NCBI GenBank assembly: GCA_027533425.1 | Contig: JAPZUD010000003.1 | Location: forward strand, 67,001 to 131,000 | Origin: Beijerinckiaceae bacterium | GTDB taxonomy: Bacteria; Pseudomonadota; Alphaproteobacteria; Rhizobiales; Beijerinckiaceae | Length of the DNA stretch: 64,000 nucleotides | Direction of reading: 5' to 3' | Shown here: in pieces, positions 1 through 64,000 of the stretch | Numbering within the stretch: the first letter of the stretch is position 1 | How the letters are laid out: each line of letters opens with the position of its first letter | Position numbers and translations under genes: made by a program | Notes under the pieces: model-generated | What the model saw: the letters and a program-made list of their open reading frames with translations, nothing else | Told to the model about the DNA's origin: nothing | Databases searched by the model: none

Positions 1-1088
1 CGATGCAGGGCGGCGCGCATGATTTCGTGACGAAGCCTTACGACCCGGACCATCTCGCCGCGATCATCGCGCGGGGCCTCGCCTTCCGCCGGCTGCGGGC
101 CGAACTGGCCGCCCTGCGCAGCGGTGCGGCGGGTGCGAGCCCGATCGAGACGCGGCTGCTCGGCCCCTCGCGGGCAATGGAGCAGGTCCGGCGGCAGGCG
201 CTGAAACTGGCGGCCCTGCCGGTGGATGTCCTTGTCGCCGGCGAGACCGGCACCGGCAAGGACGTTCTCGCCGAGGCGCTCCATGCCGCAAGCCCGAGGG
301 CGCGCGGGCCGTTTGTGGCACTCAACTGTGCCGCGATCCCCGCCGACCTCGCCGAAAGCGAGCTGTTCGGCCACGAGGACGGCGCCTTCACCGGCGCGCG
401 GGCTGCACGGGCCGGCAAGTTCGAGGCTGCCCAGGGCGGCACGATCTTCCTCGACGAGATCGAGAGCATGCCGCTGGCGCTCCAGGTCAAGGTGCTGCGC
501 GTCCTGCAGGAAAGGCAGGTCGAACGCCTCGGGTCGAACAAGCCGCGCCCGCTCGACCTGCGCATCATCGCCGCCACAAAGGCGGATCTGCGCAAGGCCA
601 GCGAGGACGGGCGCTTCCGGTCGGATCTCTTCTACCGGCTGGCCGGCGCCGAATTGACCCTGCCTCCGCTCCGCGTCCGGGATCAGGATGCGCTCCTGCT
701 CTTCGAGCTTTTCGCCAGCCGGGCGGCCCGCAGCCAGAACCTGCCGGTGCCGCAACTTGCCCTCGCGGATCGGGAGGCAATCCTCGCGCATGGCTGGCCG
801 GGCAATGTGCGCGAACTCAAGGCCGTGGCCGAACGCTTCGCCTATGGGCTCGTCGAGCCGCAGGGCGGGCTGGCGCGGCTCGTTGCCGGCGCGGATGCCC
901 CGGCAGCCAGCGACGCTGGCCTGATCCCGCGGCTGGAAGAGTTCGAGCGCATGCTTATCCGCGCCGCTCTGGCGGAAACCGGCGGCACCGTCTCTGCCGC
1001 AGCCGAGCGGCTCGGCCTGCCGCGCCGCACGCTCAGCGACCGGATGGCCCGTCTGGGCATGGCCCCGCCGCGCGAGGCGAGCAGCTGA
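1..1088 (+). CDS. Sigma54-dependent response regulator (NtrC/DctD type), 5' truncated
   Basis: The gene runs in from upstream of the window; what remains starts in the last helix of a receiver domain (FVTKPYD, with the conserved Lys-Pro). A sigma54 AAA+ ATPase domain follows (about residues 50-285). It has Walker A GETGTGKD, the sigma54-contact loop GAFTGA within GHEDGAFTGA, Walker B TIFLDEIE and an arginine-finger region. A Fis-type helix-turn-helix ends the protein (about 325-355, AAERLGLPRRTLSDRM). Such proteins activate sigma54 promoters after phosphorylation by a sensor kinase. DctD, controlling C4-dicarboxylate uptake, is the closest familiar architecture, but the partner kinase and target lie outside the window, so the specific name is not assigned. 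Confidence 0.93.
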   Translation, partial: MQGGAHDFVTKPYDPDHLAAIIARGLAFRRLRAELAALRSGAAGASPIETRLLGPSRAMEQVRRQALKLAALPVDVLVAGETGTGKDVLAEALHAASPRARGPFVALNCAAIPADLAESELFGHEDGAFTGARAARAGKFEAAQGGTIFLDEIESMPLALQVKVLRVLQERQVERLGSNKPRPLDLRIIAATKADLRKASEDGRFRSDLFYRLAGAELTLPPLRVRDQDALLLFELFASRAARSQNLPVPQLALADREAILAHGWPGNVRELKAVAERFAYGLVEPQGGLARLVAGADAPAASDAGLIPRLEEFERMLIRAALAETGGTVSAAAERLGLPRRTLSDRMARLGMAPPREASS

Positions 1089-1106
1089 CACGGGCGAGAG
1101 CAGGCC

Positions 1107-1829
1107 TCAACCGGCCTTCAGCCGGGCCGTCAGCCGTTCTGCCGCCCCCAGCACAAGCCCGGTCAGGCGGGGGATCTCCGCCGCATCGAACCGGGTGATC
1201 GGGCCGGACAGGCCGAGCGCGCCGAGCAGGTGCCCGTCCTCGCCGAAAACCGGTGCTGCCACGGCCGCGCTGTCCGGATCGCGCTCCCCCCGCGACACGG
1301 CGTGGCCAGCCGTGCGAATTTCCGCCGCCTGCGGATGGCCGGCGCCGGACCAGACCGAGAGGACATGGCCGCTGGCCCCGATGGCGAGCGGCAGGAGGCT
1401 CCCCTCCTCGAGATGCGAGCGCAGGGGGCGCGGCCCGTTGACCCGGTAGAGGCAGAGCCGTGCCTCGCCCTCGCGGATGTAGAAGGCAGCCGTTTCACCC
1501 GCCTCGCGCGCCAGCGCCTGCAATTCGGGCCGGATGATCCCCTCGAGCGGGACGCCGAGCCGGTAGACCCGGGCCAGCGGCAGCACGGCCGGGCCCAGCC
1601 GGAAGCGCCCGTCAGCCTCACGGCGGAGATAGCCGAACCGTTCCAGCGACCCGGACAGCCGGAGCACGGTGCTGGGATAAAGCCCTGCCGCCTCGCCCAG
1701 CTCCTTGAGGGTGAGATGCGTGCGCCCCTCGCCGAAACAGGCGAGCAGGGCGAGCGCCCGCTCCACTGCTTCGACGCGCGGCAGCTCCGAAGTATCCCCC
1801 TTGCGCGGCTTGGGTGGTCGCCCGGCCAT
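1107..1829 (-). CDS. IclR family transcriptional regulator
   Basis: 240-residue regulator with an N-terminal winged helix-turn-helix (about 20-75, including TLKELGEAAGLYPSTVLRL) and a C-terminal IclR effector domain (about 90-235). The ATG at 1829 is chosen over an in-frame GTG at 1841 because GAGGGG lies six bases upstream of it. It is divergent from the HMG-CoA-lyase-like gene at 1913 across an 83-bp gap with two inverted repeats, so it probably controls that gene and the CoA transferase behind it. The effector is unknown; IclR proteins of this kind usually bind small organic acids. Confidence 0.9.
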   Translation of the reverse strand: MAGRPPKPRKGDTSELPRVEAVERALALLACFGEGRTHLTLKELGEAAGLYPSTVLRLSGSLERFGYLRREADGRFRLGPAVLPLARVYRLGVPLEGIIRPELQALAREAGETAAFYIREGEARLCLYRVNGPRPLRSHLEEGSLLPLAIGASGHVLSVWSGAGHPQAAEIRTAGHAVSRGERDPDSAAVAAPVFGEDGHLLGALGLSGPITRFDAAEIPRLTGLVLGAAERLTARLKAG

Positions 1830-1854
1830 GATTCCCCTCACTCCTCTTGACGAC

Positions 1855-1895
1855 AGACCGTCGATGGTCTTTTCTAAAAATAGAATAATAATTCT
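1855..1895. promoter_or_regulatory. Inverted repeats in the IclR / lyase divergent promoter
   Basis: Two dyads lie between the divergent starts. One is AGACC-GTCGAT-GGTCT at 1855-1870. The other is the AT-rich AGAAT-AATA-ATTCT at 1882-1895, which overlaps a plausible -10 element TAGAAT (1881-1886) for the plus-strand gene. IclR proteins bind palindromes in such positions; assignment to the neighbouring regulator is inference. Confidence 0.5.
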
Positions 1896-1912
1896 GTCTA
1901 GTGGAATTTTTA

Positions 1913-2851
1913 ATGACCCAACCGGACATCATCATCAGCGAGGTCGGCCCGCGGGACGGGCTGCAGAGCATCGCCCGGATCATGCCAACCGAGGCAAAGA
2001 CACGCTGGATCCGCGCCCTCGCAGGCGCGGGACTGCGCGAGATCGAGGTCGGCTCCTTCGTAAACCCGAAGCGCCTGCCGCAAATGGCCGATACGGCCGG
2101 GGTGGTCGCCAACGCGATCACCCTGCCCGGCCTGTCGGTGATCGCGCTGGTGCCGAACCTCGTCGGCGCCGAACGGGCTTTCGCCGCCGGCGCCCATCGC
2201 GTCTCGATGCCGGTTTCCGTCTCGGAATCGCATTCACGCCAGAACATCAACCGCTCGTCGGAGGAAGCCATCGCCGAAGTCCAGGCGGTGGCTGCCTTGC
2301 GGAACAGCCTGCCGGATGCCGCCCGTCGCGGCGTCGAGGTCGGGCTGTCGACAGCTTTCGGCTGCACGATCGAGGGCCCCGTCGAGGAGGACCGCGTGAT
2401 CCGCCTCGCGGTGCTGGCCGCTGAAGCCGGCGCGGATTCGGTCGGCCTGTCGGACACGACCGGCATGGGTAATCCGGCGCAGGTCCGGCGGCTCTTCACC
2501 CGGCTCCGCAGCGAACTCGGCCCCAAGGCCGGCGGCGCCCATCTCCACAACACGCGCGGCCAGGGCCTGGCCAATGTGGTCGCGGCGCTCGATGCTGGCG
2601 TGACCACGTTCGATTCCTCGCTCGCCGGACTTGGCGGCTGCCCCTATGCCCCGGGCGCGACGGGCAATATCGTGACGGAGGATCTCGTCTTCATGCTGGA
2701 AGCCTCGGGCCTGACCACCGGGATCGATATCGACCGCCTCGTTGCGGCGCGGACCATCCTCGCCGAAGCCCTGCCGGGCGAGCCCCTTTACGGCCATGTG
2801 GCCGAAGCGGGCCTGCCGAAGGGCTTCCGCCCGGCCGGAGGCCACGCATGA
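1913..2851 (+). CDS. Hydroxymethylglutaryl-CoA lyase family protein
   Basis: 312-residue HMGL-like TIM-barrel aldolase. It begins with the family signature SEVGPRDGLQ (catalytic Arg and metal-binding Asp). It has the metal-site HLHNTRGQG and the flexible-loop catalytic cysteine in GLGGCPYAPGATGN. The family cleaves HMG-CoA to acetyl-CoA and acetoacetate in leucine breakdown; some members act on citramalyl-CoA or related 3-hydroxy-acyl-CoAs. The start is ATG 1913; a GTG at 1901 is possible, and neither has a strong ribosome site. The stop overlaps the start of the CaiB transferase by four bases, so the two are cotranslated and probably activate and then cleave the same acid. Confidence 0.88.
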   Translation: MTQPDIIISEVGPRDGLQSIARIMPTEAKTRWIRALAGAGLREIEVGSFVNPKRLPQMADTAGVVANAITLPGLSVIALVPNLVGAERAFAAGAHRVSMPVSVSESHSRQNINRSSEEAIAEVQAVAALRNSLPDAARRGVEVGLSTAFGCTIEGPVEEDRVIRLAVLAAEAGADSVGLSDTTGMGNPAQVRRLFTRLRSELGPKAGGAHLHNTRGQGLANVVAALDAGVTTFDSSLAGLGGCPYAPGATGNIVTEDLVFMLEASGLTTGIDIDRLVAARTILAEALPGEPLYGHVAEAGLPKGFRPAGGHA

Positions 2852-4041
2852 CCCGCCCCTCGCCGCTTGCGGGGCTCCGCGTCGTCGAATTTTCCCACAT
2901 GGTCATGGGGCCGAGTTGCGGGCTGGTCCTCGCCGATCTCGGCGCCGATGTCATCAAGGTCGAGCCGGCCGGCGCGGGGGACAATACCCGCCGTCTCGCC
3001 GGGTCGGGTGCGGGTTTCTTCGTCAGCTTCAACCGCAACAAGCGCTCCATCGCGCTCGACCTCAAATCGCCGCGCGGGCTCGCCCTTGTGCGCCGCCTCA
3101 TCGCCTCGGCCGATGTGATGACCGAGAATTTCCGACCCGGCGCGCTTGAGGCGCTCGGCCTCGGCTACGAGTCGCTCAGGGTCGAGAACCCCCGGCTGAT
3201 CCATTGCTCGCTGAAGGGCTTCCTGACGGGGCCCTACGAGCATCGCGCCGCCCTCGACGAGGTGGTCCAGATGCTCGGCGGCCTCGCCTACATGACCGGC
3301 CCGCCCGGCCGCCCGCTCCGGGCCGGGGCCTCGGTCAATGACATCATGGGCGGCATGTTCGCCGCGATCGGCATTCTCGCCGCAATCAACGAGCGCCATG
3401 CCACCGGCCAAGGCCGTTCGGTCAAGGCGGGGCTGTTCGAGAACTGCATCTACCTGATGTCGACGCATATGATGCAATATGCCGTCACCGGCAAACCGGC
3501 GGCCCCCATGCCGAACCGGCTCGCCGCCTGGGCGGTCTATGATGTGTTCGATGTCGCCGATGGCAGCCAGGTCTTTGTCGGCGTCGTCTCCGACACGCAA
3601 TGGTCGGCGTTCTGCGCCGCCTTCGGGCTGGACGACCTGCTGGCCGACCCGGCCCTCGCCACCAACCGCGACCGCGTGCTGGCGCGCGAGCGCTTCATGC
3701 CCCGCCTGCGCGCCCTGTTCGCCAGCCGCCCGCGCGCGGAGATTCTCGCCGAATGCGAGCGGATCGGCCTGCCCTTCGCGCCGATCAACCGGCCGGAGGA
3801 CATGTTCGATGATCCGCATCTCAACCATCCCGGCGCGATGGTGCCGGTGACGATCCCCGGCGGCGCCTCGGCCCGCGTGCCGGCGTTGCCGCTCGAATTC
3901 GACGGTGAACGGCCGGGCCTCCACCGGGATATCCCGAAAGCCGGCGAGCAGGGCGTCGAGCTCTGCCGCGAACTCGGCCTCGGCGAGGACGAGATCGAGG
4001 CCCTGATCGCGGAAGGCGCGATGACGGTCCAGGACTCGTAG
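2848..4041 (+). CDS. CaiB/BaiF family CoA transferase (class III)
   Basis: 397-residue class III CoA transferase. It shows the N-terminal VVEFSHMVMGPSCG nucleotide-fold start, LGADVIKVE, and NRNKRSIALDL. The catalytic Asp that forms the acyl anhydride is probably in SVNDIMGG (about residue 166). It would move CoA from a donor such as succinyl-CoA to a dicarboxylic acid. Translational coupling to the HMG-CoA-lyase-like enzyme suggests that the acceptor is 3-hydroxy-3-methylglutarate or a close analogue, as with the mammalian SUGCT enzyme. That substrate assignment is inference. Confidence 0.88.
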   Translation: MTRPSPLAGLRVVEFSHMVMGPSCGLVLADLGADVIKVEPAGAGDNTRRLAGSGAGFFVSFNRNKRSIALDLKSPRGLALVRRLIASADVMTENFRPGALEALGLGYESLRVENPRLIHCSLKGFLTGPYEHRAALDEVVQMLGGLAYMTGPPGRPLRAGASVNDIMGGMFAAIGILAAINERHATGQGRSVKAGLFENCIYLMSTHMMQYAVTGKPAAPMPNRLAAWAVYDVFDVADGSQVFVGVVSDTQWSAFCAAFGLDDLLADPALATNRDRVLARERFMPRLRALFASRPRAEILAECERIGLPFAPINRPEDMFDDPHLNHPGAMVPVTIPGGASARVPALPLEFDGERPGLHRDIPKAGEQGVELCRELGLGEDEIEALIAEGAMTVQDS

Positions 4042-4080
4042 AACCCGAAAGGCCTGAAGCCGGGCACCCCTGAAACGCAA

Positions 4081-4103
4081 ACAGCCGGCACGAGGCCGGC
4101 TGT
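4081..4103. terminator. Bidirectional terminator hairpin between CaiB gene and katG
   Basis: ACAGCCGGC and GCCGGCTGT form a 9-bp stem with a five-base loop, in the 88-bp gap between two convergent genes. On the minus strand (katG transcript) the stem is followed by a T-rich tail (TTTGCGTTT); on the plus strand by CCGTTATT. Confidence 0.7.
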
Positions 4104-4129
4104 CCGTTATTCAGGGCAGGCGTGAAGCC

Positions 4130-6385
<2,256 letters not shown>

Positions 6386-6486
6386 CTACCGGCCGGCGGT
6401 GACGGAATTTCGTCAGGGTGCGGCGGTGGTCCGGAAGGCTGGAACGCTTCTAGCAAGCCAGAACGATTAGTTTAAGTTTTATTTTC

Positions 6487-6501
6487 TGATCACTGTGATA
6501 A
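6487..6501. promoter_or_regulatory. katG-oxyR intergenic dyad
   Basis: TGATCAC-T-GTGATAA is a 15-bp dyad just ahead of the oxyR start, in an AT-rich stretch (6460-6510) that must hold both divergent promoters. It does not match the spaced four-element ATAG/CTAT OxyR site well, so binding by OxyR is only suggested by position. Confidence 0.35.
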
Positions 6502-6509
6502 GTTTTGCT

Positions 6510-7406
6510 ATGATCAATCTTACCCTGCGCCAGCTTCGCTATTTCGAGGCCCTGGCCCGGCATGGCCATTTCGGCCGCGCGGCCGAGGCCTGCGCCATTT
6601 CCCAGCCCGCCCTGTCGATGCAGATCCGGGAACTCGAGCAGGCGCTCGGCACCGGCCTGTTCGAGCGCGGCGCCCGGCAGGTCCGGCTCACGGCCTTCGG
6701 TGAGGAAGTCGCGCAGCGGGCACGCGGCATCCTGCGCGCGGTCGACGAACTGGGCGATCTCGCCCGCGGGGCGCAGGAAGGGCTGGCCGGACGGCTGCGC
6801 ATCGGCATCATCCCCACCGTGGCGCCCTACCTCCTGCCGCGCATCATCGCGGACCTGACACGCGTCCATCCGGCGCTTGACCTGCATGTCCGCGAAACAA
6901 TGACGCCCAAGCTGATCGAGGAACTGAACGAGGGCCGGCTCGACACCGCCATCGTGGCGCTTCCGGTCTCGGAAGTCTCGCTCGAGGAAGTGGCCTTGTT
7001 CTCCGAGAGTTTCGTTCTGGTCCGCCCGGGTGATCAGGAAGGCCTGCCGGTACCCGACCGGCGGCAATTGCCCGAAATGCGCCTGCTCCTGCTGGAGGAG
7101 GGCCATTGCTTCCGGGACCAGGCGCTCGCCTTCTGCCACATGCCGTCCTCCCGCCCGCGGGAATGGCTCGACGGTTCCTCGCTCTCGACCCTGGTGCAGA
7201 TGGTCGGGGCCGGGATCGGCATCACGCTGATCCCGGAAATGGCGCTGGCGGTCGAGACGCGTTCCGCCCCGGTCTCCGTCGTGCGGTTCGAGAGCGAGCA
7301 GCCCTCGCGCACGATCGGCATGGTCTGGCGCCGGACGAACCCGCTTGCGCAGCGGCTGGCCCAGATCGCGGCTCTGGTGAAGGAATCGGCCGCCGGCCGT
7401 TCCTGA
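6510..7406 (+). CDS. oxyR: Hydrogen-peroxide-sensing LysR regulator OxyR
   Basis: 298-residue LysR-type regulator. The N-terminal helix-turn-helix covers about 1-60 (RQLRYFEALARHGHFGRAAEA) and the substrate-binding-like redox domain about 90-295. The two redox cysteines are in EEGHCFRDQALAFC, with the same nine-residue spacing as Cys199/Cys208 of E. coli OxyR, so it should be activated by peroxide through a disulfide. The ATG at 6510 is preferred to an upstream GTG at 6495 because MINLTLRQLRYF is the usual N-terminus. It is divergent from katG, its likely main target. Confidence 0.96.
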   Translation: MINLTLRQLRYFEALARHGHFGRAAEACAISQPALSMQIRELEQALGTGLFERGARQVRLTAFGEEVAQRARGILRAVDELGDLARGAQEGLAGRLRIGIIPTVAPYLLPRIIADLTRVHPALDLHVRETMTPKLIEELNEGRLDTAIVALPVSEVSLEEVALFSESFVLVRPGDQEGLPVPDRRQLPEMRLLLLEEGHCFRDQALAFCHMPSSRPREWLDGSSLSTLVQMVGAGIGITLIPEMALAVETRSAPVSVVRFESEQPSRTIGMVWRRTNPLAQRLAQIAALVKESAAGRS

Positions 7407-7418
7407 CGGGCCGGGCCG

Positions 7419-8915
7419 TCAGCCCGCCCGCGCCACGCCGATAAAGCGTTCGACCTCCTGCTGGACAATGCCCGAACTGCCGGCCACGCGCTCGGCGCTC
7501 TCGCGCACTTTCCGCGTCACCTCGTCGACCCGGCTCATCTTCTCCTGAAGCGCGCCGAGCGAGGCCGTCACGCCGGACGCATTCGAAGCGGCATCCTGCA
7601 TCGTTCCCGAAATCTGCTGCGTCGTGGCATCCTGCTGCTCGATGGCGGCGGCGATCGAGGTCATGAACTGGTCGATCTCGACCACCCGGCCGACAATCAC
7701 GTCGATGCCGCCGGCCGAGGCCTTTGTCGCGCTCTGGACCGCCTGGATCTGCTGGCGGATTTCCTCGGTGGCTGCCGCCGTCTGGGCAGCAAGGGTCTTC
7801 ACTTCCTGCGCCACCACCGCGAAGCCGCGGCCGGCCTCGCCCGCGCGCGCTGCCTCGATCGTCGCGTTGAGTGCAAGCAGGTTGGTCTGCGAGGCGAGGC
7901 TCTCGATGAGCGTGATGACATCGCCGATCCTGAGGCTGGCCTCGGTGAGCTCGGCCATGCTCGCGCGAGATCCCTCGCCGGACTGGCGGACCGCGCCGAG
8001 CGCCTCGCTCGTGCTCTGGACCTGATTGGCAATCTCGCCGATCGACCGCGACAATTCGCTGATCGACACCGCGAGGTTCGAGACATTTGCCGCAGCGTCG
8101 CTGGCGGAACGCGCCGCTTCCGACATGCCGTCCTGCGCCGCATCGGCAATGCCCGAGAGCCCTTCAGCAGCCTGGCGCATGTCGATCGACTGGGTGCCGG
8201 CCTCCTCGAGGGTGCGGCGGATCGCCGGCTCGAAGCCATGGATCGCCTGTTCCAGCGCCTGACGGCGCATCCCGTCTTCCTGCTGGCGGCGGGCCACATC
8301 CTCGCCCAGCGCTTGAGCCTTACGGCTGGCCTCCAGCGCGGCAGCCAGCGAGGCATCACTGACGGCGAAGGCCTTTTCCAGCATCAGCACGAGCAGGGTC
8401 AGCGCCCCGGCCTCGACGATGAGGATCACCGCATGAATCACGACGCGCAGGAAATCCGCGCCGGCATTGAAGACGGCGGCGGGCATCAGGAAGTTCAGCC
8501 CGAGGTGATGCACCGCGACGACAAGTGTCGCGGCCACGATGCTCGGCCAGCAGCACAGCCCGGCCACAAGGCCAAGCGCCGCGAAGAAGGCCATATGGAT
8601 ATCCATCTGGTAGGCATGCCCCGACAGGACACCCAGCAGCAGCATCACCTGCCCCATCAGGGTCGTCGCCAGCAGGTTGCGCGTCCAGAGCGCTTCGGGC
8701 CGCATCCGCAGGGTCAATGTCCCGCCGACCAGCAGCACCAGGCTGGCCAGCGCCGGCAGGGTGCCGAACTCCCTCGTGAACCCGATCAGGGTGACCAGAG
8801 CCAGAAGGGCGGCCTGGGCGCCGAGGATATAGGCAGCGGAAATCCGGCGGATACCGGCGATATCAAGAGCCGGGGTGATCGTGCCGGCGGAAGCATTCGG
8901 GGTCACGGGGTACAT
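7419..8915 (-). CDS. Methyl-accepting chemotaxis protein with histidine-rich six-helix membrane sensor
   Basis: 498 residues. The first ~180 residues form about six hydrophobic helices with almost no periplasmic loop. They carry polar residues inside or at the edge of helices: H100, D105, H107, H136, H137, N141 and H161. A cytoplasmic signalling domain follows (about 200-490), with the conserved hairpin tip around [22 protein letters not shown]. The sensor is not a 4HB, Cache or HAMP type, and no HAMP domain is apparent. It presumably senses something in or near the membrane, and the histidines would suit haem or metal; this is inference. The start is ATG 8915, which overlaps the preceding small secreted-protein gene by 13 bases. 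Confidence 0.92.
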
Positions 8916-9205
8916 CCTGTGTAGAGATCGCCATTGAGAACGAGGAAGGCGCCGGCCGCATAGAGACGACGCGCGAGATCGGGGCCATCCGGCGCGACCA
9001 GCAGCGTGCCGTCGAACCGGCCCTTCGCCAGCAACCGTGCATCCGCCGCTGCGAGGATCTGCATGGCCTCGGCCTCGCCGCGCCAGGGCGGCCCGATCAG
9101 CAGCAGCGGCGTCGCCGCACGCGGCATCGACGCCACGCCAAGAGGCAGGGCGACCGCGATCAGGGCGCTGGCGAAGATCGACCGCAAAGGGGCAGGCAGG
9201 GACAT
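8903..9205 (-). CDS. Small secreted protein coupled to the chemoreceptor
   Basis: 100 residues, family not recognised. There is a clear N-terminal signal peptide: positive MSLPAPLRS, a hydrophobic stretch [15 protein letters not shown], then a probable cleavage site near residue 30. The mature ~70 residues contain [14 protein letters not shown], a helical AADARLL segment and [18 protein letters not shown] with a single Cys near the end. Its end overlaps the chemoreceptor start by 13 bases, so the two are translationally coupled. This suggests a periplasmic partner of the receptor. Codon use matches its neighbours, so it is probably a real gene, but the function is unknown. Confidence 0.72.
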
Positions 9206-9316
9206 GCCCCAGTATTGGGTCGGAAAGGTTAACTCTGGATAACCACAATGGTGATTTGGAATAAGTTCCTGAACCCGGAAACGCGCAAGACTGCGCTCTC
9301 CGGTGCTGACGGATAT

Positions 9317-9751
9317 CTAGGCCAGGCGGCGCCCGTCGGCATCGATGATCAACTCGCCGTCTTCCTTGCGGAACGGGCCCGGCGGCAGGCGGTCCAGCAG
9401 GTCGAGCACGGTCTGGCTGGGCCGGCAGAGCTTCACCCCGCGCGGGGTGCAGACGATCGGCCGGTTAACGAGGACCGGATGCTCGACCATGGCCGCAATC
9501 AGCACATCCTCGGGCACGCCCGGTTCGAGCAGGCCGAGCTCGGCCGCCGGCGATTTCGTTTCGCGCAGCGCCGCACGCGGTGTCAGCCCGGCCGCGGCGA
9601 AAAGCCCGAGCAGTTGCGGCCGCGTCCAGCCGGTCTCCAGATAGAGGATCACCTGCGGCCGGCAGTTGGCCGCCTCGAGAATGGCGAGCACATTGCGGGA
9701 TGTGCCGCAGGACGGGTTATGATGGATGACCACGGGAAAGGTGTCAGCCAT
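9317..9751 (-). CDS. arsC: Arsenate reductase, glutaredoxin-dependent (ArsC)
   Basis: 144-residue ArsC of the thioredoxin-fold, glutaredoxin-coupled class. The catalytic Cys is in [11 protein letters not shown] near the N-terminus and the substrate-binding arginines are in the later half ([16 protein letters not shown]). It reduces arsenate to arsenite. ATG 9751 overlaps the stop of the aquaglyceroporin gene by eight bases. This indicates coupled expression: the arsenite made here leaves through the channel, as in the aqpS-arsC arrangement of Sinorhizobium meliloti. Confidence 0.93.
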
Positions 9752-10421
9752 CGTTTCCCGCCTCGGAAAGACCGGCGGCCAGCCAGCGATCCGCCTGCCA
9801 GGCCGCGAGGGCACCGATCCCCTGCATGACCATGAAAGCCGGCACATCGGCCGGCGCGATGCCCGCGAAGCTCGGCGTGAAGGCCCGGGCCAGCGTGACG
9901 GCGGGATTGGCGAAGGAGGTCGAAGCCGTGAACCAATAGGCCCCCGTGATAACGAGCCCGACAATGAACGCGACATTCCCCGTCTTGTGCCGGACCGTCA
10001 TCAGGATGGCGAGGACCAGCGTGAAGGTGGCAACGGCCTCCGAGAACCAGAGCGCCGCCCCGGTGCGGGCGGCCCCGCCGGCTGTCAGCGGCGCCATGCC
10101 GAACATCAGATGCGCGAGGACGGTTCCCGCCAGCCCGCCCGTCACCTGCGCCAGCATGTAGGGCGCCAGCGCGGACCAGCCGAGTTCCTTTCGCAGGGCG
10201 AAGACGAGACTGACAACCGGGTTGAAATGCGCGCCGGAAACCGGGCCGAACATCGTGATCAGCACGACGAGCATCGCGCCGGTGGCCAGCGCATTGGCCA
10301 TGAGCTGCACGCCGGCATCGCGGCTGAGCTGGGTCGCCATGATGCCGGAGCCGATCACCGTCGCGACCAGCAGGGCCGTGCCCAGAGCTTCCGCAGCCAG
10401 CTTCGCCCGCAATGCCGCCAC
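9744..10421 (-). CDS. aqpS: Aquaglyceroporin-type arsenite channel (AqpS-like MIP protein)
   Basis: 225-residue major-intrinsic-protein channel with six membrane helices and the two half-helix pore motifs, HFNPVVSL (NPV rather than NPA) and FANPAVTLARAF. The GTG start at 10421 is chosen because GGGGAGAG lies four bases before it; there is no ATG in this region. In S. meliloti AqpS replaces an arsenite pump and lets arsenite flow out after ArsC reduces arsenate. The overlap with arsC supports the same role here. It lies 80 bp behind the iorAB fusion on the same strand and might share its transcript. No arsR is present nearby. Confidence 0.88.
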   Translation of the reverse strand: MAALRAKLAAEALGTALLVATVIGSGIMATQLSRDAGVQLMANALATGAMLVVLITMFGPVSGAHFNPVVSLVFALRKELGWSALAPYMLAQVTGGLAGTVLAHLMFGMAPLTAGGAARTGAALWFSEAVATFTLVLAILMTVRHKTGNVAFIVGLVITGAYWFTASTSFANPAVTLARAFTPSFAGIAPADVPAFMVMQGIGALAAWQADRWLAAGLSEAGNDG

Positions 10422-10500
10422 GTCGCTCTCCCCCGCCGGCAAGCCTTCCTGCTGCGCTAGCGGCCAAGGACGACCGTTCGATGACAGCCCGGCAAGGTAT

Positions 10501-13500
10501 TCAGGCGTGCGGCGGCGGGCTGACCCCGTTCTCGTGGCAGAAGGCTTCGAGCCGACGGAACGCCGCCTCCTTGACCGGGCCATAGCCGCGCAGATCCATC
10601 GGCGCCTCGGCCAGCGGCACCAGCGCCGCCACGCCCCGTTCCGGCAGCGCACGGATCCATTCGCCGATCCGCGCTTCGTACCAGCCGATCAGTGCCCGCT
10701 CCATCCGCCGCTCGCGTGTATGGCCGAACGGATCGAACGCGGTGCCGCGGAGGCGCTTCATCGGCGCCAGCAGGCGGAAAGCGCCCCGCATCCAGCCCCC
10801 GAAGGCGCGCTTGCGCGGCCGGCCCCGCGCATCCGTGCGGCCCGGCAGGAGCGGCGGCGCGAGATGGTAGCGCAGGGTGAAATCGCCCTCGAAATCGCGG
10901 GCGACCTGCTCGAGGAAGCCGCTCTTCGCATGGAGCCGCGCCACCTCGTATTCGTCCTTGTAGGCCATCAGCTTGAACAGGCTGCGGGCGACAGCCTCGG
11001 TCAGCCGGGTCGAGCCGAAACCGGCCTCCGCCTGCCGCATCGCCTCGACCTGCCGGGCGAAGCGCGCGGCATAGGCGGCGTCCTGGTAGGCGGTGAGAAA
11101 CTCAACCCGCCGCGCCACCAGTGATTCGAGCGTTTCCGGACCCGTTTCTTCCGGCATGTCCAGCCGCTCCGGGCAGGCCACGGCCATCCGGCCGAGCGTG
11201 AAGGCCTCGCGGTTCTGCGCCACCGCCACGCCATTGAGCCCGATCGCGCGCTCGATCGCCGGCAGCGAGAGCGGCAGCAGGCCCTTCTGCCAGGCCGCCC
11301 CGAACAGGATCATGTTGGCGAAGACTGCATCGCCCAGCCATTGCTCGGCGAGGCGGTTGGCATCGAAGGCCTCGATCATGCCCTCGCCGGCCACGCAGGT
11401 GATGGCCGCCAGCCGCGCGCCGACCGCGAGATCGGCATCCCGCCGCCGCACCACATCGCCGGTCGGCATCTCGGCGAGATTGACCACGCCGCGCATCCCC
11501 GCGCGATAGGTGCCGGACGCCTTGGGCGAGGAGGAGACGACGATGTCGCCGCCGATCAGCGCATCCGCCGCGCCCTGGTCGATCCGCACCTGGCGGAGAT
11601 CCTCCGGCCGCGGGGCCAGCCGGAGATAGGAGAGGACGGGCCCGAATTTCTGGGCAAAACCCATGAAATCGAGCACCGAAACGCCCCGCCCTTCGAGATG
11701 GGCCGCCATCGCCGCCACCGCCCCGATCGTGATGACGCCCGTACCGCCGACGCCGGTGATCAGCACGTCCCAGCCCTGCGCGAGATCGGGCAGGACGGGC
11801 ATCGGCAGTTCGCCCGCCGCCGGCAAGGCCCGCCCGGTGGGCTTGCGCCGCCGCCCGCCCTCCACGGTGACGAAGCTCGGGCAGAATCCGTCCAGACAGG
11901 AGAAATCCTTGTTGCAATTCGACAGGTTGATCTGCCGCTTCCGGCCGAACGGCGTTTCCTTCGGCTCGACCGAGAGGCAATTCGACTGGACCGAGCAATC
12001 GCCGCAGCCCTCACAGACAAGATCGTTGATCACCACGAACCGCGCCGGATCCGGCATCTGCCCGCGCTTGCGGCGGCGGCGCTTCTCGGTGGCGCAGGTC
12101 TGCGCATAGATCAGCACGCTCACGCCCGGCACCTCGCGCAATTCGCGCTGAAGCGCATCCATCGCCTCGCGCGGATGCAGCGTCGTGCCAGCGGGAAAAG
12201 CACCCGGGGCAAACGCCTCCGGCGCATCCGAGACCACGGCGATGCGCTGCACGCCCTCGGCCCGGACGGAATGGGCGATCGCCTCGACCGAGATCGGCCC
12301 GTCCACCGGCTGGCCGCCGGTCATGGCCACGGCATCGTTGAACAGGATCTTGTAGGTGATGTTCGCATCCGCCGCGATGGCCTGCCGGATCGCCATCGAG
12401 CCGGAATGATACCAGGTGCCCTCGCCGAGATTCTGGAACACATGGTTGCCACCGGTGAACCGTGAGGAGGCGACCCAGTTCACCCCCTCCCCGCCCATCT
12501 GGATCAGCGAAGAGGTGTCCCGCTCCATCCAGCTCGCCATGAAATGGCAGCCGATTCCGGCGAGGGCCTTGGAGCCCTCGGGCACGCGGGTGGAGGTATT
12601 GTGCGGGCAGCCGGAACAGAAATACGGCGTCCGGGTCGCCCCGGCAATCTCCAGCACCCGCCCCGCCTGCGGGTACAGGGCAGCAGCCCGCGCCGGCAGG
12701 CCAAGTTCCGGGAAGAACCGGTCAAGCCGGCCGGCGACGATCGGCGCCAGCTGGCGCGGCGAGAGCTCACCCGTCCAGGGAATCAGCCGTCGCCCCTGCT
12801 CGTCATGCTTGCCGACCATGCGCTCGGGCTTGGCGGAGGGGGCATCGTAGAAATATTCCTTGAACTGGCTCTCGATGATGCCGCGCTTCTCCTCGACAAC
12901 GAGGATCTCCTGCTTGCCCGTCACGAAGGCGAGCGCATCATGCAAGGGCAGCGGCCAGACCATGCCGACCTTGTAGATATCAATGCCCAGCCGCCGGCAT
13001 TCCGCCTCGTCGAGCCCCAGCAGCCGCAAGGCTTCCATCAGGTCGAGATGCGCCTTGCCGGTCGTGACAATCCCGAACCGCGCGCCGGGAATGTCGTAGA
13101 TCCGCCGGTCAATCGGGTTGGCGCGCGCGAAGGCATAGACCGCGTGCTTCTTCGCCTCCATCCGCGCCTCGATCTGCGGCCCCGGCAGGTCCGGCCAGCG
13201 ATAATGCAACCCGCCCGGCGGCGGCGTGAAATCCGGCGGCAGGAACACCCGCTCCGGCGGCAGGACCACGCTGGCGGCACTCTCCACCACTTCCGAAATC
13301 GCCTTGAACCCCACCCACATCCCGGAAAAGCGGCTGAGCGCATAGCCATAGGCGCCGAATTCCAGATATTCCGCCACCGACGCGGGATGCAGCGTCGGCA
13401 TGAAGAAGCTCATGAAGGCGACATCGCTCTGATGCGGCATCGAGGAGGAGACGCAGCCATGGTCATCCCCCGCCACGACCAGCACGCCGCCATGCGGCGA

Positions 13501-13926
13501 GGCGCCATAGGCATTGCCATGCTTGAGCGCATCGCCGGCCCGGTCGACCCCCGGCCCCTTGCCGTACCAGAGGCCGAACACGCCCTGCACCTGCTTGCCC
13601 GGCTGCGTCTCGACCTGCTGCGAGCCCAGCACCGCCGTCGCGGCGAGATCCTCGTTGACTCCGGGCAGGAAGGTGATGCCGTGCGCGGCGACGAGGTCCT
13701 TCGCGCGCCAGAGTTCCTGGTCGACCGCGCCGAGCGGCGAGCCGCGATAGCCCGAGACAAAGCCGGCCGTGCCAAGCCCGGCCGCCCGGTCACGCCGGGC
13801 CTGGTCGAGCAGGATCCGCACCAGAGCCTGCGTCCCCGTCAGGAAGACCCGGCCCTCGCGGGCGGTGTAGCGATCCTCGAGGCGATAGGCCTCCGGCCCG
13901 AAATCCTGCGGCGCGTGATGGTGCAT
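10501..13926 (-). CDS. Indolepyruvate/arylpyruvate:ferredoxin oxidoreductase, fused IorA-IorB
   Basis: 1141 residues. The N-terminal thiamine-diphosphate pyrimidine domain has SGYRGSPLGAVD. The diphosphate domain is around residues 400-600 (GEGTWYHSGSMA, ILFNDAVAMTGGQ). An iron-sulfur segment follows, CEGCGDCSVQSNC plus a second Cys group (C-x5-C-x4-C), then a gamma/IorB domain (ITGVGGTGVITIG). The family oxidatively decarboxylates aryl-pyruvates from Phe, Tyr and Trp to aryl-acetyl-CoA. With a full phenylacetyl-CoA pathway next door, phenylpyruvate to phenylacetyl-CoA is the likely flux. ATG 13926 follows GGGAGGACGCC. It is divergent from an Lrp regulator. Confidence 0.93.
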   Translation of the reverse strand: MHHHAPQDFGPEAYRLEDRYTAREGRVFLTGTQALVRILLDQARRDRAAGLGTAGFVSGYRGSPLGAVDQELWRAKDLVAAHGITFLPGVNEDLAATAVLGSQQVETQPGKQVQGVFGLWYGKGPGVDRAGDALKHGNAYGASPHGGVLVVAGDDHGCVSSSMPHQSDVAFMSFFMPTLHPASVAEYLEFGAYGYALSRFSGMWVGFKAISEVVESAASVVLPPERVFLPPDFTPPPGGLHYRWPDLPGPQIEARMEAKKHAVYAFARANPIDRRIYDIPGARFGIVTTGKAHLDLMEALRLLGLDEAECRRLGIDIYKVGMVWPLPLHDALAFVTGKQEILVVEEKRGIIESQFKEYFYDAPSAKPERMVGKHDEQGRRLIPWTGELSPRQLAPIVAGRLDRFFPELGLPARAAALYPQAGRVLEIAGATRTPYFCSGCPHNTSTRVPEGSKALAGIGCHFMASWMERDTSSLIQMGGEGVNWVASSRFTGGNHVFQNLGEGTWYHSGSMAIRQAIAADANITYKILFNDAVAMTGGQPVDGPISVEAIAHSVRAEGVQRIAVVSDAPEAFAPGAFPAGTTLHPREAMDALQRELREVPGVSVLIYAQTCATEKRRRRKRGQMPDPARFVVINDLVCEGCGDCSVQSNCLSVEPKETPFGRKRQINLSNCNKDFSCLDGFCPSFVTVEGGRRRKPTGRALPAAGELPMPVLPDLAQGWDVLITGVGGTGVITIGAVAAMAAHLEGRGVSVLDFMGFAQKFGPVLSYLRLAPRPEDLRQVRIDQGAADALIGGDIVVSSSPKASGTYRAGMRGVVNLAEMPTGDVVRRRDADLAVGARLAAITCVAGEGMIEAFDANRLAEQWLGDAVFANMILFGAAWQKGLLPLSLPAIERAIGLNGVAVAQNREAFTLGRMAVACPERLDMPEETGPETLESLVARRVEFLTAYQDAAYAARFARQVEAMRQAEAGFGSTRLTEAVARSLFKLMAYKDEYEVARLHAKSGFLEQVARDFEGDFTLRYHLAPPLLPGRTDARGRPRKRAFGGWMRGAFRLLAPMKRLRGTAFDPFGHTRERRMERALIGWYEARIGEWIRALPERGVAALVPLAEAPMDLRGYGPVKEAAFRRLEAFCHENGVSPPPHA

Positions 13927-14052
13927 GGCGTCCTCCCGATTTTTCGGAAGATCATGCCGGATCCGCCGGAAAGATCATGCCGAACTTCGCACATCCACTT
14001 CCCTTTCTGGCAGGATCTGCCATTAATGGAATAGTTCGGGAAAGAAATTGCC

Positions 14053-14517
14053 GTGCCACTCACACTCGCCGACAGCGACCTCCGCCTGCTCCGCCTTCTC
14101 CAGCGGGATGGCCGCATCTCCAACCAGGACCTGGCCGAGGCGGCAGGCATGTCGCCCTCGGCCTGCTGGCGCCGCGTCAAGGCGCTGGAAGAGGCCGGCC
14201 TGATCACCGGCTATGCCGCCATCCTCGCGCCCGAAGCCACCGGCTTCACCTTCTCGGCGATTGTCCACGTCACGCTCGCGCGGCATGAGCGCGCCCATGT
14301 CGATCACTTCATCGAGGCCGTCTCGCGGCGGCCGGAAGTGCTGGAATGCTTCGCCACGACCGGCGAGGCCGATTATCACCTGCGCGTCGTCTCGCCGGAC
14401 AAGGACAGCTACAATCGCTTCCTCGACGAGTTCCTCTTCCGGCTGCCCGGCATCGCGCATGTGCGGACGAATGTGGTGCTGAAGGATGTGAAGCTGACCA
14501 CGGCGCTGCCGCTTTGA
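14053..14517 (+). CDS. Lrp/AsnC family transcriptional regulator
   Basis: 154 residues starting at GTG 14053. The N-terminal helix-turn-helix (about 5-55, DGRISNQDLAEAAGMSPSACWRR) is followed by an AsnC/RAM ligand domain (about 70-145, VLECFATTGEADYHLRVV). Lrp-type proteins sense amino acids. It is divergent from the iorAB fusion (126-bp gap), so control of aromatic amino-acid oxidation is probable. Confidence 0.93.
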   Translation: MPLTLADSDLRLLRLLQRDGRISNQDLAEAAGMSPSACWRRVKALEEAGLITGYAAILAPEATGFTFSAIVHVTLARHERAHVDHFIEAVSRRPEVLECFATTGEADYHLRVVSPDKDSYNRFLDEFLFRLPGIAHVRTNVVLKDVKLTTALPL

Positions 14518-14545
14518 TGCAGTTCGGCCGCTTGCGATTTGGTGC

Positions 14546-14632
14546 CGTCATGCCCGCCCTCGGGGCGGGCATCCACGACTTCGCCGGGAAGATAAATAGT
14601 CATGGATGGCCGGGCCAAGCCCGGCCATGACG
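14546..14632. repeat. Double-hairpin intergenic repeat, copy 1
   Basis: Bounded by CGTCATG and CATGACG. A GCCCGCC/GGCGGGC hairpin is followed by CCACGACTT, a variable spacer and a GGCCGGG/CCCGGCC hairpin. It sits between the convergent lrp and paaR ends and could also terminate both. Same orientation as copy 4; copies 2 and 3 are inverted. Confidence 0.85.
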
Positions 14633-14652
14633 AGAGAAGCAGCGGAAACGCC

Positions 14653-15300
14653 CTAACCCTGCACCACGCGGATGCGCGGGCCGCCGCCCGGCGCCGGCGG
14701 CAGCCCCCGCGCAACCTCACGTGCACTGGCCTCGATCATCGTCATGACGAGATCGGCAAAGGCCTCGTGGCTGACAGGGCCGTTCTCCCGGAACCACATG
14801 AATTTCCAGTTCATCATGCCGAACAGGTTCATGGTCAGCGGTGTCAGCGCGGCGCGATGCCCGGCCAGAACCGGCTCGAGCGCGGCAATGGCCCCGGCAA
14901 AGCGGCGGACCAGCACCCGCTCGCGCTCGATGAGCTCGGCCTTCTTGTCCTCGGGCAGGCGCTTCATGTCACTGATCTGGATCTGGTGCTCCTCGTCGGC
15001 ATGCCGATAGGCCTCGAGCAGGGCCGCGATCATTGCCCGCAGGGTCTCGGCCGGCTTCAGGCTTTCCGGCACCGACTCGATCGCCGTGACGAGATCGTCG
15101 AGATGCGCCCGGATGATGTCGAACAGGAGCTGCTCCTTGTTCGTGTAGTAGTGATAAAGCAGCGCCTTCGAGACCCCGCAGGCCGCCGCGATCTCGTTCA
15201 CCGAGGCCCGGTCGAACCCGTTCCGCGCGAACATCGCCGCCGCGGCCTTGAGAATGGCCCGGCGCTTGTCATCATGATCGGCCGCGATGGGGCGTGCCAT
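14653..15300 (-). CDS. paaR: TetR family regulator, PaaR-like
   Basis: 215 residues with a TetR helix-turn-helix (about 15-60, RASVNEIAAACGVSKALLYHYYTNKE) and a C-terminal all-helical ligand domain. It is the last gene of the paaG-paaI-paaK-paaR unit, four bases after paaK. This is where TetR-type PaaR repressors, which respond to phenylacetyl-CoA, are found in other Proteobacteria. A GACCGGTC-centred palindrome in the promoter ahead of paaG (17942-17959) is its probable operator. Confidence 0.9.
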   Translation of the reverse strand: MARPIAADHDDKRRAILKAAAAMFARNGFDRASVNEIAAACGVSKALLYHYYTNKEQLLFDIIRAHLDDLVTAIESVPESLKPAETLRAMIAALLEAYRHADEEHQIQISDMKRLPEDKKAELIERERVLVRRFAGAIAALEPVLAGHRAALTPLTMNLFGMMNWKFMWFRENGPVSHEAFADLVMTMIEASAREVARGLPPAPGGGPRIRVVQG

Positions 15301-15304
15301 ATCC

Positions 15305-16609
15305 TTATCCTTTCGGCCTCTGGTCGATGATCCGGCGGGCCTTGCCGGCCGACCGCTCGATCCCGTCCGGCGGCAGCACGTCAACCCAGGCTGAAATCCC
15401 GATCTTGTCCTTGATGCGCTGGGCGAGCAATTTCCCGGCCGCCTTGGCCGCATCGCCGACGCCCGGGCGGGCCTCGACCTTCACCTCCATCTCGTCCATG
15501 CGCCCCTCGCGGGTGAGCACGATCTGGTAATGGGCGGAAAGCGCATCGAGAGTCAGCAGCATCTCCTCGATCTGGGTGGGGAAAACATTGACCCCGCGCA
15601 CGATCATCATGTCGTCGGAGCGGCCGGTCACCTTCTCCATCCGCCGCATCGAGCGCGCTGTGCCCGGCAGCAGCCGCGTCAGGTCCCGTGTGCGGTAGCG
15701 GATGATCGGCATCGCCTCCTTGGTCAGCGCGGTAAAGACCAACTCGCCCTTCTCGCCGTCGGGCAGGACAGCCCCGGTCTCGGGATCGATGATTTCCGGG
15801 TAGAAATGATCCTCCCAGATATGCAGCCCGTCCTTGGTCTCCACGCATTCATTGGCGACGCCCGGCCCGATCACCTCGGACAGGCCGTAAATGTCCACGG
15901 CATGCATGTCGAAGCTCTGCTCGATCTCGCCGCGCATCGCATTCGTCCACGGTTCGGCGCCGAAAATGCCGACCTGAAGCGACGAGGCGCGCGGGTCATG
16001 CCCGGCCTTCCGGAACTCATCGAGGATCGCCAGCATGTAGCTCGGCGTGACCATGATGATGTCCGGCCGGAAATCCTGAATCAGCTGGACCTGCCTTTCG
16101 GTCATGCCGCCGGAAATCGGGATCACCGTGCAGCCCAGCTTCTCGGCACCGTAATGCGCACCGAGCCCGCCGGTGAAGAGGCCATAGCCATAGGCCACAT
16201 GGGCGATCATGCCCGGCCGGGCCCCGGAGGCCCGCAGCGACCGCGCGACGACATCGGCCCAGGTCTGGATATCGCGCGCCGTGTAGCCGACGACCGTCGG
16301 CTTGCCGGTCGTGCCGGAGGAGCCATGGATGCGCACCACCTGCTCCCGCGGCACGGCGAACAGGCCGAACGGGTAATTGTCGCGCAGGTCTGCCTTGGTG
16401 GTGAACGGGAACTTTGCCAGATCCGCCAGGCTCTTCAGGTCATCCGGATGCACGCCGACATCGTCGAATTTCCTCCGGTAGGCCGGCACATTGCGATAGG
16501 CATGGTCGAGCGACCATTTCATCCGGGAAAGCTGGAGCGCCGCGATCTCGTCCCGCGAGGCGGTCTCGATCGGATCGGTCAGCGGCTTGTATGTGGAAAT
16601 CGAAAACAT
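15305..16609 (-). CDS. paaK: Phenylacetate-CoA ligase
   Basis: 434 residues, the usual length of PaaK. An adenylate-forming enzyme with the phosphate loop SSGTTGKPTVVGYT, IYGLSEVIGPGVANEC and the RTRDLT motif; the C-terminal lid (about 335-434) contains RGVNVFPTQIEE. It makes phenylacetyl-CoA from phenylacetate, CoA and ATP in the cytoplasm, the first step of the pathway. It starts six bases downstream of paaI, so it lies within the paaG-I-K-R operon. Confidence 0.97.
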   Translation of the reverse strand: MFSISTYKPLTDPIETASRDEIAALQLSRMKWSLDHAYRNVPAYRRKFDDVGVHPDDLKSLADLAKFPFTTKADLRDNYPFGLFAVPREQVVRIHGSSGTTGKPTVVGYTARDIQTWADVVARSLRASGARPGMIAHVAYGYGLFTGGLGAHYGAEKLGCTVIPISGGMTERQVQLIQDFRPDIIMVTPSYMLAILDEFRKAGHDPRASSLQVGIFGAEPWTNAMRGEIEQSFDMHAVDIYGLSEVIGPGVANECVETKDGLHIWEDHFYPEIIDPETGAVLPDGEKGELVFTALTKEAMPIIRYRTRDLTRLLPGTARSMRRMEKVTGRSDDMMIVRGVNVFPTQIEEMLLTLDALSAHYQIVLTREGRMDEMEVKVEARPGVGDAAKAAGKLLAQRIKDKIGISAWVDVLPPDGIERSAGKARRIIDQRPKG

Positions 16610-16615
16610 CGCCCC

Positions 16616-17065
16616 TCACCCCTCGATCGTCACGCCCGGGAAGAACTCGCCCTTCACCGTGCGGGAATGGCCGCGGAACAGCGCGATGGTCACGCCGTCC
16701 TGGTTGGTCACGGTGATATCGTAGATGCCGCTGCGCCCCTGCCGCGACACTTCCTCGCCCCGCGCCACCAGCCGGTCGCCCTTCCGGCCCGGCGCGAGAT
16801 AGGTGATCGAGCAATGCTGCGCCACCGTGCGCTGGTTATGCGTGTTGCAGGCAAAGGCGAAGGCGGAATCCGCCAGCGCGAAGATGAAGCCGCCATGGCA
16901 GGAGCCATGGCCGTTGACCATGTGGTCGGCCACCTCCATCGCGATCTCGCTGCGGCCCGGTGCCACCGAGACCAGCGCCATGCCCTGCCCGGCCGAGGCA
17001 TGGTCCTCACGCCACATCGCCTCGGCGCAGGCTTTCGCCAGTTCGTCCCGCGTCATTGTCGTCAT
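16616..17065 (-). CDS. paaI: Hydroxyphenylacetyl-CoA thioesterase PaaI
   Basis: 149-residue hotdog-fold thioesterase. The active-site segment HGSCHGGFIFALADSAFAFACN carries the catalytic Asp. PaaI hydrolyses dead-end hydroxylated or epoxidised phenylacetyl-CoA, releasing CoA when ring cleavage lags. ATG 17065 lies one base after the paaG stop. Confidence 0.95.
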   Translation of the reverse strand: MTTMTRDELAKACAEAMWREDHASAGQGMALVSVAPGRSEIAMEVADHMVNGHGSCHGGFIFALADSAFAFACNTHNQRTVAQHCSITYLAPGRKGDRLVARGEEVSRQGRSGIYDITVTNQDGVTIALFRGHSRTVKGEFFPGVTIEG

Positions 17066-17066
17066 C

Positions 17067-17861
17067 TCAGCGCCCCTCGAAGCGGGCATCCCGCTTTTCC
17101 ATGAAGGCGCGCACGCCCTCGGCATAATCCGCGCTGCGGCCCAGCCGGCGCTGCGCGTCGCGTTCGTCATCGAGCTGCGCATCGAGCCCCTGCGTGAACG
17201 CCTTCTGGATCAGCGCCTTGGTCTCCGCGAGGCCGAGGGTCGGCGCCCCGGCGAGGCTCGCGCCCAGCGCCATCGCCTCATCCATCAGGGCGGCATCCTC
17301 CACCGCGCGATAGATCATTCCGATCCGCTCGGCTTCTTCCGCGGGCACCGGAATCGCCAGCATCGCCAGCGTCTTGGCCCGGGCCTCGCCGACAAGGCGC
17401 GGCAGCATCCAGGTGCCGCCGGAATCCGGCACCAGCCCGATCTTCGAGAAGGCCTGGATGAATTTCGCGTTTTTCGCCGCCAGCACGATGTCGCAGGCCA
17501 AAGCGAGATTGGCCCCGGCTCCGGCGGCCACGCCGTTGACCGCCGCGATCACGGGCTTCTGCAGGCCCCGGATCGCGCGGATCAGCGGGTTGTAGAAGGT
17601 CTCGAGCGTATACCCGAGATCGGGCGCCGCGCCGCCTTCCGGCCGCACCCGGTCCGACAGGTCCTGCCCCGCGCAGAAGCCGCGCCCGGCGCCGGTCAGG
17701 ATGATCGCGCGGCAGGCCGGGTCCGAGGCGAGGCTGTCGATGATTGCCTTGAGGGCGCGATGCTGCGCCTCGTTGAAGGAGTTGAGCTTGTCGGGGCGGT
17801 TGAGCGTGACCACGGCCAGCGCCCCATGCATCTCCAGAAGAACCGGCGCGGGTTCAGCCAT
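17067..17861 (-). CDS. paaG: 1,2-epoxyphenylacetyl-CoA isomerase PaaG
   Basis: 264-residue crotonase-fold protein. Oxyanion-hole segments are GFCAGQDLSD and NGVAAGAGANLALACD, and the catalytic Asp is in GLVPDSGGTWMLP, where hydratases carry Glu. This is the pattern of PaaG, which converts the ring epoxide to the seven-membered oxepin-CoA. ATG 17861 has GAGGAG upstream. It is the first gene of paaG-I-K-R, with a strong promoter and a TetR-type palindrome about 90 bp upstream. Confidence 0.95.
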   Translation of the reverse strand: MAEPAPVLLEMHGALAVVTLNRPDKLNSFNEAQHRALKAIIDSLASDPACRAIILTGAGRGFCAGQDLSDRVRPEGGAAPDLGYTLETFYNPLIRAIRGLQKPVIAAVNGVAAGAGANLALACDIVLAAKNAKFIQAFSKIGLVPDSGGTWMLPRLVGEARAKTLAMLAIPVPAEEAERIGMIYRAVEDAALMDEAMALGASLAGAPTLGLAETKALIQKAFTQGLDAQLDDERDAQRRLGRSADYAEGVRAFMEKRDARFEGR

Positions 17862-17941
17862 CCTGCACTCCTCTTTCGTTTCGTCCCGCCGGTCTTCTTT
17901 TTGCGGGGTCGGGCGATGGCTTTTCGCAAAACCCACTTGAC

Positions 17942-17989
17942 TAACTGACCGGTCGGATAATTATCTTGGGAAGACGACGGACTTGTCAA
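17942..17989 (-). promoter_or_regulatory. paaG operon promoter with TetR-type operator
   Basis: On the minus strand TTGACA (17989-17984), 18 bases, GATAAT (17965-17960) form a near-consensus promoter. Immediately downstream is an imperfect 18-bp palindrome (17942-17959) with the perfect core GACCGGTC. A repressor there would block transcription start, consistent with autoregulation by PaaR. The same site lies upstream of the divergent ABC-transporter operon. Confidence 0.7.
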
Positions 17990-18107
17990 CGGGCTTGTCG
18001 GGCCCGGTCAAAAACAGATCCGATCCACCGCCAAGGTGGACGGCAGGTGGAAACGCAACGGATTGGCTGACCATCCGGTCGGGCCATCCCAACGAGGGAG
18101 AGAGTGC

Positions 18108-19268
18108 ATGTCCATGCTTACGGGAATGTCGCGCCGCCTTGCGCTGGCGACAGGGATCGGCGCCGTGATGGCCGCCGCGCCGGCTTTCGCGCAGGGCGAG
18201 ATCAAGCTGGGGGCCGTCCTGTCGGTGACGGGCCCGGCCTCCTTCCTCGGCGATCCGGAAAAGCGGACGCTGGAAATGGAAGTCGAGGCCCTCAACGCGA
18301 AAGGTGGCCTGCTCGGACGCAAGGTCCGTCTGATCGTGTATGATGATGCTGGCGATGCGAACGCCGCCCGAACCTTCGCCACGCGCCTGCTGGAGGAGGA
18401 CAAGGTGACCGCCATGATCGGTGGCTCGACCACCGGCACCACGCTCGCCATGGTGCCCGCCTTCGAAGATGCCCAGGTGCCCTTCATCAGCCTTGCCGGC
18501 GCGATCCAGATCATCCAGCCGGTCAAGAAATGGGTGTTCAAGACCCCGCATACCGACACCATGGCCTGCGAGAAGATCTTCGAGGACATGAAGAAGCGCG
18601 GCACCGTGAAGATCGGCATGATCTCGGGCACCGACGGCTTCGGCAAGTCGATGCGTGACCAATGCGTCGGCGTGGCCGGCAAATACGGCATCGAGATCCT
18701 GCACGAGGAAAGCTACGGCCCGCGCGATACCGACATGACGCCGCAGCTCACCAACATCAAGAACAAGGCCGGCGTACAGGCGGTGATCAATCCCGGTTTC
18801 GGCCAGGGCCCGGCCATCGTCACCCGCAACTACCGCCAGCTCGGCATCACCGTGCCGCTCTACCAGAGCCATGGCGTGGCCTCGAAGCAGTTCATCGATC
18901 TCGCCGGCCCGGCTGCCGAGGGCGTGCGCCTTCCGGCTGCGGCCCTGCTGGTGGCGGACAAACTGCCGGACAATGACCCGCAGAAGAAGGTCGTGATGCA
19001 ATACACGGCCGACTACACGAAAAAGACCGGCCAGCCCGTCTCGACCTTCGGCGGCCATGCCTTTGACGGCTTCCATATCTGGAAGCAGGCAGTGGAACGC
19101 GCCGGGACCGACAACCCGGCCAAGGTGCGCGACGAGATCGAGAAGACCAAGGGCTATGTCGGCACCGGCGGCGTGGTGAACATGTCCCCGACCGATCATA
19201 TGGGCCTCGATCTCTCGGCCTTCCGCATGCTGGAGATCAAGAACGGCGACTGGACCCTGGTGAACTGA
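18108..19268 (+). CDS. ABC transporter substrate-binding protein (LivJ type), probably for phenylacetate or related aromatic acid
   Basis: 386-residue periplasmic binding protein of the branched-chain amino-acid/amide/aromatic family. The signal peptide ends at APAFAQG (about residue 28). The mature protein begins EIKLGAVLSVTGPASFLG, followed by a type I periplasmic-binding fold. ATG 18108 has GGGAGAGAG upstream. It is the first of five transporter genes set between the two halves of the paa cluster and divergent from paaG, which suggests that the cargo is phenylacetate or a precursor. Substrate is inference; many relatives bind aromatic acids. Confidence 0.88.
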   Translation: MSMLTGMSRRLALATGIGAVMAAAPAFAQGEIKLGAVLSVTGPASFLGDPEKRTLEMEVEALNAKGGLLGRKVRLIVYDDAGDANAARTFATRLLEEDKVTAMIGGSTTGTTLAMVPAFEDAQVPFISLAGAIQIIQPVKKWVFKTPHTDTMACEKIFEDMKKRGTVKIGMISGTDGFGKSMRDQCVGVAGKYGIEILHEESYGPRDTDMTPQLTNIKNKAGVQAVINPGFGQGPAIVTRNYRQLGITVPLYQSHGVASKQFIDLAGPAAEGVRLPAAALLVADKLPDNDPQKKVVMQYTADYTKKTGQPVSTFGGHAFDGFHIWKQAVERAGTDNPAKVRDEIEKTKGYVGTGGVVNMSPTDHMGLDLSAFRMLEIKNGDWTLVN

Positions 19269-19279
19269 GCCCTCTCACC

Positions 19280-19505
19280 TGCCGCCGCTGCGCGGCGTCG
19301 GCCTCTCCCCCGGCGGGGAGAGGCGGGAGGCAGGCTGGATGAGCCGGAATCCTGGAAGCGTCCGGGCGCTTCCCCTCGCCCCGCTTGCGGGGAGAGCAAC
19401 AGCGAAGGCCATGGACGAGGGAATCCCTCTCCCCAACCGGGGAAAGGGTGGCTGAGGGCGAAGCCCGAAGCCGGGTGAGGGGCAATGCCGGGTGAGGGCC
19501 CTTGC
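19280..19505. repeat. GC-rich palindromic intergenic repeat cluster
   Basis: The 258-bp gap between the binding protein and permease genes is filled with short hairpins of the CTCTCCCC...GGGGAGAG type (19303-19322, about 19373-19396 and 19424-19447), ending in GGTGAGGGGC and GGTGAGGGCC. It looks like a dispersed palindromic element; a related piece is at 28550-28617. In an operon it could stabilise the upstream message and so raise binding-protein levels over permease levels. Confidence 0.65.
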
Positions 19506-19526
19506 AGGGCGGAGAGAAACAGGACC

Positions 19527-20399
19527 ATGCCTGAATTGCTGCAATTCGCCTTTTCCGGCCTGACGGTCGGCGCGGTCTATGCGCTGGTCGCGCTCGGCTT
19601 CACGCTGATCTACAACGCCTCGGATGTCGTGAATTTCGCGCAGGGCGAATTCGTGATGCTGGGTGGCATGATCACGGTGTTCCTGCACCTCGCCGGCCTG
19701 CCCATCCCAGTGGCGGCCTTTGCCGCGATCCTGATCACGGTGCTGGTCGGCCTCGCGCTCTATGCCTTCGCGATCGATCTCGCTCGCGGTTCCGGTGCGG
19801 TGCAGATCATCATCATCACCATCGGCGCCTCGATCTTCCTGCGCGGCGTCGCGCAGGTCATCTTCGACAAGCGTTTCCACGCCCTGCCCGCCTGGTTCGG
19901 CAGCGAGCCGATCCGCCTCGGCGGCGCGGCGATCCTGCCGCAGAGCCTTGTCGTGCTGGCCGGCGCCGCGCTGATCGTCGCGCTGATCTTCCTGATGATC
20001 GACCGGACGATCCTCGGCCGCGCCATCCTCGCCACGGCCACCAACCGGCTGGCGGCACGGCTTGTCGGTATCCCCGTCCGCCGCATTGTCGCGCTCTCCT
20101 TCGCTCTCTCCGCCGCCATCGGCGCCGTGGCCGGCCTGCTCGTCACGCCGATCACGCTGACCAGCTACGATGTCGGCACGCTGATGGCGCTCAAGGGCTT
20201 CGCCGCGGCCATGCTCGGCGGCATGGGCAGCGCGCCGGGCGCCATCGTCGGCGGCGTGCTGCTCGGCCTTGCCGAGAGCTTCGGCGCCGGGTTGATCTCG
20301 TCGAAATACAAGGATGCCATCGCCTTCCTGATCATCCTCTTCACTCTGTTCGTGCGGCCGCAGGGCCTGTTCGGCAAGCGATCCACGGAGCGGGTCTGA
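19527..20399 (+). CDS. livH: ABC transporter permease, LivH type
   Basis: 290-residue inner-membrane permease with about eight helices. It opens LQFAFSGLTVGAVYALVALGFTLIYNASDVVNFAQGEFVMLGG, which includes the family hallmark N-x-A-Q/H-G-E, and ends with a short cytoplasmic tail. GGAGAG precedes ATG 19527; an upstream in-frame ATG at 19485 is rejected because it lies inside the repeat region. It forms the translocation pore with the LivM-type protein, whose start overlaps its stop by one base. Confidence 0.92.
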   Translation: MPELLQFAFSGLTVGAVYALVALGFTLIYNASDVVNFAQGEFVMLGGMITVFLHLAGLPIPVAAFAAILITVLVGLALYAFAIDLARGSGAVQIIIITIGASIFLRGVAQVIFDKRFHALPAWFGSEPIRLGGAAILPQSLVVLAGAALIVALIFLMIDRTILGRAILATATNRLAARLVGIPVRRIVALSFALSAAIGAVAGLLVTPITLTSYDVGTLMALKGFAAAMLGGMGSAPGAIVGGVLLGLAESFGAGLISSKYKDAIAFLIILFTLFVRPQGLFGKRSTERV

Positions 20400-21346
20400 T
20401 GGAACGGCTGCTCCGCAACCGCTGGGCCCTCGTCGTTGCCCTCGCCCTGATATTGGCCGCTTTGCCGCTGGTCTTCCCGTCGAACTATTATTTCCGGGTC
20501 GCGGCCCTGGTGAACATCTTCGCCCTCGCCGCCATCGGCCTGAACCTGCTGATGGGCTATGCCGGGCAGGTCAGCCTCGGCCATGCCGGCTTCATGGGCA
20601 TCGGCGCCTATGCCGTGGCCATCGGCGCGAGCCGCTTCGGGCTGAACGGCGCGGTCGCCATGCTGGCCGGCGCGGCGATGGCCGGGTTGCTCGCCTTCCT
20701 TGTGGGACGGCCGATCCTCAGGCTGAAGGGCCATTACCTCGCCGTGGCCACGCTGGGCCTCGGCCTGCTCATCTCGATGGTGCTGACCAACGAGGCTGGC
20801 TGGACCGGCGGGCCGGACGGCATGGCCGTGCCCCGGCTCGAACTGTTCGGCACGCGGCTGCGTGGCCCCGATACCTGGTACATGATCACAGCCGGCGCGC
20901 TGGTCCTCGGCGTGATCCTCGCCCTGAACCTGATCGAAAGCCCCACCGGCCGCGCCATGCGCGCCATCCATGACAGCGAGATCGCCGCCCGCGTCGTCGG
21001 CGTCGATGTCGCCGCCTACAAGCTGAAGATCTTCGTCATCTCGGCCGTCTATGCCTCGATCGCCGGCTCGCTCATGGCCTTCCTCAACGGCCATATCACG
21101 CCCGATGGCACGGCCGGTTTCCTCCGCTCTGTGGAGCTGGTGACGATGGTCGTGCTCGGCGGGCTCGGCTCGGTCCTCGGGGCGATTGTCGGCGCGGCGA
21201 TGCTGGTCATCCTGCCGCAGGCGCTGACGATCTTCCACGAATACGAGCATCTCCTCCTCGGCCTGATCATCATGGCCAGCATGATCCTGCTGCCGCGCGG
21301 GGTGATCCCCTCGCTGCTCGCCCGCCTGCGGGGAGGCGGGGCATGA
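20399..21346 (+). CDS. livM: ABC transporter permease, LivM type
   Basis: 315-residue permease with nine to ten hydrophobic helices and the typical LMGYAGQVSLGHAGFMGIGAY segment, as well as MRAIHDSEIAARVVG, the loop that contacts the ATPase. Overlaps livH by one base and livG by four, so it is tightly cotranslated. Confidence 0.93.
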   Translation: MERLLRNRWALVVALALILAALPLVFPSNYYFRVAALVNIFALAAIGLNLLMGYAGQVSLGHAGFMGIGAYAVAIGASRFGLNGAVAMLAGAAMAGLLAFLVGRPILRLKGHYLAVATLGLGLLISMVLTNEAGWTGGPDGMAVPRLELFGTRLRGPDTWYMITAGALVLGVILALNLIESPTGRAMRAIHDSEIAARVVGVDVAAYKLKIFVISAVYASIAGSLMAFLNGHITPDGTAGFLRSVELVTMVVLGGLGSVLGAIVGAAMLVILPQALTIFHEYEHLLLGLIIMASMILLPRGVIPSLLARLRGGGA

Positions 21347-22128
21347 GCACGCTGCTGGAAACCGAGAACCTGTCCATCGCCTTCGGCGGCATCACCGCCG
21401 TCGACCAGGTCTCGCTCGCCGTCGCGCCCGGCCAGATCCATTCGATCATCGGGCCGAACGGCGCCGGCAAGACCACCCTGTTCAACCTGATTTCCGGCCT
21501 CTACCAGCCCTCTTCCGGCCGCGTGAAACTGGCGGGCGAGGAGGTCACCGGCCTGCCGCCGGAACAGCTGGCACGCCGTGGCCTGTCACGCTCGTTCCAG
21601 AACCTGCAGATCTTCTTCCGGATGAGCGCGGTCGAGAATGTGATGGTCGGCTGCCACCGGCATGAGCGCACCGGCATCCTCAGCCATCTCCTCGCCTTGC
21701 CGAATGTGCGGGCCGAGAACCGCAACTCGCGCGAGATTGCCATGGCGCAGCTGGCGCGGGTCGGCCTTGCCGATCTCGCCGAGAAGGAAGCGGGCTCGCT
21801 CTCCTATGGCGCGCTGAAGCGGCTCGAGATCGCCCGGGCCCTCGCGACCGAGCCGCGCATCCTTCTGCTCGACGAGCCGGCCGCCGGCTGCAACCCGGTC
21901 GAGACCGAGGAGATCGACCGCGTCATCCATGACGTGGCGAAGGCCGGGATCGCCATCCTGCTGGTCGAGCATGACATGCGGCTGGTGATGCGCATCTCGG
22001 ACGAGATCACCGTGCTGGAGCGCGGACGCAAGCTCGTCTCGGGCAAGCCGGAAGCGGTGCGCGAGGATCCGCGCGTCATCGCCGCCTATCTCGGAACCTT
22101 CGGCAGCGAGGAGGCGAACCGTGCTTGA
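21343..22128 (+). CDS. livG: ABC transporter ATP-binding protein, LivG type
   Basis: 261 residues. Walker A GPNGAGKTTLFN and Walker B RILLLDEPAAG are canonical. The usual LSxGQ-type signature is altered to LSYGALKRLEIARAL, as is common in LivG. The C-terminal extension (PEAVREDPRVIAAYLG) is characteristic. It drives uptake with the LivF-type partner. Confidence 0.94.
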   Translation: MSTLLETENLSIAFGGITAVDQVSLAVAPGQIHSIIGPNGAGKTTLFNLISGLYQPSSGRVKLAGEEVTGLPPEQLARRGLSRSFQNLQIFFRMSAVENVMVGCHRHERTGILSHLLALPNVRAENRNSREIAMAQLARVGLADLAEKEAGSLSYGALKRLEIARALATEPRILLLDEPAAGCNPVETEEIDRVIHDVAKAGIAILLVEHDMRLVMRISDEITVLERGRKLVSGKPEAVREDPRVIAAYLGTFGSEEANRA

Positions 22129-22819
22129 GATGTCCGGCCTGTCCTCGGCCTATGGCCGCATCGAGGTGCTGCACGGCATCGACCTTGCCGTGCCGGCCTC
22201 GCAGCTGGTCTGCCTGATCGGCGGCAACGGCGCCGGCAAGACCACCCTGCTCCGGGCGATTTCCGGCGTCCAGCCGCTGAAATCCGGCACGATCCGCTTC
22301 GACGGGCAGGACATTACCCGCCTTTCCGCCGAGGCGCGCGTGAAGCTCGGCATCGCGCAGGTGCCGGAGGGAAGGCAGATTTTCGGCACGCTGACTGTTG
22401 AGGACAACCTCAATCTCGGCGGCTGGCTCCATGGTGGCGGCACCGCTGCCGAGCGTGACGCGATCTATGCCATGTTCCCGATCCTCGGCGAGAAGCGCAA
22501 CCTCGCCGCCGGTGGACTCTCCGGCGGGCAGCAGCAGATGCTCGCCATCGGCCGCGCGCTGATGAGCCGGCCCCGCCTGCTGCTGCTGGACGAGCCCTCG
22601 ATGGGCCTCGCCCCGGTGCTGGTCGAGCAGGTCTTCGGCGTGATCGACAGCCTCCGCGCGAAAGGCATCACCATGCTGCTCGTGGAGCAGAATGCTGCCG
22701 CCGCTCTGGCCAAGGCCGATTTCGGCTATGTCATCGAGACCGGCCGCATCACCCATTCCGGGCCCTCGGCCCAGCTGATCGGCGACCCGAAATTGCGGGA
22801 AGCCTATCTCGGCATCTGA
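22121..22819 (+). CDS. livF: ABC transporter ATP-binding protein, LivF type
   Basis: 232 residues from GTG 22121, overlapping livG by eight bases. Walker A GGNGAGKTTLLRAIS, signature LSGGQQQMLAIGRAL, Walker B LLLLDEPSMGLAP. Last gene of the importer; a double-hairpin repeat separates it from paaZ. Confidence 0.94.
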   Translation: MLEMSGLSSAYGRIEVLHGIDLAVPASQLVCLIGGNGAGKTTLLRAISGVQPLKSGTIRFDGQDITRLSAEARVKLGIAQVPEGRQIFGTLTVEDNLNLGGWLHGGGTAAERDAIYAMFPILGEKRNLAAGGLSGGQQQMLAIGRALMSRPRLLLLDEPSMGLAPVLVEQVFGVIDSLRAKGITMLLVEQNAAAALAKADFGYVIETGRITHSGPSAQLIGDPKLREAYLGI

Positions 22820-22877
22820 CGCATGAGCGACGTGCCTGACCCAGCAGCCGCTCGCCGTCATGGCCGGGGTGACTCCA

Positions 22878-22964
22878 CGTCATGGCCGGGCTTGGCCCGG
22901 CCATCCACGACTGGTCATGCGCGGCGTGAAGTCGTGGATGCCCGCCCCAAGGGCGGGCATGACG
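22878..22964. repeat. Double-hairpin intergenic repeat, copy 2
   Basis: Inverted relative to copies 1 and 4: the GGCCGGG hairpin comes first, then CCACGACT, spacer, and the GCCCGCC hairpin, ending CATGACG. A partial extra half (CGTCATGGCCGGGG, from 22856) precedes it. The 230-bp livF-paaZ gap otherwise holds only an AT-rich stretch (23000-23040) that may contain a paaZ promoter. Confidence 0.85.
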
Positions 22965-23050
22965 CGAAAAGGCACGGCATGGACAGGGGCAAGAACCCAC
23001 AACACGATCTTCAATTATTTCAAAGCATTGACTAAAAAGGAAAACAGCCA

Positions 23051-25108
23051 ATGACGATCCACCGCCTGCATTCCTACGCGCTCGGCCATTGGCATGCCGG
23101 CACCGGCAGCCCGGCCCTGCTGATCTCGGCGATCGACGGCACGCCCGTGGCCGAGGCGACCAGCGGCGGGCTCGACATGGCGGCGATGCTGGCCCATGCC
23201 CATCACCGGGGCGGCCCGGCTTTGCGCGCGCTGACCTTCCATGAGCGCGCCAGCCTGCTGAAGGCGCTGGCCCAGGCGCTGACTGCCCGCAAGGAGGAGC
23301 TTTATGCCCTCTCCGTCCTCACCGGCGCCACCCGTGCCGACAGCTGGATCGATATCGATGGCGGCATCGGCACGCTGTTTGTCTATGCCTCGAAGGGCAA
23401 GCGCGAATTGCCGAACGAGACCTTCCTCGTCGATGGCGCGGTCGAGGGCCTGTCGCGCAACGGCACCTTCCTCGGCCAGCATGTCCGCGTGCCGCGCGAG
23501 GGGGCTTCCGTCCAGATCAACGCCTTCAACTTCCCGGTCTGGGGCATGCTCGAAAAGCTGGCCCCGGCGATTCTCGGCGGCATGCCGGTCATCGCCAAGC
23601 CGGCCACCGCCACGGCCTATCTCGCGGAGAAGGCCGCGCGGATCATCGTCGAGAGCGGCATCCTGCCCGAGGGCGCCTTCCAGTTCGTCGCCGGCTCGAC
23701 CGGGGACCTGCTCGACCACCTGACCAGCCAGGACATGGTCGGATTCACCGGCTCGCTCGCCACCTCGACGCGGCTCCAGGCCAACGCCAACATCCTGAAG
23801 AACGCCGTGCCTTTCACCGCCGAACGCGACAGCCTGAACTGCTCGATCCTCGCGCCCGATATCGAGCCGGGCTCGCCGGATTTCGACATTTTCATCAAGG
23901 AAGTCGCCCGCGAGATGACGGTGAAGGCCGGGCAGAAATGCACCGCCATCCGCCGGATCCTCCTGCCCGCCTCGCGGATGGAGGCCGTGCAGGCGGCGCT
24001 GTCGAAGCGCCTTGCCGGCGTTGCGGTAGGCGATCCGCGGCTGGAAACCACCCGCATGGGCCCCCTCGCCTCGCTCGACCAGCGTGCCGATGTCCGGGCG
24101 CAGATCGCGCGGCTCCGGGCCGAATGCGACATCGTCTGGGGCGACCCCGAGGCGGGCGGGCTGAGCGGCGTCGATGCGGTGAAGGGCGCCTTCGTGACGC
24201 CGATGCTGCTCGCCGCGCGCGATCCCCGGGCGGCCGAACGCCCGCATGATACCGAGGCCTTCGGCCCGGCCGCCACCTTGCTGGCCTATGCCGATCTCGA
24301 CGAGGCCGTAACGCTTGCGCGGAAGGGCGATGGTTCGCTCGCCGGCTCGCTCGTCACGCGTGATCCGGACATGGCCCGCCGGGTCGTCTTCGGGGCCGGC
24401 GCCTTCCATGGCCGCCTGCTGATCCTCAATGCCGATTGCGCGGCGGAATCGACCGGCCATGGCTCGCCCATGCCGCATCTCGTCCATGGCGGCCCCGGCC
24501 GGGCCGGCGGCGGCGAGGAACTCGGCGGCATCCGCGCCGTGATGCATCATATGCAGCGCGTGGCCCTGCAGGGCTCGCCCGCCATGCTCACGGCGCTCAC
24601 CAAGAGCTATGTGAAGGGCACGCCCGAACCGGTGAGCCCGGCCCATCCCTTCCGCCTCGCTTTCGAGGAGCTGGTGCCGGGCCAGAGCTTCCACTCGCCC
24701 GAACGCATCATCACGCTGGAGGATATCGAGCATTTCGCCCATTTCACCGGCGATACCTTCTACGCCCATATGGACGAGGAGGCGGTGAAGGGCCACCCGT
24801 TCTTCCCCGGCCGGGTCGCCCATGGCTATCTGCTGCTGGCCTTCGCCGCCGGCCTCTTCGTCGAGCCGAAGCGGGGGCCGGTCCTCGCCAATTACGGTCT
24901 CGACAATCTCCGCTTCCTCAAGCCGGTCCAGCCCGGCGAGTCGATCCGTGTTCGCCTGACGGTCAAATCGAAATCCCCCCGGAATGCCGCTTACGGCGAG
25001 GTCCGTTGGGATGTAGAAATCACCACGGGCACCGGCGAGACCGCCGCGACCTATGACCTGCTGACCATGAATGCCTATGCGGAAACGGCCGCGACGGCAG
25101 CGGAGTGA
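23051..25108 (+). CDS. paaZ: Bifunctional oxepin-CoA hydrolase / 3-oxo-5,6-dehydrosuberyl-CoA semialdehyde dehydrogenase PaaZ
   Basis: 685 residues, the usual length. The aldehyde-dehydrogenase domain (about 1-520) has the catalytic Cys in KAGQKCTAIRR and the general-base Glu in FTAERDSLN. A C-terminal MaoC-like (R)-hydratase domain (about 535-680) has the active-site Asp and His in FTGDTFYAHMD and HPFFPGRVAHGYLL. PaaZ opens the oxepin ring and oxidises the resulting aldehyde, so both domains appear active. The stop overlaps the next start by three bases. Confidence 0.97.
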   Translation: MTIHRLHSYALGHWHAGTGSPALLISAIDGTPVAEATSGGLDMAAMLAHAHHRGGPALRALTFHERASLLKALAQALTARKEELYALSVLTGATRADSWIDIDGGIGTLFVYASKGKRELPNETFLVDGAVEGLSRNGTFLGQHVRVPREGASVQINAFNFPVWGMLEKLAPAILGGMPVIAKPATATAYLAEKAARIIVESGILPEGAFQFVAGSTGDLLDHLTSQDMVGFTGSLATSTRLQANANILKNAVPFTAERDSLNCSILAPDIEPGSPDFDIFIKEVAREMTVKAGQKCTAIRRILLPASRMEAVQAALSKRLAGVAVGDPRLETTRMGPLASLDQRADVRAQIARLRAECDIVWGDPEAGGLSGVDAVKGAFVTPMLLAARDPRAAERPHDTEAFGPAATLLAYADLDEAVTLARKGDGSLAGSLVTRDPDMARRVVFGAGAFHGRLLILNADCAAESTGHGSPMPHLVHGGPGRAGGGEELGGIRAVMHHMQRVALQGSPAMLTALTKSYVKGTPEPVSPAHPFRLAFEELVPGQSFHSPERIITLEDIEHFAHFTGDTFYAHMDEEAVKGHPFFPGRVAHGYLLLAFAAGLFVEPKRGPVLANYGLDNLRFLKPVQPGESIRVRLTVKSKSPRNAAYGEVRWDVEITTGTGETAATYDLLTMNAYAETAATAAE

Positions 25109-27189
25109 CGCGCGTGATCCATCTTCACCCCCGGGGCAGGGTGACCCTGCTCGAGATCGACAATCCGCCGGTCAACGCGACCTCGCAGGCGGTGCGGCAG
25201 GGGCTGCTTGACGCCATCCTCCGGCTCGATGCCGATCCCGCGGTCGGGGCGATCGTGATTGCCGGGGCGGGCCGCACCTTCACCGCCGGCGGCGATATCA
25301 CCGAATTCGGCAAGCCGCCGCTCCTGCCCCACCTGCCGGATGTCATTACCCGGATTGAGGCCTGCGCGAAGCCGGTTGTCGTCGCCTGGCATGGCACGGC
25401 CCTGGGCGGCGGCTGCGAGATCGGCCTTGCCGCGACGAAGCGCATCATCGCGCCGGACGGCGCTGTCGGCCTGCCGGAAGTCAAGCTCGGCCTGATGCCC
25501 GGCGCCGGCGGCACCCAGCGCCTGCCGCGCCTGATCGGCCCGGTCGCCGCGCTGGACCTGATCGCCTCCGGCCGCATGGTCAGCGCGAAGGAAGCGCTCG
25601 CCCTCGGGCTGGTGGATGCCATCGCTTCCGGCGACCTGCGCGAGGAGGCGATTGCCCTCGCCGGGAGCCTGATCGGCAAGGCACCGGAGCGCATCTCCGA
25701 GCGCCCCGTCCCCCCGAGCGAAGCGGCCGCATGGGACGCGATGGTGGCGAAAGTGAAAAAGGACGCGAAGGGCCGGACCGCCCCGCTCGCGGCGATCCAG
25801 CTGGTCGAGATCGCCGGCGCCGAATCGTTCGCCAGCGGCCAGCCGAAGGAGCGCGCGACCTTCTTCGAGCTGATGGCCTCGCCCCAATCCAAGGCCCTGC
25901 GGCATATGTTCATGGCCGAACGCGAGGCGGCCCGCGTGCCGGAACTCGCCGGCATTTCCCCGCGCGAGATCGGCCAAATCGGGGTGATCGGGGCCGGCAC
26001 GATGGGCTCCGGCATCGCCGTGGCCTTCCTCGATGCCGGCTACCGCGTGACGCTGATGGAGGCGAACGAGGCCGCCCTGCAGGCCGGGCTCGACCGCGTC
26101 AACGGCCTGTATCTCCGATCGATCAAATCCGGTCGCATCGATGAGACAATCCGGCTCGAGCGCCTCTCGCGCCTGACCGCGACGACCGATCTCGCCACGC
26201 TCGCGGAAACCGGCCTCGTCATCGAGGCGGTGTTCGAGGATATGGCCGTCAAGCTCGACCTGCTCGGACGACTCGGCGCCGTACTGCCGGCAGAGACGAT
26301 CATCGCCACCAACACCTCCTATCTCGATCTGGACGTGATGGCCGATGCCCTGCCCCATCCGGAGCGCTTCATCGGCCTGCATTTCTTCTCGCCCGCCCAT
26401 GTGATGAAGCTGCTCGAGATCGTCCGCGCCCGGCGAACCTCGAAGGAAGTTCTGGCGACCGGCCTCGCGGTTGGCAGGCGCCTGAAGAAGATCGCCGTGA
26501 TTGCCGGCGTCTGCGACGGCTTCATCGGCAACCGGCTGCTCGCCCGCTATCGCGCGCAATGCGAATTCATGCTCGAGGAAGGCGCGCTGCCACAGGAGAT
26601 CGATGCCGCGCTCGAGGCTTTCGGCTTCGCGATGGGCCCCTTCGCCGTGCAGGATCTCGCCGGGCTCGACATTGCCTGGGCACGCCGGAAACGCCTCGCC
26701 GCCACGCGCGATCCCGCCGCCCGCGACGTGCCGCTGGTCGACCGGCTCTGCGAAGCCGGGCGCTTCGGCCAGAAGGCCGGCAAGGGCTGGTATCTCTATG
26801 CCGATGGCAAACGGCAGGTCGATCCGGAGATCGATGCGCTGGTCCGCGCCCATGCGGCCAGCACCGGTCGGCCGCAGCACCGTTTCACGGCCGGGGACAT
26901 CCAGAGCCGCGTGCTCACCACCATGGTCAACGAAAGCGCGCGGATCCTCGCCGAGGGCATCGCCGCCCGCCCGCTCGATATCGATCTCGTGCTCGTCAAC
27001 GGCTATGGCTTCCCGAACTGGCGCGGCGGCCCGATGCACCATGCTGACGAGACCGGCCTGCCCCGCCTGCTCGCCGAGGCCGAAACCATCGCCGCGCGCG
27101 ACGGGGCGGCCTATGCCGTCGCCCCGCTCCTGCGCGAACTGGCCGAAGCCGGCCGGACCTTCGCTTCGCTCAATCGTCCCGATCGCTGA
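25105..27189 (+). CDS. paaH: Fused enoyl-CoA hydratase / 3-hydroxyacyl-CoA dehydrogenase (PaaF-PaaH functions)
   Basis: 694 residues from GTG 25105. The N-terminal crotonase domain (about 1-270) has both catalytic Glu positions, GGGCEIGLA and GLPEVKLGLMPGAGGTQR. The NAD-dependent dehydrogenase (about 290-575) has GVIGAGTMGSGIAVAF, the catalytic His in LHFFSPAHVMKLLE and CDGFIGNRLL. A second C-terminal dehydrogenase helical domain follows. The layout is that of a FadB-like multifunctional enzyme. No separate paaF or paaH occurs, so this protein probably hydrates 2,3-dehydroadipyl-CoA and oxidises 3-hydroxyadipyl-CoA. A general fatty-acid role is possible but less likely given the position between paaZ and paaJ. 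Confidence 0.93.
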   Translation: MTRVIHLHPRGRVTLLEIDNPPVNATSQAVRQGLLDAILRLDADPAVGAIVIAGAGRTFTAGGDITEFGKPPLLPHLPDVITRIEACAKPVVVAWHGTALGGGCEIGLAATKRIIAPDGAVGLPEVKLGLMPGAGGTQRLPRLIGPVAALDLIASGRMVSAKEALALGLVDAIASGDLREEAIALAGSLIGKAPERISERPVPPSEAAAWDAMVAKVKKDAKGRTAPLAAIQLVEIAGAESFASGQPKERATFFELMASPQSKALRHMFMAEREAARVPELAGISPREIGQIGVIGAGTMGSGIAVAFLDAGYRVTLMEANEAALQAGLDRVNGLYLRSIKSGRIDETIRLERLSRLTATTDLATLAETGLVIEAVFEDMAVKLDLLGRLGAVLPAETIIATNTSYLDLDVMADALPHPERFIGLHFFSPAHVMKLLEIVRARRTSKEVLATGLAVGRRLKKIAVIAGVCDGFIGNRLLARYRAQCEFMLEEGALPQEIDAALEAFGFAMGPFAVQDLAGLDIAWARRKRLAATRDPAARDVPLVDRLCEAGRFGQKAGKGWYLYADGKRQVDPEIDALVRAHAASTGRPQHRFTAGDIQSRVLTTMVNESARILAEGIAARPLDIDLVLVNGYGFPNWRGGPMHHADETGLPRLLAEAETIAARDGAAYAVAPLLRELAEAGRTFASLNRPDR

Positions 27190-27198
27190 GGATTTCCC

Positions 27199-28401
<1,203 letters not shown>

Positions 28402-28426
28402 GGGACGAACCGCCAGTGTTGCAATC

Positions 28427-28516
28427 CGTCATGGCCGGGCTTGTCCCGGCCATCCACGACTTCCCTTTCTGCTTGGCCTGAAGTCATGGATGCCCGCCAC
28501 AAGGGCGGGCATGACG
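28427..28516. repeat. Double-hairpin intergenic repeat, copy 3
   Basis: Same orientation as copy 2. It lies between the convergent paaJ and paaE ends and probably helps terminate both. Ends match CGTCATG / CATGACG. Confidence 0.85.
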
Positions 28517-28549
28517 GCTTTCGCTCTCCGCTCCCCTCGGGCGTCCAGC

Positions 28550-28617
28550 CTCCCCACCTTTCCCCTTGGGGGAGAGGTCGAGAGCGATAGCGAGCGGGTG
28601 AGGGGTTACACCCTCAC
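28550..28617. terminator. Hairpins at the convergent paaJ / paaE ends
   Basis: A perfect 7-bp stem GTGAGGG-GTTACA-CCCTCAC (28598-28617) overlaps the paaE stop codon and follows a TTCCCCTTGGGGGAG hairpin. The text resembles the palindromic repeat at 19280-19505. No T tract is present, so termination is not certain. Confidence 0.45.
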
Positions 28618-29690
28618 ATCTGGTCGAAATCCACCGCCAGCCTGTCCCCCGTCGGCCGGCACTGGCAGGCCAGCACATAGCCGGCCTCGACCTCCCACGG
28701 TTCGAGGCTGAAATTGACATCCATCGCCGATTCGCCGTCGGTCACCTTGGCGCGGCAGGTGCAACACATCCCGCCCCGGCAGGAATAGGGCACGTCAAGG
28801 CCCGCGCGCTCGGCCGCTTCCAGCACCGTCTCGCCCGGCTGCAGCGTGAGCGCATGGCTCTGGCCGTCATGGGTCAGGTGCAGCGGAATGCCCGGCACCG
28901 GGCCGGCCGCCGGCTTCGGCCTTGCCCCCGCGGCCCGCGGCGCATTGCTGGTGAACAGCTCGACATGGATCCGCTCCGGGCTTGCGCCGAGATCGGCCAG
29001 AACCGCTTTCGCGCCGGTGATCATCGCTTCCGGGCCGCAGAGATAGACATCGTCGATCGCCTCGATCCCGCCCAGCGTTTTCACCAGCAGCGCGATCTTC
29101 TCCGGTGTCATCCGGCCATTGAGCAGGTCGATATCCTGCGCCTCGCGGCTGAGAATGTGATGCACGGCCAGACGGCCGAGATGCCGGTCCTTCAGGTCCT
29201 CGAGCTGCTCGCGGAACAGGATGCCGGCGGAATTCCGGTTGCCGTAGAACAGGGTCAGCCGGCATTCCGGGTCCCGGGCCAGTTGCGTGCGGATGATCGA
29301 GAGCACCGGCGTGATACCGGACCCGGCGGCGAAGAACACGAGATGCCCGCCTTGGCCCTCGCGGCTGGCCGCGCCGAACCGGCCCATCGGCGTCATCACC
29401 TCCAGCACCACCCCCGGCTGCAATGCCCGGTTGGCGAAGGTGGAGAAGGCACCGCCCTCGACCTCCTTGATCGCCACGCGCAACTCGCCCTCGTCCTCGC
29501 CGGTACAGATCGAATAGGAGCGCCGGAGGTCCTCGCCGTCGATCACGGCACGCAGGGTGAGATATTGCCCCTGCTCGAAGCGATAGGCCTCGGCCAGCTC
29601 TGCCGGAACGGCAAAGGCAAGGGAGACGGCATCCGGCGTTTCGCGGCGGATTTCGCGGATCGGCAGGGCATGGAAGCGGGGCGTCGACAT
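28614..29690 (-). CDS. paaE: Phenylacetyl-CoA epoxidase reductase subunit PaaE
   Basis: 358 residues. The ferredoxin-reductase part (about 1-250) has the FAD motif RRSYSIC and NAD-binding FFAAGSGITPVLSI. A C-terminal plant-type 2Fe-2S domain has CRGGMCCTC and a last ligand in YVLACQC. It passes electrons from NADPH to the PaaAC di-iron oxygenase. ATG 29690 gives MSTPRFHALP, the normal N-terminus. Confidence 0.97.
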   Translation of the reverse strand: MSTPRFHALPIREIRRETPDAVSLAFAVPAELAEAYRFEQGQYLTLRAVIDGEDLRRSYSICTGEDEGELRVAIKEVEGGAFSTFANRALQPGVVLEVMTPMGRFGAASREGQGGHLVFFAAGSGITPVLSIIRTQLARDPECRLTLFYGNRNSAGILFREQLEDLKDRHLGRLAVHHILSREAQDIDLLNGRMTPEKIALLVKTLGGIEAIDDVYLCGPEAMITGAKAVLADLGASPERIHVELFTSNAPRAAGARPKPAAGPVPGIPLHLTHDGQSHALTLQPGETVLEAAERAGLDVPYSCRGGMCCTCRAKVTDGESAMDVNFSLEPWEVEAGYVLACQCRPTGDRLAVDFDQM

Positions 29691-29698
29691 GGCAGGCC

Positions 29699-30217
29699 TC
29701 AGATGCATTTGAAGTAATCGAACGGCTCGCGGCAGCTCAGGCAGCGCCAATGCGCCTTGCAGGCCGTCGAGCCGAATTCGGAGACGCGCTCGGTCTCGGC
29801 CGAGCCGCAATGCGGGCAGGCCACCGCCTCCACCCCGAACAGGGCCGCGCGGCCCCTGGCCTTGCCGACCGGCGGCGCGATGCCATAGGCGCGGAGCTTT
29901 TCCTTGCCGGCCTCGCTCATCCAGTCGGTTGTCCAGGCCGGGCTGAGCGACAGCCGGACCGTGCGCCGGCTGATCCCGGCCTTCTCGAGCGCGAGATCGA
30001 CCTGCATCGCGATCAGGTCCATGGCCGGGCAGCCGGAATAGGTCGGCGTGATCGTGACCTCGATCCCCGCCTCACCACGTGTGACGGCGCGCAGCACGCC
30101 AAGATCCTCGATGGTCAGGACCGGCACTTCCGGATCGCAGACCGCGGCAGCCGCTGCATGGGCCGCCGCCAGCTCGGCATCGCCGGCCTCCGGGGGGAAC
30201 GCTGCCACCTCGCCCAT
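29699..30217 (-). CDS. paaD: Phenylacetate degradation protein PaaD (iron-sulfur/assembly factor)
   Basis: 172 residues. The N-terminal DUF59/MIP18 domain (about 20-100) contains TYSGCPAMDLIA. A C-terminal zinc-ribbon-like segment carries two CxxC pairs (CPHCGS and CLSCREPFDYFK). PaaD is needed for epoxidase activity, probably by maturing a metal centre. It is spaced four bases from paaC and eight from paaE. Confidence 0.95.
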   Translation of the reverse strand: MGEVAAFPPEAGDAELAAAHAAAAAVCDPEVPVLTIEDLGVLRAVTRGEAGIEVTITPTYSGCPAMDLIAMQVDLALEKAGISRRTVRLSLSPAWTTDWMSEAGKEKLRAYGIAPPVGKARGRAALFGVEAVACPHCGSAETERVSEFGSTACKAHWRCLSCREPFDYFKCI

Positions 30218-30221
30218 CGCG

Positions 30222-30974
30222 TCACCAGGTCGCGCCGGGATAGGTGCGCTGGAGGAATTGCAGGTCGGTCAGCAGGTGGCCGAGATGCTCGGAATGCTCG
30301 CCGCGCCGGCCGCCGGTCTGCATCCAGCCATCCCGCGGGCGGGCCAGCAAAGCCTCGCCGAAGACATGGTCGATCGTGGCGTCCCAGGCTGGCCGGATCG
30401 CCGCCGGATCCACCGCAATGCCCGCCTCGATCAATGCCCGCTCGACCGCATCCACCTCGAACATCTCGCCGGTAAAGGGCCAGAGATCCTCCAGCGCCTC
30501 CTTGAGCCGGGCAGCGCTTTCCCCGGTGCCGTCGCCGAGGCGGATCACCCATTCGGCGCTGTGGCGCAGATGATAGGCCATCTCCTTGACGGATTTCGCC
30601 GCGATGGCGGCAAGGGTCTCGTCCTTCGACGCCGCGAGGCGCTCGAAATAGGGGTGCATGAAGGCGGCATAGAGAAACTGCCGCAGGATGGTGAAGGCGA
30701 AATCGCCGCGCGGCCGCTCGACCAACAGGATGTTCCGCCAGTCCGGGCAATCACGGAGATAGGCGAGGTCATCCTCGCTGCGGCCCTTGCCCTCGATCGC
30801 GCCGGCATGGGTGTAGAGGTTGCGCGCCTGCCCGATCAGGTCGAGCGCCATATTGGCCAGCGCGAGATCCTCCTCGAGCATCGGCCCGTGGCCGCACCAT
30901 TCCGACAGCCGATGCCCGAGCACGAGGGCATTGTCCGCCAGCCGGAGGGTGTAGGTGAAGAGCGGCGTTTCCAT
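30222..30974 (-). CDS. paaC: Phenylacetyl-CoA epoxidase structural subunit PaaC
   Basis: 250 residues, helical ferritin-like fold, with the PaaC N-terminus (LADNALVLGHRLSEWCGHGPMLEED). It forms the core of the epoxidase with PaaA but is not expected to hold the catalytic iron pair. A 181-bp gap containing a repeat separates it from paaB, unusual for this operon. Confidence 0.96.
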   Translation of the reverse strand: METPLFTYTLRLADNALVLGHRLSEWCGHGPMLEEDLALANMALDLIGQARNLYTHAGAIEGKGRSEDDLAYLRDCPDWRNILLVERPRGDFAFTILRQFLYAAFMHPYFERLAASKDETLAAIAAKSVKEMAYHLRHSAEWVIRLGDGTGESAARLKEALEDLWPFTGEMFEVDAVERALIEAGIAVDPAAIRPAWDATIDHVFGEALLARPRDGWMQTGGRRGEHSEHLGHLLTDLQFLQRTYPGATW

Positions 30975-31031
30975 TCTTGTCGTTCCTGTTGGACTTTGTC
31001 TTCCGTCGCTATCCGGATCACCCGGTTCACG

Positions 31032-31120
31032 CGTCATGCCCGCCCTTGGGGCGGGCATCCACGACTTGTTCGTCTGGTTTAGGTAAGTCATGGATGGCCG
31101 GGCCAAGCCCGGCCATGACG
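31032..31120. repeat. Double-hairpin intergenic repeat, copy 4, inside the paaABCDE operon
   Basis: Same orientation as copy 1, with CGTCATG and CATGACG ends. It sits between paaB and paaC, genes that are normally almost contiguous, so it looks like an insertion into the operon. It could be a partial terminator or an mRNA processing site affecting PaaC, PaaD and PaaE levels. Confidence 0.85.
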
Positions 31121-31155
31121 AAATGCGGTTACCCGAAGACCACCGCACCCCGCTC

Positions 31156-31458
31156 TCACATATGCCCCACTTCCTCCGGCACCTCGTAGAAGGTGGGATG
31201 GCGGTAGATCTTCGAGGCGGTCGGCTCGAACAGGGCGTCCTTGTCCTGCGGGTCGGAGGCGGTGATGGCGCTGGACGGCACCACCCAGATCGACAGCCCC
31301 TCGCCCCGGCGGGTATAGACGTCGCGCGCGGCCTGCAGCGCCATTTCGGCATCGGGCGCATGCAGCGAGCCGCAATGGCGATGGCTGAGCCCGGTCCGGG
31401 AGCGAATGAACACTTCCCAGAGCGGCATCGTCTTTTCGGTCATGGTCTTGTCGGTCAT
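31156..31458 (-). CDS. paaB: Phenylacetyl-CoA epoxidase subunit PaaB
   Basis: 100 residues, starting MTDKTMTEKTMPLWEVFIRSR. The conserved core includes GSLHAPDAEMALQAARDVYTRR and the tail FYEVPEEVGHM. A small bridging subunit that contacts both oxygenase and reductase. ATG 31458 has GGGGGA upstream; the earlier ATG-like start at 31473 lacks support. Confidence 0.96.
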   Translation of the reverse strand: MTDKTMTEKTMPLWEVFIRSRTGLSHRHCGSLHAPDAEMALQAARDVYTRRGEGLSIWVVPSSAITASDPQDKDALFEPTASKIYRHPTFYEVPEEVGHM

Positions 31459-31469
31459 GGCAATCCCCC

Positions 31470-32465
31470 TCATTCCGCCGCGATCTTTGCCGCCGCCTTG
31501 CGGGCCGCGCGCTTTTCTGCGTGAGCAAGCGCGGCTTCGCGCACCCAGGCGCCCTCGTCATGCGCCTTCTGCCGCGCCTTCAGCCGCTCGCGGTTGCAGG
31601 GCCCCTCGCCGCGCACGACGCGGTTGAACTCGCTCCAGTCGATCGGGCCATGCTCCCAATGCCCGGTCGCCTCGTTGAAGCGGAGATCGGGATCGGGGAA
31701 GGTCAGGCCAAGGAAATGGCCCTGCGGCACGGTGGCATCGATGAATTTCTGGCGCAGGTCATCGTTCGAGAAGCGCTTGATCTTCCAGGCCATGTTCTGG
31801 TCGGAATGCTGGCTGTCCTTGTCGGACGGGCCGAACATCATCAAAGCCGGCCACCACCAGCGATTGAGCGAATCCTGCGCCATCTTCTTCTGCGCCGGGC
31901 TGCCCTTGGCCAGCGTCATGACAATCTCGTAGCCCTGGCGCTGGTGGAAGCTCTCTTCCTTGCAGATGCGGATCATCGCCCGCGCATAGGGCCCGTAGGA
32001 GCAGCGGCAGAGCGGGATCTGGTTCATGATCGCCGCGCCATCGACCAGCCAGCCGATCATGCCCATATCGGCCCAGCTCGGCGTCGGGTAATTGAAGATC
32101 GAGGAATATTTCGCCTTGCCGGTCAGCAATTGCCCGACCAGTTCCTCGCGGCTCACGCCCAGCGTTTCGGCGGCGGAATAGAGATAGAGCCCGTGCCCGC
32201 CCTCGTCCTGCACCTTGGCCAGCAGGGCGGCCTTGCGCTTCAGCGACGGCGCGCGGGTGATCCAGTTACCCTCGGGCAGCATGCCGACAATCTCGGAATG
32301 GGCATGCTGGGAAATCTGCCGCACCAGCGTCCGGCGATAGCCCTCCGGCATCCAGTCATTCGGCTCGATCTTTTCCTCGGCATCGACGCGGGCCTGGAAC
32401 CGGGCCCGCAATTCCGGATCGTCGGCATGGGCCTTCTCGGCCACGTTCAGCGCCTGAGCATACAT
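31470..32465 (-). CDS. paaA: Phenylacetyl-CoA epoxidase catalytic subunit PaaA
   Basis: 331 residues, di-iron ferritin-like oxygenase. Iron-ligand motifs [11 protein letters not shown] and [11 protein letters not shown] are present. It inserts one oxygen atom into the ring of phenylacetyl-CoA to give the 1,2-epoxide, in complex with PaaC. ATG 32465 is preferred: GGGAGG lies about nine bases upstream of it, but directly abuts the alternative ATG at 32474. First gene of paaABCDE, behind a strong promoter. Confidence 0.97.
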
Positions 32466-32496
32466 AAGCGGCATCCTCCCTGATGTCGTTTCGGGG

Positions 32497-32540
32497 AGTA
32501 TGTTACAAAAAATATTTCTGTCAATGTTTTTGGTTACAAA
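32497..32540 (-). promoter_or_regulatory. paaA promoter with TTTGTAAC direct repeat
   Basis: On the minus strand TTGACA (32524-32519), 16 bases, CATACT (32502-32497) form a good sigma70 promoter 32-59 bp ahead of the paaA start. TTTGTAAC occurs twice in direct orientation (32540-32533 and 32509-32502), 31 bp apart or about three helical turns. One copy lies upstream of -35 and overlaps the paaX stop; the other overlaps the -10. This is a plausible PaaX operator pair; binding is inferred. Confidence 0.65.
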
Positions 32541-33349
32541 TCCACACGCCCGGCCTCGAGCAGCCTCAGCCGGGCCTCCAGCGCAGCCAGGGTCCCGTCG
32601 AACAGGCGCCTTGCTTCCGGCCCGGGCCAGTCTGCCGGCAGCAGCCCGTCCGGCAGGAACGGATCACGCAACACAAGCCGGCGGAATTCATGCACCAGCA
32701 GCAGCCGGGCGAGGAACGCCTCACGCCAGCCAAGGCCGGGCGCCAGCGGCAGCAAGGCGGCGGCATGGCTGGCCACCATCCGGTAGCCCGCCTGCAGGCT
32801 GGACAGCGGCCAGAGGCCCTGCACCCGGGCGGCGAGAACCGCCTCGCCTTCGGCATGGAAGCCGGTCAGCCCCTCGCCCTGCCGGTCCTCGCGGCCGGCA
32901 TGGACCGGCCGCGCCAGCAGGTTGGCGGCGAGCGCGCCATAGCCGCTCTCGACCAGCTCCGCCCGGAGCCCGGCCCGATCGCTCCCCTCCTCGATCAGGA
33001 CAAGATGAAGCCGGCCATCCGGCTGCGGGCGGTCATCGCCGAAAATCAGCGCCGCCGCCCGGCCGAAATCATCCTCCGCGCCGGCGGAAAGGCGGTAGAG
33101 CGCAGCCTTGCCGTCCCGCTCGCGCGTCAGCGTGCCATTGGAGACCAGCCGCGAAAGGGCCGTCCGGACCAGACCGGGCTCGATCCCGAGCGCACCGAGC
33201 CAGTCCTGCAGGTCGGAGAGGCGCAGGGCCTCGCCGCGCGGCAGCGCCACCACGCCGAAAATCGTGACCAGCAGCGACCAGGTGCGCGGCGGCTTGCGCG
33301 CGTGATGCGCGGCGATCAGCGCCTGCAGGGGAGCCGGGGCCTCGGTCAT
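32534..33349 (-). CDS. paaX: Phenylacetic acid catabolon repressor PaaX
   Basis: 271 residues of the PaaX family: an N-terminal winged helix (about 20-90, with [24 protein letters not shown]) and the PaaX C-terminal domain. PaaX represses paa promoters and is released by phenylacetyl-CoA. It is directly upstream of, and on the same strand as, paaABCDE. Its stop overlaps a likely operator for the paaA promoter. The cluster therefore has both PaaX and a TetR-type PaaR. Confidence 0.94.
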
Positions 33350-33490
33350 GGGGTTCCTCTTCCGCTCGTCTCCGTTTCCATGCGGGAAAGCGCCGGGCGA
33401 GACAAGCCACCGGGCCGCCGCGATCGAAAAACGGATGCAGGGCGCCGGTTTGGCTGTATACATCCTCGCCAGCCGGGCGCCGCCACCGCG

Positions 33491-33547
33491 AACGCCCGGT
33501 AAGGAACGCCCGGTAAGGAAGGCCCCGACAAGAACGGCCCGGCAAGG
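33491..33547 (+). repeat. 14-bp tandem repeats in the leader of the MoeA-like gene
   Basis: AACGCCCGGTAAGG occurs twice exactly (33491-33504, 33505-33518), followed by two degenerate units, about to 33547. It ends just ahead of the start codon, and each unit carries an AAGG that resembles a ribosome site. The remaining paaX/moeA gap (33350-33490) shows a TGTATACA palindrome at 33455-33462, possibly part of a promoter. Confidence 0.7.
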
Positions 33548-33554
33548 AAACCGC

Positions 33555-34544
33555 ATGCGGCTCAGCCCCCTCGACAGCCTGATCGCGCCGTGGCAGGCGT
33601 CCGCGCCGGCCTTGCCCGTGGCGGCTCTGGCCCCGGAAGCCGCGATTGGCCGCCTTGCCGCCTCCGCCATCCTCGCGCCCGGGCCGGTTCCTCCGGACTC
33701 CATTGCCCTGCGGGCCGGCGTCGCGGTCCGCGCGGAGGATCTCGTCGGTGCCAGCCCGCAATCGCCGGTCCTCCGGATGGATCGCCCGCCCGCCCTTGCT
33801 CCCGGCGATGCCCTCCCCCCGGGCACCGATGCCCTGCTCGACCCCGAGGCCATGCAGGATCAGGGCGCCTTTCTCGAGATCACCGACAGCGCCGTGCCGG
33901 GCCTGCATATCCGCCGGCAGGGCGAAGACCTTGCTGCCGGGCAGCGGATCTGCCCCCGGGGCGGCCGGATCGAGCCGGCCCATGCCCTTGCCGCCCGGCT
34001 GGCCGGGCTCAATTCCCTGCCCGTCTTCGATCTCACTGCCACGATCGAGGGGTTCGACACGCCGCTCGCCGCCCTGCTCGCCCGCCTGCTGGAAGGCTGC
34101 GGCCTCCGCCTCCTCCCCGGCGGGGCGGCCCTGTTCCGGCTCGAACCCGCCCGCACGACCACGCCCCGGCTGGCGCTTCAGCCCGGCGAGACCGGCTGGA
34201 TCGAGCCGGCGGGCGGGGGCTTCCGCATCGAAATTCCGCCCCGCTTCGATGGCGCGCTGGCGCTGGTCCTCGCGGGGATCCTGCCGCTGGTCTGCCATTG
34301 GACCGACGCCCGACCTGTGGCGCAGACGGGCCGGCTCGCCCGCAAGCTCAGCGCCGGCCTCGGCAGCACCGCGATCGCCCTGTTCCGCACAGGGGCGGAA
34401 CAGCTCGAACCACTCGCCCTCGGCGAGATCACCCTTGCCGCCTGGCTCGCGGCGGACAGCTATGCCGTGCTGCCGCCGGGGATCGAGGGCTTTGCGGCCG
34501 GCGAGACCTTCACCACATATCGCCTCGCCCCGCTTCTGGCCTGA
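33555..34544 (+). CDS. MoeA-like protein lacking the MoCF catalytic domain
   Basis: 329 residues. The first half resembles the MoeA N-terminal domains, with ALPPGTDALLDPEAM and GEDLAAGQRICPRGGRI. The MoCF nucleotide-fold motifs expected afterwards (a GGxSxGxxD segment) are not seen, and the second half (about 160-329) is not recognised. It may be a partner or regulatory paralogue for molybdenum insertion into molybdopterin. AAGGAAA precedes ATG 33555. The next gene, a MoeA fusion, starts 15 bp downstream, so they form one unit. Confidence 0.7.
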   Translation: MRLSPLDSLIAPWQASAPALPVAALAPEAAIGRLAASAILAPGPVPPDSIALRAGVAVRAEDLVGASPQSPVLRMDRPPALAPGDALPPGTDALLDPEAMQDQGAFLEITDSAVPGLHIRRQGEDLAAGQRICPRGGRIEPAHALAARLAGLNSLPVFDLTATIEGFDTPLAALLARLLEGCGLRLLPGGAALFRLEPARTTTPRLALQPGETGWIEPAGGGFRIEIPPRFDGALALVLAGILPLVCHWTDARPVAQTGRLARKLSAGLGSTAIALFRTGAEQLEPLALGEITLAAWLAADSYAVLPPGIEGFAAGETFTTYRLAPLLA

Positions 34545-34558
34545 CGAAAGGACCCCGC

Positions 34559-36487
34559 GTGACCGAATCCCGTGCCGGCCTCGTGCAAGAGCAGTTCCTG
34601 CGCATCCTGACGCGCGAGGAGGCCGTGCGCCGCTTCACGGAAGCCGTTCGCCCGGCCCCGCTCGGGCAGGAGGCCTGCCCGCTGGACATGGCGGCAGGGC
34701 GTGTCCTCGCGGAGGATATCCGCGCCGCCGTCGATGCGCCGCCCTTTGACCGCTCGGTTGTCGATGGCTTTGCTCTCCGTGCGGCCGATCTCGCCGCCGC
34801 CAGCCAGGCGGCCCCCGTCACGCTGCGGCTCAATGCCGAGACCATCAGCTGCGGCCATGCCCCCGCGCTGACCGTGCAGCCCGGCACCGCGACCCCGATC
34901 TCCACGGGTGGCCCGATCCCGCGCGGTGCAGATGCCGTGGTGATGATCGAACACACCGATCCGGAAGGCGAGGCGGCGATCCGCGTCACACGCGCGGTGA
35001 CGCCGGGCCAGAACCTCTCCTATGCCGGTTCGGACATGGCCCGAGGGCAGGTGCTGCTCCATGCCGGGACGCCGCTCACCGCCCGCGAGATCGGCATGCT
35101 CGCTGCCGTCGGGCTGGCCGGGATCCCGGTCTGGCGGAAGCCGCGCATCGCCGTACTCTCGACCGGGAATGAACTGGTCGCGCCAGGCCAGCCCTTGGGG
35201 CCGGCACAGATCTACGATTCGAACGGCCCGATCATCGCCGCCGCGCTCGAGGAAAATGGCTGCGAGGCCCTGCGGCTCGGCATCGTGCCCGATGACGAGG
35301 CCCGGCTGGAAGCCGCCCTGCGCGAAGCCCATGCGCGGGCGGATGCCATCCTGCTCTCCGGCGGCACCTCCAAGGGCGCGGGCGATCTCACCTGGCGTCT
35401 TGTCGGCCGGCTCGGCGCGCCGGGAATCATTGCCCATGGCGTGGCGCTGAAGCCGGGCAAGCCGCTTTGCCTCGCCGTCTGTGACGGCAAGCCCGTCATT
35501 GTCCTGCCGGGCTTCCCGACTTCGGCCATGTTCACTTTCCACGATATTGTCGCCCCGGTCTTCCGGACGATGGCCGGTTTGCCCCTGCGCGAGGAAGCCC
35601 GGTCGGAGGCCCGCATCCCCGCGCGCATCCCTTCCGAACTCGGCCGCACGGAATTCGCCATGGTGGCGTTGGCCGAGGATGCGGAGGGCCTCGTCGCCCA
35701 TCCGGTCGGCAAGGGCTCGGGTGCTGTCACTGCCTTCTCGCAGGCCGATGGCTTCGTGGCGATCGAGGCCGAGGCGGATTCCCTCCCCGCCGGCAGCCGC
35801 GTGCCGGTGACCTTGTTCTCGCCGGGCATCCGCATCCCCGATCTCGTGATCATCGGAAGCCATTGCACCGGGCTCGATGCGCTCGTCGCCACCCTGCGCC
35901 GGCAGGGCCTGTCCGCCCGCCTCCTTGCGCTCGGCTCACTGGGCGGGCTGTCGGCGATCAAGCGCGGCGAGGCCGATCTCGCGCCGATCCACCTCATGGA
36001 CCCCGCCAGCGGCGCCTATAACCGGCCCTTCCTGACCCCGGAACTGGACCTCATCCCCGGCTGGAAGCGCCTGCAGGGCTTCGTACACCGGAAGGGTGAT
36101 CCGCGCTTTGCCGGCCGAAGCCTCGAAGAGGCCATCGCCGCCGCGCTGGCCGATCCGGATTGCCTGATGGTCAACCGCAACCAGGGCGCCGGCACGCGCA
36201 CCTTGATCGACGGCCTGCTGAAAGGTGCCCGCCCGGCGGGCTACTGGAACCAGCCCCGCTCGCACAATGCCGTCGCAGCCAGCGTGGCGCAGGGCCGCGC
36301 GGATTGGGGCATCGCCATCGCCCCGGTCGCCACCGCGCTCGACGTCGCCTTCATCCCGCTGGCGGACGAGCATTACGATTTCGCCGTCGCCCGCAGCCCG
36401 CGCAATCCCGCCGCGATCGAGGCTTTCCGCGTCGCGCTTGCCGAATCCGGCGACGCGCTGCGCACCCTCGGCTTCACGCCGGGGTAA
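34559..36487 (+). CDS. MoeA molybdopterin molybdenumtransferase fused to a periplasmic-binding-protein-like domain
   Basis: 642 residues from GTG 34559 (GAAAGGA upstream). The MoeA part (about 1-420) has DRSVVDGFALRA, STGGPIPRGADAVVMIEHT, STGNELV, the MoCF motif LSGGTSKGAGDLTW and KPGKPLCLA. The C-terminal part (about 430-640) is a solute-binding-like fold (GSHCTGLDALV, NRNQGAGTRTLIDGLL, HNAVAASVAQGRADWGIAI) related to ModE/LysR-type or ModA-like ligand domains. It inserts molybdate into the pterin cofactor; the fused domain may bind an oxyanion. The molybdoenzyme served is not in the window. Confidence 0.9.
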   Translation: MTESRAGLVQEQFLRILTREEAVRRFTEAVRPAPLGQEACPLDMAAGRVLAEDIRAAVDAPPFDRSVVDGFALRAADLAAASQAAPVTLRLNAETISCGHAPALTVQPGTATPISTGGPIPRGADAVVMIEHTDPEGEAAIRVTRAVTPGQNLSYAGSDMARGQVLLHAGTPLTAREIGMLAAVGLAGIPVWRKPRIAVLSTGNELVAPGQPLGPAQIYDSNGPIIAAALEENGCEALRLGIVPDDEARLEAALREAHARADAILLSGGTSKGAGDLTWRLVGRLGAPGIIAHGVALKPGKPLCLAVCDGKPVIVLPGFPTSAMFTFHDIVAPVFRTMAGLPLREEARSEARIPARIPSELGRTEFAMVALAEDAEGLVAHPVGKGSGAVTAFSQADGFVAIEAEADSLPAGSRVPVTLFSPGIRIPDLVIIGSHCTGLDALVATLRRQGLSARLLALGSLGGLSAIKRGEADLAPIHLMDPASGAYNRPFLTPELDLIPGWKRLQGFVHRKGDPRFAGRSLEEAIAAALADPDCLMVNRNQGAGTRTLIDGLLKGARPAGYWNQPRSHNAVAASVAQGRADWGIAIAPVATALDVAFIPLADEHYDFAVARSPRNPAAIEAFRVALAESGDALRTLGFTPG

Positions 36488-36535
36488 ATGGAACCTGCCC
36501 CGGGAAACCCAAGGGCTCGAGATGAAATCTCCCGC

Positions 36536-36553
36536 TTCGACCTTAAGGTCGAA
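36536..36553. other. Perfect 18-bp palindrome in the moeA / amidase convergent gap
   Basis: TTCGACCTTAAGGTCGAA, with a second small hairpin GGTGCCGCAGGCACC at about 36580-36594. The 177-bp gap separates convergent genes, so this may be a terminator without a clear T tract. Nothing else is seen there. Confidence 0.5.
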
Positions 36554-36664
36554 GCCAGGAGCGAATGCGACGCCGAGCAGGTGCCGCAGGCACCGTTGCG
36601 AGGGATTCTGCCCGAGGAGACCGTCAGGTCGCCTCCAAGGGCGAAAGAAATCCAAACCCCAAGA

Positions 36665-38083
36665 TCAATGCCTCACCCTTGGCTCGATCGGCTGGCCGAA
36701 GGGGAGGCCGAGCAGGCCTTCGAGGAGATGGGCGCCCGCCAAAGCGGTCGCATCGGCCCGCGGCCGCGCCACCACCTGCAACCCGACCGGCAGGCCGCTG
36801 GACGTGAAGCCGCAGGGAATGCAGACAGAAGGGCAGGCCACCAGCGTGATCGCATAGGCGATGGCCAGCCAATGCACGTAATTGTCGAATTCCACGCCAT
36901 TGCAGCGTTCGACATAGCGCTGCTCGACCGGGAAAGGCGGCACGATCGTGCCCGGCGCGAGCAGGAGGTCATACTCGCCGAAAAAGGCGAGCGTCCGCTG
37001 GTACATGGCGAGCCGCTGCGTCTCCGCCCGGGTGATCTCGTCCATCGTCAGGGCCAGGCCCTTCTCGATGTTCCAGATCACTTCCGGCTTGAGCTTGTCC
37101 CGGTGGGTTTCGAGCAGCGCTTTCTTGGAAATGGCGAAGCCCTTGGCGCGCAAGGTGTTGAAGCTTTCATGCGCTCCGGAGAAATCCGGATGCGCCTCCT
37201 CGACAATCGACCCGGCCCCGGCGAAGCGCGCAGCGGCGGCGCGGCAGATCGCGGCCACCTCGCCATCGACCGGCGTGATCCCGAGATCGGCCGAGAAGGC
37301 GACGCGCTTTGGCCGCCAGCCCGTACCGAGCGCAGCCAGAAAGCCGGTCGCCGGCTTGGGCAGCGAGACCGGGTCACGGATATCCTCGCCGCTGAGCATG
37401 TCGAGGAAGAAGGCGCAATCGGCGACATTGCGCGCCATCGGCCCCTGCACGCTGAGCAGCCGGTCCATCGGCGCGGCGGGCTGGGTGGCGACGCGCCCCG
37501 GCGAGGGCCGCATGCCGACGATCCCGCAGAAACTGGCCGGGTTCCGCAGGGAGCCGCCCAGATCCGAGCCATGCGCCAGCCAGGCCGTGCCGGTGGCGAG
37601 CGCCACCGCCGACCCGCCGGAGGAGCCGGAGGCGGAGAGCCGTGTGTCCCAGGGGTTGCGGGTCGGGCCGAACACCTCGTTGAACGTGTTGGCCCCGGCG
37701 CCGAATTCCGGCGTGTTCGTCTTGGCATAGACAAGGCCACCTTCGGCCTCGAGCCGCTCGACCAAGGGGTCGGACCGGACCGGCACATGGTCGGCGAAGA
37801 CCGGCGAACCGAACGTCGTCCGCATTCCCGCCACTTCCGTGAGATCCTTGATGGCGACGGGTAACCCACAAAGCGGTCCGCGCTCGCCCAAAGGCCGCGC
37901 CATCAGCGCTTTCGCGAGCGTGCGTGCCCGTCCGAAATCCCGGGTCGGCAGGGCATTGACCGGCGCCTCCACCGCCGCCACCCGCGCTTCCAGCGCATCG
38001 AGGCAATCGAGCGGAGTGATCTCGCCCGTCGTGAGGCGACCGATCACGGTCAGGGCGGATTGGGAAATCAGGTCGTCGGACAT
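36665..38083 (-). CDS. Amidase signature family hydrolase
   Basis: 472 residues. The Ser-cisSer-Lys triad is visible: Lys in LPVAIKDLTEV, Ser in SGSSGGSAVALATG and the nucleophile in HGSDLGGSLRNPASFCG. Substrate cannot be told; related enzymes hydrolyse amides of aromatic or aliphatic acids. Given the neighbours, an aryl-amide source of aromatic acid is conceivable. It starts at ATG 38083 with GGAGGTACC upstream and probably forms its own transcript. Confidence 0.9.
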   Translation of the reverse strand: MSDDLISQSALTVIGRLTTGEITPLDCLDALEARVAAVEAPVNALPTRDFGRARTLAKALMARPLGERGPLCGLPVAIKDLTEVAGMRTTFGSPVFADHVPVRSDPLVERLEAEGGLVYAKTNTPEFGAGANTFNEVFGPTRNPWDTRLSASGSSGGSAVALATGTAWLAHGSDLGGSLRNPASFCGIVGMRPSPGRVATQPAAPMDRLLSVQGPMARNVADCAFFLDMLSGEDIRDPVSLPKPATGFLAALGTGWRPKRVAFSADLGITPVDGEVAAICRAAAARFAGAGSIVEEAHPDFSGAHESFNTLRAKGFAISKKALLETHRDKLKPEVIWNIEKGLALTMDEITRAETQRLAMYQRTLAFFGEYDLLLAPGTIVPPFPVEQRYVERCNGVEFDNYVHWLAIAYAITLVACPSVCIPCGFTSSGLPVGLQVVARPRADATALAGAHLLEGLLGLPFGQPIEPRVRH

Positions 38084-38150
38084 GGTACCTCCTGCGGAGG
38101 CGCCATGGTGGAGAACCCGGCGGCTGCATGCAACCGCCGTGAAGGCCCTG

Positions 38151-39827
38151 TCAGGCGGCAGCGCGCATCGACCGCACGAAACCATCAATCTCGCCGCGCA
38201 GGCGGTCAGCCTGCTGGGCCAGCCCTTCCGACGCCTTGAGGATATTGCCGGCCACCTCGCTCGATTCCGACGCCGCCTGGCTGACCTGCGTGATGTTGCT
38301 GGCCACCTCGGCCGTGCCGGCCATCGCTTCCTGCACGTTGCGGGCAATTTCCTGCGTCGCAGCGCCCTGGTCGGTCACGGCATTCGCCGCCTGCGAGGCC
38401 ATGGCATTGATCTGGTGGATGGCCTTGGCCACCCCGTTGATCGCGCTCGCAGCCTCGGCGGTCGTGCCCTGGATCTGGTTGATCTGCTCGGTGATTTCGG
38501 TGGTCGCCCGCGCGGTCTGCGCGGCGAGTTCCTTGACCTCGCTCGCCACCACGGCGAAGCCGCGCCCGGCCTCGCCGGCCCGCGCCGCCTCGATTGTGGC
38601 ATTGAGCGCCAGCAGGTTGGTCTGGGCGGCGATGTTCTGGATCATCCCGACAATCTCGCCGATCTGCTGCGTCGCCTGGGTCAGGGCCTGGACCTTGTTG
38701 ACCGTATGCTCGGCCTCGCCCATCACCCGCGCGGAGATCTCGCTCGATTGCCGCACCGTGTCGGCCACGGCCTGCATGGACTGGGCGAGTGTATCTACCG
38801 ATCCGGACAGGGCGCCGACATTGATCGAGGTCTCTTCCGAGGCCGCGGAAACGATCACTGACTGGCGCGAAGTGCCGTTGGCGGTCGTGTTGAGATGCTC
38901 GGCGGCCTCGCGCATCGACCGTGCCGCCTCGGCGACGGCCACCGCCACGCCGACCGCCTGGCTCTCGAAGGCCTGGGCACTCTGCTGGAGACGGTTCCGC
39001 TCGGCTTCAGCAGCGTCGCGCGCTTCGCGGACGGCCTGCTCGTTGGCGACTTTCTGGGCCGCCTCGTCACGGAAATGCCGGAGGGCCTGCACGAGATTGG
39101 CGACTTCCTCGACCTTGCTTTCCGGGATCGCCCGATCGCTGAGGTCGCCGCGCGCCAGGGCTGCCAGCGCCTCGGAGGCATTACCGATCGGGCGCAGGAT
39201 CCGCCTCTGGAACTGGAGGATCAGTGTAACGTAAAGCGCAATGCCGAAGACCAGCATGACGAGATTCACCCAGGTCATCGAGGCGCCGAAGGCCGCACTC
39301 TCGTCAACCTGCGTGGAGTTTCCCTTCTCGATGGCCCCGGAAACGCGCGCCATTTCGCCTTCGAGGGCCTTGAACGCGTCGAGGAAGCCGGGCAGCGCCG
39401 CCCGCGCGTCCTTCAGGCTGCCCTTTTCGGCAAGTTCGACAATCGATTCGGCCGAGGCGATGTACTTTTCCAGCGGTTCGCGAACGGTCTTCAGCGCCGC
39501 ACGGACATCCTTCGGGAGCGAGAGTTCGTCCTGTGCCTTGATCTCCTTCCGGAAGGTCTCGGCGGATTCCTTCACGTCCTCGGCCGCGGCCTTGGTCATC
39601 GACATGTCGTCGATCGCAACACCGTACAGCGCCCGGAAGACGATGCCGCGCAGATTGTCGTGCATCATATCGCCGGTCATATGATGCCGCATCGAGGTCA
39701 TCAGCACGGCTGATTGTTCGCCACCGGCCTGGAACGTCTTGGTGATCAAGAAGCTGATCGCCCCCTGCAGGATGGCAAAACCGATCGCGAAGGCGCAGGC
39801 GAGATTCACAACAAGACGAGGCTTCAT
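38151..39827 (-). CDS. Methyl-accepting chemotaxis protein with helical-bundle periplasmic sensor
   Basis: 558 residues. The first membrane helix is at about 8-28. A ~155-residue helical periplasmic domain follows, with a Met/His-rich start ([16 protein letters not shown]), then a second helix at about 175-195. HAMP is at about 195-250 ([25 protein letters not shown]), followed by a signalling domain with the tip region [22 protein letters not shown]. The ligand is unknown. GGAGGGG precedes ATG 39827. It sits next to the aromatic-degradation genes, so taxis to an aromatic acid is possible but not shown. Confidence 0.93.
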
Positions 39828-39925
39828 GGACCCCTCCGGACATGGTGAGTTGTCCAAAATATTTCAGCAATTGATTTAGTTATGGTAAACCATGCATCAG
39901 CAATCGTCCTCCCCTTGCTTCGCGA

Positions 39926-42280
39926 TTACTCGGCGGCCTGTGAGCTGACTGAAGAAGACTGCTGATGCGCATGCCGGTCTGGCCTGGCCTTCAGCTTGAG
40001 CTCGACGAGGTCATCGCGCTCGCGCACGCTGTTGCGGAAGATCTGGTCCTTGCCGGGGCGATATTGCACCGGCTGGTGGATATCCGCCTGATACCAGGCG
40101 GCTGCACGCAGCGTGAAAGCGGGATCGGCCAGATGCGGCCGTCCGAGCGCGACGAGATCGGCCCGGCCCGCCGCGATGATTGTGTTCATCTGGTCGGCAC
40201 TGGTGATCGCCCCGACGCACATGGTGGCGATTCGCGCCTCGTTGCGGATCCGGTCCGAAAACGGCGTCTGGAACATCCGGCCGTAATTCGGCCGGGCATC
40301 ATGGACCGTCTGCCCGGTCGAGACATCGATCAGGTCGCAGCCTTCGGCGGCGAAGGCCTCGGCGATCGCCACCGAATCGGCGCCGCTCAGGCCGCCTTCC
40401 TTCCAGTCCGTCGCGGAGATGCGCACCGACATCGGCTTCTCCGCCGGCCAGGCCCGGCGCAGGGCGCGGAACACCTCCAGCGGGAAGCGCAGCCGGTTCT
40501 CGAGGCTTCCGCCATAGGCATCTTTCCGGCGATTGGTCAGCGGCGAGAGGAAGCTTGCCAGCAGGTAGCCATGGGCCGCATGCATTTCCAGCATGTCGAA
40601 GCCGGCGCGATGGCCGCGTTCTGCCGCCGCGACGAATTCAGCAATCACCCGGTCCATCCCGGCGCGGTCGAGTTCGGCCGGAACCTGGCTGTCCGGGTAA
40701 TAGGGCAGCGGCGAGGCCGAGACGATCGGCCAGGCGCCCTCCGGCAGCGGGCGGTCCATCCCCTCCCACATCAGCTTGGTCGCGCCCTTCTGGCCGGCAT
40801 GGCCGAGTTGCAGCGCGATCTTCGCCGCGGAATTGGCATGGACGAAACCGACGATCCGTTTCCACGCCGCTTCCTGCGCATCGGTATAGAGCCCGGCACA
40901 GCCCGGCGTGATCCGCGCATCCTCGGCCACGCAGACCATCTCGGTGAAGACGAGCCCGGCCCCGCCTACGGCGCGGGAACCGTAATGCATGAGGTGCCAG
41001 TCCTGCGGCATGCCATCGACCGCAGAATACTGGCACATCGGCGAGACCACCGCACGGTTCTCCAGCCTCATTTCCCGGAGCCGGAACGGCTGGAAGAGCG
41101 GCGGAACGGGGCTGCCATCCCGGCGTGCCTTCGCATCCGGCCCGACGGTCTCGGCTACCATCCGGTCAACGGCGGCAACCATTTCCGGCGCGCGGAGAGC
41201 CAGATTGTCATAGGTGATCGCCTTGGCGCGCGTCATCAGCCCGAAGGCGAAGCGCAATGGTTCGAAATGCCAGAAGCGCTGGACATCCTCGAACCAGACG
41301 AGGCTGACATCCGCCGCATGCTGTGTCTTCTCGACATCCTCGCGCCGGGCGGTCTCGAAATGGGCGAGCGCCGCCGGAACATCGAGCCCCTTGGCATGGA
41401 AGGCCTGATGCAAGGCGATGGAATCCTCCATGGCGAGCTTCGTGCCCGAGCCGATGGAGAAATGCGCCGTCGCCTTCGCATCGCCAAGCAGGACGATATT
41501 GTCCTTCACCCAGCGTGCGCAGCGGATCATCGGGAAGTTCCGCCACATCGAGCGGTTGGTGATCAGACGGTGCCCCTGCAATTCCTCGGCGAAGACACCC
41601 TCGAGGAAGGCCGCCGAGGCCGCCTCGTCCATCCGGTCGAGGCCAGCCTTGCGGAAAGTGGCCGGGTCGGTCTCGAGCACCCAGGTCGAATGACCCGGCT
41701 CATACTGGTAGCAATGCGCGATAAAGATGCCCTGCTCCGTCTCCTTGAAGAAGAAGGTGAAGGCATCGAAGGGCCGGGTCGAGCCCATCCAGGTGAAATG
41801 GTTGGGGCGCAGGTCGGTTTCCGGCTGGAAATGACCGCGATGCGTTTCCCGGATCCGGCTGTTGATGCCATCCGCAGCGACGACGAGATCATGCGTCGCT
41901 GCCAGCGCGTCACCATCGACGACCTCTTCCGAGAAGACAAGCCGGACACCGAGTTCGCGCGCCCGGGCCTGCAGCAGCATCAGCAGGGTCCGGCGTGAGC
42001 AGCCGCAGAAGCCATTGCCGCCGACGCGGTGGACGCTGCCTTTGAAATAGACTTCAATATCATCCCAATAGGCGAAACTGTCGGCGATCGCCCGGTAGCT
42101 CGGAGCATCGGTCGCGCGGAACGTGTCGAGGGTCTGGTCAGAAAAGACCACGCCGAAACCGAACGTGTCGTCGGGACGGTTGCGCTCGTAGACCGTGATG
42201 TCGAGCGAGGGCCAGTCCCGCTTCATCAGGAGCGCGTAATACAAACCGGCAGGCCCGCCGCCGACAACCGCAATGCGCAT
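39926..42280 (-). CDS. abmA: 2-aminobenzoyl-CoA monooxygenase/reductase (bifunctional; salicylyl-CoA 5-hydroxylase family)
   Basis: 784 residues. The N-terminal FAD monooxygenase (about 1-380) has [29 protein letters not shown] and [17 protein letters not shown]. The C-terminal old-yellow-enzyme barrel (about 395-745) has [37 protein letters not shown] and [13 protein letters not shown]. This fusion hydroxylates and then reduces 2-aminobenzoyl-CoA to a non-aromatic 2-amino-5-oxocyclohexenecarboxyl-CoA in Azoarcus evansii; some relatives are called salicylyl-CoA 5-hydroxylase. The nearby aminobenzoate-CoA-ligase-like gene favours the former. It is divergent from the catabolic operon, with a shared-type operator over its -10. 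Confidence 0.88.
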
Positions 42281-42306
42281 GGCACCCTCCCGCGATCGAG
42301 TGCAAG

Positions 42307-42336
42307 CATTTTAAGCTTGAAATATTTTTGTGGCAA
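42307..42336 (-). promoter_or_regulatory. abmA promoter with 18-bp palindromic operator
   Basis: On the minus strand TTGCCA (42336-42331), 17 bases, TAAAAT (42313-42308). The palindrome CATTTTAAGCTTGAAATA (42307-42324, plus-strand reading) covers the -10 and part of the spacer. It differs by one base from the site before the binding-protein gene at 54632. Confidence 0.75.
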
Positions 42337-42459
42337 GCGGCATCCGTGCCGCAGCTGGCCCTTCCGGGTGGCGCTCCGGCAATGCGGATCACAAGCTATT
42401 GATTTATAGTCCATACCGTCGGCAATGGCGGCTCGTTTGCATCGCGAGGGGCGACTGAC

Positions 42460-42487
42460 TGGACAATTACTTTGAATATGAAATAAT
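42460..42487 (+). promoter_or_regulatory. SDR-marR operon promoter with weaker copy of the same operator
   Basis: TGGACA (42460-42465), 16 bases, AATAAT (42482-42487). TACTTTGAATATGAAATA (42468-42485) is aligned with, and 13 of 18 identical to, the operator at 54632. It would allow the operon's own MarR protein to autoregulate. Confidence 0.55.
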
Positions 42488-42514
42488 GCACCGATCCTTG
42501 AATGAGGAGGCGAG

Positions 42515-43264
42515 ATGCCAAGCCTGACGGGCCAACACGCGCTGGTAACCGGCGGCGGCCGGGGGATCGGCCGGGCCGTGGCGGCAGCCTTGAAGGGCGC
42601 CGGAGCCCGCGTCACGATCACCGGGCGGGACCCGGCGCGCCTGGAAGCAGCGTTGAGCAAGGGCTGGGCGGATGCCGCCATCCCGCTCGACCTGACGGAC
42701 GAGGCCGCCATCGCCCCTGCCCTTGCCGCCCTCGGCCCGCTCGACATCGTGGTTGCCAATGCAGGCGGCGCCGAGACGCAACCCTTTCTCAAGGCCGATG
42801 CCGCGCATTGGCGGCGCATGCTCGATCTCAACCTCATCGGCACGGTACTGACCTTCCAGGCCGCGCTGCCGACAATGATCGAGCGCCGGCGCGGGCGGCT
42901 GATCGCCATCGCCTCGACCGCGGCCCATCGCGGCTATGCCTACACCGCCGCCTATGCTGCCTCGAAACATGCCGTGCTCGGCATGGTCCGCTCGCTGGCG
43001 CTCGAGGTGGCGCGGCATGGCATCACGGTCAATGCGGTATCGCCCGGCTTCACCGATACCGATCTCGTCGCCGGGGCGGTGGATCGCCTGCAGGACAAGG
43101 GTGGCCTTGATCGCGATTCTGCCAAGGCGAAGCTTGCGGCGGAGAACCCGCTCGGCCGGCTGATCCGCCCGGAGGAGGTTGCGGCCAGCGTGCTCTTCCT
43201 CGCCGGGGAAGGCGCGACCGGACTTTCGGGCCAGTCGATTCTCGTCAATGGCGGGGAATTCTGA
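42515..43264 (+). CDS. SDR family dehydrogenase, probably 3-hydroxyacyl-CoA dehydrogenase of the aminobenzoyl-CoA pathway
   Basis: 249-residue short-chain dehydrogenase. It has the nucleotide motif TGGGRGIGRA, NAG as VVANAGG, a catalytic Ser in IASTAAH and YxxxK as YAASKHA. ATG 42515 follows GAGGAGG. First gene of the operon; its stop overlaps the MarR start by one base. It would oxidise a 3-hydroxy-acyl-CoA produced after ring reduction and hydration; the exact substrate is inferred. Confidence 0.9.
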   Translation: MPSLTGQHALVTGGGRGIGRAVAAALKGAGARVTITGRDPARLEAALSKGWADAAIPLDLTDEAAIAPALAALGPLDIVVANAGGAETQPFLKADAAHWRRMLDLNLIGTVLTFQAALPTMIERRRGRLIAIASTAAHRGYAYTAAYAASKHAVLGMVRSLALEVARHGITVNAVSPGFTDTDLVAGAVDRLQDKGGLDRDSAKAKLAAENPLGRLIRPEEVAASVLFLAGEGATGLSGQSILVNGGEF

Positions 43265-43794
43265 TGGAAACGCCGGATGCTTTCCGCCCGCTCGACCGCG
43301 AGACCAAGGCCAGCGAACGCCCGGGCGACCACAAGGACGAGTTGCGCCTCTGGCTGCGGCTGCTGACCTGCTCGACCATGATCGAGCGCGAGATCCGCCG
43401 CCGCCTGCGCGAGGAATTCCGCACCACCCTGCCCCGCTTCGACCTGATGGCGCAGCTCGAGAAATCCGCCACCGGCATGACGGTGGGCGAGGTCTCGCAG
43501 CGGTTGATGGTCTCGAACGGCAATGTCACCACTGTCGTGGCGGGCCTTGTCGAGGATGGGCTGGTCGACAAGCGCCCTGCCCCGCATGACCGGCGCGTGC
43601 AGGTCATTTCGCTCACGGCATCGGGCCGCCGCCAGTTCCGCATCATGGCGGAGCGGCACGAGCAATGGATCGCCGATCTCTTTGCCGGGCTCGGCGGCAC
43701 GGATCTGCCGGCCCTGATGCGGCTGCTCGGCACGACAAAACAATCAATCCAGGGTGCCATCCGTCGGGCCGGCGCCGAAGCGGAGGAAGCATGA
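43264..43794 (+). CDS. MarR family regulator of the aminobenzoate operon
   Basis: 176 residues. The winged helix (about 55-125) has [30 protein letters not shown] and a [14 protein letters not shown] wing. It overlaps both flanking genes (TGATG with the SDR, ATGA with the crotonase), so it is cotranslated with the pathway enzymes. An acyl-CoA intermediate or aminobenzoyl-CoA is the expected ligand, as for related MarR proteins that govern CoA-dependent aromatic pathways. Its operator is probably the AAGCTT-centred palindrome found at the island's promoters. Confidence 0.92.
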
Positions 43795-44624
43795 GCGTCG
43801 CCAATGCCACCATCCTGCCGGTCGCGGCGGCGAAGCCCGCGCATTTCCGGCTCGCTGTTGCCGGCAAACGCGCGACGATCACGCTCGACCGGCCGGACAA
43901 GAAGAACCCGCTCACCTTCGAGAGCTATCGCGAGCTGACCGATCTCTTCCTCGCCCTGCAGAAGGAGGAGGCGGTGAAGGCCATCGTCGTGACCGGCGCC
44001 GGCGGGAATTTCTGCTCCGGCGGCGATGTCTTCGAAATTATCGGCCCGCTGGTCGAAATGGACACGGCCGGCCTGCTGAAATTCACCCGGATGACCGGCG
44101 AGCTGGTCAAGGCCATGCGGGCCTGCCCGCAGCCGATCATTGCCGCGATCGACGGCATCTGCGCCGGGGCCGGCGCCATCATCGCCATGGCCTCGGACCT
44201 GCGCCTCGGCACTTCGGGCGCAAAGATCGCCTTCCTGTTCAACCGCGTCGGTCTGGCTGGCTGCGACATGGGTGCCTGCGCCATGCTCCCCCGCATCATC
44301 GGACAGGGCCGCGCGGCGGAACTGCTCTATACCGGCCGGGTCCTGCGCGGCGAGGAAGCGGAGCGCTGGGGCTTCCTCAACCGCCTCGTCGCACCGGACG
44401 CGCTGCTGGCCGAGGCCGAGGCGTTGGCCCAGGACCTGGCCGATGGCCCGACCTTCGCCAATGCCATGACCAAGCGGATGCTGGAAATGGAATGGGCCAT
44501 GTCGGTCGAGAGCGCCATCGAGGCCGAGGCCGTCGCGCAGGCGCTCTGCATGCAGACCGAGGATTTCGCCCGGGCCTACCGCGCCTTCGCGGCGAAACAG
44601 AAACCGGTCTTCGAGGGGAACTGA
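43791..44624 (+). CDS. Enoyl-CoA hydratase/isomerase family protein
   Basis: 277-residue crotonase-fold enzyme. Oxyanion-hole parts are [12 protein letters not shown] and [18 protein letters not shown]. The usual first catalytic Glu (GGGCEL) is absent and the second site reads [16 protein letters not shown], with Asp or Cys in place of Glu. This makes ordinary hydration unlikely and suggests an isomerase or ring-opening role in the aminobenzoyl-CoA pathway. ATG 43791 overlaps marR by four bases. Function beyond the fold is inferred from the operon. Confidence 0.87.
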
Positions 44625-44627
44625 CGG

Positions 44628-45809
44628 ATGATCTCTCTCGGCGATACGCTCGACTGGCCCTTCTTCGAGCCGCATCACCGCGCCCATGCCGACGCGCTCG
44701 CCGCCTGGGCGGATGCGACCCTGCCTGCCCTCCCGCATGACGATGTCGATGCCGCCTGCCGCGCCCGCGTCAGGGCGCTGGGCAAGGCCGGCTTCCTCCG
44801 CGCCTGTGTGCCGGCCGCCTATGGCGGGCTGCATCCCGGCTTCGACGTGCGCACGCTCTGCCTCACGCGCGAGATTCTTGCCGCCCGCGATGGCCTTGCC
44901 GATTTCGCCTTCGCCATGCAGGGCCTCGGCACAGGCTCGATCACACTGGCCGGTTCGGAGGCGCTGAAGCAACGCTATCTCCCGGCCATCGCCCGGGGCG
45001 AGTCCATCGCCGCCTTCGCCCTGTCGGAGAAGGAAGCCGGCTCGGATGTCGCGGCCCTGGCCACCACGGCTGTTCCGGACGGCAATGACCATGTCCGGAT
45101 CGACGGCAACAAGACCTGGATCTCGAATGGCGGCATTGCCGACCATTACGTCGTCTTCGCCCGGACCGGCGAGGCCCCCGGCGCGAAGGGCCTGTCGGCC
45201 TTCATGGTCGACGCGGGAACGCCCGGCCTCTCCATCGCGGAGCGCATCGAGGTGATCGCCCCGCATCCGCTGGCCACTTTGCATTTCGACGGCTGCCGCG
45301 TGCCGGTGGCAAACCGGCTCGGCGGCCCGGGTGATGGGTTCCGCATCGCCATGGCGACGCTCGATATCTTCCGCTCCACGGTCGGAGCGGCCGCGCTGGG
45401 CTTCGCCCGGCGGGCCCAACACGAGGCGCTGGAACGCGCCACCAACCGCAAGCTGTTCGGCGGCGTCCTCGGCGACCTGCAACTGGCGCAGGCTGCGCTC
45501 GCGGAGAACGAGGCGGAGATCGAGGCCGCCGCCCTGCTGGTCTACCGCGCCGCCTGGACCAAGGATCGCGGCGCCGCCCGCGTCACGCGCGAAGCCGCCC
45601 TCGCCAAGATGGTCGCCACCGAGAATGCGCAGCGCGTGATCGACCGGGCCCTGCAATTGCATGGCGGTCTCGGCGTCACCAAGGGCGTCAAGGTCGAGGA
45701 ACTCTATCGCGAGATCCGCGCCCTCCGGATCTACGAGGGTGCAACCGATGTGCAGAAGATCGTCATCGCCCGCGAGGCCCTCAAGGCCCACGGGTCCCGG
45801 AAAGGCTAG
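44628..45809 (+). CDS. Acyl-CoA dehydrogenase
   Basis: 393-residue FAD-dependent dehydrogenase with [35 protein letters not shown], the flavin-binding [10 protein letters not shown] and a likely catalytic Glu in [11 protein letters not shown]. It starts three bases after the crotonase. In Azoarcus evansii an acyl-CoA dehydrogenase accompanies the 2-aminobenzoyl-CoA genes and acts in the beta-oxidation-like stage. Confidence 0.93.
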
Positions 45810-45818
45810 GAGAGCGCC

Positions 45819-47480
45819 ATGTTCAGATCGGGGCATGTGGACAGTTTCTGCCGGGACAGCCTGCCGCCACCGGAGCAATGGCCCGATCTTCGCCTCGCCG
45901 AGGCTGGCCTCGCCTATCCCGAACGACTGAATGTCGTCACCGAACTGGTCGATTCCCATGTGACGGCCGGGCGTGGCGACCGGATCGCCCTTCTCGCCGA
46001 CGGTCTCCGCTGGACCTATGCCGAGCTGGCCGAACGCATCAACCGCATCGCCAATGTGCTGGTGCGCGATCTCGGGCTGGTGCCGGGCCAGCGCGTCCTC
46101 CTGCGCGCACCGAACACCCCGATGCTGGTGGCGGCCTATTTCGCCGTGCTCAAGGCCGGTGGCGTCGCCGTCGCCACCATGCCCATGTTGCGGGCCCGGG
46201 AACTTGCCTATCCGTTGATGAAGGCGCGCATCACCCTTGCCCTGTGCGATCACCGCCTGATGGAGGATCTCGAGGCGGCGACCGAACTCGCGCCCGTGCT
46301 CGAACGGATCGTCACTTTCGGCGGTGGCGAGCTTGAAACCCTGATGGACCAGCCGGGCTACGGGGCCTTTACGGCCGCCGATACCGCGCAGGATGATGTC
46401 TGCCTGATCGGCTTCACCTCCGGCACGACGGGCGAGCCCAAGGGCACGATGCATTTCCACCGCGACCTGCTGGCCATCTGCGATTGCTATGGCGCCCGCA
46501 TCCTCGCCGCCGATCCGGAGGATCGCTTCATCGGCTCGCCGCCCCTCGCCTTCACCTTCGGTCTTGGCGGGCTGGTGCTTTTCCCGTTCCGCATCGGCGC
46601 CGCCTCGATCCTGCTGGAAAAAGCCGGCCCGCCCGACCTGCTGACCGCCATTGCCGCCCACCGGGCCACGGTCTGCTTCACCGCCCCGACCGCCTACCGC
46701 GCCATGCTCGACAAACTGGGCGAGCAGGATGTCTCCAGCCTGCGCATCTGCGTCTCGGCCGGCGAGGCCCTGCCGAAAGCCACCTTCGAGGCCTGGCAGG
46801 CGAAAACCGGCATCCCGCTGATGGATGGAATCGGCGCGACGGAGATGCTGCATATCTTCATCGCCGCCCCGCGCGGGAAAATCCGCCCCGGCGCCACAGG
46901 ACTGCCGGTCCCCGGCTACGAAGCCCGGATCCTCGACGAGGCCGGCAACCCGGTGCCCGACGGCACGCCCGGCCGCCTCGCCGTGCGCGGCCCGACCGGC
47001 TGCCGCTATCTCGCCGATCCGCGCCAGGCCAAATATGTCGCCGATGGCTGGAACATCACCGGCGATACCTATCTGCGCGATGCGGATGGCTATTTCTGGT
47101 ATCAGGCCCGCTCGGACGACATGATCATCTCCGCCGGCTACAATATTGCCGGCCCGGAAGTGGAGGCCAGCCTCCTCACCCATCCCGCGGTGGCGGAATG
47201 CGGCGTGGTCGGCGTACCGGATGCCGAGCGCGGCATGATCGTCCGGGCCTATATCGTCCTGCGCGAGGGCCATGCCGGCGATGCAGCGATGACCAAGCGC
47301 CTGCAGGACCACGTCAAGGCGGATATTGCCCCCTACAAATACCCGCGCGACATCGTCTATGCCGCCAGCCTGCCGAAAACCCAGACCGGCAAGTTGCAAC
47401 GGTTCGAATTGCGGCGCATGGCTCTCGCAGAAACCAGGCGCGCGGAGGCTTTGCCCGCCGGGGCAAGACAGGCGAGCTGA
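45819..47480 (+). CDS. abmG: 2-aminobenzoate-CoA ligase (benzoate-CoA ligase family)
   Basis: 553-residue AMP-forming ligase. Phosphate loop IGFTSGTTGEPKGTMHFH, SPPLAFTFGLGG, DGIGATEMLHIFI, the DGWNITGDTYLRDADG hinge region and catalytic Lys in LPKTQTGKLQR. The TEMLHIF pattern is that of benzoate and 2-aminobenzoate ligases. It activates 2-aminobenzoate with ATP and CoA, opening the pathway. Other aryl acids such as benzoate or salicylate cannot be excluded from sequence alone. Confidence 0.88.
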   Translation: MFRSGHVDSFCRDSLPPPEQWPDLRLAEAGLAYPERLNVVTELVDSHVTAGRGDRIALLADGLRWTYAELAERINRIANVLVRDLGLVPGQRVLLRAPNTPMLVAAYFAVLKAGGVAVATMPMLRARELAYPLMKARITLALCDHRLMEDLEAATELAPVLERIVTFGGGELETLMDQPGYGAFTAADTAQDDVCLIGFTSGTTGEPKGTMHFHRDLLAICDCYGARILAADPEDRFIGSPPLAFTFGLGGLVLFPFRIGAASILLEKAGPPDLLTAIAAHRATVCFTAPTAYRAMLDKLGEQDVSSLRICVSAGEALPKATFEAWQAKTGIPLMDGIGATEMLHIFIAAPRGKIRPGATGLPVPGYEARILDEAGNPVPDGTPGRLAVRGPTGCRYLADPRQAKYVADGWNITGDTYLRDADGYFWYQARSDDMIISAGYNIAGPEVEASLLTHPAVAECGVVGVPDAERGMIVRAYIVLREGHAGDAAMTKRLQDHVKADIAPYKYPRDIVYAASLPKTQTGKLQRFELRRMALAETRRAEALPAGARQAS

Positions 47481-47523
47481 CGCCACCAAGAAGCGGGCGC
47501 AACGGCGCCAGACGGAGGAAGAC

Positions 47524-47958
47524 ATGTCGATTTCGGCGCTCAAAGCAGCCGTCCTGCAGGGCGGTGGCCCCGTGGCGATCCAGCCCGAGGGCTGGCCGCG
47601 CCCGCGCGGCTATGCCAATGGCATGATGGCGCGCGGCACCTTGGTCCTGACCGGCGGCGTTGTCGGCTGGGACGCGCAGGAGCGCTTTCCCGACGGCCTC
47701 GTTGCGCAGACGCGGCAGGCCCTTGCCAATATCGTCGCAATCCTCGAAGCCGGCGGTGCGCGGCCGGACCAGCTCATGCGCATGACCTGGTACGTGACCG
47801 ACATGGCGGCCTATCGCGCCAGCCTGCCGGAAATCGGCGCAGCCTATCGCGAGACGATCGGCCGGCATTTCCCGGCGATGGCCCTGGTGCAGGTGGTCTC
47901 GCTGGTCGAGCCGCAGGCCGTGGTCGAGATCGAGGCCACGGCTGTCATCCCGGATTGA
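47524..47958 (+). CDS. Rid (YjgF/YER057c/UK114) family protein, likely imine/enamine deaminase of the pathway
   Basis: 144 residues, Rid fold, with QPEGWPRPRGYANG near the N-terminus and VEIEATAVIP at the end. The Arg that contacts the substrate carboxylate in true RidA (Arg105, in ARSCVEV) is replaced: here the segment reads FPAMALVQVVSL. So it is not a standard 2-aminoacrylate deaminase. Within this operon it could hydrolyse the enamine/imine of 2-amino-5-oxocyclohexenecarboxyl-CoA and release ammonia. That role is inference. It starts 44 bp after the ligase. Confidence 0.85.
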   Translation: MSISALKAAVLQGGGPVAIQPEGWPRPRGYANGMMARGTLVLTGGVVGWDAQERFPDGLVAQTRQALANIVAILEAGGARPDQLMRMTWYVTDMAAYRASLPEIGAAYRETIGRHFPAMALVQVVSLVEPQAVVEIEATAVIPD

Positions 47959-47993
47959 TGGCACGGAACGGACGCGAAAGGCGGGAGCAGGAC

Positions 47994-49406
47994 ATGGCGA
48001 AGGCAGGATCCTCGGGAACCGGCAAATCCGGAACGGGCAGGGACAAGGTGGGCAAAGACAAGGTGGGCAAAGACAAGGCGGGCAAGGCCGGCGCGAAGGC
48101 GGCGAAGCCGACCCGCGCCATGGTCGTGGTCACGCAACCCGCGGCGCAATCCTTCAATTCGCCACCCAAGGTGCTGATCGCCGGCGCCGGTGTCGGCGGG
48201 CTCACCCTCGCGCTGATGCTCCATGCCCGCGGTGTGTCCTGCCGGCTCTACGAACAGGCCAGCGCAATCCGCGAGGTCGGGGCCGGCATCAACGCCCTGC
48301 CGCATGCGATCAAGGAACTGGCCCTGCTCGGCCTGCTCCCGGCCCTCGATGCGGTGGGGGTGCGCACGAGCGAACTCTTCTACATGAACCGCACCGGCCA
48401 GGTTGTCTGGCGCGAGCCGCGCGGCATCGCCGCCGGCTTCGACGTGCCGCAATTCTCGATCCATCGCGGCCGGCTACAGAAGGTGCTGCATCACGCCGTG
48501 ATCGAGCGCATGGGCCCGGGCGCCATCGTCACCGGCCGCAAGCTGACCGGCTTCGTCCAGGACGAGGGCGGCGTCACGGCCTGGTTCACCGACAGCATCG
48601 ATGGCTCCGGCAGCGAGACCGTGCGGGGCGAGGTACTGGTCGGAGCCGACGGCATCCATTCCGTGATCCGCAGCCATTACCACCCCGATCAGGGCCTGCC
48701 GCGCTGGAACGGCGTGCAGATGTGGCGCGGCTGCGCCGATTTCCCCGCCTTCATGGATGGCCGCAGCATGATCATTGCCGGCGGCATGAGCGGCAAGCTG
48801 GTGCTCTATCCGATCGGCGAGGGGCAGACGCCGCAGACACGCCTGACCAACTGGGTCGTCAATGTCCGGATCTCCGATACGCCCCATCCGCCGGGCAAGG
48901 AAAGCTGGTCACGCCGGGGCCGCCTCGACGAGGTGCTGCCCCATGCCGCGCGCTTCGCCATTCCCGGTTTCGATGTGCTCGGCCTGATCCGCTCGACCGA
49001 CGCGTTCTTCGAATATCCGATGTGCGACCGTGACCCCCTGTCCCGCTGGACGCATGGCCGTGTCACCCTGCTCGGCGATGCGGCGCATCCGATGTATCCG
49101 GTCGGCTCGAACGGCGCGGGGCAGGCCATTCTCGATGCCCGCTGCTTCGCGGAATGCTGGGTGAAAGCCGAGCATCCCTGGCAGGCCCTGCTTGCCTACG
49201 AGGCCGACCGCCTGCCGAAAACGGCCGAGATCGTCGCGCTGAACCGCAAGGGCGGGCCGGAACGCGTCATCGACGAGGTAGAGAAACTCGCCCCGGCCGG
49301 CTTCACGGATGTCGACCGGGTGATGGGTTACGACGAGCGCAAGGCCATCGTACGGGGCTATGCCGGCAAGGCCGGCTTCACGGTGCAGCAGCTGACGAAG
49401 ATGTGA
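47994..49406 (+). CDS. PhzS-like FAD-dependent aromatic monooxygenase with Lys-rich N-terminal tail
   Basis: 470 residues. After an unusual ~45-residue Lys/Gly-rich leader comes a class A flavin monooxygenase: VLIAGAGVGGLTLALML, VLVGADGIHSVIRSHYHPDQ and LLGDAAHPMYPVGSNGAGQAILD. The spacing and motifs (MWRG, DGRSMIIAGG) are close to PhzS, which hydroxylates a phenazine carboxylate. ATG 47994 has GGGAG upstream; an ATG at 48120 would remove the leader but has no ribosome site. Last gene of the aminobenzoate operon. Substrate unknown; a hydroxylated or alternative aromatic entry compound is possible. Confidence 0.85.
   Translation: MAKAGSSGTGKSGTGRDKVGKDKVGKDKAGKAGAKAAKPTRAMVVVTQPAAQSFNSPPKVLIAGAGVGGLTLALMLHARGVSCRLYEQASAIREVGAGINALPHAIKELALLGLLPALDAVGVRTSELFYMNRTGQVVWREPRGIAAGFDVPQFSIHRGRLQKVLHHAVIERMGPGAIVTGRKLTGFVQDEGGVTAWFTDSIDGSGSETVRGEVLVGADGIHSVIRSHYHPDQGLPRWNGVQMWRGCADFPAFMDGRSMIIAGGMSGKLVLYPIGEGQTPQTRLTNWVVNVRISDTPHPPGKESWSRRGRLDEVLPHAARFAIPGFDVLGLIRSTDAFFEYPMCDRDPLSRWTHGRVTLLGDAAHPMYPVGSNGAGQAILDARCFAECWVKAEHPWQALLAYEADRLPKTAEIVALNRKGGPERVIDEVEKLAPAGFTDVDRVMGYDERKAIVRGYAGKAGFTVQQLTKM
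48042..48086 (+). repeat. 15-bp tandem repeat encoding a Lys-Gly tail
   Basis: Three units of GACAAGGTGGGCAAA, the last with two changes, encode DKVGK-DKVGK-DKAGK near the N-terminus of the monooxygenase. Because the unit is a multiple of three, copy-number change keeps the frame. Confidence 0.85.
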
Positions 49407-49419
49407 GGCAAGGAGCGCC

Positions 49420-49869
49420 TCACGCATCCGGCGGCGGCAGGAAGTCGATCTCGTGCTTGGCCGCAAGGGCCACGACTTCCGCCGGGTTCTGGTCCTTCAT
49501 CGAATGGATGGCCCAGAAGAGATCATAGAGGCGGCGGGTCGGCGACACCCAGAAGAAGCATTTCACCACCTGGTCCGACTTGTTGAAAATGCCATGCGGC
49601 AGCCCCATCGGCAGGCGGATCAGGTCCCCCGGGCCAGCCTTGACCTCACGGCCATCAAGCAGCAGCTCGAAATTCCCTTCGAGCATGTAGATGAACTCGT
49701 CCTGCGTCGGGTGGATATGCGGCGGCACGAAAGTCCCGGGCGGGAAGGTCGCGTGCCAGGAAAAGGCGCTTTCGCAGACCTGCTTGGGCACATAGGTCTG
49801 CCCGAGAATGTTCCAGGCGATCCCGTCGATCCCTTCGCCGGCACGGGTGATTCCGGGGGTGAGCTTCAT
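49420..49869 (-). CDS. Single-domain cupin protein
   Basis: 149 residues with both cupin motifs intact: GTFVPPHIHPTQDEFIYMLEG (G-x5-HxH-x4-E-x6-G) and GDLIRLPMGLPHGIFN (G-x5-PxG-x2-H-x3-N), so it should bind a metal. It could be a small dioxygenase, isomerase or sensor. ATG 49869 is chosen because GGGAGGA lies seven bases upstream; it abuts the other ATG at 49875. It is the last gene of the minus-strand importer operon and convergent with the PhzS-like gene. Confidence 0.85.
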   Translation of the reverse strand: MKLTPGITRAGEGIDGIAWNILGQTYVPKQVCESAFSWHATFPPGTFVPPHIHPTQDEFIYMLEGNFELLLDGREVKAGPGDLIRLPMGLPHGIFNKSDQVVKCFFWVSPTRRLYDLFWAIHSMKDQNPAEVVALAAKHEIDFLPPPDA

Positions 49870-49911
49870 GACCATTCCTCCCTTGGATTGTCGCGGCCAA
49901 ACGTGCTGAAG

Positions 49912-50610
49912 TCAGACATGCAGATAGCGGTCCTTGAGCACCGGGTCGGCCATCAGCGCGGCGGAATCACCGCGCCAGACCACCTTCCCCTTCTCGAGGA
50001 TGACATGCCGGTCGGCAAAGGCGGCCAGGGCATCGACATTCTTGTCGATCACCAGGATGGCCTCGCCCTCCCGCTTGAGTTGCCGGAGGCATTCCCAGAT
50101 CTCCTGCCGGATCAGCGGCGCAAGACCTTCCGTCGCCTCGTCGAGAATGACGAGCTTCGGGTTGGTCATCAGCGCCCGGCCGATCGCCAGCATCTGCTGT
50201 TCGCCGCCCGAGAGCTGGTTGCCCATGTTGCGCTGCCGCTCCTTCAGCCGCGGGAAAAGCGCATAGACCGTGTCCAGCGTCCAGCGGGGCGCGCCGAAGC
50301 GGCTCGCGGCCGTGGCGACGAGATTCTCCTCCACCGACAGGGTCGGGAAGACCTGCCGCCCCTCCGGCACGAGGCCGAGCCCGCCCTGCGCGATGCGGTA
50401 GGGCGGCGCGCCTGTCAGGTCCCGCCCCTCGATCCGCACGCGGCCGGCGCGCGGCTTCAGCAGCCCCATGATCGACTTGATCGTCGTGGTCTTGCCCATC
50501 CCGTTACGGCCGAGCAAGGTCACCACCTCGCCTTGTCCGACCGAAAGATCGACCCCGAACAGGATCTGGCTGTCGCCATAGGCGGCCTCGAGCCCCTCGA
50601 CCTCCAGCAT
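49912..50610 (-). CDS. livF: ABC transporter ATP-binding protein, LivF type (second importer)
   Basis: 232 residues. Walker A GRNGMGKTTTIKSI, signature LSGGEQQMLAIGRAL, Walker B LVILDEATEGLAP (Ala in place of the usual Pro after Glu). Overlaps the LivG-type gene by one base. Confidence 0.93.
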   Translation of the reverse strand: MLEVEGLEAAYGDSQILFGVDLSVGQGEVVTLLGRNGMGKTTTIKSIMGLLKPRAGRVRIEGRDLTGAPPYRIAQGGLGLVPEGRQVFPTLSVEENLVATAASRFGAPRWTLDTVYALFPRLKERQRNMGNQLSGGEQQMLAIGRALMTNPKLVILDEATEGLAPLIRQEIWECLRQLKREGEAILVIDKNVDALAAFADRHVILEKGKVVWRGDSAALMADPVLKDRYLHV

Positions 50611-51362
50611 CAGCCGCCCTCCTCGCCGAGATAGGCCGTGCGCACTTCCGGATCGTCCCGCACGGCCGCCGGCGGCCCGGAGGCGATGATCCGGCCATAG
50701 ACCAGCACGGAAACCCGTTCGGCCAGCGCGAACACGGCCTCCATGTCATGCTCGATGAGCAGGATCGTCATCCGCCCGCGCAACCGCTGCATCAGCGCGA
50801 TCAGCACGGCGCTTTCCTCCGGCCCGGTTCCGGCCAAAGGCTCGTCCAGCAGCAGCACGCGCGGCTGCGCAGCCAGCGCGATGGCGATTTCCAGCTGCCG
50901 CTTCTCGCCATGGGAGAGCAGTCCGGCGCGCACGCCGGCCCGCTTGCCGAGGCCGACTTCCTCGAGCGCCTGCATCGCCGGATCGTTGAGCCGCGTTTCC
51001 TCGCGCGCCCGGCCGAAGAAGCGGAAGCTCGAGCCCTGCCGCGCCTGCACCGCGAGCGCCACATTCTCCAGTGCCGAGAAGCCCGGCAGGATCGAGGTGA
51101 TCTGGAACGAACGCACCAGCCCGCGATGGACGCGCTCGGGCAGGGAGAGGTCGGTCACATCGTGCCCGGCCAGCCGGACCGAGCCGGAATCCGACGGAAC
51201 CAGCCCGGAAATCTGGTGGATCAGCGTCGTCTTGCCGGCGCCGTTCGGCCCGATAATCGCGTGGAACTCGCCATCGGGCAGCGCCAGCGAGACATGGTCC
51301 GTCACGGTCAGCGCGCCATAGGCCTTGTTGAGATCGCGGAGTTCGAGCGCCGGCTCAGCCAT
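50610..51362 (-). CDS. livG: ABC transporter ATP-binding protein, LivG type (second importer)
   Basis: 250 residues from ATG 51362. Walker A GPNGAGKTTLIHQIS, altered signature LSHGEKRQLEIAIAL, Walker B VLLLDEPLAGTGPEE. Overlaps the upstream permease gene by eight bases. Confidence 0.93.
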   Translation of the reverse strand: MAEPALELRDLNKAYGALTVTDHVSLALPDGEFHAIIGPNGAGKTTLIHQISGLVPSDSGSVRLAGHDVTDLSLPERVHRGLVRSFQITSILPGFSALENVALAVQARQGSSFRFFGRAREETRLNDPAMQALEEVGLGKRAGVRAGLLSHGEKRQLEIAIALAAQPRVLLLDEPLAGTGPEESAVLIALMQRLRGRMTILLIEHDMEAVFALAERVSVLVYGRIIASGPPAAVRDDPEVRTAYLGEEGG

Positions 51363-52332
51363 GGCCACCGCCTCCGCCGATCCGCCGGATCGCACCCATC
51401 AGCCCGCCCCGGGCGAACAGCACGACCAGCACGAGGAAGGGCCCGAAAATCATCTTCCAGTGCTCGGTGAAGCCGGAGAGCCACTCCTCCAGCAGCAGAA
51501 AGGCCGCCGCGCCGATGATCGCGCCATGCAGGGTCCCGAGCCCGCCGAGGACCACCATGACGATCAGTTCGCCCGAGCGCTGCCAGGTCATGTAGGCCGG
51601 GCTGACAAATTCCGCCTGGTTGGCCAGCAGGAACCCGGCCAGCCCGCACAGCGTGCCGGCGATGACATAGCCGACGAGCTGGTACCGGAAGAGCGGGAAC
51701 CCGATCGCCGCCATGCGCTGCGGGTTCTCGCGCGCGCCGCGGATCACCCGCCCGAAGCGCGAGACGACGATCGACCGGCAAAGCCCGTAGGCGCCCAGCA
51801 GGGCCAGCAGCACCGCGTAGTAGAAGGCCCGGTCATTCTTGATGAGGTCCATGCCGAAAAGCTTCGACCGGCCCGGCAGCGTCATGCCGTCATCGCCGCC
51901 ATAGGCGGCCAGCGAGACGGCGAGGAAGAACGCCATCTGCCCGAAGGCCAGCGTGATCATGATGAAATAGACGCCCTTCGTCCGGAGCGAGAGCGCACCG
52001 GTGATCAGGGCGAACAGCGCCGAGACGGCCAGGGCCACCGGCAGCTGGACCAGCGCATCGGTCTGGCCATGCGCCGAGAGGATGCCGACCGCATAGCCGC
52101 CCAGCCCGAGAAAGGCGGCATGGCCGAAGGAAACCAGCGCGCCATAGCCGAGGATAAGATCGAGCGACAACGCGGCGATGGCGAAGATCATCACCCGCGT
52201 GACCAGCGAGAGCAGGTAGCTCTCTGCCCCGAGCGCGGCGACAAATGGGACCAGTGCCAGCAGGGCAAAGAGCAGGACCGGAACGGCCTCGCGTTTCAGG
52301 AATCCGGGGCCGTTCTCGGGAGGCATTGTCAT
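51355..52332 (-). CDS. livM: ABC transporter permease, LivM type (second importer)
   Basis: 325 residues with about nine to ten membrane helices, the family motif LGYGALVSFGHAAFLGLGGYA and the ATPase-contact loop IRGARENPQRMAAIG. Four-base overlap with the LivH-type gene. Confidence 0.93.
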   Translation of the reverse strand: MTMPPENGPGFLKREAVPVLLFALLALVPFVAALGAESYLLSLVTRVMIFAIAALSLDLILGYGALVSFGHAAFLGLGGYAVGILSAHGQTDALVQLPVALAVSALFALITGALSLRTKGVYFIMITLAFGQMAFFLAVSLAAYGGDDGMTLPGRSKLFGMDLIKNDRAFYYAVLLALLGAYGLCRSIVVSRFGRVIRGARENPQRMAAIGFPLFRYQLVGYVIAGTLCGLAGFLLANQAEFVSPAYMTWQRSGELIVMVVLGGLGTLHGAIIGAAAFLLLEEWLSGFTEHWKMIFGPFLVLVVLFARGGLMGAIRRIGGGGGHG

Positions 52333-53249
52333 TTCTTCGCCGGGAAGAGGCCGCCGGGCCGGAAGAACAGGATCGCGGCCATCAGGATGTAGGTCAGCAT
52401 CGGTGCCAGCGCGCGGCCCGCCTGCGAGGCGGCGGAGGGGTCCATCAAGGCCCGCAGCACTTGGGGCCCGAAGACGCGACCCAGCGTATCGACCAGCCCG
52501 ACCAGGATCGCGGCGATGAAAGCGCCCCGCACCGAGCCGATGCCGCCGATCACGATGACAACGAAGGTCAGGATCAGCAGGTTGTCGCCCATACCGGGCT
52601 CCACCGAAAGGATCGGCGCCACCATCGCGCCGGCAAACCCCGCGAGCATGGCCCCGAAGCCGAAGACGACCATGAAGAGCTTGCCGATATCGACCCCGAG
52701 CGCGGAGACCATCGGCGCATTGCTAGCCCCCGCCCGGACCAGCATGCCGATCCGGGTCCGGCTGACAAGGATGCCGAGCAACACGGCAATGGCGAGGCCC
52801 GACCCGATGATCGCCAGCCGGTAGACCGGGTAGAGGAGCCCGTCCATCAGCCGGATCGAGCCGCTCAGCGCCTCAGGGATCGGCACGGAGAGCGGCGCCG
52901 CCCCCCAGATCACCTTCACCGCCTGGTTGAGGAAAAGGATGATCCCGAACGTGGCGAGCACCTGGTCGAGATGGTCGCGGTCATAGAGATGACGGAAGAT
53001 CAGGAATTCCAGCAGGAGCCCGAAGGCCAGCGCCGAAGGCAAAGCGAGAGCCAGCCCGTAGAAGAAATTGCCCGTCAGCGCCGTGAACATCGCCGCCAGA
53101 TAGGCACCGATCATGTATTGCACGCCATGGGCGAGATTGATGAAGTCCATCACCCCGAAAACCAGCGTCAGGCCGGCGGCGATCAGGAACAGCAGCACGC
53201 CCAGTTGCAGGCCGTTCAGGGTCTGCACGTAGAGGAGCGTCATCGACAT
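52329..53249 (-). CDS. livH: ABC transporter permease, LivH type (second importer)
   Basis: 306 residues with eight or more membrane helices, the motif GLTLVFGVMDFINLAHGVQYMIGAY and VFGFGAMLAGFAGAM. Begins MSMTLLYVQTLNGLQLG at 53249; codons further upstream lie in the GC-rich spacer after the binding-protein gene and are rejected. The 121-bp gap to the binding-protein gene shows no clear gene. Confidence 0.92.
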   Translation of the reverse strand: MSMTLLYVQTLNGLQLGVLLFLIAAGLTLVFGVMDFINLAHGVQYMIGAYLAAMFTALTGNFFYGLALALPSALAFGLLLEFLIFRHLYDRDHLDQVLATFGIILFLNQAVKVIWGAAPLSVPIPEALSGSIRLMDGLLYPVYRLAIIGSGLAIAVLLGILVSRTRIGMLVRAGASNAPMVSALGVDIGKLFMVVFGFGAMLAGFAGAMVAPILSVEPGMGDNLLILTFVVIVIGGIGSVRGAFIAAILVGLVDTLGRVFGPQVLRALMDPSAASQAGRALAPMLTYILMAAILFFRPGGLFPAKK

Positions 53250-53370
53250 GGCGGACCCGCGAGGCTGGGGCGAGGAAGGAAACGGCCCGGCTGTTTGGCC
53301 CGCCGCCTGCGCCCGGCCGCCCAGGAAAACCGGGCGGGACGGACGGATGGCGGGCCGACGGGCCGGAGCG

Positions 53371-54546
53371 TCAGTTCGGCAGCTTGCAGTCCTTCGCGTA
53401 CACGTCGACGTAGTTTTCGAAGATCTTCTGCCGGATCGAGGTCTGGAACTTGCCATCCGGCCGGGGAACGGCCTGGACAAGGTAGAAGTCCTGGATCGGG
53501 TAGCCGTTATGGCCCATCTTGAAATTGCCGCGCAGCGACTTGAAATCGGCCTTGCGGAGGCCGGCGCGGATGGCATCCTTGTTCCCGAGCTTGCCGCCGG
53601 CGCTGCGGATCGCGGCATCGATCAGCATCGCGGCATCATAGGCCTGCATCGCATAAGTGCCCGGAACCGAATTATAGGCGGCCTCATAGGCTTTCACGAA
53701 CGCTTCCGATTGCGGGTTCTTCATGTCCGGCGCCCAGTTGGCCCCGCCGAAGAAGCCGACCGCCGCCTCCTTCTGCGCCGGCAGCGTGGATTCATCCACG
53801 GTGAAGGCCGAGAGGAACGGGATGGCATCCGCAAGACCCGCCTGACGGTACTGGCGCACGAGGTTCACACCCATGCCGCCCGGCATGAAGGTGAAGAGCG
53901 CATCCGGCTTGGCGGCGGCGATCTGGGCCAGTTCGGCAGAGAAATCGAGTTGCCCGAGCGGGGTATAGACCTCGGCAACAATCTCGCCCTTGAAATGGCG
54001 CTTCACGCCGGCCAGCGCATCACGGCCAGCCTGGTAGTTCGGCGCCATCAGGAACAGCTTCTTGTAGCCCTTGTCCTGCGCATACTTGCCCAGAACCTCA
54101 TGGTTCTGGTCGTTCTGGTAGGAGGTCACGTAGAAATTCGGGTTGCACTGCGCCCCGGCAAAGTTCGACGTGCCGGCATTCGGGCTGATCAGGAACGCGT
54201 TCGAATCGACAACCGGCTTGTGAATCGCCTGAAGGACATTCGAGAAGATCGGGCCGACGACGAAATTCACCTGATCGCGCTCGAGCAGGCCCTTGACCTT
54301 GCCCACCGCGACATCCGGCTTCAACTCGTCATCGACAACGATCACCTCGGCATCGACGCCACCGAGCTTGCCACCCAGCGTCTTCACAGCGAGGTTGAAC
54401 CCGTCGCGCGCCTGCTGGCCAAGCACGGCCGACGGGCCGGACAGGGTCACCATGATCCCCACCTTGACCTTCTCCTGCGCCATCAGGGCGCCGGTGGAGA
54501 GGGCCAGCAAGGCTGCCGGCAACAGCATTTTCGTTTTCGCAAACAT
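53371..54546 (-). CDS. ABC transporter substrate-binding protein (LivJ type) for the aminobenzoate island
   Basis: 391 residues. Signal peptide MFAKTKMLLPAALLALSTGALMAQ, then KVKVGIMVTLSGPSAVLGQQARDG and a type I periplasmic-binding fold. ATG 54546 has GGAGG upstream. It is first in an operon with LivH, LivM, LivG, LivF and a cupin. Its promoter carries the same palindrome as the abmA promoter, so the cargo is probably 2-aminobenzoate or the compound made from it. This is inferred from shared regulation. Confidence 0.9.
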   Translation of the reverse strand: MFAKTKMLLPAALLALSTGALMAQEKVKVGIMVTLSGPSAVLGQQARDGFNLAVKTLGGKLGGVDAEVIVVDDELKPDVAVGKVKGLLERDQVNFVVGPIFSNVLQAIHKPVVDSNAFLISPNAGTSNFAGAQCNPNFYVTSYQNDQNHEVLGKYAQDKGYKKLFLMAPNYQAGRDALAGVKRHFKGEIVAEVYTPLGQLDFSAELAQIAAAKPDALFTFMPGGMGVNLVRQYRQAGLADAIPFLSAFTVDESTLPAQKEAAVGFFGGANWAPDMKNPQSEAFVKAYEAAYNSVPGTYAMQAYDAAMLIDAAIRSAGGKLGNKDAIRAGLRKADFKSLRGNFKMGHNGYPIQDFYLVQAVPRPDGKFQTSIRQKIFENYVDVYAKDCKLPN

Positions 54547-54631
54547 CGTTCCACCTCCGCTGACGAGGGCTAAGCCCCGCATGAAACTTGGTTTTTCGGC
54601 CAGCTTGACGCCTGGTCTCGTTCCTGAATTT

Positions 54632-54662
54632 TATTTTAAGCTTGAAATAAATCGCTTGTGAA
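54632..54662 (-). promoter_or_regulatory. Importer promoter with 18-bp palindromic operator
   Basis: On the minus strand TTCACA (54662-54657), 18 bases, TAAAAT (54638-54633). The palindrome TATTTTAAGCTTGAAATA (54632-54649), one mismatch from perfect, covers the -10 and part of the spacer, the same geometry as at abmA. Confidence 0.75.
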
Positions 54663-54682
54663 GCCCCTCCCGCGCGATTCTT

Positions 54683-55096
54683 TCAGGCCTTCTCGAAACG
54701 GATCGGCTGCGCTCCTTCCCAGAGGGTCTTGCGGCCGAGCGTGTAGAGATTTTCGAGGCCCGACGTCAGCGTCAGGAAATGGTTCCCGGAGAGCTGGCCG
54801 GCCTTCGAGGCGAAATTCACATTGCCATAGGCGAGCAGGATCTCCGTCTCGCTGACGCCGCCCGGATAGAGGATGATCTGCCCCGGCGAGGGGTAGCAGG
54901 TATTGTTCTCGTAGCCGACGCCGAAATCCATGTCGCCCAGCGGAATCCAGACGCCCTCGCCCGACCAGCGGACATGCACGATCTTGCTTTCGAACGGCAG
55001 GTGGCGAAGGAAGGCCTCGCAGGTCTTGGGCGCCATCTCGCGCTCGAGGCGCGCAGCGAAACGGAACGGGCCGGCAGTGACGATCAGGTCGGACAT
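54683..55096 (-). CDS. DUF3830 family protein (cyclophilin-like fold)
   Basis: 137 residues resembling DUF3830 proteins, which have a small beta-barrel cyclophilin-like fold and no known activity. Recognisable stretches are LEREMAPKTCEAFLRHLPFESKIVHVRWSGE (in parts) and YPGGVSETEILLAYG. It lies upstream of the importer operon on the same strand and may be expressed with pobR or by itself. Proteins of this family recur near aromatic or amide catabolic genes, but a function cannot be stated. Confidence 0.8.
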   Translation of the reverse strand: MSDLIVTAGPFRFAARLEREMAPKTCEAFLRHLPFESKIVHVRWSGEGVWIPLGDMDFGVGYENNTCYPSPGQIILYPGGVSETEILLAYGNVNFASKAGQLSGNHFLTLTSGLENLYTLGRKTLWEGAQPIRFEKA

Positions 55097-55201
55097 AGGC
55101 AGGTCAACTCCTTGAGGAAAGCGGCATCGTAGCCGCTCGTTCGATACAGGCCAGCAAAAAACATTCCGGAGCCACGCAGTGCACCATGCGACGGAATGCC
55201 C

Positions 55202-55993
55202 TCAGCGCCGCCCCATCGCCATGGCGATGGCCTGGGCCGCTTCCTGCAGGGCCGGCAGGAAATCGGACAGCATCTGCGCCTCGCTCACGCGGGCGGCCTG
55301 CGCGCTGACATTGACGGCGTAGCGGGTGCGCGTTCCGAGATCCGCCACGGCAACTGCGATCGAGCGCAGCCCGAGTTCGAGTTCCTCCGAGACAAGGGCG
55401 TGCCCGTCCTGCCGGATCTGGGCCAGCCGCTGGCGCAGGGCCGGCTCCGTGGTGAGCGTATTGGGCGTGAACGCGACCAGCTTCGCCTGCGAAAAATAGC
55501 GTTCGAGTTCCCGGATATGCAGTCCGGCCAGCAGCATCTGGCCCATCGAGGTTGCATGGGCGGGCAGCCGCGTGCCGACCGAAAGCCCGATCGCCATGAT
55601 CCGGTGGAGCGCGGGCGACCGTGCGACATAGACGATCTCGGTCCCGTCAAGCATGGCCGCCGAGGCGGATTCGCCGGTCCGCCTTGTGACCTCGACCAGA
55701 ACGTCGCGCACGATCTCCAGTTCTGACAGGCCGGACAGGAAAGCCTGCCCGATTCCGAGAATGGCCGGCGTCAGCTGGAAATACTTCCCGTCCGTCCGCG
55801 CGAGCCCCAGATCGGTCAGGGTCAGCAGGAAACGCCGCGCAGCGGCCCGGGTCAGCCCGGTATGGGCAGCAACATCGGTGATGGTCTGGCTTTTCCGCCC
55901 GTCGAAACTCCGGATGACATCCAGCCCGCGGCGAAAGGATTCAACGGTCTCGTCTCTCGGCAAGCAGGCCTCGTTCGACTCTCGAACAAACAC
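55202..55993 (-). CDS. pobR: IclR family regulator of 4-hydroxybenzoate catabolism (PobR/PcaR type)
   Basis: Up to 263 residues: winged helix (about 20-75, TITDVAAHTGLTRAAARRFLLTL) and IclR ligand domain (about 90-260) of the PcaU/PcaR/PobR subgroup (SVGTRLPAHATSMGQMLLAG). It is divergent from pobA, so it probably activates pobA in response to 4-hydroxybenzoate. The GTG at 55993 is the longest start and has no ribosome site. A TTG at 55963 with GAGG five bases upstream is an alternative, which would leave the operator palindrome outside the gene. Confidence 0.88.
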   Translation of the reverse strand: MFVRESNEACLPRDETVESFRRGLDVIRSFDGRKSQTITDVAAHTGLTRAAARRFLLTLTDLGLARTDGKYFQLTPAILGIGQAFLSGLSELEIVRDVLVEVTRRTGESASAAMLDGTEIVYVARSPALHRIMAIGLSVGTRLPAHATSMGQMLLAGLHIRELERYFSQAKLVAFTPNTLTTEPALRQRLAQIRQDGHALVSEELELGLRSIAVAVADLGTRTRYAVNVSAQAARVSEAQMLSDFLPALQEAAQAIAMAMGRR

Positions 55994-56006
55994 GGTCGAT
56001 ACGAAC
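55973..56006. promoter_or_regulatory. Three-half-site PobR-type operator
   Basis: A perfect palindrome GTTCGA-CTC-TCGAAC (55973-55987) is followed by a further half-site ACGAAC (56001-56006) in direct orientation, 19 bp on. PcaU/PobR proteins of Acinetobacter bind a palindrome plus one extra repeat of this kind. It lies between pobR and pobA. Confidence 0.6.
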
Positions 56007-56094
56007 CAAGGATTGACCCTTTCCCCGACGGGCGCAACAGTAATTTCGTCAACGACATGCCCGCAGGAAAGGCCCGCGCAAGGGCCTGGGCTAG

Positions 56095-57282
<1,188 letters not shown>

Positions 57283-57330
57283 CCGCGAGGCCCCGTCGGG
57301 CGGCCCGGTCTGAAGCGCCCGGGGGCATCA

Positions 57331-57355
57331 GGTCCGGGATTTGCCGCCCCGGACC
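57331..57355 (+). terminator. Hairpin downstream of pobA
   Basis: GGTCCGGG and CCCGGACC form an 8-bp stem with a nine-base loop about 50 bp after the pobA stop. No T tract follows, so it is only a possible terminator. The remaining gap to 57541 is AT-rich and includes repeated TTCAATTTG/TTGAATTTG text, probably the promoter and operator of the following marR. Confidence 0.4.
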
Positions 57356-57541
57356 GTTATGCAATATGATCACTTTCCGCACTGCGGCGACGTCGGGGAT
57401 TATCCTCCTGTCCGCAGTTTAGAATCGTTCAATTTGTCAATAATTTCAATGCATTCGCATGATTGAATTTGTTTGCAACGCCGCAAGGTTTTGCTTGCAT
57501 GGCAGTGTATTTAGTGAAAGTCTCCGCAGCGCGAGGGACAC

Positions 57542-58060
57542 ATGATGAACCGAAGCGAGCCGAAAGGCACGTTCTCCCGGCCGGAACGGACCGAAACCGA
57601 CGCCTCCGTGGCGGCCGGACTCAACAACGAGGCGCTGGACTCGATCCTGCTCTTTACGCTGCGCCGGACGCAGGCCGTGATCATGCAGGACTTTGTCAGC
57701 CGTTTCGATGCGCTGGACCTCCGGCCGATCCAGCTCGGGGCCCTGCTGCTGATCCGCAGCAATCCGGGCAGCCGCCAATCCGACATCGCGGCAGCGCTCG
57801 GTATCCAGCGCCCGAACTTCGTGACGATGATGGACGAGCTCGATCGGCGCGGCCTGACCCAGCGCACGACGTCGAACAATGACCGCCGCTCCTATTCCCT
57901 CGGCCTGACGCCGCAGGGCGAGGCGTTGGTCAACAAGGCGCTCCAGTTGCTGGCCGAGCACGAGGCCTTCGTTTCATCGGGGCTTGACCCCAACGAGCGG
58001 CGTCAGCTTTTCGACAATCTCAACCGCATCGAATCGGGCCTGGCATCCGGCGGGCGCTAG
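57542..58060 (+). CDS. MarR family transcriptional regulator
   Basis: 172 residues. The winged helix (about 60-135) has [32 protein letters not shown] and a [13 protein letters not shown] wing; the helical ends form the dimer interface. GAGGG precedes tandem ATGs at 57542 and 57545. It follows pobA on the same strand after 259 bp with its own AT-rich promoter region. Target and ligand are unknown. Its stop overlaps the convergent rppH end by four bases. Confidence 0.9.
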
Positions 58061-58569
58061 GCGGCGAATCGGGCAAAGGCCTGCACCACCGACTCGTAGA
58101 CGCCGCGCTTGAACGGAATGATCAGGCCGGGCAGGTTTTCCAGCGATTCCCAGCGCCAGTCGATAAACTCCGGCTTGTGCTGGCCTTCGCCGGGCGCGCG
58201 TACATTGATCTCGCTTTCTTCCCCCACAAAGCGCAGGGCGAACCATTTCTGTGTCTGCCCGCGATAGCGGCCCTTGAGGGCCCGGCCCATCGTTTCGGGG
58301 GGAAGGTCGTAATTATACCATTCGGGCGCCTCGGCCAGCAGCTTGGTCGAACGGATATTGGTTTCCTCGTAGAGCTCGCGCAGGGCGGCGGGATAGGGGT
58401 CCTCGCCGGGGTCGATCCCCCCCTGCGGCATCTGCCACTCATAGACCACGTCGCGATATTCGGGCCCCTTGTCCGGCCGGCGGCGGGCGATGAAGACCTT
58501 GCCCTCGGCATTGAACAAGGCCACGCCGACACAGGGGCGATACGGCATGCTGGCTAGATCACGCGCCAT
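58057..58569 (-). CDS. rppH: RNA pyrophosphohydrolase RppH
   Basis: 170-residue Nudix hydrolase with the full box [23 protein letters not shown]. The flanking [21 protein letters not shown] and the C-terminal [17 protein letters not shown] are typical of RppH, which removes pyrophosphate from the 5' end of transcripts to start their decay. ATG 58569 has GAGG eight bases upstream. Confidence 0.94.
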
Positions 58570-58676
58570 TGGGATCCTCATTTCGGGCGGACCGGGCGGA
58601 GCCGGACAAGCTCGACACCGGGATCCGCATGGTGTTTCTCAAGGTGAATCTGGCGCCCGGAAGATGCCGGAGCGAG

Positions 58677-59867
58677 TCACCGCATCTTCTCGATGATGGC
58701 GGAAACAGGCGCCAAGACAAGGCCGCGGGACTGAATTTCGCGTGACCAGGCGACAACCTTGTCGACATTGGCCGGAACCGTCGGAATGGTGAGGATCGCC
58801 TGGCCTTTGCGCTTGGCCACAGCCTCAACCTCGGCGAGCACAGCTTCCAGCGAGCGGCCGGCGGAGGCATCATAGACATGGTCGCCGATTGCCGCTGGCA
58901 CGTTGGCCGCGCGCGCAAGCTCGCGAGTCCGCGAGGTCGGGTTCGAGCCGTCATCCAGGAACAGCAGGCCACGCCGGCCCATCTCCTCCAGCAGCGCGGC
59001 ATAGGGGCCGGGCGTGCTCATCAGCTTGCCACCCATGAAATTCGCGAGGCCGACATAGCCGCCGAGCCGGGACATCAGCCAATGGAGTTTCTCGAGATTC
59101 TCGCGCGGGTCTGCCCCCGCCCGCAGCGTATGCGGCCCGGGATCGCTCTCGGGGTAGTCATGAGGCTCCATCGGCACCTGGAGCAGGATCTCGTGCCCCT
59201 CGCGCCGGGCCCGCACGACCTGGTTCTCGAGGTCACGGCCATAGGGAGCGAAAGCCAGCGTCACGTCGCGCGGCAATTTGGACAGCGCATCGGCCGTGCC
59301 CCGCGCCCCGACACCGACACCGGTCATGACCACGGCAATCATCGGCTTGCCGTTCGGCGTGAAGGCGCGCGCATAGAGTTTGCGTGGCGTGAGCCCGCTT
59401 TCCCCGATCCGCGGAATGAAGCCGGATTGGCCGCGCTCGACAACCCGCGCATCCATGCTCGCCATCATCCGTTCGCTGGAATCCGGCACCCGGATCACCA
59501 TGCCCGTCGGGCCGGCCGGGCCGCCATTCTGACGGATGACATTCACGCCATGCTGGCCGTCGCCCGTGCGATTCGGTGTGATCGCGGAATCGGCCGGCGG
59601 AACCGGAGCCCGTTCGATACTGGTCGAGACATGCCGCTCGATCACGGCAACGGTGCCCGGTTCGCTCCGGTCGCGGAGCAGATAGGATTGCGCAGTCACA
59701 CCGCCCAGCAGCAGGAAGCCCAGGGCGACGAGGCCCCAGCGCCGGATCGGGGACAATCCCCGCCGGCTCGGCCCTGGTTTCATACCCAGGGGCGTGGCCA
59801 TGCCGTCAAACGCCATTCCGCCTGCTTCCTCATCGGAGTTTCGCGCGGCAATCGCCACGAAATCCAT
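58677..59867 (-). CDS. Divergent polysaccharide deacetylase family protein
   Basis: 396 residues. A single membrane helix (about 43-62) follows a short cytoplasmic start, then a low-complexity linker. The divergent deacetylase domain (about 170-395) has MIAVVMTGVGVGARGT, LQVPMEPHDYPESDPGP and GYVGLANFMGGKLMSTPGP. The first beta strand ends in MTGVG where many relatives carry an acidic residue, so catalytic competence is doubtful. It is located periplasmically next to ctpA and envC, a conserved alphaproteobacterial neighbourhood linked to the cell envelope. Confidence 0.9.
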   Translation of the reverse strand: MDFVAIAARNSDEEAGGMAFDGMATPLGMKPGPSRRGLSPIRRWGLVALGFLLLGGVTAQSYLLRDRSEPGTVAVIERHVSTSIERAPVPPADSAITPNRTGDGQHGVNVIRQNGGPAGPTGMVIRVPDSSERMMASMDARVVERGQSGFIPRIGESGLTPRKLYARAFTPNGKPMIAVVMTGVGVGARGTADALSKLPRDVTLAFAPYGRDLENQVVRARREGHEILLQVPMEPHDYPESDPGPHTLRAGADPRENLEKLHWLMSRLGGYVGLANFMGGKLMSTPGPYAALLEEMGRRGLLFLDDGSNPTSRTRELARAANVPAAIGDHVYDASAGRSLEAVLAEVEAVAKRKGQAILTIPTVPANVDKVVAWSREIQSRGLVLAPVSAIIEKMR

Positions 59868-59936
59868 GACAAACCGTAAACAGGCTTGGTTAAGGCGTTG
59901 TTAAACGAACGGGGAAACTACACCTCACAGCTGCAA

Positions 59937-59963
59937 AAAACCCGCCGGGTTGCAGCGGGTTTT
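59937..59963. terminator. Rho-independent terminator after ctpA
   Basis: AAAACCCGC and GCGGGTTTT form a 9-bp stem with A and T tracts on both sides, so it should work on either strand. It lies 62 bp beyond the ctpA stop and ahead of the deacetylase start. The intervening AT-rich 59868-59930 probably holds the deacetylase promoter. Confidence 0.85.
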
Positions 59964-60024
59964 CCGAAGATGCGGCAGGTCGGTCACAGGCCTGCCGCAA
60001 AAGGCGCGAGCGTTGATCCAGCGC

Positions 60025-61395
60025 TCAGTTCTTCGCGTTGGCCGGCTTGCCGGTACTGGCCTTGGCTTCCGGCTTCGGCGCGCGCGGCTGCAGCGTGGCG
60101 CCTTCGCCCGGATTCTCGCGGCTGACGGTTCCATTCAGGAAGTTCACAGCCCAGATCAGCTGCTTGTCCTTGCTCCGGTCGGCGGGGACATAGCCGGACG
60201 AACCGCCGCCCTGCTCCTCCTCGTTGACCTTGATATGGCCGCGGATCGAGGCTTCGCCCTTGATCTCGTCCTTGCCCTTCAGCTCATCGGGAATGTCCTG
60301 CGGCACCAGCAGGTCAGGGCTGATGCCCCGCCCCTGGATGGAACGGCCGGACGGCGTGTAATAGAGCTGGGTGGTCAGCTTCAGCGCATAGGAGCCGCGC
60401 AGCTGGAAGATCGACTGGACGGAGCCCTTGCCGAAGGAGCGCGAGCCGACAATCGTCGCGCGCTCGTGATCCTGCAGGGCGCCGGCCACGATTTCCGAAG
60501 CCGAGGCCGAACCGCCATTGATCAGCACCACCAGCGGCTTGCCGCCGGTAATGTCACCTGGCCGCGCCAGCGCACGGTTGGTCTGGTCCGCGCTCTTCCC
60601 GCGGGTCGAGACAATCTCGCCCGATTCGAGGAAGGCATCGGCAACGTAGATCGCCTGGTCGAGCAGGCCGCCCGGATTGTTCCGGAGATCCAGCACGAAG
60701 CCCTTGAGCTTGTCCTTGCCGATCTCGGCCGTGAGCTTGTCAACTTCCTTCTTCAGCCCCTCGAAGGTCTGCTCGTTGAACGAGCCGATCCGCAGATAGC
60801 CCACCGTGTCGCCCTCTTTCTGGGCGCGCACCACCGGCGGACGGATCGTGTCGCGGGTGATCTCGACCTCGACCGTATCCTTCTTGTTGCGGAGCAGCTT
60901 CAGCTTCACCTTGGTGCCGCGCGGGCCCTTCATCTTGTCGACAGCCTGCGACAGGGTGAGGCCCTGCACCTGCTCGCCGTCAATCGCGGTGACGAGGTCG
61001 TTCGCCTGCACGCCGGCCTTGGCCGCTGGCGAATCATCGAAGGGCGTGACGACCTTGACCAGGCCGTCTTCCATCTGGACCTCGATGCCCAGCCCGCCGA
61101 ACTCGCCACGGGTCTGCTGCTGCATCTCCTGGTTGGATTTCTGGTCGAGGAAGCTGGAATGCGGATCCAGCGACTGCACCATGCCGTTGATCGCGGACTC
61201 GATCAGTTTGGCCTCGTCGGGCTTGTCCACATAATCAGAGCGGATCTTGTCGAACACATCGCCGAACAAGGTCAGGCGACGGTAGGTATCGGACGCCGCG
61301 GCATTGGCCCCGGCCGTCAGGCGCATATGGTCGATCGCGACAAGCGCGAGGGCGCCGAGCGCCACACCGGAGAGGAAAACAGGAACCTTGCGCAT
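60025..61395 (-). CDS. ctpA: S41 family carboxyl-terminal processing peptidase CtpA
   Basis: 456 residues. N-terminal signal/anchor (VPVFLSGVALGALALVA), PDZ domain (about 90-175, GGLGIEVQMEDG) and protease domain with the nucleophile Ser in NGGSASASEIV and Lys in SRSFGKGSVQ. The C-terminal ~60 residues are charged and Ala-rich. It cleaves periplasmic proteins from the C-terminus, often ones that act on peptidoglycan, in keeping with its overlap (one base) with envC. Confidence 0.95.
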   Translation of the reverse strand: MRKVPVFLSGVALGALALVAIDHMRLTAGANAAASDTYRRLTLFGDVFDKIRSDYVDKPDEAKLIESAINGMVQSLDPHSSFLDQKSNQEMQQQTRGEFGGLGIEVQMEDGLVKVVTPFDDSPAAKAGVQANDLVTAIDGEQVQGLTLSQAVDKMKGPRGTKVKLKLLRNKKDTVEVEITRDTIRPPVVRAQKEGDTVGYLRIGSFNEQTFEGLKKEVDKLTAEIGKDKLKGFVLDLRNNPGGLLDQAIYVADAFLESGEIVSTRGKSADQTNRALARPGDITGGKPLVVLINGGSASASEIVAGALQDHERATIVGSRSFGKGSVQSIFQLRGSYALKLTTQLYYTPSGRSIQGRGISPDLLVPQDIPDELKGKDEIKGEASIRGHIKVNEEEQGGGSSGYVPADRSKDKQLIWAVNFLNGTVSRENPGEGATLQPRAPKPEAKASTGKPANAKN

Positions 61396-62789
61396 TATCC
61401 ACGTGCCTTCTCGGCCGATTGGGTTGACCAGAACGGAGATGGATCGACCGGAGATCCATCCTTCCTGAACTCGACATAGAGCGCCGGCCCGGACGCTCCA
61501 AGACTTCCCCCCGAAGCAGCACCATTCGGCGCTGCAGCAGGAGATTGGGCATTTCCCGGCCCTGTGGCAAGAGGGGCGCCCTGCCCGTCCCCGCGAGATC
61601 CGGAGCCATCCCTGCCGGCAGGAAGGAAGCCGACAGGCTCGCCGGCCAGCACGAACTGGCCCATTTCGACCGCGAGTCGCTCCATTCCGGCGAGGACGAC
61701 ATGGTAGCCGTTGCCGCCATTGATGATCAAGAGCTGTCCGTAGCCGCGGTAGGGCGCTGCAAAATGCACCCAGCCATCGGCCGGCGCCGTGACAACGGCG
61801 CCCGGATTTGACGCGATTGTGATCCCGCGCTCGGTGCCGCCCAGCCCGTCCGGTGCTCCGAACGCCCGGGCCACGATGCCGGATGCGGGCATCGCCATCT
61901 GGCCGCGCCGTTCGGCAAAGCCCTGCCGGGGCTGAAGGCGCGGCGCTTCCCGCCCGGCATCCGGCCGCAGCGCAGCGACCTGCTGGCCGGCACGCGCCGG
62001 CGCCGGCGCCCGTCTGGCGATTTCCACCGCGCGAGGGTCTCCCAGCATGTCATTCTCGTTCCGGGCGATGAGATCCCGCAGGGAGCGGGCTTCGCGGGTC
62101 AGCACGGCCACGCGTTGTTTCTCGGAATCGAGCTGCGCCTGCGACACCGAGAGCTGGGATTGCCGGGTTTCAACCAGTCCGGCGAGCCGCGTCCGCTCGA
62201 CAGTCAGCCGGTCACGCCGGTCACGCATCTGGTCCACCAGCTCGGCATTCTGCCGACGCAATTCGGAAAGCGTCTTCAGGTCAGCCACAAGGATCAGGGC
62301 CTCGTCGCGCATATCCGGCAGCACGCCGCCGAGCAGGATCGCGGCCCGCATCGCCGAAAGCACATCCTCCGGCGCGACAAGCAGAGCCGGCGGTGGCTTG
62401 CGGCCGATCCGCTGCATGGCCGCCAGCACTTCGGCCGTCACGCGCTCGCGCGATTGGAGCGAACGGCGCAGGGTCTGTTCCTGCCGCGTCAGCCCGTCGA
62501 GCTTCTGCTGCTGTTCGGCGAGCGCCTGTTCCGAGTCCTGGATGCGGCGCGCCACCTCGATCATCGATTGCCGCAGCTTCTGGGCTTCCGTCGAAAGATT
62601 CTCGATCTCGTAGGCAAGCCGGCGCTGTTCGAAGCCCGATTTCTCGATCTCTGTCTCGACCCCCCGCAACTGGTCGGCCGACGGCTTCGCCTCGCCGGCC
62701 GGCGGAGGCGCCTGCGCGTGCAGGCCGGAGGCAGCCAGCAGTGCCAGCACGCCGGCCATGCCCCTCAGCCTGTTCTGCCCTGTTGCCAC
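61395..62789 (-). CDS. envC: Murein hydrolase activator EnvC-like protein
   Basis: 464 residues. Signal peptide to about residue 25, a long coiled coil (about 35-240) and a C-terminal LytM-like domain (about 300-455). The zinc ligands of active LytM enzymes are missing: GGNGYHVVLAG replaces the first HG..H region and LYVEFRK the HLHFE motif. It should therefore activate amidases rather than cut peptidoglycan itself, as with E. coli EnvC. It sits between ctpA and rlmH on the same strand. Confidence 0.92.
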   Translation of the reverse strand: MATGQNRLRGMAGVLALLAASGLHAQAPPPAGEAKPSADQLRGVETEIEKSGFEQRRLAYEIENLSTEAQKLRQSMIEVARRIQDSEQALAEQQQKLDGLTRQEQTLRRSLQSRERVTAEVLAAMQRIGRKPPPALLVAPEDVLSAMRAAILLGGVLPDMRDEALILVADLKTLSELRRQNAELVDQMRDRRDRLTVERTRLAGLVETRQSQLSVSQAQLDSEKQRVAVLTREARSLRDLIARNENDMLGDPRAVEIARRAPAPARAGQQVAALRPDAGREAPRLQPRQGFAERRGQMAMPASGIVARAFGAPDGLGGTERGITIASNPGAVVTAPADGWVHFAAPYRGYGQLLIINGGNGYHVVLAGMERLAVEMGQFVLAGEPVGFLPAGRDGSGSRGDGQGAPLATGPGNAQSPAAAPNGAASGGSLGASGPALYVEFRKDGSPVDPSPFWSTQSAEKARG

Positions 62790-62798
62790 GCCTTGCCC

Positions 62799-63281
62799 CT
62801 AGTTCCGGTGATAGGGATGGCCGGACAGGATCGTTCCCGCCCGGTAGATCTGTTCCAGCACCAGCACACGGACAAGCTGGTGCGGCAAGGTCATCGCGCC
62901 GAACGCGAGGATCTTCGCGGCCCGTTCGCGCAGGGCCGGGTCAAGCCCGTCAGCGCCGCCGATGACAAAGCTCGCGCCAGGCACACCGGAATCGCGCCAT
63001 TCCCCCAGCAAACCGGCAAACTGGCCGGAATCAAGCCCGGCCCCACGTTCGTCGAACAGAACCAGACGATGGCCCTCGCGGATTTCCGCGGCAAGGGCCC
63101 GCGCTTCTTCCTGCTTGCGATCGAGGTCGCGTCGGGCCGGACTTTCCGGCAGCTCGACCAGCCGCGGCCCGTCCAGCCCGATGCCCCGGCCGAGGCCTTT
63201 CAGCCGCTCGGCATAGCGCATCACGAGGTCACGCTCGGGCCCGGCCTTGAGCCGGCCGATCGCAAGGACATCCAGCTTCAC
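62799..63281 (-). CDS. rlmH: 23S rRNA (pseudouridine1915-N3)-methyltransferase RlmH
   Basis: 160 residues of the SPOUT class. It opens VKLDVLAIGRLKAGPE (start codon GTG 63281) and has [18 protein letters not shown] and the C-terminal knot LPHQLVRVLVLEQIYRAGTILSGHPYHRN (key end residues HPYHRN). Methylates helix 69 of 23S rRNA in assembled ribosomes. It begins seven bases after rsfS, the standard pairing. Confidence 0.96.
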   Translation of the reverse strand: MKLDVLAIGRLKAGPERDLVMRYAERLKGLGRGIGLDGPRLVELPESPARRDLDRKQEEARALAAEIREGHRLVLFDERGAGLDSGQFAGLLGEWRDSGVPGASFVIGGADGLDPALRERAAKILAFGAMTLPHQLVRVLVLEQIYRAGTILSGHPYHRN

Positions 63282-63288
63282 GCCGGCC

Positions 63289-63741
63289 CTATTCGGCGGC
63301 GTTGCGGGTCCGGACGACGCGCCGCTTCGGCTTCTCGGCAGGGGCTTCGGCAGCCCCTTCCTGCGGCCGCCCGAGACCCCAGAGCTTCTCGAGATTGTAG
63401 AAGCCGCGGACTTCCGGCCGGAACAGATGGACGATGATATCGCCGGCATCGATCAGCACCCAGTCACAGACCGGCATGCCCTCGATCCGCGGCGGCGGCA
63501 GCCCTCTTTCCTTCAGGGCAAAGGCCACGCGGTCGGCAATGGCGCCGACATGGCGATCCGACCGGCCCGACGCGATGATCATCGCATCCGCCAGCGAGGT
63601 CTTGCCTTCGAGGTCGAGGGAAACGATGTCTTCGGCCTTGGCGTCATCCAGCACAATGCGCAGGGCCTCGACGAGCGAACCGGCAGGCGGGGCAACAGGG
63701 CCCGGGCCGGCTTGGGACGGCGCGGCGGCCGTCCGGTTCAT
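63289..63741 (-). CDS. rsfS: Ribosome silencing factor RsfS
   Basis: 150 residues, RsfS/YbeB/Iojap domain (about 22-125) with KAEDIVSLDLEGKTSLADAMIIASGRS (in parts), CDWVLIDAGDIIVHLF and YNLEKLWG; Ala/Pro-rich ends are usual in this group. Binds L14 on the large subunit and blocks subunit joining under starvation. In most relatives nadD lies just upstream, but it is not found in the 178 bp before the next gene, which shows no clear feature. Confidence 0.96.
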   Translation of the reverse strand: MNRTAAAPSQAGPGPVAPPAGSLVEALRIVLDDAKAEDIVSLDLEGKTSLADAMIIASGRSDRHVGAIADRVAFALKERGLPPPRIEGMPVCDWVLIDAGDIIVHLFRPEVRGFYNLEKLWGLGRPQEGAAEAPAEKPKRRVVRTRNAAE

Positions 63742-63919
63742 GGGGGTCGTGATCAGTGTCGCTGTTCCTTCCGGTTGCGCTTCACGATCGCGAATCTAAC
63801 CGCAATGCGGAAAAAACACCAGCCATTCCCGCAAACGGGCATGGCATCGGCTCACGCGGCATCGCGAGCCGGCAACCCATATGCCGGCAGGAACACGCCA
63901 TCCGGCGGCGGGAAATGGA

Positions 63920-64000
63920 TCAGGCGAACATGCCCAGCAGGCCGTCCGACTGGCTCTGCATGGTCTGCACGTCCTTGAGGACGAGGTACCGCTCGACAAG
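63920..64000 (-). CDS. C-terminal end of an unidentified protein (partial)
   Basis: The last 26 codons of a gene entering from beyond the window, ending LKDVQTMQSQSDGLLGMFA. The tail is not recognised; it does not look like the C-terminus of NadD, which often precedes rsfS. Reality is judged only from an open frame and coding-like third positions. Confidence 0.4.
   Translation of the reverse strand, partial: LVERYLVLKDVQTMQSQSDGLLGMFA

Follow-up and report, generated by a model that had tools for sequence, protein, structure and literature searches.

Two near-identical palindromes lie 12 kb apart in a Beijerinckiaceae bacterium, among genes for a probable aerobic 2-aminobenzoyl-CoA pathway and beside an ABC importer. 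Which regulator might own these sites, and do they join the importer to the pathway? The window analysed here is the whole stretch of 64,000 nucleotides. The gene set expected of such a pathway is present in it, with an aryl-CoA ligase, a fused monooxygenase/reductase and beta-oxidation-type genes together:

39926-42280, minus strand: abmA, fused FAD monooxygenase/OYE reductase of the 2-aminobenzoyl-CoA monooxygenase/reductase type (NF006101)
42307-42324, no strand: operator 1, CATTTTAAGCTTGAAATA, covering the -10 in the promoter of abmA
42308-42336, minus strand: predicted sigma-70-like abmA promoter, TTGCCA-17-TAAAAT
42460-42487, plus strand: predicted promoter of the SDR-marR operon, TGGACA-16-AATAAT
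42468-42485, no strand: operator 3 (degenerate), TACTTTGAATATGAAATA, at the SDR-marR promoter, based on conservation
42515-43264, plus strand: SDR dehydrogenase, at the head of the marR operon (profile match)
43264-43794, plus strand: MarR-family regulator, proposed owner of the operator (PF12802, PF01047, MarR fold)
43791-44624, plus strand: enoyl-CoA hydratase family (family match)
44628-45809, plus strand: acyl-CoA dehydrogenase (profile match)
45819-47480, plus strand: benzoate-CoA ligase family, aryl-CoA ligase (TIGR02262, 379.5 bits, cutoff 375.25)
47581-47958, plus strand: RidA-family (enamine/imine deaminase-like) domain, start provisional (PF01042 over cutoff; under NCBIfam cutoffs)
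47955-49406, plus strand: FAD monooxygenase, PRK07538 group, start probably further in (NF005720, 549.2 bits, cutoff 400)
49912-50610, minus strand: importer ATPase, LivF type (profile match)
50610-51395, minus strand: importer ATPase, LivG type (profile match)
51355-52332, minus strand: importer permease, LivM type (profile match)
52329-53273, minus strand: importer permease, LivH type, start provisional (family match)
53371-54582, minus strand: importer binding protein (Peripla_BP_6), first gene of its operon, start may be further in (PF13458, E 9.1e-78)
54632-54649, no strand: operator 2, TATTTTAAGCTTGAAATA, covering the -10 in the promoter of the importer operon
54633-54662, minus strand: predicted sigma-70-like promoter of the importer operon (binding protein), TTCACA-18-TAAAAT

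Palindrome copies and their promoters

The positions of operators 1 and 2 and their single-base difference, first noticed in a sequence-only reading of this DNA, were confirmed. The symmetric consensus of the palindrome is the 18-bp TATTTTAAGCTTAAAATA. At no more than three mismatches, operators 1 and 2 are the only matches in the window, for which 100 dinucleotide shuffles gave a mean of 0.01, and likewise throughout the 3.75 Mb assembly, in which the control pattern, read backwards, gave one forward and one reverse match. A consensus promoter scan found two sites in 42250-42560 (shuffle mean 0.2) and one in 54500-55250 (shuffle mean 0.1), each of them overlapped by a copy of the palindrome. 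At the abmA and binding-protein promoters the palindrome covers the -10, TAAAAT, which bears out what had been claimed for both strong copies, while at the SDR promoter it spans most of the spacer and four of the six bases of the -10. The palindrome was also considered as a terminator and rejected as such; a weak terminator-like match (42303-42319) falls at the abmA promoter.

The degenerate third copy matches the copy at 54632 in 13 of 18 bases and differs from the consensus at six, which ties it with the stretches at 1870 and 6468 of the window, so that it is not distinguishable by sequence alone. In an alignment of 15 intergenic regions its footprint is kept in the eight aligned genomes of the genus, unlike the central part of the intergenic region, and the Bosea rows hold a closer palindrome at the aligned position. 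Because of this conservation we accept operator 3 despite its unremarkable sequence; together with the promoter scan, the footprint upholds the proposal of a weaker copy overlapping the SDR-marR promoter.

Conservation in relatives

Absence of the motif upstream of orthologous operons had been named beforehand as the result that would refute the reading, and the scan of relatives did not give that result. In loci fetched via the MarR protein alone (L003-L132; site defined as at most four mismatches), the motif proved conserved upstream of abmA in 64 of 82 regions (51/66 after crude de-duplication), of SDR in 53 of 83 (47/74) and of the importer binding protein in 26 of 28 (20/22). Upstream of operon-internal genes in the same loci the site was found in 0/84 regions for the enoyl-CoA hydratase, 1/80 for the acyl-CoA dehydrogenase, 1/87 for a further gene, and 0/38, 0/39, 0/38 and 0/38 for the other four importer genes. 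Per gene set, in a collection including motif-fetched loci, shuffles averaged at most 0.05 matches, and there were no matches to the reversed pattern.

Loci L133-L172 were mostly fetched for holding the motif, and counts that include them lean towards sites. They contain abmA genes distant from marR that still carry the operator, in six genomes (L159, L160, L163, L168, L169 and L170), and likewise distant importers (L155, L157 and L158); relatives of the FAD monooxygenase at 47955-49406 have an operator of their own in L155 and L157. Among these motif-fetched loci, the binding-protein genes of L148 (58% identity) and L150 (70%) have no site within 300 bases, and in four of the 20 off-island regions (L156, L161, L164 and L167) no recognised regulon gene stands beside the site. 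One genome, G035, has four motif places among the matches listed. Because the importer keeps the operator even far from the island, the earlier view that this second importer takes up the substrate of the island has good support, and we predict that the two substrates are the same.

Since the palindrome overlaps the -10 fully at two of the three promoters and partly at the third, it might be thought a conserved AT-rich -10 region and no operator at all. In promoter rows compared across relatives, which include L133-L172 and are thus biased towards sites, in 50 occurrences the TTG box at abmA (n = 68) begins 11 to 13 bases ahead of the palindrome, with 16-18 bp between it and the internal TAAAAT, an offset that differs from those at the SDR and importer promoters; the importer's TTCAC keeps the offset that it has in the window in L113, L118, L119, L120, L123, L125 and L158. 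The far half-site, dispensable for a -10, is conserved too, the SDR copy lies mostly in the spacer, and operon-internal genes are almost always without a site. We therefore reject the mere -10 reading, to which we give hardly any credence, because promoters of different offset share one palindrome.

Proposed ownership of the site by the MarR protein

The candidate owner scores above cutoff with PF12802 (50.0 bits, cutoff 27) and PF01047 (34.6 bits, cutoff 24.6), and its predicted structure is a MarR fold (mean pLDDT 86.5). In a co-occurrence test over 199 genomes, with a MarR match taken at E 1e-24 or better and a motif place within two mismatches, the motif was present in 54 of 75 genomes with the MarR protein versus 3 of 124 without it; a control pattern in the same genomes gave 7/75 and 10/124. 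Within the genus, among the matches listed, all eight genomes whose MarR reaches 82% identity have the motif versus none of the nine others. The remaining 21 of the 75 genomes have no motif place within two mismatches, and some hold looser sites, for example G010 in L149. Relatives of this MarR also occur in 104 plasmid records.

The palindrome could instead belong to a different transcription factor, with MarR a mere neighbour. Ownership by MarR rests on sequence evidence, and at E 1e-24 a MarR match is lacking in two genomes that have both abmA and a site: G186, with a full-length abmA, a site 58 bases upstream and a contig that ends 51 bases beyond the abmA match, and G023, with a partial abmA cut by the contig end and a site of three mismatches. 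As a paralogue control, abmA was searched for in 80 of the 124 genomes lacking a MarR match, which gave 30 loci; at four mismatches or fewer, 28 of these lack the site and two (L221 and L222) have it immediately upstream of abmA genes whose proteins show about 52% identity. Against a foreign owner stand the co-occurrence over the 199 genomes, the pattern within the genus and the site upstream of the SDR-marR operon itself in the 53 of 83 regions, and we regard such an owner as quite improbable. The view of marR as the natural owner is instead supported by the co-occurrence, by the predicted operator at its own operon and by those at unlinked genes. Among MarR rows with the recognition helix SPGN, 19 of 21 have operators with outer bases AA..TT, a pairing confounded with clade; L090 and L091 have the SPGN helix with AA..TT on one side only, and L060 has SAGN yet AA..TT.

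The sites, their overlap with predicted promoters, their conservation at orthologous and unlinked genes and their co-occurrence with MarR were computed directly. A catabolic MarR regulon is a well-known kind of system, and putative palindromic operators were found here both at the regulator's own operon and at target promoters. We infer, with considerable confidence, that TATTTTAAGCTTAAAATA is bound by the MarR protein (43264-43794) as repressor of a 2-aminobenzoyl-CoA pathway regulon, with an effector from that pathway and an importer for its substrate.

Substrate, mechanism and related systems

In relatives, the operator is also found upstream of tryptophan dioxygenase and of kynureninase, and in one congener it is followed by abmA and, directly behind abmA, by a PF04199 gene (formamidase-type), kynureninase and tryptophan dioxygenase. 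The site is missing at the dioxygenase gene in 11 of 25 genomes with that gene, among them G009, which has the dioxygenase gene behind abmA, and is present at only 3 of 18 kynureninase loci. In the source genome itself, tryptophan dioxygenase, which was expected, and kynureninase gave no match. As an addition to the sequence-only reading, the predicted regulon thus takes in tryptophan-to-anthranilate genes in relatives.

The same MarR operator might serve another aromatic acid, for example salicylate, with salicylyl-CoA or the free acid as effector. The NCBIfam model that abmA matches over cutoff (NF006101, 1131.9 bits, cutoff 1078) is named bifunctional salicylyl-CoA 5-hydroxylase/oxidoreductase, and among the structural matches of the MarR model are MarR proteins whose structures were determined with salicylic acid and with indole acids. 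However, the operators at tryptophan dioxygenase and kynureninase in relatives favour anthranilate (2-aminobenzoate) over salicylate, the gene order of the congener agrees, and the RidA-family gene would suit an enamine intermediate. A salicylate regulon is therefore in our view unlikely.

For the 2-aminobenzoyl-CoA regulon, we propose that the MarR dimer most likely occupies the -10 (abmA, importer) or the spacer (SDR-marR) and so blocks RNA polymerase; as an operator precedes the operon that encodes the regulator, MarR would also control itself. Anthranilate, when present, would be activated by the CoA ligase, and a pathway metabolite, most simply and plausibly 2-aminobenzoyl-CoA, would free the DNA of repressor. 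That an acyl-CoA would cause this release is suggested by the operon's gene content, a CoA ligase and acyl-CoA enzymes. The genes for uptake, CoA activation, ring attack and beta-oxidation would then be switched on jointly, and in relatives the same regulon would add tryptophan 2,3-dioxygenase and kynureninase, the makers of anthranilate.

The original paper on the 2-aminobenzoyl-CoA pathway of Azoarcus evansii is reportedly that of Schuhle et al. 2001. This aerobic pathway is described as a CoA ligase, a monooxygenase/reductase flavoenzyme and then beta-oxidation enzymes (PMC4539516), and the island encodes the same types of enzyme; here, they belong to an alphaproteobacterium and come with an importer and a MarR of their own. 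Neither "regulator" nor "transport" appears as a word in the text of that review. CouR, which acts on p-hydroxycinnamate catabolism in Rhodococcus jostii RHA1, is described as a MarR repressor on an inverted repeat that is released by the aromatic acyl-CoA of the pathway (PMC4737184). The predicted structure of our MarR matches the CouR chains 3fm5 and 5cyv with 21 to 22% identity in the structural alignment. Both cases combine a MarR, an inverted repeat and control of an aromatic acyl-CoA pathway, which we read here from sequence, but the pathways differ, and an aromatic acyl-CoA is the reported effector of CouR and the presumed one here. In CouR, Arg36 and Arg38 reportedly contact the CoA phosphates. 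According to the same source, two homologues lack these arginines, and acyl-CoA abolishes the DNA binding of both (PMC4737184). MarR regulators also control aromatic-acid breakdown in auxin catabolism (PMC9613470), though with different gene sets; fold matches of our MarR include structures with indole acids (7kua, 7kfq), and the ligand in such structures is an indole acid or salicylic acid and not a CoA thioester. FabT, a MarR-family protein of fatty-acid synthesis with a similar HTH stretch in a profile alignment, has palindromic operators at promoters including its own, but its targets are fatty-acid synthesis genes and acyl-ACP strengthens its DNA binding (PMC9083066).

A literature search on the pathway, its regulator and acyl-CoA-responsive MarR proteins found no description of this regulator or operator; most subscription papers lay outside the search, and a published description may therefore exist. 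We give even chances to the wider proposal that a single MarR and its 18-bp operator govern a widespread proteobacterial regulon, in which tryptophan, via the kynurenine route, and anthranilate, imported by a dedicated branched-chain-type ABC transporter, would feed the aerobic 2-aminobenzoyl-CoA pathway and 2-aminobenzoyl-CoA would be the signal. The operator would define the aminobenzoyl-CoA regulon of many proteobacteria in a way open to testing, suggest what a branched-chain-type importer of otherwise unassigned function is likely to carry and tie the kynurenine route to the 2-aminobenzoyl-CoA pathway, and the MarR protein could be used to sense anthranilate or its CoA thioester.

Palindromes at the island promoters

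The gene abmA encodes a fused FAD monooxygenase/OYE reductase (NF006101, above cutoff) and is divergent from a row comprising SDR, marR, enoyl-CoA hydratase, acyl-CoA dehydrogenase, benzoate-CoA-ligase family, RidA family and FAD monooxygenase genes; a branched-chain-type importer, binding protein included, comes next, on the other strand from this row. Two palindromes reported in a sequence-only reading to differ by a single base are indeed present with that one difference, and the inverted repeat TATTTTAAGCTTAAAATA is near-perfect in both (1 and 2 mismatches). At up to 3 mismatches, the pattern occurs at these two places only, in the window (shuffle mean 0.01 matches) as well as in the whole 3.75 Mb assembly. 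A mechanical scan of the two intergenic regions returned three promoters, all of which (3/3) are overlapped by a copy of the palindrome, as that reading had held for recognisable promoters of abmA and the importer and for the promoter of SDR-marR:

42307-42324, operator 1, at the abmA promoter (TTGCCA-17-TAAAAT)
42468-42485, third site, at the SDR-marR promoter (TGGACA-16-AATAAT)
54632-54649, operator 2, at the importer promoter (TTCACA-18-TAAAAT)
43264-43794 (+), marR, the candidate owner of the sites

A set of 68 clustered abmA promoters, which takes in motif-fetched loci, has a site with up to 4 mismatches no more than 170 bases from the start. In this set a TTG or TTGACA-like box begins 11 to 13 bases ahead of the palindrome in 50 occurrences, while other offsets account for at most 3 each. 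This spacing places TAAAAT 16 to 18 bp past the box, within the palindrome. Any protein bound to the palindrome would mask the promoter, which suggests repression as the likely mode of control by the predicted MarR operator. In the SDR direction the preference is weaker, with the box 17 to 19 bases away (13 occurrences in 33 rows).

The third site has 6 mismatches to the consensus, the same as two other places in the 64 kb, and is unremarkable by sequence alone. When 15 abmA-SDR intergenic regions were aligned, CTGGACAATT-2 bases-TTTGAATATGAAATA proved to be an identical block in all 8 island-bearing genomes of the genus, our genome included, and the middle part of the region is not conserved. 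At the aligned place, the palindrome is closer (5 to 6 mismatches) in five rows inferred to be Bosea and poorer (7 mismatches) in the rows of genomes G028 and G068. We take the third site as a real but weaker operator, a reading upheld by the conserved block and not by the sequence score.

Other features of the window were recorded as follows:

54683-55096 (-), DUF3830 gene, immediately upstream of operator 2, not downstream of it; near the importer in 8/8 island-bearing genomes of the genus
56110-57282 (+), 4-hydroxybenzoate 3-monooxygenase near the island (TIGR02360, above cutoff), without palindrome
19485-22128 (+), first branched-chain-type importer, without palindrome at up to 3 mismatches
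31470-32474 (-), phenylacetyl-CoA epoxidase subunit PaaA gene, without palindrome at up to 3 mismatches

Conservation and unlinked targets

Conservation was scored in loci L003-L132, which were obtained only via the MarR protein or its place, over 300 bases upstream of each gene and with identical upstreams removed. The motif proved to be conserved before orthologues of abmA and of the importer: sites with up to 4 mismatches precede abmA in 64/82, SDR in 53/83 and the binding protein in 26/28 cases (51/66, 47/74 and 20/22 after crude clustering). In many loci SDR has its intergenic region in common with abmA or with the binding protein, so the counts for these genes are not independent of one another. 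Sites were less frequent before CoA ligase (7/57), MarR (7/97), RidA (1/87) and acyl-CoA dehydrogenase (1/80), and none were found in these loci before enoyl-CoA hydratase (0/84), FAD monooxygenase (0/17), LivF (0/38), LivG (0/39), LivM (0/38) or LivH (0/38). The two binding proteins lacking a site (L074, L105) are 44 and 41% identical to our own; in a wider set, biased to motif-bearing loci, 34/38 have one (L148 and L150 also lack it), with at most 0.05 shuffle hits on average per gene set and 0 for the reversed pattern. Nine of the 18 abmA misses bear AACTTTAAGCTTGAAGTT (5 mismatches), and in L109 a CoA ligase with a site precedes abmA.

The site also accompanies genes separated from marR. 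In the Bosea-like genomes G067 and G027, importer and marR lie on separate contigs, the importer more than 60 kb from the contig ends, and the site is kept before the binding protein (L155, L157); an FAD monooxygenase there has its own copy. G098 has importer, abmA and marR far apart along one contig, all with a site (L158, L159), and abmA is distant from marR yet has a site at L160, L163, L168, L169 and L170; the abmA of L166 is near the end of its contig, so linkage to marR is possible. A recognised regulon gene adjoins the site in 16 of 20 off-island regions, which were selected for holding a motif. The other palindromes lie near a luciferase-like monooxygenase (L161, 6916), an aminotransferase and family-3 binding protein (L167, 6909), an enoyl-CoA hydratase-like ORF (L156, 6465) and no clear gene (L164, 6806); they are possibly extra targets or chance.

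The MarR protein as probable owner of the site

The assignment of the site to the MarR protein is supported by genome co-occurrence. Across 199 genomes, and among the matches listed, a palindrome within 2 mismatches is present in 54/75 with a MarR match (E 1e-24 or better) versus 3/124 without (G125, G171, G186); the reversed control pattern is found in 7/75 and 10/124. Within the genus, again among the matches listed, 8/8 genomes whose MarR is at least 82% identical carry the palindrome and 0/9 others do. One of these nine, G010, has a 57% MarR beside the importer and a 3-mismatch site before the binding protein (L149, on G010:C16); no abmA match was found in the fetched stretch. Two genomes with no MarR match reaching E 1e-24 do not fit the pattern: full-length abmA with a site is present in G186, on a contig that stops 51 bases beyond the abmA match, and G023 has a 3-mismatch site at a partial abmA. 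Of 80 MarR-lacking genomes searched, 42 have an abmA match at E 1e-60, nearly all spanning just one protein half, and only G186 has it at full length.

MarR relatives at least 50% identical to our own (30 aligned sequences, alpha- and betaproteobacteria) share an invariant 12-residue segment. The structure model (mean pLDDT 86.5) matches MarR proteins, including CouR with and without p-coumaroyl-CoA. Where the recognition helix reads SPGN (21 rows), the outer operator bases are AA..TT in 19 and on one side only in 2 (L090, L091); L060 has SAGN, yet an AA..TT operator. Operators of TGGN rows end in AAACTA in 6/8, but those of six SNGN rows (L092, L093, L095, L096, L097, L099) begin with TAG too. 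The pairing reflects clade at least in part.

Probable substrate and extent of the proposed regulon

In other genomes, motif sites also lie at tryptophan 2,3-dioxygenase (L153, L171, L172) and kynureninase (L162) genes; the L172 and L162 proteins exceed the NCBIfam cutoffs. At L171 (6562-7794, +) and L172 (5382-6596, -), the palindrome lies between the dioxygenase and a divergently oriented, distant kynureninase-like PLP enzyme. Searched independently of the motif, tryptophan dioxygenase matched in 25/50 MarR-bearing versus 3/60 MarR-lacking genomes (22 versus 2 above the family cutoff), two sets that differ in taxonomic make-up. A site with up to 4 mismatches marks the beginning of the dioxygenase gene, or of the apparent operon that holds it, in 14/25 versus 0/3, counting G153, whose site is ~1 kb upstream; the reversed pattern was absent. 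Kynureninase loci have a site in 3/18. In the congener G009, abmA, a PF04199 putative cyclase, which we take to be of the kynurenine formamidase type, kynureninase and tryptophan dioxygenase follow the abmA operator close together on one strand. Since the genes of this route make anthranilate, 2-aminobenzoate fits better than salicylate as the pathway substrate. Our own genome gave no match for tryptophan dioxygenase or kynureninase and presumably relies on imported anthranilate.

In the literature covered, we found no published description of a MarR operator for genes of the 2-aminobenzoyl-CoA pathway: none was met in the part covered of a review that includes the pathway (PMC4539516), and the terms MarR and kynuren are absent from the text covered of a betaproteobacterial regulon study (PMC6449761). 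MarR-family papers on CouR (PMC4737184), an auxin MarR (PMC9613470) and FabT (PMC9083066), likewise covered in part, served for comparison.

The palindrome observation is confirmed, and the comparative evidence supports a MarR repressor regulon, an ordinary kind of mechanism, with a well-defined predicted operator. The small regulon first proposed is extended to a wider gene set, which in relatives includes tryptophan dioxygenase and kynureninase.
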